This document shows positions 1 to 64,000 of a stretch of 64,000 bases of DNA, in pieces. The number at the start of each line of letters is the position of its first letter. Position 1 is the first letter of the stretch. A program made the translations under genes and the position numbers. The notes beneath the pieces were generated by a model. The model saw only the letters and a list, made by a program, of their open reading frames with translations. It was not told the origin of the DNA and made no database searches. The DNA comes from Lysobacter enzymogenes (GTDB lineage: Bacteria > Pseudomonadota > Gammaproteobacteria > Xanthomonadales > Xanthomonadaceae), in the NCBI RefSeq assembly GCF_017355525.1, contig NZ_CP067395.1:2666001-2730000 (forward strand), given 5' to 3'.

Positions 1-430
1 CGCGTTCGAAGCGGTCGCCGCCGGGGTTGTTGGGATGGATCAGCACGACCACGTCGTAGCGTTCGCGCTGCGCGAGCAAGTCGTCGCCAGACAAGGTTTC
101 GACCTCGTGGCCGGCGCGGCGCCAGGCATGCGCGTGTTCGGCGTAGCCCGGCGCGAGCACGCCGACGCGCGAGCGCGCGCGCAGCTCGGGCAAGGCCTGG
201 ATCGCCGCCTGCGAACCGGCGACCGGCAACGCCTGCGGCGCGCCGTAATAGCCGGCGGCGATTTCGGCGAGGCCGTCGTCGTCCTCGGGCAGCCGCTGCC
301 AGGCGCGCGCGGGGATTTGCGGCAGCGGCCAGCTGTCCGGGTTGATCCCGGTCGACAGGTCCAGCCACTGCGCCGCGGGAATGCCGTAGCGCTGCGCGGC
401 GCGCAGCAGACGACCGCCGTGTTCAAGCAT
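1..430 (-). CDS. cobC: Threonine-phosphate decarboxylase, C-terminal part beyond the window
   Basis: A PLP-dependent class I/II aminotransferase-fold enzyme of the CobC/CobD family, which makes the aminopropanol (phosphate) arm of the cobalamin nucleotide loop. The visible 143 residues start MLEHGGRLLRAA and include the family-typical stretches LDLSTGINP and, near the edge, VVLIHPNNPGGDRF (the NPNNP-like PLP loop). The ATG lies 32 bases after the cbiB stop. The gene runs off the left edge, so the catalytic lysine is not seen. Assignment rests on these motifs plus the position directly behind cbiB, its pathway partner. The name follows the Pseudomonas scheme; Salmonella calls the same enzyme CobD. 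Confidence 0.85.
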   Translation of the reverse strand, partial: MLEHGGRLLRAAQRYGIPAAQWLDLSTGINPDSWPLPQIPARAWQRLPEDDDGLAEIAAGYYGAPQALPVAGSQAAIQALPELRARSRVGVLAPGYAEHAHAWRRAGHEVETLSGDDLLAQRERYDVVVLIHPNNPGGDRFER

Positions 431-462
431 GGGGCGCTCCCGACGGTTGCGACGCGTTGCGC

Positions 463-1398
463 TCAGCCCGCATGCCGCCACTCCAAGACCGCGACCACGG
501 CGACGATCAGCAACCACAGCCACGCGCCGCGTTCGACCAGGGCCAGCGCGCGGCGCACCGACCCGGCGTCGGGCGCCGCGCCTTCGCCGAGCAGCGGACG
601 CGCTTCCCACACGCCCTCATACGGCGCCGCACCGCCGAGGCGCACGCGCAGCGCGCCGGCGCCGGCGGCCATCACCGGGCCGGCGTTGGGGCTGTCCCAC
701 GTCGGCGCCTGGGTGCGCCAGCAGCGCAGCGCGCAGCGGCCGTCGCCGAGCGCGGCGTAGGTCAGCGCGGTCAGCCGCGCCGGCACCCAGTTCAGCGCGT
801 CGTCGATGCGCGCGGCGGCCCAGCCGAAACGTTCGTAGCGTGGGTTGCGGTAACCCCACATCGCATCGAGCGTGTTGCTGAGCCGGTACAGCACCGCGCC
901 GGCCGGGCCGAGCAGGGCGAACCAGAACAATGCGGCGAACACCGCATCGCTGCCGTTTTCCAGCACCGACTCGGTCGCCGCGGCGGCGACCCGCTCGGCG
1001 TCGAGCGCATGGGTGTCGCGGCTGACGATGCGGCCGACCGCGGCGCGCGCGTCTTCGAGCCGGCCGGCCTGCAACGCGGCGGCGACCGGCGCGGCGTGTT
1101 CGCGCAGGCTGCGCAGGCCGATCGCGAAGTACAGCGCCAGCGCCGCGTACGCGCCGCCGAGCCATGGCGACGCGCCCCACAGCGCGAGCTGCAGCCAGCC
1201 CGCGGCGGCGCTCAGCGGCAGCACCGCCAGCGTCCACGCCGCCAGCCCGCGCGCGCGGCTGTCGGCGTGCAGCGCGGTTTCCAGCGCGCGCGCCAGCCGC
1301 CCGAACGCGACCAGCGGATGGGCGCGGCGCGGCTCGCCGAACGCGGCGTCGAGCAGCGCGCCGCCGAACATCGTCCACGCCAGCGCCTGCGCGCTCAT
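463..1398 (-). CDS. cbiB: Adenosylcobinamide-phosphate synthase
   Basis: Integral membrane enzyme (CbiB, also called CobD) that joins adenosylcobyric acid to aminopropanol or its phosphate, giving adenosylcobinamide (phosphate). The 311-residue product is the usual length. It has several hydrophobic segments, an N-terminal motif with the sequence [10 protein letters not shown], and the conserved regions [30 protein letters not shown] and [15 protein letters not shown]. The ATG overlaps the stop of cobB (ATGA), showing translational coupling inside the B12 operon. Identification is firm. Confidence 0.95.
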
Positions 1399-2741
1399 GC
1401 CGCGAACAGGCGCACGGCCGCGTCGGGATTGGAAGGGAAATAGAAGTGCACGAAGCTCGCGTGCATGCGGCTGCGGCGGTACACGGCCTCGCGGCTCGGC
1501 CCGCCGTTGGGGTTGACCGACATCGCCACCGCCTCGTCGTCGATCTGCGCCTGGGCGTAGTGGAAGGTGTGGCCGCGCAACTCGCCTTGCGGCAGCGCCA
1601 CCGCTTGCAGCCCGAGCGCGGCCAGCCGCGCGCCGATGCGCGCATGGCCGCGCAGCAGTCCGGCCATCGGCGCGGCGCGGCCGTCGCGGTCGCTCAGTTC
1701 GTCCAGGCAGTACAGCAGGCCGCCGCACTCGGCCAGCAGCGGTTTGCCGGCGTCGACATGGGCGTGCAGGCCCTGGCGCAGCGCCGCGTTGGCCGCGAGC
1801 GCGTCCAGGTGCAGTTCCGGATAGCCGCCCGGCAGCCAGGCCGCATCGCACTCGGGCAAGGCCTCGCCGGCCACCGGCGAGAAGAACGTCAGCTCGGCGC
1901 CGGCCGCGCGCAGCAGATCGAGGTTGGCCGGATACAGGAAACAGAACGCGGCGTCGCGGGCGACCGCGATGCGGCGGCCGCGCAGGCTCTGCGTCGGTGC
2001 CGGCATCGATGCAGCGGCGAATTCGAGCGCCGGCGGCAGCTGCGCGTCGGCGTGCGCGGCCCAGGCATCGGCCAGCGCGTCAAGGCGCGCGTCGATATCG
2101 CCGAGTTCGCCGGCCGCGACCAGCCCCAGGTGCCGCTCCGGCAAGGCCAGCGCCGGATCGCGCGGCAACGCGCCGAGCCAGCGCAGATCGGCCGGCAGGC
2201 TCTCGCGCAGCAACTGCGCGTGGTACGCGCTGCCGATCCGGTTGGCGGCCACGCCGTACACCTGCAAGCCGTCGCGGTAACGCGCCAGGCCGGCGGCGAG
2301 CGCGCCGAAGGTCTGCGCCATCGCCGAACCGTCGATCACCGCCAGCACCGGCACGCCGATGCGCTGGGCCAGGTCGGCGCTCGACGGCGAACCGTCGAAC
2401 AAGCCCATCACCCCTTCGATCAGGATCAGATCGGCTTCGGCCGCCGCCGCGTGCAGGCGCGCGCGCACGTCGTCCTCGCCGCACATCCACAGATCGAGTT
2501 GCTGCGCCGGCGCGCCGCTGGCGCGTTCGAGCACCATCGGGTCGAGGAAATCCGGCCCGGTCTTGAACACGCGTACGCGCCGGCCCTGGCGCGCATGCCA
2601 ACGCGCCAATGCAGCGGTGACGCTGGTTTTTCCTTGATTGGAAGCGGGCGCGGAAACCAACAGCGCCGGGCAGCGGGCGGGACTCGCAGCAGCCGGAATG
2701 CCGCCGACGCCCGATGCCCGGCTGCCGACGCCCGGCTTCAA
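1395..2741 (-). CDS. cobB: Cobyrinate / hydrogenobyrinate a,c-diamide synthase
   Basis: Glutamine-dependent amidotransferase that amidates the a and c side chains of the corrin ring. With the start chosen here it has 448 residues: an N-terminal ATP-binding loop [10 protein letters not shown] at about 31-40, a [10 protein letters not shown] segment, and a C-terminal glutaminase domain with the nucleophile in [11 protein letters not shown] (Cys339) and the partner region GHTFHY. I chose a TTG start because it overlaps the cobO stop (TTGA) and no ATG or GTG lies between it and the ATP loop. The N-terminus is therefore less certain than the function. Its stop overlaps the cbiB start. Confidence 0.92.
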
Positions 2742-3370
2742 AGCTCGATCCCCTTCTGCGCCTTGATCCCGGCCTTGAACGCATGCTTGACCACGCGCAT
2801 GTCGGTGACCGTATCGGCCGCCTCGATCAACGCATCCGGCGCGCCGCGGCCGGTGACGACGACATGCTGGCGCGGCGGACGCGCGGCGACCGCGGCCAGC
2901 ACGTCGTCGACGGCGACGTAGCGGTGCGCGAGGGCGATGTTGAGTTCGTCGAGCAGGACGAAATCGTAGGCCTCGTCGCCGAGCATGCGCGCGGCCACCG
3001 CCCACGCCGCCTGCGCGGCGGCGATGTCGCGCTGCTTGTCCTGGGTCTCCCAGGTGAAGCCCTCGCCCATCACGTGATAGTCGAGTTCCTCGAAGCGGCG
3101 GAAGAACGCTTCTTCGCCGGTCGAAAAGCTGCCCTTGATGAACTGCACCACCCCGCACTGCAAGCCGTGGCCGAGCGAGCGTGCGAGCATGCCGAAGCCC
3201 GAGGAGCTCTTGCCCTTGCCGTTGCCGGTGTTGACCACCAGCACGCCGCGCTCGATGGTGGCGCGGGCGATCTTGCGGTCGATCAGTTCCTTCTTGCGCT
3301 GCATGCGCTCGCGATGTTTTTCCTCGCCGGCGGCGGCGAAGCCGGCGCGGTCGCGCGCGTCCTCGCTCAT
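2738..3370 (-). CDS. cobO: Cob(I)yrinic acid a,c-diamide adenosyltransferase
   Basis: CobO/BtuR-family corrinoid adenosyltransferase that attaches the 5'-deoxyadenosyl ligand to Co(I) corrinoids using ATP. The 210-residue protein has the P-loop variant GNGKGKSS at 49-56, the motif GVVQFIKG, the acidic stretch LLDELNIAL and the C-terminal [15 protein letters not shown], all typical of the family. It starts inside the stop of the upstream BtuM-like gene (ATGA) and its own stop overlaps the cobB TTG start, so it sits in the middle of a tightly coupled operon controlled by the upstream cobalamin riboswitch. Confidence 0.95.
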   Translation of the reverse strand: MSEDARDRAGFAAAGEEKHRERMQRKKELIDRKIARATIERGVLVVNTGNGKGKSSSGFGMLARSLGHGLQCGVVQFIKGSFSTGEEAFFRRFEELDYHVMGEGFTWETQDKQRDIAAAQAAWAVAARMLGDEAYDFVLLDELNIALAHRYVAVDDVLAAVAARPPRQHVVVTGRGAPDALIEAADTVTDMRVVKHAFKAGIKAQKGIEL

Positions 3371-3975
3371 GCCGGCGCTCCGGCGCGCTGGCGCGCTTCG
3401 AACAGACGCGCGACGGCGTAGACCGCGAAGCCGGCGCCGACATAGCCGGCCAGGGTGCCGAGCGCGCGCGGATAGTAGTGCGGGATGCGGTCGACGAAGC
3501 CGATCCAGCTCGCGTCCGGATAACGCCCGGACAGGAAATAGAAGCCGCCCTTGGAAATCAGATAGGCCACCACCGAAGTTCCCAGCAGGGTCAGCGCCAG
3601 CACCGGCACGGTGGCGATGCGGTCGCGGTGCATGCGCGCGTACACGCGTCCGCCCCACCACAGCGCGCCGTAGGCCACGGCCAGCGCCCAGTACGCCGGC
3701 GACAGGCACCAGTCGGTGACCCGGCCCAACGCCAGGCTGGCCAGGTCGAGCAGCGAGGACAGCACGAAAAACGCCGGAAACAGCCAGGCCGGCCGCAACA
3801 GCGCGCCGGCCAGGAAGAACACCGCCCACGACGCGCTCGGCAAGGCGTCGACGGTGGCGAAATGCTGGCCGCGCGTGCACACCATCAGCGCGGCGAGGGC
3901 CAGGGCGGCGACGATCTGCGCGTTGCGCGAACGCAGCGGCAATGCGGCTTCGCTCGGCGGAAGCAACCAGGTCAT
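3367..3975 (-). CDS. BtuM-like B12 transport membrane protein (copy 1)
   Basis: A 202-residue, strongly hydrophobic protein with about six membrane segments. It is a paralogue of the next gene: both contain AVFFL-G near residue 50, a C-[LV]-[ST]-P-[AS]-Y-W motif and a SGRYPD/GGRYPD motif near 150. Cys90, Tyr95 (five residues later) and Asp77 (thirteen before the Cys) repeat the spacing I recall for Asp67, Cys80 and Tyr85 of BtuM of Thiobacillus denitrificans, a solitary ECF S-component that binds and decyanates cobalamin. Lying between btuB and cobO under a B12 riboswitch fits inner-membrane B12 uptake. The family call is inference from motif and context. Confidence 0.62.
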   Translation of the reverse strand: MTWLLPPSEAALPLRSRNAQIVAALALAALMVCTRGQHFATVDALPSASWAVFFLAGALLRPAWLFPAFFVLSSLLDLASLALGRVTDWCLSPAYWALAVAYGALWWGGRVYARMHRDRIATVPVLALTLLGTSVVAYLISKGGFYFLSGRYPDASWIGFVDRIPHYYPRALGTLAGYVGAGFAVYAVARLFEARQRAGAPA

Positions 3976-4014
3976 GACGGACTCCTCAGGGATCGGTGCT
4001 GCGGACGTTGCGGC

Positions 4015-4656
4015 TCAGTCTTGCGCGCGCGGCGCGGCGCCGCGCGCGCCGGCGAAGCGCGCGAGCAGCGCGTGCGCGAGCAGCGCCGCGCCGATGTAGG
4101 CCATGGTGGTGCCGACGAACACCGGGCCCCAGCGCAATACGCGCTGCACGTACTCGGCGAAGTTCGGATCCGGGTAACGGCCGCCGAACCAGTAGAACGC
4201 GCCGTTGGAGATCAGGAACGACGCCGTCGCCGCGACCAGCGCCACCGCCAGCGCGCCGGCGAACGCGCGCGGCCGCGCCGCCATCGACGGCGCCCAGGCC
4301 CGGCCCAGGTACCACAGCACCGCGTACGCCAGCAGCAGGAACCAGTACGACGGCGTCACGCAGTAGTGCTGGAAGAAGTCCAGCCCGCGCCCGGTGATGG
4401 CGAGGTAGTCGATCGCCACCGCCGCGGCGAGCAGGCCGGCGAACAGCCGGTGCCGCTGCAGATACAGCCCGCCGAGGAAGAACACCGCCATCGACGCGTC
4501 GGGCAGGTGCAGCAGCGTGCCGACGGCCTTGAACCGGGTCGCCGCCAGCAACACCGACAACACCGCGAGGATCGCGAACTGCGCCGGGCCGGCGAGCAGC
4601 GGTTGCAGATCGTCCAGGGTCCGGATCGGCGCGTGGGAATGGGTCGTGGGCTTCAT
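4015..4656 (-). CDS. BtuM-like B12 transport membrane protein (copy 2)
   Basis: A 213-residue membrane protein, first of a tandem pair, 35 bases after btuB. Hydrophobic segments span most of the chain. The motif HYCVTPSYW places Cys99 five residues before Tyr104, as in copy 1, but the nearest upstream Asp (Asp83) is 16 rather than 13 residues before the Cys, so the loop is three residues longer. The rest is clearly paralogous (ASMAVFFLGG, LISNGAFYWFGGRYPD). Probable role: inner-membrane vitamin B12 uptake, possibly with cyanide-ligand removal if the Cys acts as in BtuM. Divergence between the copies hints at different corrinoid preference; that is speculation. Confidence 0.6.
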   Translation of the reverse strand: MKPTTHSHAPIRTLDDLQPLLAGPAQFAILAVLSVLLAATRFKAVGTLLHLPDASMAVFFLGGLYLQRHRLFAGLLAAAVAIDYLAITGRGLDFFQHYCVTPSYWFLLLAYAVLWYLGRAWAPSMAARPRAFAGALAVALVAATASFLISNGAFYWFGGRYPDPNFAEYVQRVLRWGPVFVGTTMAYIGAALLAHALLARFAGARGAAPRAQD

Positions 4657-4691
4657 CGTCGGGTCTCCTTCTGGGCCGGCCGCATGCGGGG

Positions 4692-6587
4692 TCAGCGATT
4701 GGGACGGTAACGCAGGCTCAGCAGATAGGTGCGGCCCGGCTGATTGTAGAAGGCCGCGGTTTCGTAACGCCGGTCGAACACGTTATTGGCCGAAAGCTGC
4801 ACGTTCCAGTCGCTGCCCAGCGCGTAGCCCAGGCGCAGGTCGGTCAGCGCGTAGCCGCCGAGGCGGCGGGCGTTGGCCAGATCGTCGTAGCGGTCGTTGG
4901 CGGCGTAGACGCTGGCGCCGAACGAGAACGCGTCGTCCGCGCCGAGCGCGAAGCGCCGGTCCAGGTCCAGCCGCGCACTCTGCCGCGCGCGCCGCGGCAG
5001 GACGTTGTCGCGGTAGCTGCCGCGGCTGTCGTTGCGCGGATCCAGCCAGGTCGCGCTGGCGCGCAAGTCCCAGCCGGCCACGCGCGTGTCCAGCGCCGCT
5101 TCCAGGCCGCGGATGCGCGCGCGGTCGACGTTGCCGGGCAGGCCGATCGACGCGTCGTAGGCGATCAGATCGTCGATCCGGGTCTGGTACGCGTTGAGCG
5201 ACCACACCTGCCGGCCGCCGTCGCCGAACGTGCCGCGCAGGCCCAGTTCGAAGCTGCGCGAGGTTTCCGGGCCGAGCTCCGGATTGCCGTAGCCCGGGTA
5301 GTACAGCTCGTTGAAGGTCGGCGCCTTGAACGCGGTGCCGTAGCTCGCGGTCAGGCGCAGCGCGTCGCTGAGGTTCCAGCCCCACAGCACGCTGCCGGTG
5401 GTCTTGCCGCCGAACTGGCTGTCGTCGTCGCGGCGCACGCTGGCCTGCAGCGCGTGCGCGCCGAAGTCGCGCTGGTATTGGCCGAACGCGCCGCGCAGCA
5501 CGCGCGAATCGCGCTTGTACGCCGTGTTGCTGTCGACTTCGTCGCGCTGCCAGTCGAAGCCCAGCGTCAGCAGGCCGCCGCCGAGGCCGAGGTCGCCTTG
5601 CAGCGAGCCGAGCTGGCGGCGGGTGTCGAAGGTGCTGGAGTACTTGCCGTCCTTGTATTGCTCGCTCAAGTCCCAGCTGCGCCCGGCGTTGAGGCTCAGC
5701 GCGAGGCGCTCGCTGGGGCGGTAGCGCAGCTTGGCGCCGACCACTTGCTGGACGATGTCGGCCTGGTTGTTCTGGCTGCCGTCGTACTCGTTGCGGCCTT
5801 CGGCGCGGAACGCGCGCGCGTCGGCGTCCCATTGTTCGTTGAAGCGGTAGCCGCCCTGCATCGTCAGCGAGCTGTTGCGGTAACCGTCGCGGTCCGGCGA
5901 GTGGGTGAAGCAGCCGGCGCCGCGCGGATTGGGCTTGCCGCGGCAGGCGTTGATGCCGTCGGTGTCTTCGTGCGCGGCGTTGACCGAGTACCAGCCGCGC
6001 TCGCCCTTGCCGGCCACGCCCGCGGAGGCGCGGTGGGTCTGGTTGCTGCCGATGCCGACGCTGAAGCTCGGCGCGAACGGCCCCTGCGGGCGGCGGGTGA
6101 AGATCTGGATCACGCCGCCGATGGCTTCCGAGCCGTACAGGCTGGAGAACGGGCCGCGCACGATCTCCACGCGTTCGATCTGTTCGACCGGAATGTCCTG
6201 CAGCGAGGCGCCGCCGCTGGTGGCCGAACCGAGCTTGATGCCGTCGACCAGCACCAGCACGTGGTCGGACTCGGTGCCGCGCAGGAACAGCGACGTGCTC
6301 TTGCCGGGCCCGCCGTTGTTGGCCAGCGAGGCGCCCGGCGTGCCGCGCAGCAGGTCCGGCAGCGAGGCCGGCTGCAGGCGCTCGATGTCGGCGCGGTCGA
6401 TCACGGTGACCGCGGCCAGGGTCGCGTCCTGGGTTTGCGCGGTGCGGCTGGCGGTCACCACGACCTGATCGAGCTCGACCGCGGGCGCGGCCTGGGCGAC
6501 GGCGGCGGCGCCGTACAAGGCGACGGACAGGGCCGGCGCGAGCGCGCGGCGGAAGGACACGATCTGGGACGAAACGGACGGCGGCAT
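4692..6587 (-). CDS. btuB: TonB-dependent vitamin B12 outer-membrane receptor
   Basis: Outer-membrane gated beta-barrel for cobalamin. The 631-residue product has a signal peptide of about 34 residues, a TonB box (DQVVVTASRT, about 40-49), a plug domain with LPDLLRGTPGAS and RGTESDHVLVLVDGIKLG, and a barrel of BtuB style (ASYGTAFKAPTFNELYYPGYGNPELGPETS). The chain ends in LSLRYRPNR, without the usual terminal aromatic residue. The ATG at 6587 was chosen because a GGAGA Shine-Dalgarno lies ten bases upstream and a signal peptide follows directly; the open frame extends upstream through the riboswitch and that part is not coding. Expression should be repressed by adenosylcobalamin. Confidence 0.95.
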   Translation of the reverse strand: MPPSVSSQIVSFRRALAPALSVALYGAAAVAQAAPAVELDQVVVTASRTAQTQDATLAAVTVIDRADIERLQPASLPDLLRGTPGASLANNGGPGKSTSLFLRGTESDHVLVLVDGIKLGSATSGGASLQDIPVEQIERVEIVRGPFSSLYGSEAIGGVIQIFTRRPQGPFAPSFSVGIGSNQTHRASAGVAGKGERGWYSVNAAHEDTDGINACRGKPNPRGAGCFTHSPDRDGYRNSSLTMQGGYRFNEQWDADARAFRAEGRNEYDGSQNNQADIVQQVVGAKLRYRPSERLALSLNAGRSWDLSEQYKDGKYSSTFDTRRQLGSLQGDLGLGGGLLTLGFDWQRDEVDSNTAYKRDSRVLRGAFGQYQRDFGAHALQASVRRDDDSQFGGKTTGSVLWGWNLSDALRLTASYGTAFKAPTFNELYYPGYGNPELGPETSRSFELGLRGTFGDGGRQVWSLNAYQTRIDDLIAYDASIGLPGNVDRARIRGLEAALDTRVAGWDLRASATWLDPRNDSRGSYRDNVLPRRARQSARLDLDRRFALGADDAFSFGASVYAANDRYDDLANARRLGGYALTDLRLGYALGSDWNVQLSANNVFDRRYETAAFYNQPGRTYLLSLRYRPNR

Positions 6588-6603
6588 TGCGTGCAGGTCT
6601 CCA

Positions 6604-6626
6604 GGCCGCGCCTCACCCGCGCGGCC
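6604..6626 (-). promoter_or_regulatory. Hairpin masking the btuB ribosome-binding site
   Basis: An 8-bp perfect stem (GGCCGCGC pairing with GCGCGGCC, 7-base loop) sits in the btuB leader two bases before the GGAGA Shine-Dalgarno. Its place between the riboswitch aptamer and the start codon makes it a candidate expression platform for translational control. The structure is visible; its regulatory role is inferred. Confidence 0.45.
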
Positions 6627-6721
6627 GACAAGGGTCGGGACCGACGCAGACACGGCACGGACAGATGCGCGCAAGCGCGATCGCCCCGCTACCAGGCCCA
6701 CCGCCGGTCGGTTCGCGCTCC

Positions 6722-6958
6722 GGGCCGGTCTCCGGGCTTGCGAGCGGAACCTGTCGAGCGTCCTTGTCCGGGTTCCGGTACCGCGCCTTCCCATGCCGCC
6801 CTTGCGGGCGCAGGCACAGTGGCCGTTGCGGTACGTAGACTCGCCTACCGTTGCGGGGGCAGCTCCGGCTTGAGCGCGCGGACCGTTCTGGACGAACTGG
6901 CCAGCGGCGCGACCGGATTCCCGTTTCAATCGCCGGACTGTGCCGGCGATCACCTTGA
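6722..6958 (-). ncRNA. Cobalamin (adenosylcobalamin) riboswitch
   Basis: On the minus strand the leader contains, in the right order, the conserved cobalamin aptamer parts: GGTGATCGCC near the 5' end (about 6954), GGGAATCCGG, GCTGCCCCCGCAAC (about 6860), GCCACTG (6823-6817), GGGAAGGCG, and the B12 box AAGCCCGGAGACCGGCC (6739-6723). About 134 bases separate the B12 box from the btuB ATG. Binding of the cofactor is expected to shut off btuB and the coupled cob genes. The 5' boundary is approximate. Confidence 0.95.
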
Positions 6959-7387
6959 GCGCGGGCATCTTAGCAGCCGGGCGCCGGAGCGCGGCCAGTA
7001 CGCGCGAACCGCGTGCGTCCCGGCCGACGCAGAAACGCAGGATTCGGACTCGTCCCATTCAAATCCGGCGCCGCGCTCGGCGATGCTGGCCGCGTTCCAA
7101 CTCCTGCGGACGCACGGGACACCCCTCCCGCTTTCCGGCCGCCGGCCCGCGTCGCAGTCGCGGCCGGCGGTTCTTTTTGTCCGCACGCCGCCGGCCCCTC
7201 GCTCATGCCCTCAGGCGACCCGCCGGGGCCTCGCTGCGCCTTCGCCGACGACTCCAGCGGCAAAAACGAGGCGGCTACCACTTTTTGATTACTTGCGTTA
7301 GCCGCTTTCTGGCCGCTTCATTGACCCGGTTGTTACGACCGTGTTAAACCCGATGACATCGCTGTCAGTCCCCTTGCAGGAGTCTTC
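6959..7387. other. Divergent intergenic region, B12 operon / TonB receptor
   Basis: No convincing gene. The left part must hold the promoter of the btuB operon upstream of the riboswitch; the right part holds a sigma-70-like promoter for the receptor at 7388. A 103-codon minus-strand frame (6970-7281) has no recognisable protein features and is not called. Confidence 0.5.
7321..7349 (+). promoter_or_regulatory. Probable sigma-70 promoter of the TonB receptor
   Basis: TTGACC (7321-7326) and TTAAAC (7344-7349) are separated by 17 bases, the ideal spacing, in a locally AT-richer stretch 39 bases before the receptor ATG, which is preceded by a CAGGAG Shine-Dalgarno. Confidence 0.5.
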
Positions 7388-9766
7388 ATGCACGCCAGCC
7401 GCACGCACCGCCGCCGCGCCCGCCATCCTCTCGCCCTGGGTCTGTTGATCGCCCTGGCCGCGCCCGCCGCGCTGGCCCAACAGCCCGCCCAGGCCGACGC
7501 CAAGACCCTGGACCAAGTCATCGTCACCGGCACCCGGGTCAGCGACCGCACCGTCGCCGAATCGACCGCGCCGATCGACATCATCACGCCCGAAACCCTG
7601 GAAGCCAGCGGCACGGTCGAACTGGCCACGGCGCTGGCGCGCGCCCTGCCCTCGCTGAACTTCCCGCGCCCGGCGATCACCGACGGCACCGACGCGGTGC
7701 GGCCTGCGCAGCTGCGCGGCCTCGCCCCCGATCAGGTGCTGGTGCTGGTCAACGGCAAGCGCCGCCACACCACCGCGCTGATCAACCTCAACGGCAGCCA
7801 GGGCCGCGGCTCCTCGCCGGTCGACCTCAACGCGATTCCGATCGCCGCGATCGAACGCGTGGAAGTGCTGCGCGACGGCGCCTCGGCGCAGTACGGCTCC
7901 GACGCCATCGCCGGCGTGGTCAACATCGTGCTCAAGGGTTCGGGCAGCGGCGGTTCGATCGCCGCGCGCTACGGCCAGTACAGCGCCGGCGACGGCGAGC
8001 AGTACCAGCTCTCCGGCGACCTCGGCCTGCAAGGCGAGCGCAGCTGGCTGCATCTGGCCGCGCAAGGCGGCCATCAGGACCAGACCAACCGCGCGCGGCC
8101 GTTCCAGGGCGTGGTCGAACAGCGCTACGGCGATCCGGAGATCGACCAGGGCGCGTTCTCCTACAACGGCGAATTCAAGCCGGTCGATTACCTGACCTTC
8201 TATTCGTTCGGCAGCTACAGCGAACGCGACGTGCTGTCCAACGGCTATTTCCGCTTCGCCGCCGACCCGCGCAACATCCCCTCGATCTATCCCAACGGCT
8301 TCCTGCCGCAGATCCACAACGTCAGCAAGGACCGCGCCGCGGTGTTCGGCCTGCGCAGCGAAACCGCCGGCGGCACCCAGATCGACCTGAGCTACAACTA
8401 CGGCCACAACGGCCTGACCTTCGACATCGAGAACACCCTCAACCGCAGCCTCGGCCCGAGCTCGCCGCGCAAGTTCTACGCCGGCGCGCTGGAAGTGACC
8501 CAGCACGTGTTGAACCTCGACTTCACCCGCCCGGTGGATTTCGGCTGGAAGTACCCGATCACCTTCGCCTGGGGCGCGGAATGGCGCGGCGAGGAATTCA
8601 GCCAGCGCGCCGGCGAGCCGCTGTCGTACGCCAACGGCGGCGTGCCCGCGTCGAACGGCCAGATCATCCCCGGCGCGCAGGTGTTCTCCGGCTTCCGCGC
8701 CAGCGACGCCGGCGAGTTCGACCGCCACAGCTATTCGTTCTATCTGGACGTGGAAGGCGACCTGACCGACAAGTTCTCCGCCGGCGTCGCCGCGCGCTAC
8801 GAGAGCTACAGCGACTTCGGCGACACCACCTCGGGCAAGCTGTCGGCGCGCTACGCCTTCACCGACAAGGTCGCGCTGCGCGCCACCGCCTCCACCGGCT
8901 TCCGCGCGCCGTCGTTGCAGCAGCAGTTCTTCCAGTCCATCGCCACCAACTTCATCAGCGGCATTCCGTACGAGATCGGCACCTTCCGCGTCGACAACCC
9001 GGCCGCGGTGGCGTTGGGCTCGGAGCCGCTGAAAGCCGAGGAATCGACCAACTACAGCCTGGGCCTGGTGTTGCAGCCGGCCGACGGGCTGTACATCACC
9101 GTCGACGCGTACCACATCAAGGTCGACGACCGCATCCTGCTGTCGGAGAACCTGACCAGCACGGCGGTGCGCAACTACCTGCAGGCCAACGGCTATCCCG
9201 GCATCGGCGGCGGCCGCTACTTCACCAATGCGGTCGACACCAAGACCCAGGGCGTGGACGTGATCGCGACCTACGCCTGGGACGTCGGCAACGGCAAGCT
9301 CAGCACCACCGCCGGCTACAACTATTCCAAGACCGAGATCGAGAACATCGCGCCGAACCCGCCGCGGCTGGCGGCGATCGACCCGGCCGCGGTGCGCATC
9401 GGCCGCACCGAGATCGGCCGCATCACCAAGGGCGCGCCGAAGGACAAGTTCTTCCTCAGCGGCGACTGGAAGACCGGCAACTGGAGCTTCAACGCCACCG
9501 CCACGCGCTACGGCGAGTTCACCGAACTGCATGCGACCGATCCGCTGCAGGACCAGACCTTCGGCGCGAAGTGGACGCTGGACCTGGCGGCGACGTATCG
9601 CTTGAACAACTGGGACTTCACCGTCGGCGGCGACAACGTGCTCAACGAGTATCCCGACGAGTCCAAGCTGGTGCGCGGGACGCGCAACTATCTGCCGTAC
9701 AACACGGCGTCGCCGTTCGGGTTCAACGGCGCGTTCGCTTACTTGAAGGCGGGCTACAAGTGGTGA
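7388..9766 (+). CDS. TonB-dependent receptor, substrate unknown
   Basis: A 792-residue outer-membrane receptor. Residues 1-30 are a signal peptide ending AAPAALA, the TonB box is LDQVIVTGTR (41-50), and the plug contains APIDIITPETLE, LRGLAPDQVLVLVNGKRRH and VEVLRDGASAQYGSDAIAGVVNIVLK. The barrel closes with LKAGYKW, a proper aromatic C-terminus. The plug style (RRHTTALINLNGSQGRGSSPVDLNAIP) is that of the large iron-siderophore / carbohydrate receptor groups common in Xanthomonadaceae, but nothing in the sequence fixes the ligand. It is divergent from the B12 operon and followed by its own terminator, so it is probably a single-gene unit. A transporter or FecIR-type regulator partner is not adjacent. 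Confidence 0.93.
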   Translation: MHASRTHRRRARHPLALGLLIALAAPAALAQQPAQADAKTLDQVIVTGTRVSDRTVAESTAPIDIITPETLEASGTVELATALARALPSLNFPRPAITDGTDAVRPAQLRGLAPDQVLVLVNGKRRHTTALINLNGSQGRGSSPVDLNAIPIAAIERVEVLRDGASAQYGSDAIAGVVNIVLKGSGSGGSIAARYGQYSAGDGEQYQLSGDLGLQGERSWLHLAAQGGHQDQTNRARPFQGVVEQRYGDPEIDQGAFSYNGEFKPVDYLTFYSFGSYSERDVLSNGYFRFAADPRNIPSIYPNGFLPQIHNVSKDRAAVFGLRSETAGGTQIDLSYNYGHNGLTFDIENTLNRSLGPSSPRKFYAGALEVTQHVLNLDFTRPVDFGWKYPITFAWGAEWRGEEFSQRAGEPLSYANGGVPASNGQIIPGAQVFSGFRASDAGEFDRHSYSFYLDVEGDLTDKFSAGVAARYESYSDFGDTTSGKLSARYAFTDKVALRATASTGFRAPSLQQQFFQSIATNFISGIPYEIGTFRVDNPAAVALGSEPLKAEESTNYSLGLVLQPADGLYITVDAYHIKVDDRILLSENLTSTAVRNYLQANGYPGIGGGRYFTNAVDTKTQGVDVIATYAWDVGNGKLSTTAGYNYSKTEIENIAPNPPRLAAIDPAAVRIGRTEIGRITKGAPKDKFFLSGDWKTGNWSFNATATRYGEFTELHATDPLQDQTFGAKWTLDLAATYRLNNWDFTVGGDNVLNEYPDESKLVRGTRNYLPYNTASPFGFNGAFAYLKAGYKW

Positions 9767-9793
9767 CAGCGTTCGCGGTTTGAACGACTGGTC

Positions 9794-9826
9794 GAAGGCC
9801 CGGGCGAACCGGGCCTTCGCTTTTTT
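9794..9826 (+). terminator. Rho-independent terminator after the TonB receptor
   Basis: A perfect 10-bp stem (GAAGGCCCGG / CCGGGCCTTC, 5-base loop) followed by GC and six T residues, 27 bases after the receptor stop codon. Confidence 0.9.
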
Positions 9827-9830
9827 GGCG

Positions 9831-9960
9831 CGGCCCTCATCCGCCCTTCGGGCACCTTCTCCCGCAAGCGGGAGAAGGAACAGCAGGCTTTCGTCTCTCT
9901 CCCGCAGCCAGCTTTAGCCCCTCTCCCGCTTGCGGGAGAGGGGTTGGGGTGAGGGCCGCC
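9831..9960. repeat. Composite palindromic repeat (two hairpins in inverted arms)
   Basis: Outer inverted arms CGGCCCTCA (9831-9839) and TGAGGGCCG (9950-9958) enclose two near-perfect hairpins: CCTTCTCCCGC-AA-GCGGGAGAAGG (9855-9878) and CCCCTCTCCCGC-TT-GCGGGAGAGGGG (9918-9943). This looks like an intergenic REP/BIME-type element of the kind scattered through gammaproteobacterial genomes. No coding capacity is evident, and it occupies most of the 305-base gap before the amidohydrolase. Confidence 0.75.
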
Positions 9961-10071
9961 TACCAGATCCCCCAGCATCCCCATCATTCCGGCACATCCC
10001 CACCCGCCACCAATCGGCTATACAACGCCGACACCGCCCCCACTGCCAGCACGCCACCCCGGAGCCCTTCG

Positions 10072-12120
10072 ATGCGCCCGATCGCCCTGCTGTCGCTGTC
10101 CCTCGCCCTGTCCCTGGCCCTGTCCGCCCACGCCGCGCCCGCCGCGCGCGACTACGCGATCTTCATGCAAGGCCGCGCCGCCGGCGAACAGAAAGTCGCC
10201 GTCGCCGACGACGGTTCGGTCCGGGTCGACTACCACTACACCGACCGCGGCCGCGGCGACCGCAGCACCACGCGCTGGCGCGCCAACGACGACGGCACCC
10301 TGCGCGAGTACAGCGGCAGCGGCAACGATTACCTGCTCAATCCGTTCGAAGAAAACTACCGCGTCGACGGCGCCAAGGCGCAATGGAAGAACCCCGCCGA
10401 ACGCGGCGAACGCGAACTCGCCGCGCCGGCGTTCTTCCTGCCGCTGCAGGCCGCGCCGGAAGCCACCGGCGCGCTCGCCCGCGCGCTGCTGAAGGCGCCG
10501 CAACGCAAGCTGGCGCTGCTGCCGGCCGGCGAAGCGAGCATCGCCGCGGTCGGCGACTACGACATCGCCGGCAAACGCGGCAACGCCAAGCTGCGGCTGT
10601 ACCGCATCGAAGGCCTGGACTTCACCCCGCGCATGGTCTGGCTGCGCGAAGACGGCGCGACCGCGGCGGTGATCTTCGCCTCCGGCTGGTTCGTGGTGGT
10701 CGACCGCGAGTTCGAGGACGCCGCGCAGAAACTGGTCGAACTGCAGGAAGCCGCCGGCGCGCAATGGGGCGCCGATCTGGCCAAACGCCTGACCCACGCG
10801 CCGCAAGGCCCGCTGCTGATCCGCAACGCGCGCCTGTTCGACCCGCGCGACCTCAGCGTCAGCGCCGGCACCAGCGTGCTGATCGACAACGAACGCATCG
10901 TCCGGGTCGCGCCCGACGCGCAGATGCGCGCGCCGGCGTCGGCGCAGACCCTGGACGCGCGCGGCCGTTTCCTGATGCCGGGCCTGTGGGACGTGCACAA
11001 GCACTACACCGCGATCGAAGACGGCGCGCTCGACATCGCCGCCGGCATCACCAGCGCGCGCGACATCGCCAACAACTTCGACACCTTCCTGGAACGGGTC
11101 AAGCGCTTCGACGCCGGCAGCGAAGTCGGCCCGCGGGTGCTGATGGCCGGCTTCATCGACGGCCCCGGCCCCTATGCCGGCCCGACCAAGATGCTGGTGT
11201 CCACGCCCGAGGAAGCGGTCAAGGCGGTCGATTTCTACGCCGACCGCGGCTACATGCAGATCAAGAGCTATTCCTCGCTGAAACCCGAGCTGGTGCCGGT
11301 CATCGCCGACCGCGCCCACGCGCGCGGGCTGCGCTACAGCGGCCACGTGCCGGCGTCGATGTCGGCACGGCAGTTCATCGAGAACGGCGCCGACGAGTTG
11401 CAGCACCTGCTCTACGTCGAACTGAACTTCATGTATCCGGAAGTGAAGGACACCCAGAGCATGCAGCGGCTGACCGCGGTCGCCGCGCACGCGCACGAGT
11501 ACCCGCCGGAAGCGCCGAAGGTGCGCGAGTTCATCGACTTCCTCAAGCGCCACCGCACCGTCATCGACGCGACCATGGCGCTGGAGGAAGACCTGTTCGG
11601 CGGCGACCCGACCGACAAGACCCCGCCCGGCCTGCGCGGCGTCGCCGAGCGCTTCCCGCCGCAGGCGCGGCGCAACCTCAGCTGGGGCGCGCTGAAGCCG
11701 CCGCACGGCCAGGAGGAGGCGTACAAGCAGGCGTTCCCGAGCATGCTCAAACTGCTCAAGGCGCTGTACGACGCCGGCGTGACCCTGATGCCGGGCACCG
11801 ATGCGATGTCCGGCTACATGCTGCACGCCGAACTGGAGGCGTACGCGCGCGCCGGCATCCCCAACGCCGAAGTGCTGCGGCTGGCGACGCTGACCCCGGC
11901 GCAGGTGCTTGGCGTGGACAAGGACCGCGGCTACATCGCACCGGGCAAGTACGCCGACTTGGTGCTGATCGACGGCGACCCGACCCGGGACATGCGCGAC
12001 ATCCGCAAGGTCGATGCGGTGTTCAAGGGCGGCAAGCGGTTCGATCCGGGCGAGATCGAGCGGGCGCTCGGGATCGTGCCGCGCAAGGCGCCTGTGGTGG
12101 CGGTGGCTGAAGGACGGTAA
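10072..12120 (+). CDS. Secreted amidohydrolase-family protein with N-terminal extension
   Basis: A 682-residue exported protein. It starts with a signal peptide (MRPIALLSLSLALSL... to about residue 23). Residues 24 to about 245 are a domain I do not recognise; from about residue 250 the chain is an imidazolonepropionase-like metal-dependent hydrolase: LLIRNARLFDPRD, FLMPGLWDVHKHY (His309 and His311 of the metal HxH motif), RYSGHVPA, LMPGTDAMSGYMLHAE and the C-terminal GYIAPGKYADLVLIDGDP. Relatives are often called exported amidohydrolases or Xaa-Pro-type dipeptidases; the substrate cannot be told. The ATG at 10072 is preferred over an in-frame upstream ATG at 9949 because the signal peptide begins there. 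Confidence 0.85.
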   Translation: MRPIALLSLSLALSLALSAHAAPAARDYAIFMQGRAAGEQKVAVADDGSVRVDYHYTDRGRGDRSTTRWRANDDGTLREYSGSGNDYLLNPFEENYRVDGAKAQWKNPAERGERELAAPAFFLPLQAAPEATGALARALLKAPQRKLALLPAGEASIAAVGDYDIAGKRGNAKLRLYRIEGLDFTPRMVWLREDGATAAVIFASGWFVVVDREFEDAAQKLVELQEAAGAQWGADLAKRLTHAPQGPLLIRNARLFDPRDLSVSAGTSVLIDNERIVRVAPDAQMRAPASAQTLDARGRFLMPGLWDVHKHYTAIEDGALDIAAGITSARDIANNFDTFLERVKRFDAGSEVGPRVLMAGFIDGPGPYAGPTKMLVSTPEEAVKAVDFYADRGYMQIKSYSSLKPELVPVIADRAHARGLRYSGHVPASMSARQFIENGADELQHLLYVELNFMYPEVKDTQSMQRLTAVAAHAHEYPPEAPKVREFIDFLKRHRTVIDATMALEEDLFGGDPTDKTPPGLRGVAERFPPQARRNLSWGALKPPHGQEEAYKQAFPSMLKLLKALYDAGVTLMPGTDAMSGYMLHAELEAYARAGIPNAEVLRLATLTPAQVLGVDKDRGYIAPGKYADLVLIDGDPTRDMRDIRKVDAVFKGGKRFDPGEIERALGIVPRKAPVVAVAEGR

Positions 12121-12135
12121 CGCCGGGGTTTGTGG

Positions 12136-12205
12136 TGTCGCGGTCGCGGCTCGCGCCGCTCCTACATGGCTTCCTGTAGGAGCGGCGCGAGCCGCGACCG
12201 CGACA
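12136..12205. repeat. Perfect 31-bp inverted repeat (REP-like family)
   Basis: The arm at 12136-12166 (begins TGTCGCGGTCGCGGCTCGCG, ends CCGCTCCTACA) is repeated exactly and inverted at 12175-12205 with an 8-base loop. The same 31-mer occurs at 22098-22128 (inverted, near match), 22310-22340 (one mismatch seen) and 48894-48924, always between genes. Confidence 0.9.
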
Positions 12206-12235
12206 ACCCGAACCACCGCGCCACCGCTTCATCCC

Positions 12236-12267
12236 GAAAACGAAAACGGCCCGCATCGCGGGCCGTT
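12236..12267 (-). terminator. Rho-independent terminator of clpB
   Basis: A perfect 10-bp stem (AACGGCCCGC / GCGGGCCGTT, 3-base loop ATC) lies 27 bases after the clpB stop, followed on the minus strand by TTTTCGTTTTC. The opposite side also has CTCTTTT, so it could act in both directions and insulate the amidohydrolase. Confidence 0.85.
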
Positions 12268-12293
12268 CTCTTTTGCTTCGCAAACTCCGAGCC

Positions 12294-14879
<2,586 letters not shown>

Positions 14880-14947
14880 GGAGGGTTCTCCCGAAAAGTA
14901 GGTGGCGGCTGGGCGCGCAGTGTCGCGCGCGGGCCGCGAATGACCTG

Positions 14948-14976
14948 TTAATGCGGGCTTTGGCGGGTGTTTCAAG
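14948..14976 (-). promoter_or_regulatory. Sigma-32 (RpoH) heat-shock promoter of clpB
   Basis: On the minus strand CTTGAA (14976-14971) is followed after 13 bases by CCCGCATTAA (14957-14948), close to the RpoH consensus (CTTGAA, 11-16 bases, CCCATnT). It sits about 70 bases before the clpB ATG. The gap between here and the gloA terminator (14977-15103) shows nothing else. Confidence 0.75.
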
Positions 14977-15103
14977 ATCGGCGCAAACGCCGGATTCAGG
15001 CCGCCGCGGGCCGCTCCGGCGCGCTGCGGGCGCTGCGGAAAACGGCCGGTTTTCACGGTCGGCGACAGCAAGGGAGCGCTGGATTCCCGCCGCTGCCGGC
15101 GGC

Positions 15104-15148
15104 GAAAAAGCGAATCCCCCGGCCGCGGGCTGCGGCTCGGGGGATTCG
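15104..15148 (-). terminator. Rho-independent terminator of gloA
   Basis: On the minus strand CGAATCCCCC pairs perfectly with GGGGGATTCG across an 18-base loop and is followed by CTTTTT. It lies 52 bases beyond the gloA stop. Confidence 0.75.
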
Positions 15149-15199
15149 TCGTCCGGGATCGCCTCCCAGGCTCGCCGCGCGCGGCCGCGGCGGCGCGGC

Positions 15200-15730
15200 T
15201 CAGACCCGCGAGGTCGGCTGCAGGATTTCGACCCAGTAGCCGTCCGGATCCTTGATGAAGGCGATGTCCTTCATGCGCCCGTCGGTCAGGCGCTTCTGGA
15301 ACGCCACGCCGAGCTGCTCGAAGCGCGCGCACGCCGCTTCCACGTCCGGCACCGACACGCAGATGTGGCCGAAGCCGCGCGGATCGCTGTTGCCGTGGTG
15401 ATAGGCGAAGTCCGCGTCGTGCTCGGTGCCGTGGTTGTGGGTGAGTTCGAGCACGCCGCGCTGGCTCAGCAGCCACTGCCCGCGCGCCGGTTCTTCGGCC
15501 GGAATCTGCGCCGGGTCGTCGACCAGCACCAGGAAGTACAGGCTGAACTGCGCTTCCGCGAAGTCGCGCTTGCGCACCAGGGTGAAGCCGAGCACGCGGG
15601 TGTAGAAATCCAGCGAGGCCTTCGGGTCCTTGATCCGCAGCATGGTGTGGTTGAACACGAAGTCGCGCGTGGCGGCCTCCGGTTGCGCGGTCACGCCGGG
15701 CACGGCGTTGAGTTCGTTCTGCAGGGACAT
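15200..15730 (-). CDS. gloA: Lactoylglutathione lyase (glyoxalase I)
   Basis: Cytosolic metalloenzyme isomerising the methylglyoxal-glutathione hemithioacetal to S-lactoylglutathione. The 176-residue product belongs to the longer, eukaryote-like glyoxalase I type. Candidate metal ligands are His28 (NHTML, where the human enzyme has Gln), Glu95 (VLELTHN), His122 (GFGHICVSV) and Glu168 (WVEILQP). Family stretches [12 protein letters not shown] and [12 protein letters not shown] are intact. It ends at its own terminator; the upstream permease gene ends 51 bases before its start on the same strand, so the two may be co-transcribed. Confidence 0.95.
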
Positions 15731-15781
15731 GGCGTGGGCCGGTGTGAGGGTCTGAAGGTTTGGGGCCGCCGACGCGGGCTC

Positions 15782-17377
15782 TCAAGCCTGCGCCGGCGGC
15801 TCGACCGGATCGCGCTGCAACGACAGCAGGATCAGCAACGCCGCCAGCCCCACGTACGCGCCGATGAACTGCCAGGCGATGACCTTCTGCAAGCCGTCCA
15901 GCGCCCACGGCAGGTACACGCCGCCGCGCGGATCGACCGAATGGATGATGCCGAACAGCGCCAGCGCGGCGCCGCCGAGCAGGAACGCCGCGGCCCGGCG
16001 CAGGCGGCCGTCGACCATCGCCGCGACCGCCGAGGTCCAGATCATCGAGGTCATGATGAAGCCGTTGCCGAGGGTCACGATGACCGCCAGCTCCGGCAGG
16101 CCGTGGCCGTCGAGCAGGCCGGCGAGTTCGGCGTGGCGGGCCGGATCGATCCAGGCCGGGTTGCCGGTCTTGATCGACAGCATGTACGCGACCGGCGGCA
16201 GGAAGCCGAACACCATCGCGGTGGCGTGCTTCGCCGGCGTGGCCTGGAACGCCTGGGTGGTGATGTCGAGCGCGACGTAGACGATGATCGGCGCCAGCAC
16301 CGCGAGCGGCAGCCACTGCACCAGCCCGGAGACGATGCCGAGCATGCCGCCGAGGCCGATGAACAAGCCGGTCAGCAGGGTGTAGCCGCTGCGCGCGCCC
16401 ATGTGCTTGTACGCCGGCTGGCCGATGTACGGCGTGGTCTGGGCGACGCCGCCGACGAAGCCGGCGACCAAGGTCGAGAACGCTTCGGCCAGCAAAATGT
16501 CGCGGGTGCGGTAGTCGTCGCCGGCGGCGCGCGCGCTTTCGCTGACGTTGATGCCGCCAACCACCATCAGCAGGCCGAACGGCAGCAGCAGCGGCAGGTA
16601 GGGCACGGTGTACTTCAAGCCGTCGATGAAGCCCAGGGTCGGCAGCGGCAGCACGAGTTGCAACGGTTGCGGAGTCGGCCAATGGAAACCCGGCGCGCCC
16701 AGGCCGAGCGCGCCGAAGCCGTAGAACAACACGGTGCCGAACACGAACGCGACGAACACCCCCGGCAGCTTCACCGGCAGCTTGCCCTTGGCCACCAGCA
16801 CGTACAGCAACAGGCCCAGGGTCATGAAGCCGACCAGCGGCGAACGCAGGGTTTCGATCAGCGGCAGGAAGCCCATCAGCACCAGCGCGGTGCCGGCGAT
16901 CGAGCCGAGCAGGCCGGCGCGCGGAATCAAGCGGGTCACCGCGTCGCCGGCGAACGACAGCGCGAACTTCAGCAGGCCCATGACCACCAGCGAGGCCATG
17001 CCGAGCTTCCAGGTGGCGTCGGCCGCGGCGGCCGCGTCCATGCCGGCCTGCTTGAAGCCGACGAAGGCCGGGCCGAGCACCAACAGGGCCATGCCGATGC
17101 TGGTCGGCGCGTCCAGGCCGAGCGGCATCGCGGTGACGTCGTCGCGGCCGCTGCGCGCGGCCAGCCGGCGCGCCATCCAGGTGTAGATCAGGTTGCCGAC
17201 CAGCACGCCGAACGCGGTGCCGGGGAACATGCGGGTGTAGATGACTTCGGCCGGGAAGCCGAAGATGCCGATCAGCGCGGCGGCGATGAAGCCGAGGATC
17301 GAAAGATTGTCGACGACCAGGCCGAAGAAGCCGTTGAGGTCGCCGGGGACGAACCACGAGCGCTGTATCCGCTTCAT
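15782..17377 (-). CDS. NCS2-type nucleobase permease (xanthine/uracil/vitamin C family)
   Basis: A 531-residue inner-membrane protein with about 12-14 hydrophobic segments, of the xanthine/uracil permease superfamily. Typical parts include [15 protein letters not shown] near the N-terminus, [15 protein letters not shown], the helix-break motif [33 protein letters not shown] and the following [22 protein letters not shown]. Substrate is unknown; members of this branch are annotated as putative xanthine, guanine/hypoxanthine or sulfate-like permeases. The frame is open further upstream; the ATG at 17377 was picked because the homologous region ([11 protein letters not shown]) begins there, though the Shine-Dalgarno is poor. 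Confidence 0.85.
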
Positions 17378-17724
17378 ATCGACGTTCACCGTCCGCGTCC
17401 CCCGTACCTCAACCCCGACGCGGCCAATGGCAAACGAAGCCACCCCCGCGCCGCCCCAGCCGCGAAATCGAAACAAGATGCTGGCGACCCAGCGCGAACG
17501 TAGCTCATCGACGGTACTCGTAACGCGGAAAGGGACGCGTCCATGCCGGTTGGGCCTGCGATCCGTTCGCAGCCGCGAGTGTGCCGCCAATCGGCGGCGT
17601 TGGGGCGATCCGAGCCGGGCCGATGGGTTATCGGCTCATGCCCTACCGGTGCGGTGAATCCGACCCTTCTATCCCTTCGTTCCGGCGCAAGCCGGAACGA
17701 AGCAGCGCTGCGGAAACAGGTGTC
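17378..17724. other. Intergenic region with one palindromic repeat
   Basis: No supported gene. It holds the likely promoter of the permease and a repeat hairpin near its right end. Although reading frames are open here, they lack protein-like features. Confidence 0.5.
17675..17702. repeat. Palindromic repeat CTTCGTTCCGGC / GCCGGAACGAAG
   Basis: A perfect 12-bp stem with a GCAA loop, 22 bases beyond the stop of the DUF4166 gene. It resembles short repeat hairpins widespread between xanthomonad genes and may also act as a terminator or mRNA 3'-end protector; there is no T-run. Confidence 0.6.
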
Positions 17725-18450
17725 CTACTCCGCCACCTCGAGCCAACCGCGATACCGCACCAGCAGCCCCACCAGCGGCAACTGCGCGGCCACGTCGAAG
17801 TGATAACGCCCCTCGCGTTCGAACTCGCGCGCGCGCACGCCGGCGAACCAGCCGCGCGGCAACGGCAGGCCGAGCGCGCGCACGCGCATCAGCCGCCAGG
17901 ACAGGCCCGGATCGTGGCGCTCGCCTTCGGCTTCGCCGTGCTCGGCGCCGTAGCTGGTCGGCGCGCCCATCGCCGCCGCCGGCAACGCCGCGGACGAGAC
18001 CGTGATCGAATCGCCCGTGTGCGCCGACACGGTGCGCGCCAGCGCCGCCTCGGGCGCCTCGCCGACCGGTTCCAGCGCGAACGCGAAACGCATCGGCCCC
18101 AAGCGCTCCAGCACCAGCCCGTCGCGCCCGCTCAGGCGCGAGCGCAGGGTCGACTTGCCGAACCGCCGGGTCCAGGTTTCGCCGTGCGGCCCGGCCTGGA
18201 TCTCGACTTCGATCGGCCCGGCGTAGGCCTTGGGCAACCGCACGATGCGCGCGAACAGCCGCGAGCACAGGCCGTGGCCGCGCTCGACCACGGCTTCGCC
18301 GCGATACGACTGGCGTCCGCTGCGTCCGTGCAGCAGCCGCAGCGTGCGCGGCAACAACACGAAGCGCACGCCGAGCGCGCGCGGATACAGGCCTTCGCGC
18401 GCGCCGAGGCGGGTAGCGTCGCGAGCAACGTTGGTTGCGCCGGCGTCCAT
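17725..18450 (-). CDS. DUF4166 domain-containing protein
   Basis: A 241-residue protein without signal peptide or clear membrane segments. The stretch YPRALGVRFVLLPRTLRLLHGRSGRQSYRGEAVVERGHG and the later WTRRFGKSTLRSRLS and LPLPRGWFAGVRAREFEREGRYHFDVAAQLPLVGLLVRYRGWL are the pattern of DUF4166 proteins, whose function is not known. The start overlaps the stop of the upstream secreted-protein gene (TGATG), and that gene in turn overlaps pgeF, so all three are probably translated from one mRNA with rluD. Confidence 0.75.
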   Translation of the reverse strand: MDAGATNVARDATRLGAREGLYPRALGVRFVLLPRTLRLLHGRSGRQSYRGEAVVERGHGLCSRLFARIVRLPKAYAGPIEVEIQAGPHGETWTRRFGKSTLRSRLSGRDGLVLERLGPMRFAFALEPVGEAPEAALARTVSAHTGDSITVSSAALPAAAMGAPTSYGAEHGEAEGERHDPGLSWRLMRVRALGLPLPRGWFAGVRAREFEREGRYHFDVAAQLPLVGLLVRYRGWLEVAE

Positions 18451-19259
18451 CACAGTCCACGCAGCGATTGGGGCACGACGTACTCGCGGCCGTCGAAGGC
18501 CAGGCGCACGCTGCTCTTGTTCTTGGCCACGGTCTTTTCGCTGCAGTCCTTGCCGTCGGCGACGGCGCGGCTGCTTTGCCCGGCGCTGGCGACCAGCAGG
18601 CCGGCGTAGCCGTGGTCGCGCTTGGCGTCGATGGCGACGGTGCGCTTGGCGTTCTCGAATTCGCCGGCGCAGTTGCCGTCCCATTCGCCGCGGTCCAGCG
18701 CGACTTCCAGCTTGCGCAGCACCGGCCGCAGCTTGCCCTCGTCGGCGGCGTAGAGGTTCAGCACCGTGCTCGCGTACGGGTTGACCCGCGAAGAACCGCT
18801 GTAAGCGACGCGCACGCCGAACGCGGTGACGCTGTCGTTGAGGCGGTAGCGCGCGGTGTCCAGGGTCACCGAGGAAATCCGCATCGCGTCGGAGGTCAGC
18901 GCCTCGTTCTCGCGATAGCGCTGCAGGATCCGCGGCCGGTTCGAATCGCCGACCAGCACCTCCAGGTCGGCGACGTCGACGTCGCCGTCGGCGGCCTCGT
19001 GGCGCAGGCGCACCGCCAGCAGAGTCTTGTCGGGCGAGGCCGGCCAGACCTTGCAGGCGACATCGCCGAGCTTGATCCAGCGCGTCGGCGCGCCGGGCGT
19101 GCGCAGCAGTTCGCCGTTGTCGCCGGTTTCGCTGGTCGAGCCCGGATAGGCGGCCAGCAGCAGTTCGTAGGAACGCTCGTCGCAGCCGTCCGCATGCGCG
19201 CTGAAGGACGCGGCGAGGGAAAGCGAAAGCAACAGGACCGTCCGTGGGGCCGTGCGCAT
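18450..19259 (-). CDS. Secreted protein of unknown function
   Basis: A 269-residue exported protein, function not recognised. Residues 1-23 (MRTAPRTVLLLSLSLAASFSAHA) are a clean signal peptide. The mature part is charged, with four cysteines in positions suggesting disulfides (DGCDER, DVACKVW, GNCAGEF, GKDCSEK) and mixed beta-type sequence. The ATG was chosen for the signal peptide and because it overlaps the pgeF stop (TGATG); a longer upstream frame is only open sequence over pgeF. Confidence 0.8.
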   Translation of the reverse strand: MRTAPRTVLLLSLSLAASFSAHADGCDERSYELLLAAYPGSTSETGDNGELLRTPGAPTRWIKLGDVACKVWPASPDKTLLAVRLRHEAADGDVDVADLEVLVGDSNRPRILQRYRENEALTSDAMRISSVTLDTARYRLNDSVTAFGVRVAYSGSSRVNPYASTVLNLYAADEGKLRPVLRKLEVALDRGEWDGNCAGEFENAKRTVAIDAKRDHGYAGLLVASAGQSSRAVADGKDCSEKTVAKNKSSVRLAFDGREYVVPQSLRGL

Positions 19260-20035
19260 CAGTTTTGCATCCAGATCAGAGTCGCCATGCGTCCGGTGCG
19301 GCGGTCGCGGCGGTGGGAATAGAAACGGTCGGGGTCGGAAATCGTGCACAAGCCGCCGCCGTGGATGTGGTCGGCGCGCAGGCCGGCGCGCGCCAGCCGT
19401 TGCCGCGCCAGCGCGTACAGATCGACCCGCCAATGGCCCGGCCGGGTCGCGACGAACGCGGCGTCGGCGGCGGCGTCGACGGCGAGGAAGGCGTCGCGCA
19501 CGTCGGCGCCGATCTCGTAGCGCTGCGGCCCCGCGGCCGGGCCGAGCCAGGCGCGCAGGCGCGCGGGATCAGTGCGCATCGCCGCGACCGTGGCCTCGAG
19601 CACGCCGTCGGCGAGCCCGCGCCAGCCGGCGTGGGCGGCGCCGACTTCTTGGCCGTCGTCGGCGGCGAACAGCACCGGCAGGCAGTCGGCGGTGAGGATC
19701 GCCAGCACCGTGCCCGCGGTGGAGGTCACCGCGGCGTCGGCTTCGGGTTCGCCGTTCGCATCGTCGCCGCCGTCGAAGCGGACCACGCCGGCGCCGTGCA
19801 CCTGATGCAGCCAGCGCGGCGACGCCGGCAGCGCCGCGGCCTGCGCGAGCAGCTCGCGATTGCGCAGCACCGCGGCCGGCTCGTCGCGCTGTTCGCCGTA
19901 GAGCGTGCCGAGGTTGAGCGCGTCGAACGGCGCCTGCGACACGCCCAGGCCGGCGCGCACGGTGGTGAAGCCGCGCACGCCCGGCGGCGCCGGCCAATCG
20001 GCTTCGATCCAAGGTGTCGCGGCGCGACCGCCCAT
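19259..20035 (-). CDS. pgeF: Peptidoglycan editing factor / multicopper-fold purine nucleoside phosphorylase (YfiH family)
   Basis: A 258-residue member of the YfiH/LACC1 family, formerly called polyphenol oxidase or laccase. Work on relatives shows purine nucleoside phosphorylase / adenosine deaminase activity and a role in removing wrong residues from peptidoglycan precursors. The hallmark stretches are present: LHQVHGAGVV, ILTADCLPVLFA, GAAHAGWRGLADGVLE, GPAAGPQRYEIG and the C-terminal FYSHRRD-TGRMATLI; the His and Cys in the first three are the zinc ligands. It starts two bases after rluD, the usual partner order in gammaproteobacteria. Confidence 0.95.
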   Translation of the reverse strand: MGGRAATPWIEADWPAPPGVRGFTTVRAGLGVSQAPFDALNLGTLYGEQRDEPAAVLRNRELLAQAAALPASPRWLHQVHGAGVVRFDGGDDANGEPEADAAVTSTAGTVLAILTADCLPVLFAADDGQEVGAAHAGWRGLADGVLEATVAAMRTDPARLRAWLGPAAGPQRYEIGADVRDAFLAVDAAADAAFVATRPGHWRVDLYALARQRLARAGLRADHIHGGGLCTISDPDRFYSHRRDRRTGRMATLIWMQN

Positions 20036-20037
20036 GC

Positions 20038-21012
20038 TCAACGCCCGGCCTCGGCCGCGGCGCGCGAATCGGCGCGCAGTTCGGCGATCAGCTGCAGCAT
20101 GTCGGCCGGCACCGGCGCGGTGCAGCGCACCGGTTCGCCGCTGACCGGGTGGACGAATTCCAGGGTCTCGGCGTGCAGCGCCTGACGCTTGAAGCCGCGC
20201 AGGGCCTCCACCAGCGTCTCGCTCGCGCCCTTGGGCAGCTTGAGCGGGCCGCCGTACAGCGGGTCGCCGACGATGGGGTGCTTGAGGTGCTGCATGTGCA
20301 CGCGGATCTGGTGGGTGCGCCCGGTTTCCAGGCGGCATTCCAGCAAGGTGTGGGCGCGGAAGCGCTCGCGCAGGCGGTAGTGGGTGACCGCGTCGCGGCC
20401 GTCCTCGCGCACAGCCATGCGCAGGCGGTCGCGCGGGTGGCGGTCGATCGCGGCATTGGCGGTGCCGCCGGCGACCAGCGCGCCGACCACCACGGCCAGG
20501 TACTGGCGGTGGACTTCGCGCGCGGACAGCTGATCGACCAGCGAGGTGTGCGCCGGCAAGGTCCGCGCCACCACCATGACCCCGGAGGTGTCCTTGTCGA
20601 GGCGGTGGACGATGCCGGCGCGCGGCAGCGCGGCCAGCGACGGGTCGCGGTGCAGCAGGGCGTTGACCAGGGTGCCGGCGGGATTGCCGGCGCCGGGGTG
20701 GACGACCAGCCCGGCGGGCTTGTCGAGCACGATGACCTCGGCGTCCTCGTACAGCACGTCCAGGGCGATGTCCTCGGCCACGGCGTGGGTCTGGGTGTCC
20801 AGGACCACGTTCAATTCGACCGCCTCGCCGCCCTGGACCGGGTCGCGCGGGCGCGCCTCGCGGCCGTTCAGGCGGGCGTCGCCGGACTTGATCCAGGCGG
20901 CCAGGCGCGAGCGCGAGTAATCGGGGAACAGTTCGGCCAGGACGGCGTCGAAACGGCGGCCGGCCGCGCTGTCGGGCACGGTCGCGGTCAGGGTCTGGCG
21001 GGAGTCGGTCAT
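20038..21012 (-). CDS. rluD: 23S rRNA pseudouridine(1911/1915/1917) synthase
   Basis: Modifies three uridines in helix 69 of 23S rRNA. The 324-residue protein has an N-terminal S4 RNA-binding domain (about 18-80, [20 protein letters not shown]) and a RluA-type catalytic domain with the nucleophile Asp139 in [12 protein letters not shown], plus [24 protein letters not shown]. It is divergent from bamD, exactly the arrangement of rluD and bamD (yfiO) in other gammaproteobacteria, with pgeF following. Confidence 0.97.
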
Positions 21013-21105
21013 TGCGGCATCGGCTGGTGAGGGAAGACGGGTCCGGTTAAGGGCTCGGACCCGCGGACTGCTATTATCGGCGCTTCGTGCCTCCGGCGCC
21101 TGTCG

Positions 21106-22032
21106 ATGCCTGCCATGACCGTACGTTCCACCCCGTCCCGCGCCCCGCTCCGCCTGCTGGCCCTGTTGCTGATCGTGGCCGTCGCCGGCACCGGCTGCTC
21201 GCGGGTCGGCAAGATGTTCAAGAAGAACAAGGACAGCGACGAAGGCCAACCGGTCGAGGCGATCTACGAGAAAGCCCACAAGTCGATGACCAACGGCAAC
21301 TGGGCCTCGGCCGAGGTCAGCTTCCGCCGCCTCGTCGCCCAGTACCCGTACGGCCCGTACACCGAGCAGGCGCTGATCGAGACCGCGTACGCCCAGTACA
21401 AGTCGGGCAAGCACGACGACGCGATCAGCAGCATCGACCGCTTCATCCGCACCTACCCGACCCACCGCAACATCGCCTATCTGTACTACCTGCGCGGGCT
21501 GGTCAATTCCAGCCGCGACACGGTGTTCCTGCAGAAGGTCTGGCGCCTGGACGTGAGCCGCCGCGACCTGGCCACGCCGATGCAGGCGTACAACGACTTC
21601 CAGATCGTGGTCGAGCGCTACCCGAACAGCCGCTACGCCCAGGACGCGCGCAAGCGCATGATCGTGCTGCGCGACACCTTCGCCCGCCACGAGCTCGACG
21701 CCTCGCTGTACTACCTGCGCCGCACCGCCTACGTGGCCGCGGCCGACCGCGCCAAGTACCTGCTCGAAACCTACCCGCAGAGCGGCTACCAGTACGACGC
21801 GATCGCGGTGCTGCTGAAGGCCTACGAAGGCCTGGACAACCAGGCGCTGGCCGCCGACGCCAAGCGCGTGCTGCAGCAGAACGACCCCAACCACCCGGCG
21901 CTGACCGGCAAGTGGCCGGACTACCCGAGCAACCTGCGCAAGCTCAACCCGTTCGCGGGCGAGCGCTCGGCGGTCGACAACCGCGACAAGCTCGAAGCCA
22001 AGCGCGCCGAGCAGGCGGGCAAGGGCCAATAA
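21106..22032 (+). CDS. bamD: Outer membrane assembly lipoprotein BamD
   Basis: Essential periplasmic-side lipoprotein of the BAM complex that inserts beta-barrel proteins. The 308-residue precursor has a lipoprotein signal ending AVAGTGC (lipid-anchored Cys31) and then TPR repeats: [41 protein letters not shown] and [29 protein letters not shown] are typical BamD sequence. A second in-frame ATG nine bases on (21115) is an equally likely start. A TATTAT hexamer at 21072-21077 may be its -10 box, but I find no matching -35. Confidence 0.96.
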
Positions 22033-22051
22033 GCCGCCGCCTTCCGCAACG

Positions 22052-22081
22052 AAAACGCCGCCTCCGGGCGGCGTTTTGGTT
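22052..22081 (+). terminator. Rho-independent terminator of bamD
   Basis: AAAACGCCGCC pairs with GGCGGCGTTTT around a TCCG tetraloop, followed by GGTTT. It begins 20 bases after the bamD stop and is symmetrical. Confidence 0.85.
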
Positions 22082-22097
22082 TATGGAGCCCCCCCCT

Positions 22098-22340
22098 GTA
22101 GGAGCGGCGCGAGCCGCGACCGCGTCACCGCAACCACGACGCAACAACGAACATGCGACGCAGCATCCGCCGTCGCGCTGCGATCAGTCGCAAGGGCTAG
22201 GCTGCGCGGGCGGATCGCCGCCGGGCCTTAGCCGCCGGCCGGATCCGATTCCGCCGTGGGTACGCGCCTGCGGCGACGCTGAGCGCCGCCGGTTTCGTCG
22301 TGGTTGCGTTGTCGCGGTCGCGGCTCGCGCTGCTCCTACA
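22098..22340. repeat. Inverted pair of the 31-bp REP-like element around a 181-base spacer
   Basis: A copy at 22098-22128 (starting TGTAGGAGCGGCGCGAGCCG) faces an inverted copy at 22310-22340 (starting TGTCGCGGTCGCGGCTCGCG). The symmetry extends outward: CGCAACC follows the first copy and GGTTGCG precedes the second. The spacer (22129-22309) has no gene and no visible terminator. The unit fills almost all of the bamD-nadE gap. Confidence 0.85.
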
Positions 22341-22372
22341 GGGAGCCGGCCCGAGTTGCCGCGGCAGCGGCC

Positions 22373-24010
22373 TCAGCCGGAATAACGATTGGTGATCGGA
22401 TAGCGCCGCTCGCGCCCGAACGCGCGCCGCGAGACCTTCGGCCCCGGCGCGGCCTGGTGCCGCTTCCATTCGCTGATGCGCACCAGCTTGAGCACGCGGT
22501 CGACCGTGGCCGCATCGAACCCGGCCCGCACGATCTCGTCGCGCGACTGCTCCTGGTCGACGTAGCGCAGCAGGATCGCGTCGAGCACGTCGTACGGCGG
22601 CAGCGAATCCTGGTCCTTCTGGTTCTCGCGCAGTTCCGCCGACGGCGGCCGGTCGATCACCGCCCACGGGATCACCGGCGAACCGGCGACCGCGTTGCGC
22701 CAGCGCGCGAGCGCGAACACCTCGGTCTTGTACAGGTCCTTGATCGGCGCGTAGCCGCCGCACATGTCGCCGTAAATAGTGGCGTAGCCGACCGCGTACT
22801 CGCTCTTGTTGCCGGTGGTCAGCAGCAGGCCGCCGAACTTGTTGCTCATCGCCATCATCAGCGCGCCGCGGGTGCGCGATTGCAAGTTTTCTTCGGTCAC
22901 GTCCACCGGCTTGCCGTCGAAGGCCTCGGCCAGGGTGTCCAGAAAGCCCTGGAACGGCTTCTCGATCGGCAGCGCCAGCAGGCGCACGCCCTGGCTCGCG
23001 CACTGTTCGGCGGCCAGGTCGTTGGACAGATCGGCGGTGTAGCGCGACGGCATGCGCACCGCGACTACGTTCTCCGGGCCGAGCGCATCGACCGCGATGG
23101 CCATGACCACCGAGGAATCGATGCCGCCCGACAGGCCCAGCCAGACTTTCTCGAAACCGTTCTTGCGGCAGTAGTCGCGGGTGCCGCGCACCACCGCGCG
23201 CCAGGCCAGGGCGTCGCGGCTTTCCTCGTGCTCGACCGGCCACGACACCGGGGCGAAGCGGCGGGTCGCGTCGTCGTAGTCGGCGACCAGCCAATGGTCC
23301 TCGAACGCGACCGCGGCCGGATGCACCGCGCCGTCGCCGTCGGCGAGCACCGAGGCGCCGTCGAACACCAGCGCGTCCTGGCCGCCGACCACGTTGAGAT
23401 AGGCCAGGGCCACACCGGTCTCGCCCACGCGCAGGTCGAGCAACGCGTCGCGCTGGGCGTGCTTGTCGCGCTCGAACGGCGAGGCGTTGGGCACCAGCAC
23501 CAGGCTGGCGCCGGCGCGCGCGGTCGCCGCGAGCGGCTCGGCGAACCACAGGTCTTCGCAGATCACCACGCCGACCTGCACGCCCTTGAGCTCGAACACG
23601 ACCGCCTCGCCGTCGGGATCGACGTCGAAGTAGCGGCGCTCGTCGAACACCGCGTAGTTCGGCAGCTCGCGCTTGCGGTAGGTCGCCTCGACCCGGCCGC
23701 CGCGCAGCACGCTGGCGGCGTTGTAGACCACCGACCCGGCCGCCTGCGGCCAGCCGACCACCGCGACGATGCCGTGCGCGGCCGCGGCCACGCGTTCCAG
23801 CGCGGCCTCGCAATCGGCGAGGAAGCCCGGGCGCAGCAGCAGGTCTTCGGGCGGATAGCCGCTGATCGCCAGTTCCGGGAACAGCACCAGGTCGGCGCCG
23901 TGCTCGTCGCGCGCCTGCGCGATCAGCGCGCACATGCGCTCGGCGTTGCGGTCGACCGCGCCGACGGGGAAATCGAACTGGGCCAAGGCGATGCGCAGCG
24001 GTGCGGACAT
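22373..24010 (-). CDS. nadE: Glutamine-dependent NAD+ synthetase
   Basis: Last step of NAD biosynthesis, converting nicotinate adenine dinucleotide to NAD using glutamine-derived ammonia. The 545 residues comprise an N-terminal nitrilase-type glutaminase with the Glu46-Lys113-Cys151 triad (FPELAISGYPPEDL, YRKRELPNY, VICEDLW) and a C-terminal ATP-pyrophosphatase synthetase domain with SGGIDSS (294-300) and LLTTGNKSEYAVGYATIYGDMCGGYAPIKDLYKTEVF. The ATG at 24010 is preferred over 24028 because MSAPLRIALAQFDF is the normal beginning. Confidence 0.97.
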   Translation of the reverse strand: MSAPLRIALAQFDFPVGAVDRNAERMCALIAQARDEHGADLVLFPELAISGYPPEDLLLRPGFLADCEAALERVAAAAHGIVAVVGWPQAAGSVVYNAASVLRGGRVEATYRKRELPNYAVFDERRYFDVDPDGEAVVFELKGVQVGVVICEDLWFAEPLAATARAGASLVLVPNASPFERDKHAQRDALLDLRVGETGVALAYLNVVGGQDALVFDGASVLADGDGAVHPAAVAFEDHWLVADYDDATRRFAPVSWPVEHEESRDALAWRAVVRGTRDYCRKNGFEKVWLGLSGGIDSSVVMAIAVDALGPENVVAVRMPSRYTADLSNDLAAEQCASQGVRLLALPIEKPFQGFLDTLAEAFDGKPVDVTEENLQSRTRGALMMAMSNKFGGLLLTTGNKSEYAVGYATIYGDMCGGYAPIKDLYKTEVFALARWRNAVAGSPVIPWAVIDRPPSAELRENQKDQDSLPPYDVLDAILLRYVDQEQSRDEIVRAGFDAATVDRVLKLVRISEWKRHQAAPGPKVSRRAFGRERRYPITNRYSG

Positions 24011-24088
24011 GCGGGACTCGAGATTCACAAGTGGGAGTGGAAAGCCGGCGCGAACCAGGGTCCGCGCCGGATCGGAAACTCGCTGCGC

Positions 24089-24385
24089 TCAGGGCTGCGC
24101 GTAGCCGGCTTCGCGCTGGGCCCGGATCGCCAGGATCAGGACAGTATCGAACTCGCTCAGGTAGCGGTACAGCGCCACGTAGCCGCTGGCGTCGCGGCCG
24201 ATGACCAACTCGCGCAGTTCCGCTTCGGCCGGCCGGCCAATCAGCGGATTGTCGCTCAGTACGTCGATCGCGCGCACGATGCCGTCGATGCGCTGCTCGC
24301 GCCTTGCCGCATCGTGGCGGTCGAGATGATCGAGAATGCGGGCGAAGTCCTCGGCCACGGCCGGCGCCAGGACGATTCGGGTCAC
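24089..24385 (-). CDS. RelE/ParE-family toxin of a type II toxin-antitoxin system
   Basis: A 98-residue protein with the ParE/RelE plasmid-stabilisation pattern: an N-terminal strand TRIVLAPAVAEDFARILDHL, NPLIGRPAEAELRELVIG and a C-terminal YVALYRYLSEFDTVLILAIRAQREAGY. Members poison gyrase or cleave mRNA; which applies is not visible. The start is GTG, overlapping the antitoxin stop (GTGA), so translation of the toxin is coupled to the antitoxin. Confidence 0.88.
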   Translation of the reverse strand: MTRIVLAPAVAEDFARILDHLDRHDAARREQRIDGIVRAIDVLSDNPLIGRPAEAELRELVIGRDASGYVALYRYLSEFDTVLILAIRAQREAGYAQP

Positions 24386-24672
24386 GGCTCGCGCCCGAGG
24401 GGCTTCTTCGCCGGCGCCGCCGCGTTCTCGCCGCGCGCGCGGCGGCCAAGATAGTCGCGCATTTCATCCCACTCCAAGGCCTGCCCGTCGGCGACGAAGC
24501 TGCGCCAGCGCGCCTGCGCTTCGTCGAGGAACTGCGCGCGGCGCTCGGCCTCGCCGACCTTTTCCTCCAGCGCGCCGAGGATGAAGCCGTGCGGCGTGGT
24601 GCCGGCGCGTTCGGCGGCGTCGGCGATGCGCGACTTGAGTTCGTCGCTGAGGCGGATGGTGGTGGTGGACAT
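24382..24672 (-). CDS. Ribbon-helix-helix (CopG-type) antitoxin
   Basis: A 96-residue protein with an N-terminal ribbon-helix-helix DNA-binding segment (STTTIRLSDELKSRIADAAERAGTTPHGFILGALEEKV) followed by a charged tail that should wrap the toxin. It is the first gene of the pair and lies 32 bases after a palindrome that is its probable operator. The ATG at 24672 is chosen over one at 24711, which would lie across the operator. Confidence 0.88.
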   Translation of the reverse strand: MSTTTIRLSDELKSRIADAAERAGTTPHGFILGALEEKVGEAERRAQFLDEAQARWRSFVADGQALEWDEMRDYLGRRARGENAAAPAKKPLGREP

Positions 24673-24703
24673 GGCGACCTCGACCGGTGGGGCCGAAGCC
24701 GAA

Positions 24704-24723
24704 TGTAGCACGCCTGTGCTACA
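24704..24723. promoter_or_regulatory. Palindromic operator of the toxin-antitoxin operon
   Basis: TGTAGCAC and GTGCTACA form a perfect 8-bp inverted repeat around a 4-base spacer, just upstream of the antitoxin gene. RHH antitoxins usually repress their operon from such sites. Confidence 0.65.
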
Positions 24724-24724
24724 A

Positions 24725-24752
24725 ACGAAAAAGCCGCCCGAAGGCGGCTTTT
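24725..24752 (-). terminator. Rho-independent terminator of sucCD
   Basis: On the minus strand AAAAGCCGCC-TTCG-GGCGGCTTTT forms a 10-bp stem with a stable tetraloop followed by TCGTTT, 44 bases after the sucD stop. It abuts the toxin-antitoxin operator. Confidence 0.88.
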
Positions 24753-24796
24753 CGCAGGTACGGGCCGGAACCTCCGGCCCGCACGCCGACTTGCTT

Positions 24797-25672
24797 TTAC
24801 TTGGCCAGACGCTTGGCGATCGCCGCGCCGAGGTCGCCCGGCGACTTGACCGTGGTGACGCCGGCCTTCTCCATCGCCGCGAACTTGCCTTCGGCCGTGC
24901 CCGAACCGCCCGAGGCGATCGCGCCGGCGTGGCCCATGCGCTTGCCCTTCGGCGCCGAGGCGCCGGCGATGAAGCCGACCACCGGCTTGGTCACGTACTG
25001 GGCGATGAACTCGGCCGCTTCTTCCTCGGCCGAACCGCCGATCTCGCCGACCATGATGATGCCTTCGGTCTGCGGATCGTCCTGGAACCACTTCAGCGCG
25101 TCGATGAAGTTGGTGCCGTTGATCGGGTCGCCGCCGATGCCGATGCAGGTCGACTGGCCCAGGCCCACGTCGGTGGTCTGCTTGACCGCTTCATAGGTCA
25201 GCGTGCCCGAGCGCGAGACGATGCCGACCTTGCCCGGCTTGTGGATGTGGCCCGGCATGATGCCGATCTTGCACTCGCCCGGGGTGATCACGCCGGGGCA
25301 GTTCGGACCGACCAGGACCACGTCGTCGTAGCCGTTGAGGGTGTTCTTGACCCGCAGCATGTCGAGCACCGGGATGCCCTCGGTGATGCACACGATGACC
25401 TTGATGCCGGCGTCGGCCGCTTCCAGGATCGCGTCGGCCGCGAACGGCGGCGGCACGTAGATCACCGACGCGTCGGCGCCGGTTTCGTTGACGGCGTCGC
25501 GCACGGTGTTGAAGACCGGCAGGCCCAGGTGCTGGGTGCCGCCCTTGCCCGGGGTCACGCCGCCGACGACCTTGGTGCCGTACTCGAGCATCTGCTCGGC
25601 GTGGAAGGTGCCCTGCGAGCCGGTGAAGCCCTGCACGATCACCTTGGTGTTCTTGTTGATCAAAACGGACAT
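24797..25672 (-). CDS. sucD: Succinyl-CoA synthetase alpha subunit
   Basis: TCA-cycle enzyme subunit that carries the phosphorylated histidine. The 291 residues include the CoA-binding [36 protein letters not shown] and the active-site His248 in RMGHAGAI. It follows sucC by 12 bases, in the normal sucCD order. Confidence 0.98.
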
Positions 25673-25684
25673 GTCATCGGCCCC

Positions 25685-26851
<1,167 letters not shown>

Positions 26852-27196
26852 GCGTCACCGAGGGGAGTGAAAGACGTCCCGCGCGGACGCACGGCCGAGG
26901 GCCGGAGCGGGCGCGAGGGGGCCGCATTGTCGCCGATCGCGGCGGGGCGAGCAAAACCCCGGGTCGCCGGGCCGACGGCCGGTGGGCCCGGCGCGGGCCC
27001 GCGGCGCGGCCGCGCGCGGCGCCGGCCGGGCCCAGGACGGCGCCGTCGGCGGGCTGTGGCCAGATACGGCAAGGTCCCGACGCGCATGGCGCAAGGCGGG
27101 TGCCGGCCCGGTTACATCGCGGCACTACCCGCGTTCCGCCCGCGCCGGCCAGCCGCCCTATACTGATCGATACTCCGCCCGCGCAGGGAAACCCGC
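26852..27196. other. Divergent intergenic region sucC / pilS
   Basis: Very GC-rich 345 bases that must hold promoters for both sucCD and pilSR. I find no clear -35/-10 pair, no repeat and no protein-like frame; the open frames here are compositional. Confidence 0.5.
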
Positions 27197-28822
27197 TTGC
27201 CGTCAGGTCTCGCCCCCGTCACTCCGGCCGATGCCGACTCCGCGCTGCGCCGCGAACTCTATTTCTTCACCCTCTACCGGTTGCTGGAAGCGGCCCTGCT
27301 GGTGCTGTTCCTGTTCGGGCCGGTCGACAACCTGATCGCCGCGCCGCGCCACGACCTGTTCGCCCGCTCGCTGGCGCTGTCCTATCTGTTCATCGCCGGC
27401 CTGCTGTTCGTGTTCGGCCGCCGCGGCGACCTGCGCGGCCATGTCTTCGCCGGCATCGCCTGCGACCTGTTCTTCGGCCTGCTGTCGATCCACGCCCTGC
27501 CCGGCGCCGGCACCGGCATCGCCCTGATGCTGATGTTCAACGTCGGCGCGGCGGCGCTGCTGCTGCCGACCCGGTTCGGCATCGGCGCGGCGATCGCCGC
27601 CTGCCTCGGCCTGATCGGCGAGTGGCTGTGGACCGAGCTCGGCAACGAAGCGCTCGGCCGCACCGTCGCCGAACCGGTGATGTTCGCGCTGGGCTACCTG
27701 TCGATCGCGCTGCTGACCAACACCCTGGGCCGGCAGATGCGCGAGAGCCAGGAACTGGCCGAACGCCGCGGCGCCGAGGCCGCCAACTACGCCGAGATCA
27801 ACGAACTCATCATCCGGCGAATGCGCACCGGCGTGCTGCTGGTCGACGGCGAAGGCCGGCTGCGCCTGGCCAACGAGGCGGCGATGCTGCTGCTCGGCGA
27901 CAGCGGCGAGCACAACGGCAGCCAGCACGGCCATCGGGTGCTGGCGATCGCCTCGCCGGAGCTGGCGCGCCGGCTCGGCCGCTGGCGGGTCGAGGGCCGC
28001 CCCGACGAAAGCCCGCTGCGGCTGGCGCCGGACCTGCCGGAAGTGGTGCCGCGCTTCACCCGCCTGCTCGCCGGCAGCGACCAGACCCTGATCTTCCTCG
28101 ACGACACCTCGCTGGTCTCGCGCCGCGCCGAATCCATCACCCTGGCCGCGCTCGGCCGCTTTTCGGCCAGCCTCGCCCACGAGATCCGCAACCCGCTGGC
28201 GGCGATCAACTACGCCGTGCAGTTGCTGGAGGAATCGCGCGACATCGCCATGTCCGACCGGCGCCTGCTCGAAATCATCCGCCAGCAGGGCACGCGCATG
28301 AACGGCATCGTCGAGAACGTGCTCGGCATGGCCCGGCGCGAACCGGCCAAGCCCGAGCACGTCGAGCTGATGGGCTTCGTGCGCCAGTTCGTCGACGAGT
28401 ACCGCGCCAGCCACCCGATCGAGCTCGACACCTTGCGCGCCACCGGCTCGCACACGCAGGCGCCGGCGCTGATCGATCCGCGTCAGCTGCACCAAGCGCT
28501 GACCGTGCTGGTGCACAACGCGCTGACCTACGGCCGCCAGCCCGGCGAGCCGGCGCGGGTGACCGTGCACGTGTACTTCGACGAAGTCGGACTGCCGGCG
28601 ATCGACGTGCTCGACCGCGGCCCCGGCATTCCCGACTCGGTCGCCGAACGCCTGTTCCGGCCGTTCTTCACCACCTCCGCGCACGGCACCGGCCTGGGCC
28701 TGTACATCGCGCGCGAGCTGTGCCGGGCCAATCAGGCCTCGCTCGACTACGTCGCCGTGCCCGGCGGCGGCGGCTGTTTCCGCATCCGTCTGGCCGGCGC
28801 GAGCGCGCTTTCGCCGGCCTGA
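27197..28822 (+). CDS. pilS: Sensor histidine kinase PilS
   Basis: Membrane sensor of the PilS-PilR two-component pair that controls pilin transcription. The 541 residues have an N-terminal module of about six transmembrane segments (about 20-180), a PAS-like linker (about 195-310), the phosphoacceptor box SLAHEIRNPL with His328, and an ATPase domain with DRGPGIPDSVAERLFRPFFTT and GTGLGLYIAREL. It starts with TTG, preceded by CAGGGAAA; no ATG is available before the first helix. pilR follows after 97 bases. Confidence 0.93.
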   Translation: MPSGLAPVTPADADSALRRELYFFTLYRLLEAALLVLFLFGPVDNLIAAPRHDLFARSLALSYLFIAGLLFVFGRRGDLRGHVFAGIACDLFFGLLSIHALPGAGTGIALMLMFNVGAAALLLPTRFGIGAAIAACLGLIGEWLWTELGNEALGRTVAEPVMFALGYLSIALLTNTLGRQMRESQELAERRGAEAANYAEINELIIRRMRTGVLLVDGEGRLRLANEAAMLLLGDSGEHNGSQHGHRVLAIASPELARRLGRWRVEGRPDESPLRLAPDLPEVVPRFTRLLAGSDQTLIFLDDTSLVSRRAESITLAALGRFSASLAHEIRNPLAAINYAVQLLEESRDIAMSDRRLLEIIRQQGTRMNGIVENVLGMARREPAKPEHVELMGFVRQFVDEYRASHPIELDTLRATGSHTQAPALIDPRQLHQALTVLVHNALTYGRQPGEPARVTVHVYFDEVGLPAIDVLDRGPGIPDSVAERLFRPFFTTSAHGTGLGLYIARELCRANQASLDYVAVPGGGGCFRIRLAGASALSPA

Positions 28823-28919
28823 GCCGCAATGTGACTGCGCGCACGGCAAGCAGAAAACGTGCCATCAGCGTCTTGGCCGCGACAGGTTCGTTAAGTTATC
28901 GTGGGCGGTGGAGGGCGTA

Positions 28920-30344
28920 ATGGCTGAAACCCGTAGTGCATTGGTGGTCGACGACGAACGCGACATTCGCGAGCTGCTCGTCATGACCTTGGGCCGCATG
29001 GGCCTTCGTTGCGACACCGCGTCGGGCCTCAACGAGGCTCGCAGCCAGCTGCTGCGCAATCGTTACGATTTGTGCCTGACCGACATGCGCCTGCCCGACG
29101 GCTCGGGCATGGACCTGGTCGCCGAGATCAGCCAGAAGTATCCGAACACGCCGGTGGCGATGATCACCGCGTTCGGCAACGTCGAGGCCGCGGTGGAAGC
29201 GCTCAAGGCCGGCGCGTTCGATTTCGTCGCCAAGCCGGTCGACCTGTCGGTGCTGCGCGACCTGGTCCGCCACGCGCTGGAACTGCACGAAACCCGGCGC
29301 AACGCCAGCGAAGCGGTCGGCTCGCGCCTGTACGGCGAATCGCCGGCGATGATCAAGCTGCGCCAGACCATCGGCAAGGTCGCGCGCAGCCAGGCGCCGG
29401 TGTACATCGCCGGCGAATCCGGCGTCGGCAAGGAACTGGTCGCGCGCACCATCCATTCCGAGGGCGGGCGCGCCGACGGACCGTTCGTGCCGGTCAACTG
29501 CGGCGCGATCCCGGCCGAGCTGATGGAAAGCGAATTCTTCGGCCACAAGAAGGGCAGCTTCACCGGCGCCCACGCCGACAAGCCCGGCCTGTTCCAGGCC
29601 GCCGACGGCGGCACCTTGTTCCTCGACGAAGTCGCCGAGCTGCCGCTGGCGATGCAGGTCAAGCTGCTGCGCGCGATCCAGGAAAAATCGATCCGCCCGG
29701 TCGGCGCTCAGGCCGAAGTCACCGTCGACGTGCGCATCCTGTCGGCCACCCACAAGGACCTGGCCGCGCTGGTCGCCGAAGGCCGCTTCCGCCAGGACTT
29801 GTACTACCGCATCAACGTGATCGAACTGCGCGTGCCGCCGCTGCGCGAGCGCCTGGACGACCTGCCCGGCCTGGCCGCCAAGATCCTGCACCGCCTCGCC
29901 GGCACCCAGGGCCGGGTGGTGCCGCGCCTCGGCGACGACGCCCTGGAAGCGCTGCGCGCCTATACCTTCCCCGGCAACGTGCGCGAACTGGAGAACATCC
30001 TCGAGCGCGCCCTGGCCCTGGCCGAAGGCGAAGTCCTCAGCGCCAGCGATCTGCGCCTGCCGCGCCTGGCCACCCAGGGCGGCCCCGCCGCGACCGCCGC
30101 CCCCGGCGCCGCGCCGGCCGCCGCGGGCCAGCCAGCGCTGCCGCCCGGCGCAGTCGACCCGCGCACGATCAGCCCGCGCGACACCGCCACCAGCGCGCTG
30201 CCGTCGTACATCGAAGAGATCGAGCGCGCCGCGATCCAGCAGGCGCTGCAGGAAAACCGCTACAACAAGACCCGCACCGCGGCGGCGCTGGGGATCACGT
30301 TCCGGGCGCTGCGCTACAAGCTCAAGAAGCTCGGGATCGATTGA
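28920..30344 (+). CDS. pilR: Sigma-54-dependent response regulator PilR
   Basis: NtrC-type activator of pilin genes. The 474 residues are a receiver (phosphoacceptor Asp55 in [13 protein letters not shown]), an AAA+ domain with GESGVGKE (165-172) and the sigma-54 contact loop GSFTGA (212-217), a proline/alanine-rich linker (about 382-425) and a Fis-type helix-turn-helix ending ([26 protein letters not shown]). The ATG at 28920 follows GGAGGG with good spacing. Sigma-54 promoters precede two downstream pilin genes, matching the role. Confidence 0.96.
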
Positions 30345-30410
30345 GGCGAGGCGGCCGGTGGCGGCCGTACCTTCTCCATATAGATAGAGAACGACAAGCC
30401 CGACAACAAG

Positions 30411-30443
30411 ACGCCGGCCCGCGAGGGCCGGCGTTTTTGTTTT
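30411..30443 (+). terminator. Rho-independent terminator of pilSR
   Basis: ACGCCGGCCC-GCGA-GGGCCGGCGT, a 10-bp perfect stem, runs into TTTTGTTTT, 66 bases beyond pilR. Confidence 0.92.
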
Positions 30444-30651
30444 GGCCTGGCTTGGGCGGGCAGCGGGGCGGCACGCCAGGGCGTCGTGGCGGTCCGCCCT
30501 GGGCGGCGTCTGCGATGAGCGCCGAGCGCCGCGCCCTGCGTGCGCGCGTTCGCAGCCACCGGCGCCTGGCGCCTCGGCGAACCGCGCAGTGGCGAATCGA
30601 CGCGACATACAAGCGGACACGTTTGCGCGCATCGCTTCGGTGCATCGCCCG

Positions 30652-30776
30652 CGAATGCGCGTCGCTGCCAACCGAAGATCGTCGCATGCATTCGACGCAC
30701 ACTTTCGAATGCAAATGCGCTACATCGATCGCGCTCGAATGCATCGCGATCCTCGCAACGATATCGCTTCGAATCG
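30652..30776 (+). promoter_or_regulatory. Candidate PilR upstream activating region (repeated TCGAATGCA boxes)
   Basis: The 9-mer TCGAATGCA occurs at 30705-30713 and 30735-30743 and inverted at 30687-30695, with partial copies CGAATGC (30652-30658) and TCGAATCG (30769-30776). They lie 110-200 bases before the sigma-54 promoter, where an NtrC-type activator binds. Clustering is directly visible; assignment to PilR is inference. The second pilin promoter has no such boxes. Confidence 0.5.
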
Positions 30777-30852
30777 TTGCAGCAGCAAAGGACGCACGAT
30801 GCATGCACTCAACAGCGCACTGCATACACGCTTACTGCATACCCCTTCGAAT

Positions 30853-30867
30853 TGGCACGAGCTCTGC
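30853..30867 (+). promoter_or_regulatory. Sigma-54 promoter of the first pilin gene
   Basis: TGGCACG-N4-CTGC matches the -24/-12 consensus TGGCACG-N4-TTGC with one mismatch and exact GG-to-GC spacing. It lies about 100 bases before the ATG. Confidence 0.85.
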
Positions 30868-30968
30868 GTAACCCGATACGCACCAGCAACGCGTGCGCCC
30901 GTCGGACTTTCGCGGTCGCCGTCCTTGCCGGCGCGAGCCAACGACTTACACCTCCTAGGGGAAACACC

Positions 30969-31391
30969 ATGAACAAGCAGCAAGGCTTCACCCTGATCGA
31001 ACTGATGATCGTGATCGCGATCCTCGGCATCCTGATCGCGATCGCGTTGCCGGCGTATCAGGACTACACCATCCGTACCAAGAACGCCGAGTGCTTGAAC
31101 GTTGCCGCCGCGGCGAAGCTGGCGGTTTCCGAGACCGCCCAGGATCGCGGTTCGCTCGGTGCGATCACCGCGCAGTCCATCACCGGCTACAGCTTCAGCG
31201 CCAGCGAGTACTGCGCCGACGTGACCATCGGCGTCAAGGGCAAAATTACCGCCACCACCCGCGCCACCGGCGGCACCCCTTCGGCTGTCTTCGAACTGAC
31301 CCCCTCCGCCGATCTCGGCCGTATCGACTGGGTCTGCAAGGAAACCAACAAGGCCCGCAAGTCGCAGCTGCCGGCCGAGTGCAGGGGCTGA
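30969..31391 (+). CDS. pilA: Type IV major pilin (copy 1)
   Basis: A 140-residue type IVa prepilin. The leader MNKQQG is cut by PilD before Phe7, and the hydrophobic helix [19 protein letters not shown] carries the conserved Glu11 (Glu5 of the mature chain). Cysteines at 42, 82, 123 and 138; the last two probably form the C-terminal disulfide loop ([18 protein letters not shown]). A good AGGGGA Shine-Dalgarno precedes the ATG, and the gene has its own sigma-54 promoter and terminator. Residues 1-66 are almost identical to the next two pilins; the C-terminal half differs. Confidence 0.96.
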
Positions 31392-31464
31392 TTCGCGAGA
31401 CCCATCGCAACGCGATGATCGACGGATCAGGGCGCCGACCACGGCGCCTGCATCCGGCAGCCCG

Positions 31465-31494
31465 AACGCCGGCCCGCAAGGGCCGGCGTTTTTT
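31465..31494 (+). terminator. Rho-independent terminator of pilin copy 1
   Basis: AACGCCGGCCC-GCAA-GGGCCGGCGTT, an 11-bp perfect stem, is followed by TTTTG, 73 bases after the stop. Confidence 0.9.
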
Positions 31495-32117
31495 GTTCTG
31501 TCCGGCACAGCCGCGCGCAATTGCGCGCAACCAAAGGCTCGTTCCAGGGTCGGTCGAGGCCGCCGCCGACCGTCTGCCACGACTGCGAACAACAGCGAGC
31601 CAAACGAGCCGCAGAAAGTCGCCCGCACTGGGCCGGGCCTGCGGCTGCGCATGCTTCCTCAACACCGCCAGGCGTTGAGCGCCAAGCAGAGACGCGATCT
31701 TCGACTTCAGGCCCGACGCTCGCCCATGCCGCCACGCGGCCTCAACCCGCCCGTTATTGCGTACTAGTAAACGGGACCGGATACATCGCGCGACCGACGT
31801 CGGTCGGTAGCCGCATCAGCGAAGTACCGGCGCTGGCGTTAAAGACCAGGCGTACCTGCAGTTATTAGCCCTTCGGTTCAAGGGCCTGTTCAGCCGCCAA
31901 ATCCGGGCAAACCCCCTCGCGACGGACGTCGTGAAAACGCGCGGGCGGAAATGATTGATGACAATCACATTTCCAGGGTGGCGCCTTCCAATCTGACGCA
32001 TTTGGTCACCACTCCGGCCTCTGGACTGACCCAAAGCGTCACCCCGCTCACCCCTGCCCACCTTCGTTGCGTGACTGCCCTAGCAGTTTCACAGCCAGTG
32101 CCATCGGCATCGCTACT
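31495..32117. other. Large non-coding gap between pilin copies 1 and 2
   Basis: About 620 bases without a supportable gene, unusually long for this genome. From about 31740 the base composition is visibly more AT-rich than the surroundings, and stops interrupt all frames. Frames at 31521-31868 (+) and 31816-32061 (-) have no protein-like character. It could be relic DNA from the pilin duplication or an accessory insertion; I see no pilin-like coding remnant. Confidence 0.5.
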
Positions 32118-32132
32118 TGGCACGGGTTGTGC
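32118..32132 (+). promoter_or_regulatory. Sigma-54 promoter of the second pilin gene
   Basis: TGGCACG-N4-GTGC fits the -24/-12 consensus with one mismatch and correct spacing, about 100 bases before the ATG, the same geometry as copy 1. Confidence 0.8.
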
Positions 32133-32232
32133 GTAGTCCTTACGTGCACGGACAGCTCGCCTGGCACCTTCGATGGATCGAAAGCCTAGCCTGCTGGCAC
32201 GTGAAGCAACCAACACTCCTAGGGGATACACC

Positions 32233-32655
32233 ATGAAGAAGCAGCAAGGCTTTACCCTGATCGAACTGATGATCGTCATCGCGATCCTGGGCATCCTGAT
32301 CGCCATCGCTCTGCCGGCCTATCAGGACTACACCATCCGCACCAAGAACGCTGAGTGCATCAACGTCGCCGCCGCCGCCAAGCTGGCCGTGTCGGAAACC
32401 GCTCAGGACCGCGGCTCGCTGGGCGCGATCACCTCGCAGGCGATCACCGGCTACAGCTTCGCTGCCAGCAGCTACTGCGCCAGCGTGACCATCGCCGCCG
32501 GCGGCGAAATCACCGCCACCACCCAGGCCACCGGCGCTGGCACCCTCGCGGTCTTCAAGCTGACCCCGAGCTCCAACACCGGCCGCATCGACTGGGCTTG
32601 CACCGAGAGCGCCGGCGCCAAGAAGTCGCAGCTGCCGGCCGAGTGCCGCAAGTAA
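32233..32655 (+). CDS. pilA: Type IV major pilin (copy 2)
   Basis: A 140-residue type IVa prepilin, co-linear with copy 1: leader MKKQQG, Glu11, cysteines at 42, 82, 123 and 138 in the same places. Differences concentrate after residue 68 (for example [18 protein letters not shown] against [18 protein letters not shown]). The leader region CTAGGGGATACACC before the ATG nearly copies that of copy 1. Both genes have sigma-54 promoters, so both may be expressed as alternative or mixed major pilins. Confidence 0.95.
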
Positions 32656-32688
32656 TAGCTGAGACTCACGCTCCAAGCGCTTCACCAG

Positions 32689-32715
32689 AAACCCCGGTTC
32701 GCCGGGGTTTCTTCT
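32689..32715 (+). terminator. Probable terminator of pilin copy 2
   Basis: AAACCCCGG-TTCG-CCGGGGTTT forms a 9-bp stem followed by CTTCT, a weak T tail. Leak through it may be what transcribes pilin copy 3. Confidence 0.7.
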
Positions 32716-32812
32716 AGGTAAGGACGCAATGCCCAGCGTCCGCGCCGAACGGATCCACCCCCCTGTCGATCCAGACAACCAGCATCAACATCAGCGGTCT
32801 ACGGGGTTCCAT

Positions 32813-33220
32813 ATGAAGCGGCAAACAGGTTTTACTTTGATCGAGCTGATGATCGTGATCGCGATCCTCGGCATTCTCATCGCGATCGCGCTTCCGGCCT
32901 ACTTGGATTACGTCACGCGTACCAAGAACGCCGAATGCCTCAACGTAGCGGCTGCCGCCAAGCTATCGGTATCGGAAACCGCCCAGGACCGCGGCTCATT
33001 GAGCCTGGTCACTGCGACCAACACAGGCTACAGCTTCGCTGCTTCGAGCTACTGCGCCAGCGTCGACATCGGAGCCAACGGCGTAATTACGGCCGTCAGT
33101 TCCACCTCCAGCCCCGTCGCTTTCACCTTGCGCCCGACCTCGGGCAGAGGCGTACTCGAGTGGGATTGCAGCGTACCCAGCGGCACGAATCTGACGCTGG
33201 TGCCGGCGGAATGCCGCTGA
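32813..33220 (+). CDS. Type IV pilin-like protein (copy 3)
   Basis: A 135-residue prepilin with leader MKRQTG, Glu11 and four cysteines (42, 81, 119, 134). The first 64 residues track copies 1 and 2, but the body diverges most and the disulfide loop differs (WDCSVPSGTNLTLVPAEC). No sigma-54 promoter is seen in the 157 bases after copy 2, and the Shine-Dalgarno (GGGG) is poor. It may be a minor or weakly expressed pilin, or a sequence donor for recombination. The ATG at 32813 is set by the prepilin leader. Confidence 0.9.
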   Translation: MKRQTGFTLIELMIVIAILGILIAIALPAYLDYVTRTKNAECLNVAAAAKLSVSETAQDRGSLSLVTATNTGYSFAASSYCASVDIGANGVITAVSSTSSPVAFTLRPTSGRGVLEWDCSVPSGTNLTLVPAECR

Positions 33221-33342
33221 CAATCGGCTGAAGCGTCGCCCGCGCTGCCTGTTTGGAGCCGCTGCGCAACGCCTGCTCAACACTCGGCACGAACCGGTTC
33301 TTGCCTTTATAGTCTGCGCCGGGGATTTATCAGGACAGACTC

Positions 33343-35235
33343 ATGCAGGCTCGCATCGCGCTTTTCGCCGCTTTGGCGTTGACGGTGTTCGTTTACTGGA
33401 CGGGCCTCTCCGGCCCGTTCATGTTCGACGACCTACCGAATCTCAACCCTGTCCAGAACTGGCTCAACGGCGAGATGAGTTGGCAGTCGGTCATGCTCGA
33501 CAATCAGTCGGGCATGCTCGGCCGGCCGGTATCGATGGCCAGCTTCCTGCTCAGCGCCGAGTTGGGCGGACACACCCCGTTCGCCTACAAACTCGGCAAT
33601 CTGCTGATCCACCTGTTGTGCGGCCTGGTCGGTTGGCAGGTCCTGCGCCGCGCGCTTCGCGAAGACGGCCGGCTGCAGGCCAACGCCGATCTTTTGGCCG
33701 CCATCGCCGTCTCGCTGTGGTTGCTGCATCCGATCCACGTCAGCACCGTGCTCTATTCGGTGCAGCGCATGGCCCAGCTCAGCACCTTGTTCGTGCTGCT
33801 GTCCTTGTGGACTTATCTGACGGCGCGGCGCCAGCTGATCGAAAACCGCGTCGGGAAAGCGACGCTCAGCCTGTTCGTCCTGTTTCCCGCATTCTTCATC
33901 GCCGGCTTGCTGAGCAAGGAGAACGCCGCGGTCGCGCCCGCGCTGTGCCTGGTGTTCGAGCTGGCTTACTTCCTCGGCCGCACCGAACACCGTCGGGTCC
34001 GGCAAGCGTTCTTCGGCGTGTTTCTGGCGCTGCCCGCGCTGGGCGCGGTCGCCATTCTCGCGTCGTCGCCCGGGCGGCTCCTGGGCGGCTATTGGGAACG
34101 CGACTTCACCTTGACCGAGCGTCTGCTGACGCAGTCGCGGGCGCTGATGGACTACGTCGGCACGCTGCTGCTCCCGCGCACTCCGTTGCTGGGCCTGTAC
34201 ACGGACGATTTCGTCCCGTCCACCGGCTTGCTGAGCCCCGCGACCACGCTGTTGTCGCTGCTCGCATTGCTGGTCATCAGCGGCGGCGCCATCGCGCTCC
34301 GCAAGCGCGCGCCTACGTTCTTCGCCGGCTGGTTCTTCTTTTTGGTCGCGCACGGGGTGGAATCGAGCATCCTCGGGCTCGAACTGTACTTCGAGCATCG
34401 CAACTACCTGCCGGCATTCGGCCTGATCTTGGCGGTCATCGGGCTGACCTCGCTGATTCCCCACGACATCCCGACCAACATATTCAAGCCTCGCACGCTC
34501 GGCTTGCTGGTCGCAGGCGGGCTGGCGCTGTCCTTCGCCTTCGCCACCGGCGGCCGCGCCCGAGTCTGGCAGGCGGAAGACACCATCCTCGCGCAGGGAT
34601 TGAAGTTCCATCCCGACTCCATGCGCGCCCAGTTGCTCCGGGCCACGCATGCCTTGCAGCAAGCCAATCCCCAGGGCGCTTACGATGCGTTCGCCGATCT
34701 GCTGACCAGCCCGGTTGCGCGCAACAGGGTGATCGGCCGCATCAGCTGGGTCACGCTCGACTGCATGCTGCGAAAACCCGTCCTCGCCCAGGACTTGCGC
34801 ACCGCGGTGGCCGATGCGCGCCCGAACCTGAGCACCGCCGAGGTGCCCGCCCTGAGACTGCTGGCCAAAGTCAGCAGGGAACAAAACTGCGGCGAACTGA
34901 CCGACTCGGTGTTGGCCGACAGCCTGTTGACGATGCTCGACAAAGCCAAGAACCAGCCCGATCGTTCGCGCTCGAAATGGCTGACCCGCTACCTCACCGC
35001 CGAAGTCCTGGCGCGCGCCGGGCGCTTGCCGGAAGCGCAGCAACAAGCGGAGCTGGCCTGGAACGCCAGCGGCGACCTGCCCGTCGGCTCCTTGCTCGCC
35101 AACCTCTACGCGCATCGGAAGCTGCGCCCGCAGGCGGAGCAGTTGCTGACGGTCCTGGATCAACGCATGAAGCCCTACGACAAGATCGGCCGCGCGGAAC
35201 TGGCGAAGACCCGCGCACTGCTAGATCAGAAGTGA
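33343..35235 (+). CDS. GT-C membrane glycosyltransferase-like protein with TPR-like tail (copy 1)
   Basis: A 630-residue protein: about ten or more transmembrane segments to about residue 410, then a soluble helical, TPR-like tail. The first periplasmic loop has the acidic pair FMFDD (Asp29-Asp30), as GT-C enzymes that use polyprenyl-phosphate sugars do. Other marks are LHPIHVSTVLYSVQRMAQL, LLSKENAAVAP and YFEHRNYLPAFGL. The layout recalls TMTC-type O-mannosyltransferases. Directly after the pilins, it is a candidate pilin O-glycosyltransferase; neither donor nor acceptor is proven. A weak TATAGT box (33308-33313) lies upstream. Confidence 0.7.
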   Translation: MQARIALFAALALTVFVYWTGLSGPFMFDDLPNLNPVQNWLNGEMSWQSVMLDNQSGMLGRPVSMASFLLSAELGGHTPFAYKLGNLLIHLLCGLVGWQVLRRALREDGRLQANADLLAAIAVSLWLLHPIHVSTVLYSVQRMAQLSTLFVLLSLWTYLTARRQLIENRVGKATLSLFVLFPAFFIAGLLSKENAAVAPALCLVFELAYFLGRTEHRRVRQAFFGVFLALPALGAVAILASSPGRLLGGYWERDFTLTERLLTQSRALMDYVGTLLLPRTPLLGLYTDDFVPSTGLLSPATTLLSLLALLVISGGAIALRKRAPTFFAGWFFFLVAHGVESSILGLELYFEHRNYLPAFGLILAVIGLTSLIPHDIPTNIFKPRTLGLLVAGGLALSFAFATGGRARVWQAEDTILAQGLKFHPDSMRAQLLRATHALQQANPQGAYDAFADLLTSPVARNRVIGRISWVTLDCMLRKPVLAQDLRTAVADARPNLSTAEVPALRLLAKVSREQNCGELTDSVLADSLLTMLDKAKNQPDRSRSKWLTRYLTAEVLARAGRLPEAQQQAELAWNASGDLPVGSLLANLYAHRKLRPQAEQLLTVLDQRMKPYDKIGRAELAKTRALLDQK

Positions 35236-35236
35236 T

Positions 35237-37219
35237 ATGCACGGAGCCTTTGCAGCCAACCGGGCGTCGACAGGCGTCGCCGCGCCAGCCCGGTTCAATC
35301 GCGCGCATTGGCTCCTGTTCGCTGTCCTGCTTGCGACCTCGTTGATCTATGCGCTGGGTCTGGACGGCCCGTATCTGTTCGACGACAGCTTCAACCTGGA
35401 GCCGGTGCGGTTGTGGGAACGCGGCCGGTTAGGCTGGAGCGAAGCGATGTTCGGCAACGTCTCCGGCGTACTGGGGCGTCCGGTGTCGATGGCCAGCTTC
35501 ATGCTGAGCGCGGGCCTGGGCTCGCCCACGCCGCTGGACTACAAGCTCGGCAATCTGCTCATCCATCTGATTTGCGCGGTCTTGATCTATCGCCTGCTGC
35601 GTCGCCTGCTCGCAGGACGCGACGCGGCGCTCGCCGCAGTGGCGTTGACGGCGCTGTGGGCGCTGCATCCTCTCCACGTCAGCACCGTGCTGTACGCCAT
35701 CCAGCGCATGGCGCAGCTGAGCAGCCTGTTCGCATTGGCGTGTGTGCTCGCGTATCTGCGAGGCCGCGATTCGCTTCGAGACGATCGCAAACGCGCCGCC
35801 GGCCTTTGGTTGTTCGTGGCGTTTCCCCTGCTGTGGATCGCGGGATTGTTCAGCAAGGAAAACGCGGCGGTCGCTCCCCTGCTGTGCCTGGTTCTTGAGA
35901 TCGCCTACTTCCAGCGGACTCCCGCCTCCAAGCGTTGGCTATCGGCGTTCTACGCGGCCACTTTACTGCTGCCCGCCATTGCCGCGGCGTGGATACTTGC
36001 GTTCAAGCCGGGGACGGTTCTGGCCGGTTACGCGATCCGCGATTTCGGCATGCCCGAAAGACTGCTGTCGCAGAGCCGCGCGCTGGTCGACTATCTGGGA
36101 ATGTTGGCCGTCCCGCGCGCAGAGCGCATGGGATTGTTCGCCGACGACTTCGCGACCTCGCACGGCTTGTTTTCGCCGCCGACCACAGCGGCGGCGATCG
36201 TGTTTCTGTCGGCGGCCAGCATCGGCGCGATAGCGCTCAAGCGCAAAGCCCCGCATATCTTTGCGGGGTGGTTCTTCTTCCTGTTCGCGCACTCGGTCGA
36301 ATCCAGCATCCTGCCCCTGGAGCTGTATTACGAACATCGCAACTACCTTCCTTCGGTCGGTTTGCTGCTGATGCTCGCCGGATTGATCGGCCTGTTGCCG
36401 GCCGGTTGGCGATCCCGGCGCCGTGTGCGTTTCGGCATTGCCGGCCTGTGGGTCGCGGCCTGCATCGCGCTGGCGACGATCGCCGCGCAGCAGACGCAGG
36501 TCTGGCGAAGCAAAGATCTGATCGTAGAGCAAGCGCTGCGCGGACACCCCGAATCGGTCCGCGCCCGCCAGGCCAAGTTCGTGGCGCTGGTGAACAAGCG
36601 CCGGTACGACGAAGCCGAAGCGGTCCTGCGCCCCCTGGAATCGTCCGCGCAGCCACGCAGCCGTCTGCTCACCGAACTCGACCTGCTGTCCGTCGCGTGC
36701 CTGCGCGGCAGCGGCGTGGACCCGAACAGACTCGATCGCGCCGTCGCCGATGCCCAGCCCCGCCTGACCATCGGCGAGATGCAGTCGGTAGGCTTGCTGA
36801 TGCAGGTCACCGATGCGGGACGGTGCCCGGCCTTGAACGACGCCGAGATCGCCGGCGCGGTAGCGGCCCTGGCCGAAGCGGCAAGCGAACAAGGCGGCGA
36901 CATCCTGCCGAAATGGCAACTGCGCTACGCGGCCGCTTCGATCTACGCGCGCTCGGGCCACTGGCCGGACGCGTTGAAGCAGGCACGGCTCGCGGCGGTT
37001 CCGCCGGCAGGCATCGAAGTGGATGGGATTTTGATTCAGGCGCTCGCACATAATGGGCGTCTCGACGAGGCCCGCGAGAAACTGCGGGTGCTGGTCGGCA
37101 AAGCGGACCCTCGCGACCGTCGCGCAGGCTTCATCATCGAGCGCGCCCGCGACAGCATCGCGACGAGCGCCTCTCCCTCAACCTCCTCGGACACCCCGCC
37201 GCATGAGCCCCATCGATAG
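35237..37219 (+). CDS. GT-C membrane glycosyltransferase-like protein with TPR-like tail (copy 2)
   Basis: A 660-residue paralogue of the preceding gene, starting one base after its stop. The same landmarks recur in order: YLFDD (Asp49-Asp50), GRPVSMASFMLSA, YKLGNLLIHLI, LHPLHVSTVLYAIQRMAQLSS, LFSKENAAVAPLL, YYEHRNYLPSVGL, then a soluble helical tail from about residue 410. It has an extra N-terminal segment of about 20 residues. Retention of two diverged copies suggests different sugars or acceptor sites. The next gene begins 17 bases before this one ends. Confidence 0.7.
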   Translation: MHGAFAANRASTGVAAPARFNRAHWLLFAVLLATSLIYALGLDGPYLFDDSFNLEPVRLWERGRLGWSEAMFGNVSGVLGRPVSMASFMLSAGLGSPTPLDYKLGNLLIHLICAVLIYRLLRRLLAGRDAALAAVALTALWALHPLHVSTVLYAIQRMAQLSSLFALACVLAYLRGRDSLRDDRKRAAGLWLFVAFPLLWIAGLFSKENAAVAPLLCLVLEIAYFQRTPASKRWLSAFYAATLLLPAIAAAWILAFKPGTVLAGYAIRDFGMPERLLSQSRALVDYLGMLAVPRAERMGLFADDFATSHGLFSPPTTAAAIVFLSAASIGAIALKRKAPHIFAGWFFFLFAHSVESSILPLELYYEHRNYLPSVGLLLMLAGLIGLLPAGWRSRRRVRFGIAGLWVAACIALATIAAQQTQVWRSKDLIVEQALRGHPESVRARQAKFVALVNKRRYDEAEAVLRPLESSAQPRSRLLTELDLLSVACLRGSGVDPNRLDRAVADAQPRLTIGEMQSVGLLMQVTDAGRCPALNDAEIAGAVAALAEAASEQGGDILPKWQLRYAAASIYARSGHWPDALKQARLAAVPPAGIEVDGILIQALAHNGRLDEAREKLRVLVGKADPRDRRAGFIIERARDSIATSASPSTSSDTPPHEPHR

Positions 37220-38372
37220 CAAGCCGCCGTTCCTGGTCTTCGCTGCTCCCGACATCCAGGAGCCGGAAATCGCCGAAGTCGAAGCCTGTCTGCGTTCGGG
37301 ATGGCTCGGCACCGGGCCGCGCGTCGCCCGTTTCGAAGCCGACGTCGCCGCGTACAAAGGCATCGGGCCCGAACTCGTTGCGGGCGTCAACTCGTGTACG
37401 GCCGCAATGCACGTCAGCATGGTGGCCGCAGGCATGGAGCCAGGCAGCGAAGTCATCACCACGCCGATGACCTTCTGCGCCACCGTCAATTCGATCGTCC
37501 ACGCCGACCTGGTTCCGGTGCTGGCCGACGTGGATCCGGCGACCCAGAACATCGATCCCGATGCGATCGAAGCGGCGATCACGCCGCGCACGCGCGCCAT
37601 CCTTCCGGTGCATTTCGCCGGCAGGCCTTGCGACATGGAGCGCATCATGGCCATCGCGCGCAAGCACGACCTGATGGTCATCGAGGATTGCGCGCACGCG
37701 ATCGAAACCGAGTACCGCGGAACCAAGGCCGGCACGTTCGGGGATTTCGGCTGCTTCAGTTTTTACGTGACCAAGAACGTGGTCACCGGCGAGGGCGGCA
37801 TGATCGTGGGCCGCGATCCGAAACTGGTCGCGCGCGCACGCACGCTGGCTTTGCACGGAATGAGCAAGGACGCCTGGCATCGTTTCAGCGACAAGGGCTA
37901 CAAGCACTATCAAGTCGTCGAATGCGGCTTCAAGTACAACATGATGGACCTGCAAGCGGCGATCGGGCTGCACCAGCTCGCCCGCGTCGAGCAGAACTGG
38001 CTGCGGCGACGCGAAATCTGGCAGGCCTACGACGAAGCGCTGGCGGATCTGCCGCTGGGGCTGCCCGCGGCGCCCGAGGCCGATACCCGTCACGCCTTCC
38101 ATCTTTATACGGTGATGGTCGATCCCGAACGCGCGGGCATCGAACGCGATGTCTTCCTCGACCGCATGAATGCGCTCGGGATCGGCACCGGCGTGCACTA
38201 CCAGTCGGTCGCCGAACATCCTTATTACCGCGAACGCTTCGGCTGGCATCCCGATCAGTGGCCGAACGCCCGCAAGATCGGCCAGCGAACGGTGAGCCTG
38301 CCGATTTCCTCCAAGCTCAGCGATTCCGATCTGGCCCGGGTGGCCGCAGCGGTCGGCAGCGCGCTCGCCTGA
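37203..38372 (+). CDS. DegT/DnrJ/EryC1-family sugar aminotransferase
   Basis: A 389-residue PLP enzyme that puts an amino group on a nucleotide-linked keto-sugar. The PLP lysine is Lys191 in FSFYVTKNVVTGEGGM; Asp162 (IEDCAHAIE) and the N-terminal WLGTGPRVARFE are typical. The sugar is unknown. The ATG at 37203 overlaps the end of the GT-C gene by 17 bases. Presence of this enzyme implies an amino-sugar is made or modified by this module, although no dedicated dehydratase or epimerase lies in the window. Confidence 0.9.
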   Translation: MSPIDSKPPFLVFAAPDIQEPEIAEVEACLRSGWLGTGPRVARFEADVAAYKGIGPELVAGVNSCTAAMHVSMVAAGMEPGSEVITTPMTFCATVNSIVHADLVPVLADVDPATQNIDPDAIEAAITPRTRAILPVHFAGRPCDMERIMAIARKHDLMVIEDCAHAIETEYRGTKAGTFGDFGCFSFYVTKNVVTGEGGMIVGRDPKLVARARTLALHGMSKDAWHRFSDKGYKHYQVVECGFKYNMMDLQAAIGLHQLARVEQNWLRRREIWQAYDEALADLPLGLPAAPEADTRHAFHLYTVMVDPERAGIERDVFLDRMNALGIGTGVHYQSVAEHPYYRERFGWHPDQWPNARKIGQRTVSLPISSKLSDSDLARVAAAVGSALA

Positions 38373-38384
38373 TCCACGCCGCAG

Positions 38385-39371
38385 ATGCCGCATCTTCCTT
38401 CCCACCCATCGGATCGCGCGGCTGCGGCCGAGGCGCCCGCCGGCAAACGCCACGGGCTCGCCCGGCGCATTTTGACCTGGGCGCTGATACTCGCAGCCGG
38501 CGCGTTCCTGGTCCGCGTGCTCGCGCCGCAGATGGCCCTGGTCGGCACCTCGATCCGCGACGTGCGCTGGTGGCAGGTCGCCGCGGCCATCGTCGTGGCG
38601 ACGCCGATGTACGCGCTGAAGGGCTGGTACCACCTCAATCTGCTCGACCGGCTCAATCGCGGACGCAGTTCGCGGCGCGAAGCGCTGCCGATCTATCTGC
38701 AGGCGCAGATCGTGCGTTACCTGCCGGGCAAGATCTGGGGGGTGGTGTATCAAAGCCAGCGCATGGCCGCGACCCATCGCGCCAGCGACGTGGTGATCGC
38801 CAATCTTTGGCAGATGGCGACCACCAACGCGCTGGCCGTCGGCCTGGTCGTGAGCTTGCTGCTGGCCCTGCGGGTTTCGATGGCCTGGCTGCTGTTGCTA
38901 GTACCCGTTGTGCTGGCGGTGGAGTGGCTGCATCGCCATCCCGCCATCGAAACCTGGGGACTGCGTCTGCTGAGCCGGTTCCTGCCGAAGCTGGCGCCGC
39001 TCGCCTCCAGCGAACCGGTTCCGCCGATGCCGTGGAAGGGCACGGCCCTGCTGTGCTCGGAATGGATTTTCTATTTCCTCGCGTTCGCGGCGATCCTGTA
39101 CGGCCGGGTCGGCTGGTACGAGTGGGCCTTGCTCGGCACGTGGTACGGCGGCGCTTCGGTATTGGCGCTGGCGGCTTTCGTCGTCCCGGCCGGCATCGCG
39201 GTTCGCGAGGCGATCTTCGTCTCGGCACCGAGCTTGATCGGCGTGGACGCCGCGACCTTGGCGGTGACCGCCGCGTTGGCGCGGCTGGCGTTCCTGGCGG
39301 CCGAAATCGCGGCCGCCGCGTTCGCGACCGTATTCGCTCTCGCCCTGAGACCCCGCCGTGAACGACGCTGA
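38385..39371 (+). CDS. Lysylphosphatidylglycerol synthase TM region / flippase-like membrane protein
   Basis: A 328-residue inner-membrane protein with about eight hydrophobic segments. The pattern YLQAQIVRYLPGKIWGVVYQSQRM and FVVPAGIAVREAIFVSAP is that of the UPF0104/LPG_synthase_TM superfamily, which contains MprF-type lipid flippase domains; the soluble aminoacyl-transferase domain is absent. Beside lipid-linked sugar genes, a lipid or glycolipid translocation role is plausible but unproven. Confidence 0.75.
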   Translation: MPHLPSHPSDRAAAAEAPAGKRHGLARRILTWALILAAGAFLVRVLAPQMALVGTSIRDVRWWQVAAAIVVATPMYALKGWYHLNLLDRLNRGRSSRREALPIYLQAQIVRYLPGKIWGVVYQSQRMAATHRASDVVIANLWQMATTNALAVGLVVSLLLALRVSMAWLLLLVPVVLAVEWLHRHPAIETWGLRLLSRFLPKLAPLASSEPVPPMPWKGTALLCSEWIFYFLAFAAILYGRVGWYEWALLGTWYGGASVLALAAFVVPAGIAVREAIFVSAPSLIGVDAATLAVTAALARLAFLAAEIAAAAFATVFALALRPRRERR

Positions 39372-40107
39372 CCGCCAGCAACGCGAGCATTGGGACGGTC
39401 TGGCCGGCATCGATCCGGATGCGGCGATCATCGACCCGTTGGACCGTCGCGGCCTGAAGAACCGGTATTTGGCCGCGATCCGCGATGGCGCGTTCGAGGA
39501 CAGCATGGCCCGACACGGGATCGTCGCCGGCGCGTTGCTCGACCTGGGCTGCGGTACCGGCAGCGCTTCGCAGCCGCTGATGCGCGCGGGGCACCGCATC
39601 GTCGGCGTCGATATTTCTCTCGGCCTGCTGCGCCACGCCCGCGCTCGCTGCGGCGACGAAGGCTGTGCGTTCGTCAAGACCGACGGACACGCGCTTCCCA
39701 TCGCCGACGCGGCGATGGACGCCGCCGTGATCTATGTGGTGTTGAGCTATCTGACCGACGATGCGGCCGCCTTGGCGCTTCTGCGCGCCGCGCGCGCCGC
39801 GCTCAAACCCGGCGCGCCCTTGGTGATGATCGAGCAGGCGCGCCGCAGACGCAGACTCTGCGAGGACGGATTGAAGATCCATCGCACCATTGCGCAGTGG
39901 AACTCGTTGCTGGAACAAGCCGGCTTCGCCCTCGGGCGCTGCACCGTTCTGCGCCATGGCCGCTTCCCGACGACGCCGCTGGTACGCCTCGGGCTGCTGC
40001 CGCAGCGCAGTTGGGCCTTGCTCGCCCGCCTGGAAGCGCGGGTGGCTCGCTGGACCGGCGTGTTCGGCTGGGATTACGCCGAGGTCCGCTTCGAGGCGAA
40101 AGCATGA
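39358..40107 (+). CDS. SAM-dependent class I methyltransferase
   Basis: A 249-residue methyltransferase with SAM-binding motif I LLDLGCGTGSASQP (about 61-74), VDISLGLLRHAR, and post-motif PIADAAMDAAVIYVVLSYLTD. Start is GTG, 14 bases inside the preceding gene; the stop overlaps the next ATG (ATGA). Target unknown: a sugar or a lipid intermediate of the surrounding pathway is the likeliest guess. Confidence 0.85.
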   Translation: MNDADRQQREHWDGLAGIDPDAAIIDPLDRRGLKNRYLAAIRDGAFEDSMARHGIVAGALLDLGCGTGSASQPLMRAGHRIVGVDISLGLLRHARARCGDEGCAFVKTDGHALPIADAAMDAAVIYVVLSYLTDDAAALALLRAARAALKPGAPLVMIEQARRRRRLCEDGLKIHRTIAQWNSLLEQAGFALGRCTVLRHGRFPTTPLVRLGLLPQRSWALLARLEARVARWTGVFGWDYAEVRFEAKA

Positions 40108-41168
40108 TCGCCATCATCGGCGGCGGCCCGGCGGGCATCGCCTTGGCGGCGGAGCTCGATGCGCTCTCGATCGGATACGAGCTGTTCGAGGAACGCCAGT
40201 TGGCCGCAACCTGGCGCGCCGCGCCGCCGGACCTGCGGGTTCTGAGTCCGTGGTGGACCAATGTGCTGCGCTGGCGCGATGCCTTGCGCGGCAATCCTTT
40301 GCGCAAATCGCCGGCCAGAGAGTATGTGGCCCACCTGCTCGAAGTCTCCGGCGGCCTGCGCGGAGCCGTCCACGAGCGCACCCGGATCTCGGCGATAGAG
40401 ACGGCGCAGAACGGCCATTGGCGCTTGTTCACCGAACACGGCGAGCGCGGAGTCTATTCGGCCGTCGTGCTGGCCACCGGCTATTTTTTCCGCCCCATGC
40501 TGCCGCAGCCGGAAATCGTCAGCGACGGTTCGCTGCCGATGCTCCACGCCGCGCAAATTTCCGACTACGCGCAATTGAACGGTTTGCGCGCCGGCGACGC
40601 CCCCGTCGTGGTGGTCGGGCGCCGAGTGACGGCAGGGCAGTTGATGCTCGAATTGAACGCCAGGGGCATTGCGTGCGCTTTGAGCCTGCGTTCCCCGATC
40701 GAGTACCGCCGCCACGGCCTTGTCGCCTCGCTGCGCGAAGCGGCCTATTTCTTCTGGGAGGAGTTGCAGGCGCGCCTGCGCCCGGGCTTACGCCGCCCTT
40801 CTTACCCGGTCATGGACGGCGGAGCGACGCGTGCGCTGGTGGACAGCGCGACGGTGAAGATCTGGCCGAAAATCGACCGCATCGAGCGCGGCGCGCTCTT
40901 GCTCGAGGACGGTCGCCGGGTCGAGGCCGCGGCGGTGGTGTTGGCCACTGGCTACCGCGCCGTGCTCGACCTGCTGCCGCAGCCTGCGGAACTCGACGAA
41001 TACGGCGTTCCGGCGCATCGCGATTTCGAATTGCGCGCGCATCCCGGCCTGTACCTGCTGGGTTTCGACAACCTCTACGATCATCGCAGCCGTTATCTGC
41101 GCGGCATCCGCGCCGACGCCCGGCGCTTGGCGCACCGGTTGTCCATGCGCTCAACCGCGGCGAAATGA
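40104..41168 (+). CDS. FAD-dependent oxidoreductase (flavin monooxygenase-like)
   Basis: A 354-residue flavoprotein. FAD-binding GGGPAG is at 6-11, an FMO-like LSPWWTN follows, ATGY motifs occur at about 135 and 295 (VVLATGY), and the C-terminal YLLGFDNLYDHRSRYLRGIR closes the FAD site. The second dinucleotide-binding loop reads VVVVGRRVTAGQ, lacking the middle glycine of GxGxxG, so NADPH binding may be altered. It is coupled to the methyltransferase by a four-base overlap, suggesting consecutive oxidation and methylation of one substrate. Its 3' end overlaps the convergent gene by 18 bases. Confidence 0.82.
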   Translation: MIAIIGGGPAGIALAAELDALSIGYELFEERQLAATWRAAPPDLRVLSPWWTNVLRWRDALRGNPLRKSPAREYVAHLLEVSGGLRGAVHERTRISAIETAQNGHWRLFTEHGERGVYSAVVLATGYFFRPMLPQPEIVSDGSLPMLHAAQISDYAQLNGLRAGDAPVVVVGRRVTAGQLMLELNARGIACALSLRSPIEYRRHGLVASLREAAYFFWEELQARLRPGLRRPSYPVMDGGATRALVDSATVKIWPKIDRIERGALLLEDGRRVEAAAVVLATGYRAVLDLLPQPAELDEYGVPAHRDFELRAHPGLYLLGFDNLYDHRSRYLRGIRADARRLAHRLSMRSTAAK

Positions 41169-42032
41169 ATCCACCGCCTTGCTCAAGCGCAACGCGATGG
41201 AGAAGCCTTTGGCGCGCAACGGACGCAGCGCCAGGTCGCTGACGGTCAACGCCTCGTCGCTGCCGCCCCACGCGCGCTTGTAGGCGCTCAGGCTCGACTG
41301 CCCGGGCGGAGACGGCAGGAAGTCGAAACGCTGCATGCCCGCCTCGCGGGCGCGCCGGAGCATTTCGAGGAACAACAGGTCGGACGGATAGTGCGCGCGC
41401 GCTTCGGGATCGTGCGCCCCGTGCATGTAACACGCCCTGCCTCGCTGAAAGCCCGCGCAGACGAAACCGCAGATCGTCCCGTCCAGTTCCGCCACGATCG
41501 CGGCGGCCGGGGCGATGAGTTCGAAGTAGCGGCGGTTGTAACGGATCGAACCGCCGTGCCGGCGCAGCGTCGCCTGATACAGACGGTCGATCTGTGCGCC
41601 GTCTTCGGCGCGTCCCGGCCGCAACCGCAACGGCGAGCGCGGCGCCCGGTTGCCGGCGCGCCGGGCCTTTTCCCACGAACGTTCCTGCCAATCGGCGAGC
41701 CGCCCGATCGCGATGCTGCCGATCGAATGCACGGCCTGGACGCGCGCATCGACGGGCGCCTGGGCCGCTTGCAGCCGAATCAGGTCGGCGCGCAGTCCGG
41801 CAGCGGCGGCAACGCGCTCGTCGAGCGCCTGCGCATCCAAAACCGCTGAGCTACCGATCAGGAAATCCGGATACGCAACGCGGAACGGGCCGGCCTTGAA
41901 GCAGGCCACCGTACCGCCGTCGCGCAATCGCGTCAGTTGCGCGCCCAAGCCTTCGCCGAGGGCTTGCGTCCATTGGGCGGAGTCCAGATCAAGCACGTTT
42001 CGGACCGCCCGTCCGCATCGTCCCGGCGACAT
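41151..42032 (-). CDS. FemAB/GNAT-fold acyl- or aminoacyltransferase-like protein
   Basis: A 293-residue protein; the C-terminal half (about 135-270) is a GNAT/FemAB-type fold: YQATLRRHGGSIRYNRRYFELI, IVAELDGTICGFVCAGFQRGRACYMHGAHD and SDLLFLEMLRRAREAGMQRFDFLPSPPGQSSLSAYKRAWGG. Such proteins in polysaccharide loci add acyl or amino-acid groups. The ATG used overlaps the upstream glycosyltransferase by 44 bases; a GTG at 41996 would reduce this to 8 bases and is a good alternative. Confidence 0.75.
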   Translation of the reverse strand: MSPGRCGRAVRNVLDLDSAQWTQALGEGLGAQLTRLRDGGTVACFKAGPFRVAYPDFLIGSSAVLDAQALDERVAAAAGLRADLIRLQAAQAPVDARVQAVHSIGSIAIGRLADWQERSWEKARRAGNRAPRSPLRLRPGRAEDGAQIDRLYQATLRRHGGSIRYNRRYFELIAPAAAIVAELDGTICGFVCAGFQRGRACYMHGAHDPEARAHYPSDLLFLEMLRRAREAGMQRFDFLPSPPGQSSLSAYKRAWGGSDEALTVSDLALRPLRAKGFSIALRLSKAVDSFRRG

Positions 42033-43137
42033 CCTCGGCGATTCCGCGCAAGGAGAAGCGCTCGCTCATTTTCGCCAACGCCGCTTCGTCGTGACCGCTG
42101 CGCAGGCAATGGGCGATCGCCTCGGCAAACGCCGGCGCCGAGACTTGCCCGGCCAGCCAGCCGGTTCCCCTGCCGATCAACGACGGCAAGTCGCCGACCG
42201 GCATCGACACGACCGGCAACCGGAACTTCATCGCATCGGAATAGACCACGGGAATGCTTTCTACGCGCGACGGCAGCAGCAACCTGTCGGCTTCGGCGAA
42301 CGCCCGCGAAGCGCCCTCCTTGTTGAGATAGCCGCTGAGCCGCATCGGACGCCCATCGCGCTGCAGAGCCTGCACGGCCTCGGCGACGAGTTCCGCGAGC
42401 GGTCCGCCGCCGGCGATGTGGACCTCGGCGATCAGTCGCCAATCCTCGTCCTTCAGCAGACGCAGGGATTCCAGCAGAAGATCCACGCCCTTGTTCGGAT
42501 GCCAGCGCCCCAGAAACAAAAGCCGCCAAGGCGGCGACGACGCGACCGGCCTGTCCCGACGCGCATCGAGTCTGCGAGTGCTCGGAAGAAAGGCGAACTC
42601 GCGCCCGGTCAACGCGGTGGCGTCCGCTCCCAGCTTCAGCCCGTCCGCATAGGCCGCATGCGCCTGCAGCGATATCCGCTTCAAAAAACCTCTCACCACC
42701 GGCAGCCGGCCCAGCGACCAGATATCGCTGCCCAATGCCCACACGCTGTAGTTCGTACCGTGCCGGCGCTTGAGCGAGCGCGCCGCCCATCCCGACGGCA
42801 GGACCCAGAATGCGAGGGCGTGCGCGACGCGACCGTCGGCGCCCGCAGCGATGGTGATGCGCCGCAAGGAACGCAGCGTGCCGAAGATCGCCGGCCAGTT
42901 TCGCGGATCCGCGGGAGACAACAACGAAAGCGGCTTGTCCGGCGCGCGGAAGGTCCAGACCTCGACCTCGCCGACCCGCGAAACGCCTTCGGCCCGTCCC
43001 GGCACTACCGCGCGCACCGGCATGATCGCGCTCAATTCCTCGGCCAGATCGGCGACGAACGCACCGGCGGCCTCGCTGCCGTCGCCGCCCTGAGCGAACG
43101 ACGTGCTGATCAGCAGTGCGGTATCGGATTCGGCCAT
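41989..43137 (-). CDS. GT4-type glycosyltransferase
   Basis: A 382-residue GT-B enzyme. The C-terminal Rossmann half shows WRLLFLGRWHPNKGVDLLLESLRLL, AEVHIAGGGPL, MRLSGYLNKEGASRAFAEADRLLLPSRVESIPVVYSDAM; in the last part the usual second Glu of the E-x7-E donor-binding motif is Asp. The start MAESDTALLIS was chosen (ATG at 43137); an in-frame TTG at 43179 is possible. It is expected to act on the cytoplasmic face, adding a sugar to a lipid- or nucleotide-linked acceptor. Confidence 0.85.
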   Translation of the reverse strand: MAESDTALLISTSFAQGGDGSEAAGAFVADLAEELSAIMPVRAVVPGRAEGVSRVGEVEVWTFRAPDKPLSLLSPADPRNWPAIFGTLRSLRRITIAAGADGRVAHALAFWVLPSGWAARSLKRRHGTNYSVWALGSDIWSLGRLPVVRGFLKRISLQAHAAYADGLKLGADATALTGREFAFLPSTRRLDARRDRPVASSPPWRLLFLGRWHPNKGVDLLLESLRLLKDEDWRLIAEVHIAGGGPLAELVAEAVQALQRDGRPMRLSGYLNKEGASRAFAEADRLLLPSRVESIPVVYSDAMKFRLPVVSMPVGDLPSLIGRGTGWLAGQVSAPAFAEAIAHCLRSGHDEAALAKMSERFSLRGIAEDVAGTMRTGGPKRA

Positions 43138-43225
43138 ATCGCTCAGGTATCCGAGCCGCGCGCCCGTCCCGACAGGCAAGGGCTCGTCGGCGCCGATGAG
43201 CCCGCGCTCGCGCAGGGCGGGCGGC

Positions 43226-44089
43226 TCATGGCCTATCGGTGCGCGTATTGTAGGTCAGCGACGTGATCTGCTCGGAAATCAGCCCGATCAGAAACACGAT
43301 CACCGCCGCGCTCAACATCAGCGCGCTCATGTTGGTGAAACGGCCTTCGTTGAAGTAAGTCCAGGCGTAGTGCCCCAGCCCCAACGCGGCGAAGCCGAGC
43401 GAGGTCGGCAAGAACAGCTTCAGCGGCGAATACAGGGTGGCGATCTTGAAGATGATCAGCAGGAAGCGGATACCGTCGCGCAGCGGCCGGATATGGCTCT
43501 GCGTGCCGACCCGCTTGGCCACGTCGATCGGCACGTAGGTCACCGGGTAGGCGCTGCGGAAGAACGCCATCGTGCTGGTGGTCGGGTAGCTGAAACCGTT
43601 CGGCAGCAGGTGCAGGAACTCGCGGAACTTGGCCGCGCGCACGGCGCGGAAGCCCGAGGTCAGGTCCTGGACCTTGTGCCCGGTCATCCAGCTGGCCAGC
43701 CGGTTGTACAGCGCGTTGGCCGCGCCGCGGCCGATGCTGGCCTGGCCGCTGGCGTTGCGCGCGCCCACCGCCATGTCGTAGCCGCGGTCGAGCTCGGCCA
43801 GCAGCAAGGAAATATGGCCCGGATCGTGCTGGCCGTCGGCGTCCATGAACACGATCACCTCGCCGCGCGCGGCGCGCGCGCCGCGCTTGATCGCCGCGCC
43901 GTTGCCCATCGAATACGGCGAGCTCAGCACCCGCGCGCCGAGCGTGGCGGCGATCTGGGCGGTGTCGTCGGTCGAACCGTCGTCGACCACGATGATCTCC
44001 GCGTCCGGCCACGCCGCACGCAGCGCCGGCAAGGTACGGCGCAGCCCCTCCGACTCGTTCTTGGCCGGCAAAACAATAGAAATAGACAT
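43226..44089 (-). CDS. GT2 glycosyltransferase with C-terminal membrane anchor (polyprenyl-phosphate sugar synthase-like)
   Basis: A 287-residue GT2 enzyme: SISIVLPAKNESEGL, IIVVDDGSTDDT, the metal site MDADGQHDPGH, and GFRAVRA, all like DPM1/GtrB-type synthases that build polyprenyl-phosphate monosaccharides. Two C-terminal hydrophobic segments (LKLFLPTSLGFAALGLGHYAW and MSALMLSAAVIVFLIGLI) anchor it to the inner membrane. A strong GGGGAGGT Shine-Dalgarno precedes the ATG. Its likely product is the type of donor that GT-C enzymes use, which ties it to the two tandem GT-C genes. Confidence 0.87.
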   Translation of the reverse strand: MSISIVLPAKNESEGLRRTLPALRAAWPDAEIIVVDDGSTDDTAQIAATLGARVLSSPYSMGNGAAIKRGARAARGEVIVFMDADGQHDPGHISLLLAELDRGYDMAVGARNASGQASIGRGAANALYNRLASWMTGHKVQDLTSGFRAVRAAKFREFLHLLPNGFSYPTTSTMAFFRSAYPVTYVPIDVAKRVGTQSHIRPLRDGIRFLLIIFKIATLYSPLKLFLPTSLGFAALGLGHYAWTYFNEGRFTNMSALMLSAAVIVFLIGLISEQITSLTYNTRTDRP

Positions 44090-44223
44090 GCCACCTCCCC
44101 GTGGCGGAGGATACCTTGTCCCGGTTGGACCTGACACGGGCCGACCGCAGAATAGCGACGCCGTTCCGCTCGCCACGACCTGAGATTGCGGTAAAGTCAG
44201 GGTGGGGAAAACTGAGGGCTGAG

Positions 44224-45951
44224 ATGTCCACCGCTACTGCCAACCTGGTGGGAATCACCGGCATTGCCCGGCGTTTGGTCATGGACGGCGCCCTGGACGA
44301 GGTCAAGGCCCGCGAAGCGATGGCCGCGGCCAGCGCCGAGCGCAAGCCGCTGGCCTCATACCTGGCTGAGAACCGCCTGGCGACCTCGGCCCAGCTGGCC
44401 GCCGCCAACTCCATCGAATTCGGCGTGCCGCTGTTCGATCCGACCGCGATGGATCCGAACCAGTCGGCCTCGCGCCTGATCAGCGACGAACTGGTGCGCA
44501 AGCACAACGCGCTGCCGCTGTTCAAGCGCGGCAACAAGCTGTTCATCGGCCTGGCCGATCCGACCAACAGCCGCGCGCTCGACGAGATCAAGTTCCAGAC
44601 CAATCTGGTCATCGAAGCGATCCTGGTCGACGAGGCCCTGATCAAGTCGACCCTCGACCGCTGGACCGAAACCAACGACACCCTCGGCGACGCGGTCGGC
44701 GACGGCGAAGGCCTGGACACCCTGGAGGTCGGCAAGGACGACGAGGGCCTGGGCGCCGGCGGCGACACCGGCATCGACGCCAAGGGCGACGACACCCCGG
44801 TGGTGAAGTTCGTCAACAAGGTGCTGGTCGACGCGATCCGCCGCGGCGCCTCGGACATCCACTTCGAGCCCTACGAAACCGAATACCGGGTGCGCCTGCG
44901 CATCGACGGCCTGCTCAAGCAGGTCGCCAAGGTCCCGAACAAGCTGCATTCGCGCATCGCCGCGCGCCTGAAGGTCATGGCGCAGCTGGACATCGCCGAG
45001 AAGCGCGTGCCGCAGGACGGGCGCATCAAGCTCAACCTGTCCAAGACCAAGCAGATCGACTTCCGCATGAGCACCTTGCCGACCCTGTTCGGCGAGAAGA
45101 TCGTGCTGCGTATCCTCGACGGCTCGGCCGCGCGCCTGGGCATCGAAAAGCTCGGCTACGAGGACGACCAGCGCGACCTGTTCGTCAACGCGGTGGTCAA
45201 GCCTTACGGCATGGTCCTGGTGACCGGCCCGACCGGCTCGGGCAAGACGGTGTCGCTGTACACCGCGCTGAACATCCTCAACGACGACCAGCGCAACATC
45301 TCCACGGTCGAGGACCCGGTCGAAATCCGCGTGCCGGGCATCAACCAGGTGCAGATGAACGTCAAGCGCGGCATGACCTTCGCCGCCGCGCTGCGCAGCT
45401 TCCTGCGCCAGGATCCGGACGTGATCATGGTCGGCGAAATCCGCGACCTCGAGACCGCCGAAATCGCCATCAAGGCCGCGCAGACCGGCCATATGGTGCT
45501 GTCGACCCTGCACACCAACGACGCCCCGCAGACCATCGCGCGCCTCATGAACATGGGCGTGGCGCCGTACAACATCACCTCCTCGGTGACCCTGGTGATC
45601 GCCCAGCGCCTGGCCCGGCGCCTGCACGACTGCAAGCGCGAGGTCCACCTGCCGGAACACGCGCTGCTGGCCGAAGGCTTCACCCACGAAGAAATCGCCG
45701 CCGGCATCGCCCTCTTTGAACCGGTCGGCTGCCCCGACTGCACCGAGGGCTACAAGGGCCGTACCGGCATCTACCAGGTCATGCCGATGACCGAAGAAAT
45801 CCAGGCGATCGTGCTCGAAGGCGGCAACGCGATGCAGATCGCCGCCGCCGCCACCCGGTCCGGCGTGCGCGACCTGCGCCGCTCGGCCCTGGTCAAGGTG
45901 CTCAACGGCGTCACCAGCCTGGCCGAAATCAACCGCGTAACCAAGGACTAA
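44224..45951 (+). CDS. pilB: Type IV pilus extension ATPase PilB
   Basis: Cytoplasmic GspE-family ATPase powering pilus assembly. The 575 residues include an N-terminal GspE/MshEN domain (1-150), an acidic linker (about 160-190), Walker A GPTGSGKT (335-342), the Asp and His boxes (STVEDPVEIRVPGINQ, STLHTNDAPQTIARLMNMG) and a four-cysteine zinc site (HDC, GCPDCTEG). Divergent from the GT2 gene; pilC follows after three bases. Confidence 0.97.
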   Translation: MSTATANLVGITGIARRLVMDGALDEVKAREAMAAASAERKPLASYLAENRLATSAQLAAANSIEFGVPLFDPTAMDPNQSASRLISDELVRKHNALPLFKRGNKLFIGLADPTNSRALDEIKFQTNLVIEAILVDEALIKSTLDRWTETNDTLGDAVGDGEGLDTLEVGKDDEGLGAGGDTGIDAKGDDTPVVKFVNKVLVDAIRRGASDIHFEPYETEYRVRLRIDGLLKQVAKVPNKLHSRIAARLKVMAQLDIAEKRVPQDGRIKLNLSKTKQIDFRMSTLPTLFGEKIVLRILDGSAARLGIEKLGYEDDQRDLFVNAVVKPYGMVLVTGPTGSGKTVSLYTALNILNDDQRNISTVEDPVEIRVPGINQVQMNVKRGMTFAAALRSFLRQDPDVIMVGEIRDLETAEIAIKAAQTGHMVLSTLHTNDAPQTIARLMNMGVAPYNITSSVTLVIAQRLARRLHDCKREVHLPEHALLAEGFTHEEIAAGIALFEPVGCPDCTEGYKGRTGIYQVMPMTEEIQAIVLEGGNAMQIAAAATRSGVRDLRRSALVKVLNGVTSLAEINRVTKD

Positions 45952-45954
45952 CCC

Positions 45955-47223
45955 ATGTCCGCGTCCCGATCCGCCACTCGCACCGCCACCAAGACCGCCC
46001 CCCAGGTCCGCCGCGAAAATCCGCTGGAAGTCTTCGTCTGGCAGGGCACCGACAAGCGCGGCATCAAGATGAAGGGCGAGCAGGCGGCGAAGAACGCCAA
46101 CCTGCTGCGCGCCGAACTGCGCCGCCAGGGCATCACCCCGAACGTGGTCAAGCCCAAGGGCAAGCCGCTGTTCGGCGCCTCCGGCAAGCGCATCACCCCA
46201 GGCGACATCGCCATCTTCAGCCGCCAGATCGCCACGATGATGAAGTCCGGCGTGCCGATCGTGACCTCGCTGGAGATCATCGGCGAGGGCCACAAGAACC
46301 CGCGCATGAAGAAGCTGCTCAACGCGATCCGCGCCGACCTGGAAAGCGGTCTGTCGCTGTATGAGGCGATGAGCAAGCACCCGGTCCAGTTCGACGAGCT
46401 CTACCGCAACCTGGTCAAGGCCGGCGAATCCGCCGGCGTGCTCGAGACCGTGCTCGACACGGTCGCGACGTACAAGGAAAACATCGAAACCCTGAAGGGC
46501 AAGATCAAGAAGGCGCTGTTCTACCCGGCCACGGTCGTCGCGGTCGCGATCCTGGTCAGCGCGATCCTGCTGATCTTCGTGGTGCCGCAGTTCCAGGCCA
46601 CGTTCAAGAGCTTCGGCGCCGACCTGCCGGCCTTCACCTTGATGGTGATCGGCATGAGCGACTTCATGATCCAGTGGTGGTGGGCGATCCTGTTCCTGGT
46701 GATCGGCGCGGCGGTCGCCTTCATCATGGCCAAGAACCGCTCGCCGGCGTTCGCCCATTTCCTCGATCGGGTCATGCTGAAGATCCCGGTCGTCGGCCAG
46801 ATCCTGCACAACGCCGCGATCGCGCGCTTCGCCCGCACCCTGGCGGTGACCTTCCGCGCCGGCGTGCCGCTGGTGGAAGCGCTCGACACCGTCGCCGGCG
46901 CGACCGGCAACGTGGTCTACGAGAAGGCGGTCAACCGCATCCGCGACGACGTCTCGGTCGGCTACCAGGTCAACATGGCGATGAAGCAGGTCAACCTGTT
47001 CCCGCACATGGTCGTGCAGATGACCGCGATCGGCGAAGAAGCCGGCGCGCTCGACACCATGCTGGTCAAGGTCGCCGAGTTCTACGAGCAGGAGGTCAAC
47101 AACGCCGTCGATGCGCTGTCGAGCCTGCTGGAACCGCTGATCATGATCATCCTCGGCGTCATCGTCGGCGGCATGGTGGTGGCGATGTATCTGCCGATCT
47201 TCAAGCTGGCGGCGACGATCTGA
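45955..47223 (+). CDS. pilC: Type IV pilus inner-membrane platform protein PilC
   Basis: GspF-family platform protein coupling PilB to pilin polymerisation. The 422 residues hold two homologous halves (FSRQIATMMKSGVPIVTSLEII at about 82 and FARTLAVTFRAGVPLVEALDTV at about 285) and three transmembrane segments, the last at the C-terminus (LIMIILGVIVGGMVVAMYLPIFKL). The hallmark GTDKRGIKMKGE is near the N-terminus. It sits in the order pilB-pilC-pilD. Confidence 0.97.
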   Translation: MSASRSATRTATKTAPQVRRENPLEVFVWQGTDKRGIKMKGEQAAKNANLLRAELRRQGITPNVVKPKGKPLFGASGKRITPGDIAIFSRQIATMMKSGVPIVTSLEIIGEGHKNPRMKKLLNAIRADLESGLSLYEAMSKHPVQFDELYRNLVKAGESAGVLETVLDTVATYKENIETLKGKIKKALFYPATVVAVAILVSAILLIFVVPQFQATFKSFGADLPAFTLMVIGMSDFMIQWWWAILFLVIGAAVAFIMAKNRSPAFAHFLDRVMLKIPVVGQILHNAAIARFARTLAVTFRAGVPLVEALDTVAGATGNVVYEKAVNRIRDDVSVGYQVNMAMKQVNLFPHMVVQMTAIGEEAGALDTMLVKVAEFYEQEVNNAVDALSSLLEPLIMIILGVIVGGMVVAMYLPIFKLAATI

Positions 47224-47242
47224 TCGGCGATATCCTCACCGC

Positions 47243-48130
47243 ATGGCATTCCTAGATCAGAATCCCGGCCTCGGGTATCCGCTCGCGGCCGGTTTCGGGC
47301 TGCTGCTCGGCAGTTTCTACAACGTCGTCATCCTGCGCCTGCCGAAGCGGCTGGAATGGCAGTGGAAGAAGGACGCGCGCGAGGTCCTCGAACTGCCGGA
47401 GGTCTACGACCCGCCGCCGCCCGGAATCGTGGTCGAGCGCTCGCACTGCCCGCACTGCAAGCATCAGCTGTCGTGGTTCGAGAACATTCCGCTGTTCAGC
47501 TACCTCGCGCTGCGCGGGCGCTGCCGTTACTGCAAGACCCCGATCTCGATGCAGTACCCGGCGGTCGAGCTGCTGACCATGCTGCTGATGCTGGCCTGCG
47601 TGGCCCGCTTCGGTTTCGGCTGGCAGGGCTTCGGCGCGATGGTGCTCACCAGTTTCCTGATCATCCTGTCGGGCATCGACCTGCGCACGCAGTACCTGCC
47701 CGATAGCCTGACCTTGCCGCTGATGTGGCTCGGCATCGTCGCCGCCAGCGACAACCTGTACTTCCCCGTCAAACCGGCCGTGCTCGGCGCGATCGCCGGC
47801 TTCGGCAGCCTGTGGCTGGTCAACTGGATCTACAAGCAGTACCAGGTGGTCGTCAAACACGTCAAAGACCCGCGCGAAGGCATGGGCGGCGGCGACTTCA
47901 AGCTGCTCGCGGCGATCGGCGCCTGGGTCGGGCTCAAGGGCGTGCTGCCGGTGATCCTGATGTCGTCGCTGGTCGGCGCGGTGATCGGCTCGATCTGGCT
48001 GGCGATCAAGGGCCGCGACATGGGCATCCCGATCCCGTTCGGGCCGTACCTGGCCATCGCCGGCTGGATCGTGTTCTTCTGGGGCGAAAACCTGCTGCAG
48101 GCCTACCTGTCCTTCTCCGGACTGCGTTGA
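47243..48130 (+). CDS. pilD: Prepilin peptidase / N-methyltransferase PilD
   Basis: Cleaves the short leader of the three pilins and methylates the new N-terminus. The 295 residues have the cytoplasmic zinc-binding loop with Cys69, Cys72 (CPHC) and Cys94, Cys97 (CRYC), and the catalytic aspartates Asp146 (LSGIDLRTQ) and Asp218 (MGGGDFKLLAAIGAWVG) of the GxGD protease family. The stop overlaps the coaE start (TGATG), a conserved pilD-coaE arrangement. Confidence 0.97.
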   Translation: MAFLDQNPGLGYPLAAGFGLLLGSFYNVVILRLPKRLEWQWKKDAREVLELPEVYDPPPPGIVVERSHCPHCKHQLSWFENIPLFSYLALRGRCRYCKTPISMQYPAVELLTMLLMLACVARFGFGWQGFGAMVLTSFLIILSGIDLRTQYLPDSLTLPLMWLGIVAASDNLYFPVKPAVLGAIAGFGSLWLVNWIYKQYQVVVKHVKDPREGMGGGDFKLLAAIGAWVGLKGVLPVILMSSLVGAVIGSIWLAIKGRDMGIPIPFGPYLAIAGWIVFFWGENLLQAYLSFSGLR

Positions 48131-48744
48131 TGGCCGGGTTCTGCGTCGGCGTCACCGGCGGCGTGGCTTCGGGCAAGAGCGAGGTCACCCGGCGCTTCGA
48201 AGCGCTGGGCATCGTCGTCGCCGACGCCGATCTGGCCGCGCGCGCCGCGGTCGCGCCGGGCAGCGAAGGCCTGGCCGAAGTCGCGGCCGCGTTCGGGCCG
48301 CAGGTGCTCGCCGCCGACGGCGGCATGGACCGCGCCGCGATGCGGCGCCTGGTGTTCGCCGACGAGGCCGCGCGCAAGCGGCTGGAAGCCATCGTCCACC
48401 CGCGCGTGCGGGCGATGCTGCAGGCGCAGTGCGAGCAGGCGCCCGGCGCCTACGCGATCGCCGCGATCCCGCTGCTGGCCGAAGGCGGCCGCGATGCGTA
48501 TCCCTGGCTGCATCGGGTGCTGGTGGTGGACGTGCCGACGGCGGTGCAGCAGGCGCGGGTGATGCAGCGCGACCGCATCGACGCCGAACTGGCCGCGCGC
48601 ATGATCGCCGCGCAGGCGACGCGCGAGGCGCGGCTGGCGGTGGCCGACGACATCGTGGTCAACGACGGGCCGCTGGAGGCGCTGCAGGCGCAGGTCGAAG
48701 CGCTGGATCGGCGTTATCGGGCGATGGCCGACGCCGCGGCCTGA
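48130..48744 (+). CDS. coaE: Dephospho-CoA kinase
   Basis: Last enzyme of coenzyme A synthesis. The 204-residue product shows GVTGGVASGKSEV (P-loop, 7-19), VVADADLAARAAV, HPRVRAML and VVDVPTAVQQARVMQRD. Translationally coupled to pilD. There is no evident terminator after it; a REP-like repeat lies in the following 206-base gap. Confidence 0.96.
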   Translation: MAGFCVGVTGGVASGKSEVTRRFEALGIVVADADLAARAAVAPGSEGLAEVAAAFGPQVLAADGGMDRAAMRRLVFADEAARKRLEAIVHPRVRAMLQAQCEQAPGAYAIAAIPLLAEGGRDAYPWLHRVLVVDVPTAVQQARVMQRDRIDAELAARMIAAQATREARLAVADDIVVNDGPLEALQAQVEALDRRYRAMADAAA

Positions 48745-48893
48745 GGCTTCGCGAATCCGCGCCGGGCGATCGGCCCGTCAGCTTCCAACGACCGATCGCG
48801 CGTTGGCGCGCGAAGACCTTCCCGCGACGCCACGAAACGGCCTTCAGGCCCAGGACTTTAGATCCCGGTCGATGTGTTGCGCCGTAGTTGCGG

Positions 48894-48924
48894 TGTCGCG
48901 GTCGCGGCTCGCGCCGCTCCTACA
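48894..48924. repeat. Solitary copy of the 31-bp REP-like element
   Basis: The same 31-mer as one arm of the palindrome at 12136-12205 (begins TGTCGCGGTCGCGGCTCGCG). Here it stands alone between the convergent coaE and Nudix genes. Confidence 0.85.
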
Positions 48925-48950
48925 GTCGCGAGCGAAGCCGCGCCGCCTCA

Positions 48951-49898
48951 TTACGCCGGCCACAGACTCCGGATCGCCGCCACGCCCTGCGCCCCGTGCC
49001 GGCGCGCATCGGCCAGATCCTCGACCCCGAGCCCGCCGATGGCGTAGATCGGCAGCGACGCCGATTCGCGCAAGGCCGCGAACGCCTCCCAGCCGATGCC
49101 GAGCACGCTGGGGTGGCTCGGCGTCGGCTTGATCGAGCCGACCACGGCGAAATCGCAGCCCAGGGCCTGCGCCGCGCGCAGCTCGCCGGCGTCGTGGCAG
49201 GACGCCGCCAGCGGCAGTTCGGCCGGCAGCGGGCGCTCGCCTACGGCGGCCGCGTCGCGCAGTTGCGCCGCGCGCAGGTGCGCGCCCACGCCGAGCTCGC
49301 GCGCCAGCGCGAGGTCCGCATTGATCAGCAGTTCGGCCTTGGCCGTACGGCAACGCTTGGCCGCGGCCGCGGCGAGCCGGCGCCAGCGCGCGGGATCGGC
49401 CGCGCTCAACGCCGGCGCGCGCAGCTGCACGCGCTTGACGCCGGCGGCCAGCGCGGCCGCCAGCGCCGCCAGCCAGGCCTCGTCGTCGGCGCCGGGTTCG
49501 GGCGTCACCAGATAACGGTCGGGCTGCTCCAGCGCCGCCACCACCGGCCGGTCGGCCGGCGGCATGGCGTAGCTGGCCAGCTTGTGCGGCGGCACCCAGA
49601 CCAGGGCCTGGCCCTCGCGCCCGCGCGCACTGCCGCGCCACGCGCGCACCTCGCGCACGTCGAGCACCAGACGCTTGTCGGGATAACGCTGCGGCACCCG
49701 GATCAGCTCGGCGCCGATCTCGCTGTCGATGCCGAGCTCCTCGTGCAGTTCGCGGCTCAACGCCGCCTCGGGCGTCTCGCCCGGCTCGCGCTTGCCGCCC
49801 GGGAATTCCCACAGACCGGCCAGATCGCGGCCTTCGGTGCGGCGGGTCAGCAGGACCCGGCCGCGCGCGTCGCGGATGACGCCGGCGACGACTTCCAC
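48951..49898 (-). CDS. Nudix hydrolase fused to a thiamine phosphate synthase-like domain
   Basis: A 315-residue two-domain protein. Residues 1-130 are a MutT-type Nudix hydrolase (VVAGVIRDARGRVLLTRR, Nudix box GGKREPGETPEAALSRELHEELGI), cleaning oxidised nucleotides. Residues 150-315 resemble ThiE/TenI (VKRVQLRAPALSA, INADLALARELGVGAHL, FAVVGSIKPTPSHPSVLGIGWEAF, PIYAIGGLGVEDLADARRHGAQGVAAIRS). This MutT-ThiE fusion is known in Pseudomonas and Xanthomonas; the role of the ThiE part is unclear. Start is uncertain: GTG at 49898 fits MutT N-termini, while ATG at 49991 would run into repeat DNA. Confidence 0.85.
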   Translation of the reverse strand: MEVVAGVIRDARGRVLLTRRTEGRDLAGLWEFPGGKREPGETPEAALSRELHEELGIDSEIGAELIRVPQRYPDKRLVLDVREVRAWRGSARGREGQALVWVPPHKLASYAMPPADRPVVAALEQPDRYLVTPEPGADDEAWLAALAAALAAGVKRVQLRAPALSAADPARWRRLAAAAAKRCRTAKAELLINADLALARELGVGAHLRAAQLRDAAAVGERPLPAELPLAASCHDAGELRAAQALGCDFAVVGSIKPTPSHPSVLGIGWEAFAALRESASLPIYAIGGLGVEDLADARRHGAQGVAAIRSLWPA

Positions 49899-49912
49899 GA
49901 CCCGGGATGGGC

Positions 49913-50012
49913 GATTGGGGATTGGGGATTCGGCGACGGGCGCCGCGACCGCCGAGGGCGGCTCGGGATCGGCATCGGCGGCGTCGCCCATCCCGAATCC
50001 CGAATCCCGAAT
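49913..50012. repeat. Short 7-bp tandem repeats in inverted arms (GGGATT / AATCCC type)
   Basis: Three perfect units of CCCGAAT (49992-50012) face an inverted, looser array GATTGGGGATTGGGGATTCG (49913-49932). Similar units occur on both sides of the ftsA-ftsZ gap. The element fills the space between the secA stop and the Nudix gene, and the frame through it codes low-complexity sequence. Confidence 0.7.
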
Positions 50013-50022
50013 CTCGGCTGTA

Positions 50023-52743
50023 TCAGCCCAACTGCCCATGGCAATGCTTGTACTTCTTGCCGCTGCCGCAAGGGCAAGGATCGTTGCGGCCGACATTGGC
50101 GAAGGCTTCGTCCGCCAGCACCTGCTCGGCTTCCTCGTCGGCGCCGAAACCGCCGGCGCTGGCGTGCTGGAACTGCATCTGGCCGAGCTGGGCTTCGGCC
50201 TGGGCGCGTTCCTGCTGCTCGAGCGCGGCGATTTCTTCCTCGCTCTGGATGCGCACGCGCGCCAGGATCGTCACCACCTCGCGCTTGACCTTGTCGAGCA
50301 TCTCCGAGAACAGCTCGAAGGCTTCCTTCTTGTATTCCTGCTTGGGCTGCTTCTGCGCGTAACCGCGCAGGTGGATGCCCTGGCGCAGGTAGTCCATGCG
50401 CGCCAGATGCTCCTTCCAGTTCTGGTCGAGCACGTTGAGCATGATGTGCTTTTCCAGCATGCGCATGGTCTCGGCGCCGAGCTGCTGCTCGCGCGCGGAG
50501 AAATGCCCTTCCACCGCCTCGTGGACCTGGCGCGCGACCGCTTCGGCGTCGAGCTCCTCGGCCTTGGCCGCGGTCTCGACCAGCGGCACCTGCACGCCGA
50601 ACTCCGAGGCCAGCGTGGCCTGCAGGCCCGGCAGGTCCCACTGGTCGTCGACCGAGTCGGCCGGCACGTGGCGCTGCACGATCTCGGCGACCACGTCGCC
50701 GCGGATGCCGTCGACGTTCTCCTGCACGCTCTCGGCTTCCAGCAGCTCGTCGCGCTGGCCGTAGATCACCTTGCGCTGATCGTTGTTGACGTCGTCGAAG
50801 TCGAGCAGGTTCTTGCGGATGTCGAAGTTGTGGGCCTCGACCTTGCGCTGCGCGTTGGCGATCTGCTTGGTCACCAGCGGGCTTTCGATGATGTCGTCTT
50901 CCTTCAGGCCCATCCGCGCCATCACCTTCTGCACCCAGTCGGCGGCGAAGATGCGCATCAGATTGTCTTCGAGCGACAGGTAGAAGCGCGAGGAACCCGG
51001 GTCGCCCTGGCGGCCGGCGCGGCCGCGCAGCTGGTTGTCGATGCGGCGCGATTCGTGGCGTTCGGTGCCGACGATGTGCAGGCCGCCGGAGGCCTTGACC
51101 GCGTCGTGGCGCTGCTGCCACTCGGCCTTCAGGCGCTTGTGGGTGACCTCGTCGACCGGCTCGCCGTTGTTCTGCGCGGCGAGCTCGGCGAGCTCGGATT
51201 CCAGCGAGCCGCCGAGCACGATGTCGGTGCCGCGGCCGGCCATGTTGGTCGCGATGGTGATCGCGCCCGGACGCCCGGCCTGGGCGATGATGTTGGCCTC
51301 GCGCTCGTGCTGCTTGGCGTTGAGCACCTCGTGGTGCACGCCGGCGGCCTTGAGCTGCTGGCTCAGCATTTCCGACACTTCGATCGAGGTCGTGCCGACC
51401 AGCACCGGCTGGCCGCGCTCGTGCGAGGCCTGGATCTCGGCCAGCACCGCGCGGTACTTGCCGTTGCGGTTGAGGAACACCTGGTCGGAGTGGTCCTTGC
51501 GCTGGGCCGGACGGTTGGTCGGGATCACGATCACTTCCAGGCCGTAGATGCTCTGGAATTCGTACGCCTCGGTGTCGGCCGTACCGGTCATGCCGGCCAG
51601 CTTCTTGTACATGCGGAACAGGTTCTGGAAGGTGATGCTCGCCAGGGTCTGGTTCTCGCGCTGGACCGGCACGCCTTCCTTCGCTTCGACCGCCTGGTGC
51701 AGGCCGTCGGACCAGCGCCGGCCCGGCAGGGTGCGGCCGGTGAATTCGTCGACGATCACCACCTCGCCGTCGCGCACGATGTAGTCGACGTCGCGCTGGT
51801 AGATCGCATGGCCGCGCAGCGCCGCGTTGAGGTGGTGCACGACCGAGATGTTCTGCCCGGCGTACAGCGATTCTTCGTCGCCGATGATGCCGGCCTTGCG
51901 CAGCAGTTCTTCGGCGTGCTCCTGGCCGGCTTCGGACAGGTGCACCTGCTTGCCCTTCTCGTCGACCCAGTAGTCGCCGTCGCCGTCTTCCTTCTCCTGA
52001 CGCGTCAGCGAGGGGACGATGCGGTTGACTTTGATGTACAGCTCCGGCGATTCGTCGGCCGGACCGGAGATGATCAGCGGGGTGCGCGCCTCGTCGATCA
52101 GGATCGAGTCGACTTCGTCGACGATCGCGTAATGCAGGCCGCGCTGGAAGCGGTCGTCCTTCGACAGCGCCATGTTGTCGCGCAGGTAGTCGAAGCCGAA
52201 TTCGTTGTTGGTGCCGTAGGTGATGTCGGCGGCGTACGCGGCGTGCTTGTCGGCGTGGTTCATGCCCGGGTAGACCACGCCCACGCTCAGGCCGAGCCAG
52301 TTGTAGAGCTTGCCCATCCAGGCCGAGTCGCGCCGGGCCAGGTAGTCGTTGACGGTGACGACGTGGGTGCCCTTGCCTTCCAGCGCGTTGAGGTAGACCG
52401 GCAGCGTGCCGACCAGGGTCTTGCCCTCGCCGGTGCGCATCTCGGCGATCTTGCCCAGGTGCAGGACCATGCCGCCGATCATCTGCACGTCGTAATGGCG
52501 CATGCCGAGCACGCGCTTGGACGCTTCGCGGCAGACCGCGAACGCCTCCGGCAACAGCTTGTCGAGCGATTCGCCATCGGCGATGCGCTTCTGGAACTCC
52601 GGCGTCTTGGCCTGCAGCTGGGCGTCGGAGAGTTTCTCGAACTCCGCCTCGAGCGCGTTGATCTTGACGACGGATCGTTGCAGTTGGCGCAGCAGGCGGT
52701 CGTTGCGGCTGCCGAAAACGCGGGTAAGCAAGCTGTTGAGCAT
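50023..52743 (-). CDS. secA: Preprotein translocase ATPase SecA
   Basis: Motor of the Sec export pathway. The 906 residues are complete: [22 protein letters not shown], Walker A MRTGEGKT (102-109), [18 protein letters not shown], the preprotein cross-linking region, [29 protein letters not shown], the scaffold/wing domains, and the C-terminal zinc finger [14 protein letters not shown] that binds SecB. No secM-like gene precedes it. Confidence 0.99.
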
Positions 52744-53116
52744 GACGGGTCCGTGTAAAGCGAACGGGGTTGCACAGGCGGGACGTGTTAAGAACGCGTT
52801 GCCGCCGGCAAGTTCCCCAGGAATCCAGAGGACCGCCCGATCGCTGCGTCCGAACCCCCGCGAACGGGGGCCGTAAAACGCGATCGGGGGCGCCATGCGC
52901 CCCCGATCGGATCGAGCCTGGTCTTTGGCCACACGCATTCTAGCGTGGGGGGCGACCTGAACGGTATCAAGGGGGAAAAGCGACGGCGGAATGTGGGACT
53001 TTGCCCGATTCCACGGTTCGCGAGTCAGTCCTCAGCGGCGACTTGCGCGTCCGGCCGGCCGCGGAGCGGCCGGCGTTCGAGGGGCCGCGAGCCAGTGGCT
53101 CGCAAGCAGGCCCCTC
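52744..53116. other. Intergenic region upstream of secA
   Basis: A 373-base gap holding the M23 gene terminator (52877-52909) and then, closer to secA, the expected secA promoter. A loose TTGCCG-N15-TAACAC match about 55 bases before the ATG has non-ideal spacing. No gene is seen. Confidence 0.5.
52877..52909 (-). terminator. Terminator after the M23 endopeptidase gene
   Basis: A 13-bp perfect stem (CGATCGGGGGCGC / GCGCCCCCGATCG, loop CAT) followed on the minus strand by TTTTA. It lies about 210 bases past the M23 stop, before secA. Confidence 0.7.
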
Positions 53117-54028
53117 TCACCCCCGGAGCGGCGACTGCTGGTTGAGGAACTTGACCGGATTGACCACCCGCCCGTTCTCCCACACCTCGAAATGCACGTG
53201 GGCGCCGGTGGAGCGGCCGCTGGAACCGGCCTTGGCCACTTCCTGGCCGGCGCGGACCAGCTCGCCGACCTTCATCAGCAGGCGCGAGTTGTGCGCGTAG
53301 CGGGTCACGTAGCCGTTGCCGTGGTCGATCTCGATGACGTTGCCGTAGCCCGAGCGCACGCCCGAGTAGCTGACCACGCCGTCGGCCACCGCCAGCACCG
53401 GGTCGCCGACGTCGGCTTCGAAGTCGATGCCCTTGTGGAACGCGGCACCGCCGTTGAACGGGTCGGCGCGGCCGCCGAAGCCGGAGGTGATGTAGCTGTT
53501 GGCGATCGGCGCGCGCGAGGGCACCGCGTTCATGTCGATCTGGCGGTTGAACAGCAGCGATTCCAGCACCGTCAGCTGCTCGCCGGAGGCCTTGAACTGC
53601 TGCTTGAGCTGGTCCATGCCCATGTCGAGCTCGGGCTTGGACATGTCGCGGACCGGGCCCGCGCCGCCGACGCCGACCGGCTTGTTGAAATCGAATTCGC
53701 CGTCCTGGAGCTGGCCGATCCGGGTCAGGCGCTCGCCGAGGGCGTTGAGGCGGTTGGCCTCGGCCTGCAATTCGCCCATGCGCGCGGCCAGGGCATTGAT
53801 CTCGCGCTGCGCGTCGCGGCGGGTGACGGCGATCTGGTCGTGCTGCTGGGCCAGTTCGGCGCGTAGCATGCGGTTGTCGGCGATGCCGGCGCCGGCGCCG
53901 ACGCAAACGCCGGTGCCCAGCAGCAGCGCGATCGCCAGTGCGGGACGGCGGGCGCCGGCCCGGCCGCACTGCTGGAAGAAGTTCCCCAGCCGTTCGCGCG
54001 TGTGCTCTACGATGGATTGATAGGTCAT
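53117..54028 (-). CDS. M23-family (LytM-type) peptidoglycan endopeptidase
   Basis: A 303-residue envelope protein with one N-terminal transmembrane segment (about 29-50), a coiled-coil region (about 55-105) and a C-terminal M23 domain. Zinc-site motifs are FHKGIDFEADVGDPVLAVADGVV and HVHFEVWENGRVVNPVKFL (His277, His279), so catalytic residues look intact. It is well placed between secA and lpxC/fts genes for cell-wall turnover or amidase activation. The ATG overlaps, in opposite direction, the upstream possible start of the DUF721 gene. Confidence 0.9.
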   Translation of the reverse strand: MTYQSIVEHTRERLGNFFQQCGRAGARRPALAIALLLGTGVCVGAGAGIADNRMLRAELAQQHDQIAVTRRDAQREINALAARMGELQAEANRLNALGERLTRIGQLQDGEFDFNKPVGVGGAGPVRDMSKPELDMGMDQLKQQFKASGEQLTVLESLLFNRQIDMNAVPSRAPIANSYITSGFGGRADPFNGGAAFHKGIDFEADVGDPVLAVADGVVSYSGVRSGYGNVIEIDHGNGYVTRYAHNSRLLMKVGELVRAGQEVAKAGSSGRSTGAHVHFEVWENGRVVNPVKFLNQQSPLRG

Positions 54029-54035
54029 GAGTCCG

Positions 54036-54488
54036 ATGTCTGATTCCAAGCCCAAAAGGCCGCCGTCGCGCCGCCCTTCCGCTCCGCGCATCGCCCTGGA
54101 TGCGTTGATGGAGGACACCGCCGGCAACCCGATCAAGCGAGCCTTGTGGCTCGAAGATCTGGACCTTCGGTTACGCCCCTACCTGCCGCCTTCGCTCGCC
54201 GCGCACGCGCGGCTGGCCAACTTCGAACGCGGCAGGCTCGTGTATGTCGTCGATGCTCCGGTGTGGCGCGCCAAATTGCGGCTGGCCGCACCGGAAATGC
54301 TCGACGCAGCCCGGTCCGTCGGGCTGAAAGCGGCCGAACTCGTCGTCAAGACGACGATCCCGCAACCGGCGGCAGCACCGGTGCGGCAGGCCAAACCCCT
54401 GTCGGCCGCGACGCAGAAAGCGTTGCAGGCCGCGCTGGACTCGCTGCGCGGCCCCGATGATTCCAAGGGCCGCGGCGACGCCAGCTGA
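54036..54488 (+). CDS. DUF721 (DciA-like) protein
   Basis: A 150-residue basic protein. RLANFERGRLVYVVDAPVWRAKLRLAAPEMLDAAR matches the DUF721 domain, the family of the helicase-loading factor DciA, which in gammaproteobacteria often lies near secA/lpxC. The long proline/arginine-rich N-terminus and Q/A/K-rich tail are disordered. ATG at 54027 or 54036 both possible; I prefer 54036 (MSDSKPKRPPSRR). Whether it loads the replicative helicase here is inference. Confidence 0.8.
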   Translation: MSDSKPKRPPSRRPSAPRIALDALMEDTAGNPIKRALWLEDLDLRLRPYLPPSLAAHARLANFERGRLVYVVDAPVWRAKLRLAAPEMLDAARSVGLKAAELVVKTTIPQPAAAPVRQAKPLSAATQKALQAALDSLRGPDDSKGRGDAS

Positions 54489-54792
54489 CGCTCGGACGGT
54501 ACGCGCGGGGGGCGTTCCGGTAAGGGCCGAGTGCCGGGTCGGGGCATCCTACTGGCCCAACCCCGGGGGTTTGTTAAACGATCGGAAGCATTCCGGAAAA
54601 GTTCCGTTAGAAATTCGTTAACCCGTCACGTGGCATTCACGAGTGTGATCTGGTTAACGTTCCTGACTTTTCCGGGCCGGCATCACGGGCCGGTAGAGAC
54701 GCGCGTTCAGCTTGGAACGCGGATCGGAAGCGCTGGGCGGGCACAAATTTCCCGCGGTGCAGCAGGCGCGGAGCCTGCCGCGGGCGTCCGCC
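54489..54792. other. Intergenic region between DUF721 gene and lpxC
   Basis: A convergent 304-base gap. It contains an AT-richer core (54570-54670) with inverted arms CGTTAACC (54616-54623) and GGTTAACG (54652-54659) separated by 28 bases, and a TGTGATC half-site (54644-54650) like that of CRP/Clp. No T-tailed hairpin is clear. A 107-codon frame (54531-54854) lacks protein character. Confidence 0.5.
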
Positions 54793-55704
54793 TCAGGCGA
54801 ACGCGGTCTCGCTGGCGTAGGCGACCGGGCCGGCTTCGGTCTGGTCGAAGCTGACCAGTTCCCAGGCCGAACGCTCGGCCAGCAGCGCGCGCACCAGCTT
54901 GTTGTTGAGCGCGTGGCCGGACTTGTAGCCCTCGTAGGCGCCGATGATGGCGTGGCCGGCCAGGTACAGGTCGCCGACCGCGTCGAGGATCTTGTGGCGG
55001 ACGAACTCGTCGGCGTAGCGCAGGCCGTCGTCGTTGAGCACGCGGAATTCGTCGAGCACGATCGCGTTGTCCATCGAGCCGCCGAGGCCGAGGTTGCGTT
55101 CGCGCATGTATTCCAGGTCGCGCATGAAGCCGAAGGTGCGGGCGCGGCTGACTTCGCGGATGTAGTTCTGGGTCGAGAACTCGACCTGCGCGCGCGACTG
55201 CGAGGCCGGGATCGCCGGGTGGTCGAACACCACGGTGAAGCCGAGGCGGAACCCGTCGAACGGCTCGAACCGGGCGACCTTGTCGCCGTCGCGCACTTCC
55301 ACCGGGTGCTTGATGCGAATGAAGCGCTTGGGCGCGTCCTGCTCGGCGATGCCGGCGGACTGCAGCAGGAATACGAACGGACCGGCCGAGCCGTCCATGA
55401 TCGGCACTTCCGGCGCGGACAGCTCGACATAGCAGTTGTCGATGCCCAGCCCGGCCATCGCCGAGAGCAGGTGCTCCACCGTCATGACCTTGCCCAGACC
55501 GTAGGTCAGGCCGGTGCACAGGGTGGTTTCGGTGACCAGGTCGGCGCGCGCGGGCATCTCCACCACCGGATCGAGATCGGTGCGGCGGAACACGATGCCG
55601 GTATCGACCGGCGCCGGGCGCAAGGTCAGGAAGACCTTTTCGCCGCTGTGCAGACCCACGCCGGTGGCGCGGATGACGGTCTTGAGGGTGCGCTGGCGCG
55701 ACAT
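54793..55704 (-). CDS. lpxC: UDP-3-O-acyl-N-acetylglucosamine deacetylase
   Basis: Committed step of lipid A synthesis, a zinc enzyme. The 303 residues have the first ligand His78 in [14 protein letters not shown] and the [14 protein letters not shown] motif (His and Asp ligands near 237 and 241), plus [17 protein letters not shown] and [16 protein letters not shown]. The order ftsZ then lpxC is the conserved end of the division cluster. Confidence 0.99.
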
Positions 55705-56097
55705 GGGCGTGAGGGGCTTTCCGCGGAACGGGTGAGGACTTGCAGCGATCGGCCCGCGTGGCCGCTGCGGCTCGTCGGGGCGGAATAGCTAATGGGGGTT
55801 GTCACTAAACCGCGCAAGAGTAGCACGCGGGTTCCTGAACCTGAACGCAAGGGACACACTGTCCCGCCGTTGTCAACAGCGCTGCGCAAACTGACCGATC
55901 GGCCCTGGAACGGGCCGACCGGCCCAAAAGCCCCGACGCCTGAGCGCCGGGGCAAGGTGCCCTGGGGACCGGGGACGAGTCCGGCCCGGGGATCGCGCTG
56001 GCCTTCGCGGGCGGCAGGCACCGGCAACGGTCCGCGGCGCGGACGGTTGACACCCGTCCGCTCCGAAGTCGCGCCGCGCGCCCTGCCCGCGCGGCCG
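55705..56097. other. Intergenic region ftsZ-lpxC
   Basis: A 393-base gap on the minus strand between ftsZ and lpxC. It holds a terminator-like hairpin for ftsZ (55926-55953) and then about 220 bases that must contain the lpxC promoter. No gene-like frame is present. Confidence 0.55.
55926..55953 (-). terminator. Probable rho-independent terminator of ftsZ
   Basis: On the minus strand GCCCCGGCGC-TCAG-GCGTCGGGGC (one mismatch in the stem) is followed by TTTTGG. It would separate ftsZ from lpxC transcription. Confidence 0.7.
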
Positions 56098-57318
56098 TCA
56101 GTCCGCCTGGCGGCGCAGGAACGCCGGGATGTCCAGGTAGCTGTTGTCGCTGCCGAAGTCCGCCACCGCCGGGCCGGTCGGTTCCTGGCGGGCGCTGCCG
56201 CGCAGGTTGCCGCCGAAGCTCGGCATCGGCGCGTGGCCGACGTCGTCCATCGCCGAGAACTCGGGCTGGCCGGTGGTCGCGTTGCGCACCAGCTGGATCG
56301 GCGCGCGCTGCGGTTCGCGCTCGTAGCCGCTGCCGCGCACCGACTGCTTGGCGACGACGCGGTTGAGGCCGGTGGCGACCACGGTGACCTTGACCTCGTC
56401 CTGCATGTCCGGGTCGAGCACGGTGCCGATGACCACGGTCGCGTCTTCGGAAGCGAAGTTCTCGATGGTGCGGCCGACTTCGTCGAACTCGGCCATGGTG
56501 AAGTCCGGACCGGCGGTGATGTTGACCAGGATGCCGTTGGCGCCGGCCAGGTTGACGTCGTCGAGCAGCGGGTTCTGGATCGCCGACTCGGCCGCGGCCT
56601 GGGCGCGGTCGTCGCCGCGCGCGGCGCCGGTGCCCATCATCGCCAGACCCATCTCGCTCATGACCGTGCGCACGTCGGCGAAGTCGACGTTGATCAGGCC
56701 CGGACGCACGATCAGGTCGGCGATGCCCTGCACGGCGCCGAGCAGCACGTCGTTGGCGGCGCGGAAGGCCTGGATCATGGTCGCGTTGCGGCCCAGCACG
56801 GTGATCAGCTTTTCGTTCGGAATCGTGATCAGCGAATCGCAGTGGTGCGACAGTTCCTCGATGCCCTTGAGCGCGACCTGCATGCGCCGGCGGCCCTCGA
56901 ACGGGAACGGCTTGGTGACCACGGCGACGGTCAGGATGCCCATCTCCTTGGCCAGTTGCGCGACCACCGGCGCGGCGCCGGTGCCGGTGCCGCCGCCCAT
57001 GCCGGCGGTGATGAACACCATGTCGGCGCCGGTCAGCGCGTCCATGATGCGCTCGCGGTCTTCCAGCGCTGCTTGACGACCAACCTCCGGATTGGCGCCC
57101 GCGCCCAGGCCCTTGGTGACGTTGCTGCCGAGCTGCAGCTGCAGCTTGGCGCCGCAGTTCTTGATCGCCTGCGCGTCGGTGTTGGCGGTGATGAATTCCA
57201 CGCCGTCGACGTTGCCGCTGACCATGTGCGCCACGGCGTTGCCGCCGCCGCCGCCCACGCCGACGACCTTGATGACCGCGTTCGGGGCCATTTTTTCAAC
57301 CAGTTCGAAATGTGCCAT
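56098..57318 (-). CDS. ftsZ: Cell division GTPase FtsZ
   Basis: Tubulin homologue forming the Z-ring. The 406 residues show VGVGGGGGNAVAHM, the GTP signature GGGTGTGAAP (108-117), NVDFADVRTVMSEMG and the conserved C-terminal peptide YLDIPAFLRRQAD that binds FtsA/ZipA. Separated from ftsA by 215 bases, an unusually long leader with an AT-rich stretch that may be a promoter. Confidence 0.99.
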   Translation of the reverse strand: MAHFELVEKMAPNAVIKVVGVGGGGGNAVAHMVSGNVDGVEFITANTDAQAIKNCGAKLQLQLGSNVTKGLGAGANPEVGRQAALEDRERIMDALTGADMVFITAGMGGGTGTGAAPVVAQLAKEMGILTVAVVTKPFPFEGRRRMQVALKGIEELSHHCDSLITIPNEKLITVLGRNATMIQAFRAANDVLLGAVQGIADLIVRPGLINVDFADVRTVMSEMGLAMMGTGAARGDDRAQAAAESAIQNPLLDDVNLAGANGILVNITAGPDFTMAEFDEVGRTIENFASEDATVVIGTVLDPDMQDEVKVTVVATGLNRVVAKQSVRGSGYEREPQRAPIQLVRNATTGQPEFSAMDDVGHAPMPSFGGNLRGSARQEPTGPAVADFGSDNSYLDIPAFLRRQAD

Positions 57319-57533
57319 GTCCTCGTCCTCTTTGAGCCGGGATTTGGGAGTGGGGATTCGGGATTCGCAAGATGCGATCCGACCCTCCATCACCTTCTCG
57401 GCGTTTATGGTTTTTATGTTGAACAACTAAACGACCTAACGCTTCGTTACGACTTCCGTGTTTGCCCTGTTCCGAGTTGCCTCTAGCTTTTGCTCTGCCT
57501 CTAAAACGAATCCCGACTCTCGAATCCCGGCCT
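57319..57533 (-). promoter_or_regulatory. ftsA-ftsZ intergenic leader with repeats and possible ftsZ promoter
   Basis: The 215-base gap is bordered by GATTCGGGATT-like repeats (about 57353-57370 and 57511-57532) and holds an AT-rich core (57405-57450) that stands out in this GC-rich DNA; on the minus strand TTAGGT-N16-ATAAAA is a loose promoter match. A separate ftsZ promoter is common in other bacteria; here it is only suggested. Confidence 0.4.
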
Positions 57534-58769
57534 TCAAAACTCGCCGCGATACCAATTCTTCAACTTGCTCAGGAAACTGCCGGCGCGACCGGTCGAGATC
57601 ACCGGACGGCGCGGGTTCTCGATCTGGCTGCCCATCAGCAGCAGGCCGACGCCGGTGGCGTGGACCGGGTTGCCGACCACTTCGCCCAGGCCGGTGACGT
57701 GCTGGGGAATGCCCACGCGCACCGGCATCTGCAGCATTTCCTCGGCCAGCTCGACCACGCCTTCCATCTTCGCGGCGCCGCCGGTCAGGACCATGCCGGC
57801 GCGCACGTGATGCTCGAAGCCCGAGCGGCGCAGTTCGGCCTGGATCATTTCGAAGATTTCCTCGTAGCGCGCCTGCACCGCCTGCGCCAGCGAGTGGCGC
57901 GGCATGCGCCGCGGCGGGCGGTCGCCGACGCTGGGCACCTGGATGGATTCCTCGGCGGTCGCCATCTGCGCCAGCGCGCAGGCGTAGCGGACCTTGATCT
58001 GCTCGGCCTCCGGGGTCGGCGTGCGCAGCATGTGGGCGATGTCTTCGGTGACCTTGTCGCCGGCGATCGGCAGGCTGGCGCTGTGGGCGATGGCGCCCTG
58101 CACGAACACCGAGATGTCGGTGGTGCCGGCGCCGATGTCGACCAGGATCACGCCGAGCTCGCGCTCGTCGCTGGTCAGCACCGCGTTGCTGGAGGCCAGC
58201 ACGCCGAGGATCAGGTCGTCGACCTGCAAGCCGCAGCGCTGCACGCACTTGCTGATGTTGGCCGCGGCCGACTGCGCGCACACCACCAGGTGCGCATGCA
58301 CCTCCAGGCGCACGCCGGTCATGCCGACCGGGTTGCGGATGCCTTCCTGCGAATCGTCGAGCACGTAGTCGCGCGGGATCGCGTGCAGGATCTTCTGGTC
58401 GGCCGGGATCGCCACCGCCTTGGCCGCTTCCAGCACCCGGTCGAGATCGCCGTAGGTGACCTCGCCGTCGCGGATCGGGGCGATGCCCTGCGAGTTGCGG
58501 CACTGGATGTGGTTGCCGGAGATCGAGGCGTAGACCGAGCGGATCTCGCAGCCGGCCATCAGCTCGGCTTCCTCGATCGCGCGCTGGATCGACTGCACGG
58601 TGGATTCGATGTCGACCACCACGCCGCGCTTGAGCCCGCGCGATTCGTGCGAACCGATGCCGATCACCTCGATCGGATTTCCGGGCGAATACTCGCCGAC
58701 CAGCGCCACCACCTTGGAGGTGCCGATGTCGAGGCCAACGATGAGCGACTTGTCGCCTTTGCGGTTCAT
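57534..58769 (-). CDS. ftsA: Cell division protein FtsA
   Basis: Actin-like protein tethering FtsZ to the membrane. The 411 residues have LIVGLDIGTSKVVALVGE (phosphate 1), the 1C insertion (GVVVDIESTVQSIQRAIEEAE), LVDIGAGTTDISVF (phosphate 2), LTGGAAKMEGVVELAEEML (adenosine) and the C-terminal amphipathic helix FLSKLKNWYRGEF. The ATG overlaps the ftsQ stop (ATGA). Confidence 0.98.
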   Translation of the reverse strand: MNRKGDKSLIVGLDIGTSKVVALVGEYSPGNPIEVIGIGSHESRGLKRGVVVDIESTVQSIQRAIEEAELMAGCEIRSVYASISGNHIQCRNSQGIAPIRDGEVTYGDLDRVLEAAKAVAIPADQKILHAIPRDYVLDDSQEGIRNPVGMTGVRLEVHAHLVVCAQSAAANISKCVQRCGLQVDDLILGVLASSNAVLTSDERELGVILVDIGAGTTDISVFVQGAIAHSASLPIAGDKVTEDIAHMLRTPTPEAEQIKVRYACALAQMATAEESIQVPSVGDRPPRRMPRHSLAQAVQARYEEIFEMIQAELRRSGFEHHVRAGMVLTGGAAKMEGVVELAEEMLQMPVRVGIPQHVTGLGEVVGNPVHATGVGLLLMGSQIENPRRPVISTGRAGSFLSKLKNWYRGEF

Positions 58770-59509
58770 GACTGTCCTTGCTGCTTCGGTGCGGCCGCCG
58801 GCGCCTGTTGCGCCGGCGCCCACGTCAGCGAAAAACCATTGGTGTAGCGAAGATCGGCGCGCTCGAGCACCTGCGCCTTCTGCGCGGTGAGCTGCGGCAG
58901 CATGTGCACGAAGCGGCTCAGGCGCGAACGCTGCTCGGTGCGGCCGATCACGATGCGCGCGCCGTTGCTCAGGCCCATCGTCCAGCTGCCGCGCTGATCG
59001 ACCTGCAGGTCGCGCACTTCCAGCCCGACCGGCGCGAACAGCTCGCGCGACTCGTTGTACAGCGCCACCACGTCGGCGACCCGGCTGTCGGGACCGCCGA
59101 ACTGCGGCAGCTTTTCCGGGACCTGCAGATCCTTGCCGAGCGGGAACAGGCGGCCCTGCTCCGACAGCAAACGATCCTCGCCCCAGCGCGCGAACGGCTT
59201 GTGCTCGATCACCGTCACTTCGAGCACGTCCGGCCAGCGCTTGCGCACTTCGGCGCGCTCGACCCACGGCAGCTTCGACACCGCGTCCTGCGCCTTGGGC
59301 AGGTCGACCGCGAAGAAGCCGCGCTGGGCGTACGGCAACAAGGTCTTGCGCAGCGCCGCCGTATCGACCCGCTCGAACTCGCCGGTGACGCGCAGGCGCT
59401 TGAGCGGCCACTGGTTCGCGCCGATCCAGCCGTTCAACACGGCCACGACCGGCAGCGCCACCAGAGCCAGCGCCAGCACCCATCCGACGAGTCGCAGCAG
59501 GGCGTTCAC
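58766..59509 (-). CDS. ftsQ: Cell division protein FtsQ
   Basis: Bitopic divisome protein. The 247 residues have one transmembrane segment (about 8-30), a POTRA domain ([37 protein letters not shown]...[29 protein letters not shown]) and an FtsQ domain. It starts with GTG overlapping the ddlB stop (GTGA). A proline/alanine/glutamine-rich tail follows the conserved part. Confidence 0.96.
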
Positions 59510-60483
59510 GCCGCGCCACCTCCCGCGATCGCGGTGGCTTCGAGCACGCGCCAGCACAGCTCGTCGTATTCGATGCCGATCTGGCGCGCGGCCTTGGGCA
59601 CCAGGGAATGGCTGGTCATGCCCGGCGCGGTATTGACCTCGATCAGATAGAACTTGCCGTCGCGGTCGCGCATGAAATCGACCCGGCCCCAGCCCTTGCA
59701 GCCGGCGGCGACGAAGGCCTCCATCGCCAGGCGGCGGATCTCGTCTTCGGCGGCGCCGTCCAGGCCCGGGCACAGGTACTGGGTGTCCTCGGCGATGTAC
59801 TTGGCGTGGTAGTCGTACCACTCACCCTTCGGCACGATCCGGATCGACGGCAGCGCGGTGTAGCCGTCGCCGTCGATCAGCACCGCGACGGTGAGCTCGT
59901 CGCCGACGATCATCTGCTCCATCAGCATCTCGCCGGGGTAGCGCGCGGCCAGAGCCACCGCCTGATCGATGTCGGCATCGGCGAGCACGCGCGAAACGCC
60001 CACGCTGGAGCCTTCGCAGGACGGCTTGATGATGACCGGCAGGCCGATCTCGCGCGCCGCCGCATGCACGTCGTCGCCCTTGGCGATGCGCTTGAAGCGC
60101 GGGGTCGGCAGGCCGGAACCGATCCACACCTGCTTGGTCCGGATCTTGTCCATCGCCAGCGCCGAGCCGAGCACGTCCGAGCCGGTGTACGGCACGCCGA
60201 GCGCTTCCAGCACGCCTTGCAGCACGCCGTCTTCGCCGCCGCCCTTGTTGCCGTGCAGGATGTTGAACACGCGGTCGACGCCGCCTACGCGGATCTGCTC
60301 GATCAGCGCCGGGATGCCGTCGACCGCGAACGCGTCGACGCCGCGCGAGCGCAGCGCTTCGAGCACGCCGCGGCCGGAATCCAGCGACACCTCGCGCTCG
60401 GCGCTGGTGCCGCCCATGAGCACGGCGACGCGGCCGAACACGGCCGGGTCGGTGACGCGCAACGCAGCGAACTTCGCACTCAC
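59506..60483 (-). CDS. ddlB: D-alanine--D-alanine ligase
   Basis: ATP-grasp enzyme making the D-Ala-D-Ala dipeptide of peptidoglycan. The 325 residues include [66 protein letters not shown] and [23 protein letters not shown] start overlaps the murC stop (GTGA). The HG-N-K-GGGED form has Asn where many have Gly-Arg/Pro-Gly, a minor variation. Confidence 0.98.
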
Positions 60484-61925
60484 TTCGACTCTCCCTGGAA
60501 ACCGTTGCTGGCGATCTGCTGGGCCGCGGCGCCGATGTCGCCGGCGCCCATCAGCAACAGCAGGTCGCCGTCGTTCAATACGTCCGGCAGCACGCCGGCC
60601 AGATCGGCCGCGCCGGGGACCACGACCGGGTCGATGCGGCCGCGCGCGCGGATCGCGCGCGCCAGCGACTTGGCGTCGGCGCCGGCGATCGGCGCTTCGC
60701 CGGCCGGATAGACCTCGGTCAGCACCAGCGCGTCCACCGACGACAGCACCGCGGCGAAGTCGTCGAACAGGTCGCGGGTGCGGCTGTAGCGGTGCGGCTG
60801 GAACGCGACCACCAGGCGCTTGTCCGGCCAGCCGCCGCGCGCGGCGGCGAACACCGCTTCGAGTTCCTTGGGGTGATGGCCGTAGTCGTCGACCAACTGC
60901 ACGGTCGCGCCCTTGTCGGTCTTGATCTGCGCCAGCAGGTTGAAGCGGCGGCCGATGCCGGCGAACTTCTCCAGCGCGCGCGCGATCGCGTCGGGCTGCA
61001 CGCCGAGCTGCCACGCCACCGAGGCCGCGGCCAGCGCATTGAGCACGTTGTGGCGGCCCGGCAGCGCCAGGGTCACCGCGGTGCGGGTCGCATCGGGCAA
61101 ACATAGGGTGAAATGCATCGCGCCGCCGTGCTGGCTGACGTCCTCGGCGCGCACGTCGGCTTCTTCGCTGAAGCCATACGTCATCACATGGCGCGGGGTT
61201 TCCGCGGCCAGCCGGGCGACGTTGGCGTCGTCGATGCACAGCACCGCCAGCCCGTAGAACGGCAGCCGGTGCAGGAATTCCTCGAACGCGGCCTGGACCT
61301 TGGCGAAGTCGCCGCCGTAGTTCTCCAGGTGGTCGGCGTCGATGTTGGTGACGATGGCGATCTGCGGGTTCAGACGCAGGAAGCTGCCGTCGCTCTCGTC
61401 GGCTTCGGCGACCAGCCACTGGCCGCCGCCGAGGCCGGCGTTGGCGCCGGCGGCGAGCAGCTTGCCGCCGATCACGAAGGTCGGGTCGATGCCGCCTTCG
61501 GCCAGCACGCTGGCGGTCAGCGAGGTGGTGGTGGTCTTGCCGTGGGTGCCGGCCACGGCGATGCCGCGGCGGAAGCGCATCAGCTCGGCCAGCATCTCGG
61601 CGCGCGGCACCACCGGAATGCGCTGCGCGCGCGCTTCCATCAGCTCGGGGTTGTCGCGCTTGATCGCGCTGGACACCACCACGCAGTCGGCGCCGAGCAC
61701 GTTCGCGGCGGCGTGGCCGCGGTGCACGCTGGCGCCCATCGACGCCAGCCGGCGGGTGACGGCGTTGTCGGCCATGTCCGAACCGGACACCTGATAGCCC
61801 AGCGTGCACATGACTTCGGCGATGCCGCTCATGCCGGTGCCGCCGATGCCGACGAAGTGCACGCGCGGGAACGCCTTGGCCAGGTCGCCGGTGTGTTGCA
61901 GGCGGCGGCGGAGGGCGGTGCTCAT
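60480..61925 (-). CDS. murC: UDP-N-acetylmuramate--L-alanine ligase
   Basis: First amino-acid ligase of the stem peptide. The 481 residues have [17 protein letters not shown] at the N-terminus, the ATP loop [39 protein letters not shown] and [14 protein letters not shown]. The start follows murG by about 170 bases, the widest gap in this part of the cluster. Confidence 0.99.
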
Positions 61926-62094
61926 GGCGTGGGGTCCGAGGTTGGGGGCTGGATGTCGGGGGTTAGGGAACTGCAGATGTCGCGTGTATCTGGAACGGTG
62001 CGCAGAGTAGTCAGTACAGGTGAAGCGGCGGAGAAGAACGAAACAACGGTTCCCCATCCCCCAACCCCGCTCTTTACTCCGCTTTCAAGCCTCC

Positions 62095-63180
62095 TCATCG
62101 CGCCGCCTCCAGCACCGCATCGGCGACGCGCTCGGCCGCATCGGGCCTGGCGATCGCGCGCGCGGCCTCGGCCATCTGCAGCAGCACGCCGCGTTCGGCC
62201 AGGATTTCGATGGTCGCCGACAGCCGCGCGCCGAGGTCGTCGCCGGCCTGCGGCAGCAACTGCGCCGCGCCGCGGTCGACCAGATAGCGCGCGTTCTTGG
62301 TCTGGTGGTCGTCGACCGCCTGCGGGAACGGCACCAGCACGCTGCCGACGCCGGCCGCGCACAGTTCGGCCAGGGTCAGCGCGCCGGCGCGGCAGACCAC
62401 CAGGTCGGCCCAGGCGTAAGCGGCCGCCATGTCCGCGATGAAAGGCTCCAGCGAAGCCGCGACGCCGGCCTTCGCATAAGCCTCCTGCGCGTCGGCCAGC
62501 AGCTTCTCGCCGCACTGGTGCCGCACTTCGCACGGCACCCGCCCGCGCAGACCGGCGACCGCTTCGGGCACCGCGCGGTTCAAGGCGCGCGCGCCCTGGC
62601 TGCCGCCGAGCACCAACAGCTTGAGCGGACCGCTGCGGTCGGCGAAACGCTGCGCCGGCGCGGCGATCGCGGCGATCTCGGCGCGCACCGGGTTGCCGAC
62701 GACTTCGTCGTTCGGACCGAAGGTGTCCGGGAAACCGGTCAGCACGCGCCGCGCCAGCCGCGAGAGCACGCGGTTGGTCATGCCCGGGGCGCGGTTTTGT
62801 TCGTGCACGATCAACGGCAGCCCGGCCAGACGCGCGGCCAGGCCGCCGGGGCCGGCGGCGTAACCGCCGAAGCTGATGACCGCGCGCGGCTGGCGCTGGC
62901 GCAGCACCCGGCCGGCGGCGCGCACCGACGCGGCGATGCGCAACGGCGCGCGCAGCAGCGTGGCGACGCCCTTGCCGCGCACGCCGCTGATCGCCAGCGT
63001 GTCGATCTCGATGCCGTGCTGCGGCACTAGGCGGGTTTCCATGCCGCCGTCGGCGCCCAGCCACGACACCGCGACGCCGCGCGCGCGCAGCGCCTTGGCC
63101 ACGGCCAGGCCCGGGAAGATATGCCCGCCGGTACCGCCGGCGAGGATCAGCACGGGGCGCTCGCTGTTGCGCTCGCTCAT
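62095..63180 (-). CDS. murG: UDP-GlcNAc:lipid I N-acetylglucosaminyltransferase
   Basis: Peripheral membrane GT28 enzyme that forms lipid II. The 361 residues show the glycine loop [63 protein letters not shown] and [12 protein letters not shown]...[15 protein letters not shown]. The ATG overlaps the ftsW stop (ATGA). Confidence 0.99.
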
Positions 63181-64000
63181 GCGGTCCTCCCGAGCGCGGG
63201 CTCGACCCGGTCGCGCAGGCGGCTGGTGCCGCGCGCCGCGCCCGCGGGCGCAGCGGCCGGGCTCGCCGCCGCCGGCGCGGCGCCCGCGGCTTCGCCGCGC
63301 AGGCGCGCGACCTGGCGCTGGGCGCGGTCGAGCTCGTAGGACACGCGCAGCAGCACGCCGAGCGCGGCACAGCTCATCAGCACGCTGGAGCCGCCGTAGG
63401 AAATCATCGGCAAGGTCAGGCCCTTGGTCGGCAGCAGGCCGAGGTTCACGCCGATCGAGACGAAGCTCTGCAAGCTCATCCACAGGGCGATGCCGAAGGC
63501 GACATAGCCGGAGAAATGGCGGCGCATCTCCACGCACTTCAGGCCGACCCACAGCGCGCGGCCGGCCAGCAGCGCGTACAGGCCGACCACGCCGCACACG
63601 CCGACGAAGCCGAATTCCTCGGCGATCACCGCCATGATGAAGTCGGTATGCGCTTCGGGCAGGTACGACAGCTTCTGCACCGAGGCGCCGAGGCCGACGC
63701 CGGTCCACTCGCCGCGGCCGACCGCCATCAGCGCGTTGGTCAGCTGATAGCCGGTGCCGAACGGATCGCTCCACGGGTTCATGAACGAGGTCAGGCGGAT
63801 CACGCGGTACGGCTCGGCGATGGCGATCACCGCCAGCACCGGCAGGCCGATCAGCACCGGGCCGAACATCCGCGGCATGTTGACGCCGCCGAGCACCAGC
63901 ATGCCGGCGGTGATCGCCAACAGCAGCGAGGACGAACCGAAGTCGGGCTGCATCAGCAGCAGTCCGACCAGCACCACGGCCACGCCGATCGGCTTGAGCA
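63177..64000 (-). CDS. ftsW: SEDS glycosyltransferase FtsW, N-terminal part beyond the window
   Basis: Septal peptidoglycan polymerase. The visible 273 C-terminal residues include [93 protein letters not shown] and [34 protein letters not shown], with at least five membrane segments. An alanine/proline-rich cytoplasmic tail of about 50 residues follows. The start is outside the right edge. Confidence 0.98.

Follow-up and report, generated by a model that had tools for sequence, protein, structure and literature searches.

The window, i.e. the whole 64,000-nucleotide stretch of Lysobacter enzymogenes contig NZ_CP067395.1 analysed here, carries between 30969 and 44089 three pilin genes, a pair of genes for membrane proteins with TPR-like regions (GT-C1 and GT-C2), six genes referred to below as cargo, and a GT2 glycosyltransferase gene adjoining pilB. 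All of these genes had been listed in an earlier sequence-only reading made without database searches, and all were present. The features in window coordinates, with the best supporting Pfam matches, are as follows.

27197..28822, plus strand: pilS, flanking gene (PF25323 6TM_PilS, HisKA, HATPase_c)
28908..30344, plus strand: pilR, sigma-54 activator, flanking gene (PF00158, PF00072, HTH_8)
30853..30867, plus strand: sigma-54-like site 116 bp 5′ of the pilin 1 ATG (exact TGGCACGN5TGC)
30969..31391, plus strand: pilin 1 (PF07963, PF00114)
31464..31491, plus strand: intrinsic terminator-like hairpin 3′ of pilin 1
32118..32132, plus strand: sigma-54-like site 115 bp 5′ of the pilin 2 ATG (exact TGGCACGN5TGC)
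32233..32655, plus strand: pilin 2 (PF07963, PF00114)
32813..33220, plus strand: pilin 3, adjoining GT-C1 (PF07963, PF00114)
33343..35235, plus strand: GT-C1, membrane protein with C-terminal TPR-like region
35237..37219, plus strand: GT-C2, paralogue of GT-C1 (43–45% identical to it)
37203..38372, plus strand: DegT/DnrJ/EryC1/StrS aminotransferase, cargo (PF01041, 415 bits)
38385..39371, plus strand: flippase-like membrane protein, cargo (PF03706, 26.1 bits, below the cut-off of 33.4)
39358..40107, plus strand: class I methyltransferase, cargo (PF13649/PF08241)
40104..41168, plus strand: FAD-dependent oxidoreductase, cargo (PF13738, 55 bits)
41151..42032, minus strand: GNAT-type acyltransferase, cargo (PF13480 Acetyltransf_6, 56 bits)
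41989..43179, minus strand: GT4 glycosyltransferase, cargo (PF13692, PF00534)
43226..44089, minus strand: GT2, DPM/GtrB/AglJ-like with C-terminal hydrophobic segments, core gene adjoining pilB (PF00535, 114.5 bits)
44221..45951, plus strand: pilB, flanking gene (PF00437, PF05157)
45955..47223, plus strand: pilC, flanking gene (PF00482)
47243..48130, plus strand: pilD, flanking gene (PF01478, PF06750)

By gene order, the accessory genes begin directly downstream of a pilin. The sequence-only reading had described most gene ends as overlapping or nearly touching, and overlaps were indeed found (17 nt for GT-C2/DegT, 4 nt for methyltransferase/FAD, and a convergent 18 nt for FAD/GNAT), but the genes do not form a single co-directional set: GNAT, GT4 and GT2 are encoded on the minus strand, convergent with the genes of the plus strand, and therefore at least two transcription units are present. 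The sigma-54-like pattern was not enriched across the window as a whole, and it is the placement of the two sites before pilins 1 and 2 alone that is suggestive. Terminator-like hairpins numbered 6 in the region when 2.6 were expected. The G+C content of the cargo (64.6–68.8%) falls inside the range of the window, and its origin as foreign low-G+C DNA was rejected on these grounds. The nearest function models of DegT, ArnB and PseC, both scored below cut-off, and the Pfam scan returned no nucleotide-sugar dehydratase in the gene set of the window. The flippase-like protein proposed earlier retains its similarity to PF03706 at the sub-threshold score listed above, and from the proposed FemAB/GNAT assignment the acyltransferase part was kept and the FemAB part dropped (32 bits, cut-off 260).

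GT-C1 and GT-C2 are membrane proteins of 630–660 amino acids, and the earlier view of them as a membrane/TPR pair stands, but their identity as GT-C enzymes does not follow from profile searches, as no Pfam or NCBIfam model reached its cut-off for either protein. Among 60 homologues, TPR_19 was matched at an E-value of 0.01 or better in 34, only C-terminal TPR models recurred, and no named GT-C family was matched at E 0.01; a PMT match of 17.4 bits, under the cut-off of 22.7, was obtained for one of ten proteins scanned. For the membrane part, with about eight hydrophobic peaks in a crude scan, no PDB or Pfam relative was found. Four PMT_2 proteins encoded in the same genome yielded no match by profile-profile comparison, a negative without a working positive control that carries no weight, since the method also failed between other possibly related sets. 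Two features are conserved: the aspartate pair D29-D30 after the first hydrophobic segment is unchanged in one set of 92 homologues and almost unchanged in another of 60, and the motif EHRNYLP is invariant or nearly so; together they would fit a GT-C active site. Databases mostly leave the family unnamed, as hypothetical or TPR proteins, with source names of protein O-mannosyl-transferase for two homologues and ArnT family glycosyltransferase for one, and full-text searches of an open-licence library turned up no description of the family. In a quick-method tree with SH-aLRT support only, GT-C1 and GT-C2 each group with their positional counterparts of other Lysobacter, by which a recent duplication was rejected; on the tree topology, GT-C2 appears to be an old, positionally conserved paralogue of GT-C1.

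The interval between pilin and pilB was compared across the family in 119 loci, i.e. in 104 family genomes and 15 further genomes of the genus; the family sample comprised 113 genomes with pilB, from which nine were left out; in most of these nine pilB lies close to the end of a contig, and G004 is among them. Presence of transferase and GT2 was counted by profile search on all ORFs, and a GT2 match within 900 bp of pilB was taken as the pilB-side GT2. In this comparison, of a kind that the sequence-only reading had suggested, the core recurred: both genes were present in 62 loci, neither in 47, and ten loci were mixed, giving concordant presence or absence in 109 of 119. The family search gave 82 transferase matches in 60 of the 119 genomes, and 79 of these matches were upstream of pilB, within 20 kb and on the same strand. 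The mixed loci consist of five with transferases only (G126, G127, G128, G015, G062), two with the GT2-cluster gene called slightly farther from pilB (G027, G087), one with a split transferase and a GT2 match at 992 bp, outside the 900 bp limit (G036), one with a weak 73-bit hit (G053), and the rearranged G095, with its transferase gene on the opposite flank of pilB. The latter was the sole exception among the 63 loci with a pilB-side GT2, 62 of which also carried the transferase; G064, with the transferase on the strand opposite to pilB, was scored as neither. The 47 loci without the pair had the pilin 18–733 bp from pilB in 31 cases and no pilin seen in 5, and in the remaining 11 there was 1.8–6.9 kb of other DNA between pilin and pilB. 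Within Lysobacter, a GT2 orthologue (79–92% identical) was found in 12 of 19 other genomes. The interval is filled in all of these 12, and the five transferase-only and two transferase-less genomes have no such orthologue. Among NCBIfam models, the GT2 scored highest with TIGR04182 AglJ (121 bits, below the cut-off of 325).

On the level of the class, the transferase was identified in 103 of 369 genomes (about 28% of sampled species), 101 of which had pilB (Fisher p 4e-13, kinship ignored and pilB being the sole marker of type IV pili); a pilB hit was missing in two. Occurrence in unrelated loci or in genomes lacking type IV pili, which would have spoken against a pilus-related role, is thus rare. 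Genomic context covered 49 of the 103 transferase-bearing genomes, with the window and G029 excluded from the count and 52 others outside it. A pilin was near the transferase in 36 of these 49 loci (19/29 and 17/20), in 28 of the 36 family codes encountered, and in none of 70 control stretches (0/56, 0/10, 0/4); in 13 loci no pilin was seen within the stretch examined. The set of 29 loci was the best scoring one, and contig ends and second copies are among its ten pilin-less loci because the flanks were only about 1.5 kb. In other families of the class the GT2 is often immediately 3′ of the transferase on the same strand, and in Parahaliea aestuarii a pilin gene, two transferase genes and a GT2 gene form one uninterrupted run. 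The core, i.e. pilin, membrane/TPR transferase-like protein and DPM/GtrB-like GT2, is hence a recurring combination in many Gammaproteobacteria.

The genes between transferase and GT2 vary from genome to genome in the family, even among very near relatives. With a simple codon-score caller trained on 15 window genes, which makes cargo counts approximate, 66 distinct contents were obtained among 71 filled intervals (rough gene calls, the 66 including caller noise). From the 647 called interval genes, 391 were in clusters with a scanned representative and 256 were unannotated. The cargo refers to sugar biochemistry: GT4 and GT2 glycosyltransferases, epimerases, GDP-mannose dehydratase, Wzx-like proteins and C-methyltransferases, with flippase-like clusters in 14 of the 71 intervals. 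Of the 14 Lysobacter loci compared with the window, G120 and G119 had the six cargo genes and the GT2 whole, with cargo proteins 57–84% identical to those of the window, and G090 had them nearly whole, its DegT match covering only a tenth of the length; because of this recurrence the arrangement in the window is not due to chance. G130 and G123 are 97–98% identical to the window in pilB and 97% in pilR, yet lack its cargo. The DegT, flippase-like, methyltransferase, FAD, GNAT and GT4 genes are accordingly one of many interchangeable cargoes. The sequence-only reading had proposed one candidate complete pathway that decorates the pilin; the part on service to the pilin agrees with the linkage to pilB, but a single, fixed and complete pathway is contradicted by the interchangeable cargo, the missing dehydratase and the absence of GT-C2 from G120, a relative carrying the same cargo. 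The cargo of the window accompanies a single transferase in L. antibioticus 13-6.

Neighbouring pilins and transferases formed 76 pairs in 68 genomes, with gaps of at most 324 bp in 71 and of 1.4–1.9 kb in 5, and the 61 pairs with pilR were used for co-variation. Within the genus, transferase distance tracked the adjacent pilin (partial r 0.65 after controlling for the other pilin, versus −0.07 for the other pilin); outside the genus the adjacent pilin performed no better (0.05 versus 0.30), and its advantage was modest in the full set of 45 two-pilin pairs (0.36 versus 0.20). Joint transfer through physical linkage alone could explain such co-variation. Pilin 3 is the probable cognate acceptor of the adjoining GT-C1. 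A rule of one GT-C per pilin was rejected, as the numbers do not track: loci with one pilin had one transferase in 11 cases and two in 9, loci with two pilins had one in 30 and two in 13, and eight loci had more than two pilins. No simple sequon was evident by eye among the pilin sequences listed.

On this basis, we interpret the region as a pilin-dedicated periplasmic glycosylation locus with a conserved core and exchangeable cargo, a reading to which we assign a probability of roughly 0.78 and in which attachment of the glycan to the pilin is inferred from linkage. That the membrane/TPR proteins are instead pilin chaperones or assembly factors, alongside which sugar genes merely accumulate, is unlikely. 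TPR regions usually bind proteins, loci with the transferase only do occur, and similarity to known transferases over cut-off was not detected; TfpY is a factor of this kind for Pseudomonas pilins. Accessory proteins of the TfpY type are reported from the same place (PMC11841053). Against chaperones speak the company of the membrane/TPR protein at 62 of the 63 loci with a pilB-side GT2, the recurrence of the GT2-transferase pair in the class, and the near-invariant D29-D30 and EHRNYLP.

We consider it very improbable that the locus serves the synthesis of a cell-surface polysaccharide or the modification of O-antigen, with the space between pilin and pilB as a tolerant insertion site. The gene types of the cargo, such as GT4, epimerases and Wzx-like proteins, are those of O-antigen and EPS loci, but this reading does not account for the pilin beside the transferase in 36 of 49 class loci, nor for the five Lysobacter genomes in which transferases follow the pilins without a GT2 orthologue or a called sugar gene in the interval (from which it also follows that the GT2 is not always needed). 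A sequence motif of priming phosphoglycosyltransferases (PF02397 type), used in place of a profile, was found in none of the 647 called genes of the 71 intervals, with stray VGPRP in four uncalled ORFs; plasmid and phage records gave no GT-C1 match at E 1e-20, and six exact peptide patterns of GT-C1 likewise matched no phage or plasmid. Division into two systems, GT-C1/GT-C2 modifying pilin with a donor made elsewhere and the minus-strand GT2-GT4-GNAT operon serving another glycan, would fit the opposite strands, the convergent operons and the transferase-only Lysobacter genomes, but is highly doubtful against the concordance of GT2 and transferase in 109 of 119 loci and their frequent same-strand adjacency elsewhere in the class.

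For a pilin glycosylation locus, the following route is conceivable. The GT2 would prime undecaprenyl phosphate with a first sugar and the GT4 would extend it. DegT, GNAT, the methyltransferase and the FAD enzyme may produce or modify a sugar of the amino or acylamino type. The lipid-linked glycan would be flipped by the PF03706-like protein, and GT-C1 would transfer it to Ser/Thr residues of the neighbouring pilin, beginning with pilin 3, ahead of assembly, the TPR region perhaps reading the pilin; GT-C2 may either serve another pilin or add another unit. Exchange of cargo would change the coat of the pilus, with phages that bind pili as a plausible source of selection. In the wider form, which we hold with less assurance though still favour, an undescribed pilin-specific transferase family with a GT-C-like membrane half and a TPR half would together with a GtrB-like GT2 constitute a common pilin O-glycosylation system of Gammaproteobacteria, and in Lysobacteraceae a capsule-like hypervariable locus giving a species- or strain-specific coat, in which the flanks (pilin and pilB) are conserved, the cargo between them is exchanged, and each transferase is matched to the neighbouring pilin.

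If so, pilin glycosylation would be far commoner than the few known systems imply, and performed by a family mostly unnamed in databases, at a locus diversifying by cassette exchange as O-antigen and capsule loci do. Pilus surface differences between sister species would be explained, and testable predictions on phage receptor variation would follow. Transferases with apparent pilin specificity could be used for glycoengineering, and a handle would be gained on the role of the TPR half in TMTC-like proteins.

Flagellin glycosylation islands, in which strain-variable sugar genes are inserted beside the filament subunit gene, share this adjacency and variability with the pilin locus, but concern another filament than the type IV pilus, and differ by the periplasmic transferase predicted here and by a cargo that is much more diverse among the loci sampled. 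Haloferax AglJ initiates a Dol-P-linked oligosaccharide pathway, and as the best match of the GT2 it would fit a scheme of priming, extension and en bloc transfer; unlike here, the AglJ pathway is N-linked with another transferase, and the GT2 score is below the AglJ cut-off. Three-component systems of the Gtr type (GtrA flippase, GtrB polyprenyl-P-sugar synthase, Gtr GT-C) and of the pentofuranose type (GT136; PMC11127046) would have their counterparts here in a GT2 predicted to make a polyprenyl-P-sugar, a putative flippase and a candidate membrane transferase acting outside; the present locus departs from them in its putative acceptor, pilin instead of O-antigen, in its extra sugar enzymes, and in a transferase that matches no family model. 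TMTC O-mannosyltransferases combine a membrane GT-C part with TPR, and uncharacterised full-length prokaryotic homologues are noted in PMC7801869. The Lysobacter proteins resemble TMTC in the hydrophobic N-terminal half, the acidic pair that follows the first hydrophobic segment, and the TPR C-terminal half, and differ in being pilin-linked, in bacteria, and without a DUF1736 or PMT match over cut-off.

The closest parallel by position is TfpO/TfpW of Pseudomonas aeruginosa, with accessory gene(s) between the major pilin, directly upstream, and pilB, and with a terminator-like hairpin after the pilin gene. The present family is set apart from TfpO/TfpW by description, not by sequence, i.e. by its length, TPR-like C-terminus and frequent tandem arrangement, and by a dedicated GT2 and variable sugar cargo that extend the pilin-to-pilB distance to as much as about 18 kb. 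According to PMC11841053, TfpW attaches D-Araf to pilin, and the donor pathway for this sugar is carried by some Lysobacter intervals: those of G123, G125 and G129 have one cluster each for UbiA-type phosphoribosyltransferase, DprE1 and DprE2, which make up the D-arabinofuranose donor route.

The window's genome (5.95 Mb, single contig) belongs to the family Lysobacteraceae in the class Gammaproteobacteria, and Pfam and NCBIfam scans bore out the gene list that the sequence-only reading had given for the interval between pilR and pilB. The genes are as follows.

Three pilins, between pilR and pilB: N_methyl and Pilin domains
Two transferase-like proteins (GT-C1 and GT-C2), 630 and 660 aa: without curated family in Pfam or NCBIfam
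DegT, pilR-pilB interval
Membrane protein, pilR-pilB interval: PF03706, sub-threshold
Methyltransferase, followed by FAD enzyme, pilR-pilB interval
Acetyltransf_6 protein, pilR-pilB interval, minus strand
GT4, pilR-pilB interval, minus strand
GT2, last sugar gene of the pilR-pilB interval, minus strand
pilB, pilC and pilD, after the sugar genes

Three more DPM-like GT2 genes are located in the same genome (G000:C1:4750776, 4643580 and 4341336), 31–36% identical to the GT2 of the locus.

Conservation of the transferase and the pilB-side GT2 was followed in ca. 20 kb upstream of pilB (shorter at contig ends) in 118 further genomes, giving 119 loci, in which all ORFs were searched with profiles from both proteins; a transferase was scored if it lay on the plus strand with >60 bits, whereas a GT2 had to reach >150 bits on the minus strand and lie within 900 bp of pilB. 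Both genes were present in 62 of the 119 loci, neither in 47 and only one in 10. With both present, the pilin-pilB distance was 3.6–18 kb, and among the 47 pair-less loci the last pilin was 18–733 bp from pilB in 31, separated by 1.8–6.9 kb of other DNA in 11, and not seen in 5. Independently of this profile count, a GT-C1 search of 119 family genomes returned 82 matches, spread over 60 genomes; 79 share the strand of pilB and lie no more than 20 kb upstream of it. Rearranged pil loci, with the transferase on the strand opposite to pilB, were found in G064 (L062) and G095 (L152/L153).

The GT2 orthologue was identified at 79–100% identity in 13 of 20 Lysobacter genomes, and was absent (best identity ≤39%) from five with transferases and no called sugar genes and from two without transferase; it does not resemble a housekeeping gene. 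Loci L049–L053 (G126, G128, G127, G015 and G062) contain two or three transferases each, and in all but one of these loci a pilin gene separates them. Neither a GT2 nor any sugar gene was called there; the donor must originate elsewhere in those genomes.

Across 369 Gammaproteobacteria genomes, a class search profile of 92 transferase homologues (A1) matched in 103, and pilB was present in 275. Transferase and pilB occurred together in 101 genomes, transferase only in two (G172, G478), pilB only in 174 and neither in 92 (odds ratio 26.7, p 4e-13, uncorrected for relatedness). A pilin-like ORF flanked the transferase in 19/29 top loci (ca. 1.5 kb per side) and in 17/20 further loci (up to ca. 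7 kb per side). These 49 loci cover 36 family codes, and the ORF was seen in 28 of the codes. The same pilin pattern was found in 0/56 stretches upstream of pilR, 0/10 window tiles and 0/4 PMT_2 loci, these controls being at most 4.5 kb each and the 20 further loci longer. A frequent order at the class loci was pilR, pilin, transferase(s), GT2, and on a Parahaliea aestuarii contig a pilin, two transferases and a GT2 are consecutive beside pilB and pilC.

The cargo between transferase and GT2 is exchangeable, with 66 distinct gene contents among 71 intervals as called by a crude gene caller. The scanned cluster representatives were sugar enzymes; GT4s and additional GT2s were present in 48/71 genomes, methyltransferases in 38/71, nucleotide-sugar enzymes in 37/71 and flippase-like proteins in 14/71, counted over scanned clusters, 256 of the 647 called interval genes belonging to unscanned ones. 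Genomes G130 and G123 have pilB 97–98% and pilR 97% identical to those of the window, transferases only 43–47% identical, and, within the pilB-upstream stretch examined, no match to the window DegT, flippase-like protein, methyltransferase, FAD enzyme, GNAT or GT4. G120 and G119 (pilB 90% identical) carry the same cargo as the window (57–84% identical) with a single transferase, of GT-C1 type in G120 and GT-C2 type in G119, and G090 has both transferases and the window cargo, with DegT essentially absent.

Intervals of G123, G125 and G129 (L036, L041, L042) have in common clusters typed by the member scanned in G129, which include a UbiA-family phosphoribosyltransferase above the NF006088 cut-off (decaprenyl-phosphate phosphoribosyltransferase model 154.7 bits, cut-off 207), a DprE1-like protein (352 bits, cut-off 500) and a DprE2-like protein (171 bits, cut-off 250). 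According to PMC11127046, a UbiA-type phosphoribosyltransferase, DprE1 and DprE2 make up the mycobacterial D-arabinofuranose (D-Araf) donor route, and D-Araf is reported to be attached to Pseudomonas pilin by TfpW (PMC11841053). The same three loci have an extra 632 aa protein that the transferase profile missed; one of its homologues bears the name RgtA/B/C/D-like. In G132 (L046) and G133 (L045), which are without transferase, a 581 aa protein occupies the pilin-pilB interval; that of G133 has similarity to phosphoethanolamine transferases (a Sulfatase PF00884 match, with CptA/EptA scores under their cut-offs), which suggests a putative phospho-form pilin modification. With D-Araf donor genes and a phosphoethanolamine-transferase-like protein, the interval thus repeatedly hosts functions known elsewhere for pilin modification.

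Covariation of transferase and neighbouring pilin was assessed in 76 pairs, 61 of which had pilR as kinship control. Within the genus, given pilR, transferase distance correlated at 0.68 with the adjacent pilin, a value reached in 0/2000 permutations, and at 0.31 with the other pilin; in the 21 pairs with a second pilin, the partial correlation was 0.65 for the adjacent pilin given the other, and −0.07 for the reverse. In the 24 pairs from other genera, the adjacent pilin was no better (0.05 versus 0.30), and all 45 two-pilin pairs gave 0.36 for the adjacent and 0.20 for the other. Joint transfer of neighbouring genes could produce the same adjacent-pilin signal. The best match of pilin 3, which adjoins GT-C1, was 71–84% identical in the nine genomes having a transferase of GT-C1 or GT-C2 type, 58–62% in three with another transferase type (G130, G123, G129), and 65% and 49% in two without transferase.

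AglJ is a priming enzyme. Because the GT2 is constant with changing cargo, has AglJ as its best function model (121 bits, cut-off 325), and no PF02397-type priming motif was seen in the called interval genes, we infer that the GT2 would prime a lipid carrier. Cargo enzymes would then lengthen and decorate the glycan, a flippase would turn it over, and the TPR transferase would pass it to the pilin. Of this glycosylation proposal, linkage, distribution and exchange only are what the genomes show. The membrane half of the transferase had no family match over cut-off; the residues invariant in the 92-homologue alignment (D29, D30, R61, K83, H129, E340, E351-Y355) and the TPR matches would fit a TMTC-like GT-C. 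Full-length prokaryotic TMTC homologues exist and are described as uncharacterised in PMC7801869.

Pilin-linked accessory glycosylation is already known as a kind; what appears new is the type of transferase, how widely it occurs and the exchange of cargo. Full-text searches of open-licence literature gave no recognisable account of this family of transferases or, for Lysobacteraceae, of a hypervariable sugar locus between pilA and pilB, and neither is mentioned in term-matched passages of PMC2585010, PMC3826837, PMC9956873, PMC4471445, PMC12826054 and PMC9239064.

Exact sigma-54-type sites were located 116 bp 5′ of pilin 1 and 115 bp 5′ of pilin 2, pilins which pilR adjoins, and none was found 5′ of pilin 3 and the transferases. 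With up to one mismatch the pattern occurred 9 times in the whole window versus 12 expected by chance; it is not enriched, and therefore only the site placement is suggestive. A terminator-like hairpin follows pilin 1 on its 3′ side. According to PMC11841053, a Rho-independent terminator 3′ of the pilin gene is a frequent trait of pilin accessory cassettes and is believed to damp accessory-cassette expression; the examples given there include Xanthomonas campestris pv. vesicatoria. A third exact sigma-54-type site lies at 28850–28864 of the window (minus strand), between pilS and pilR and directed away from pilR.
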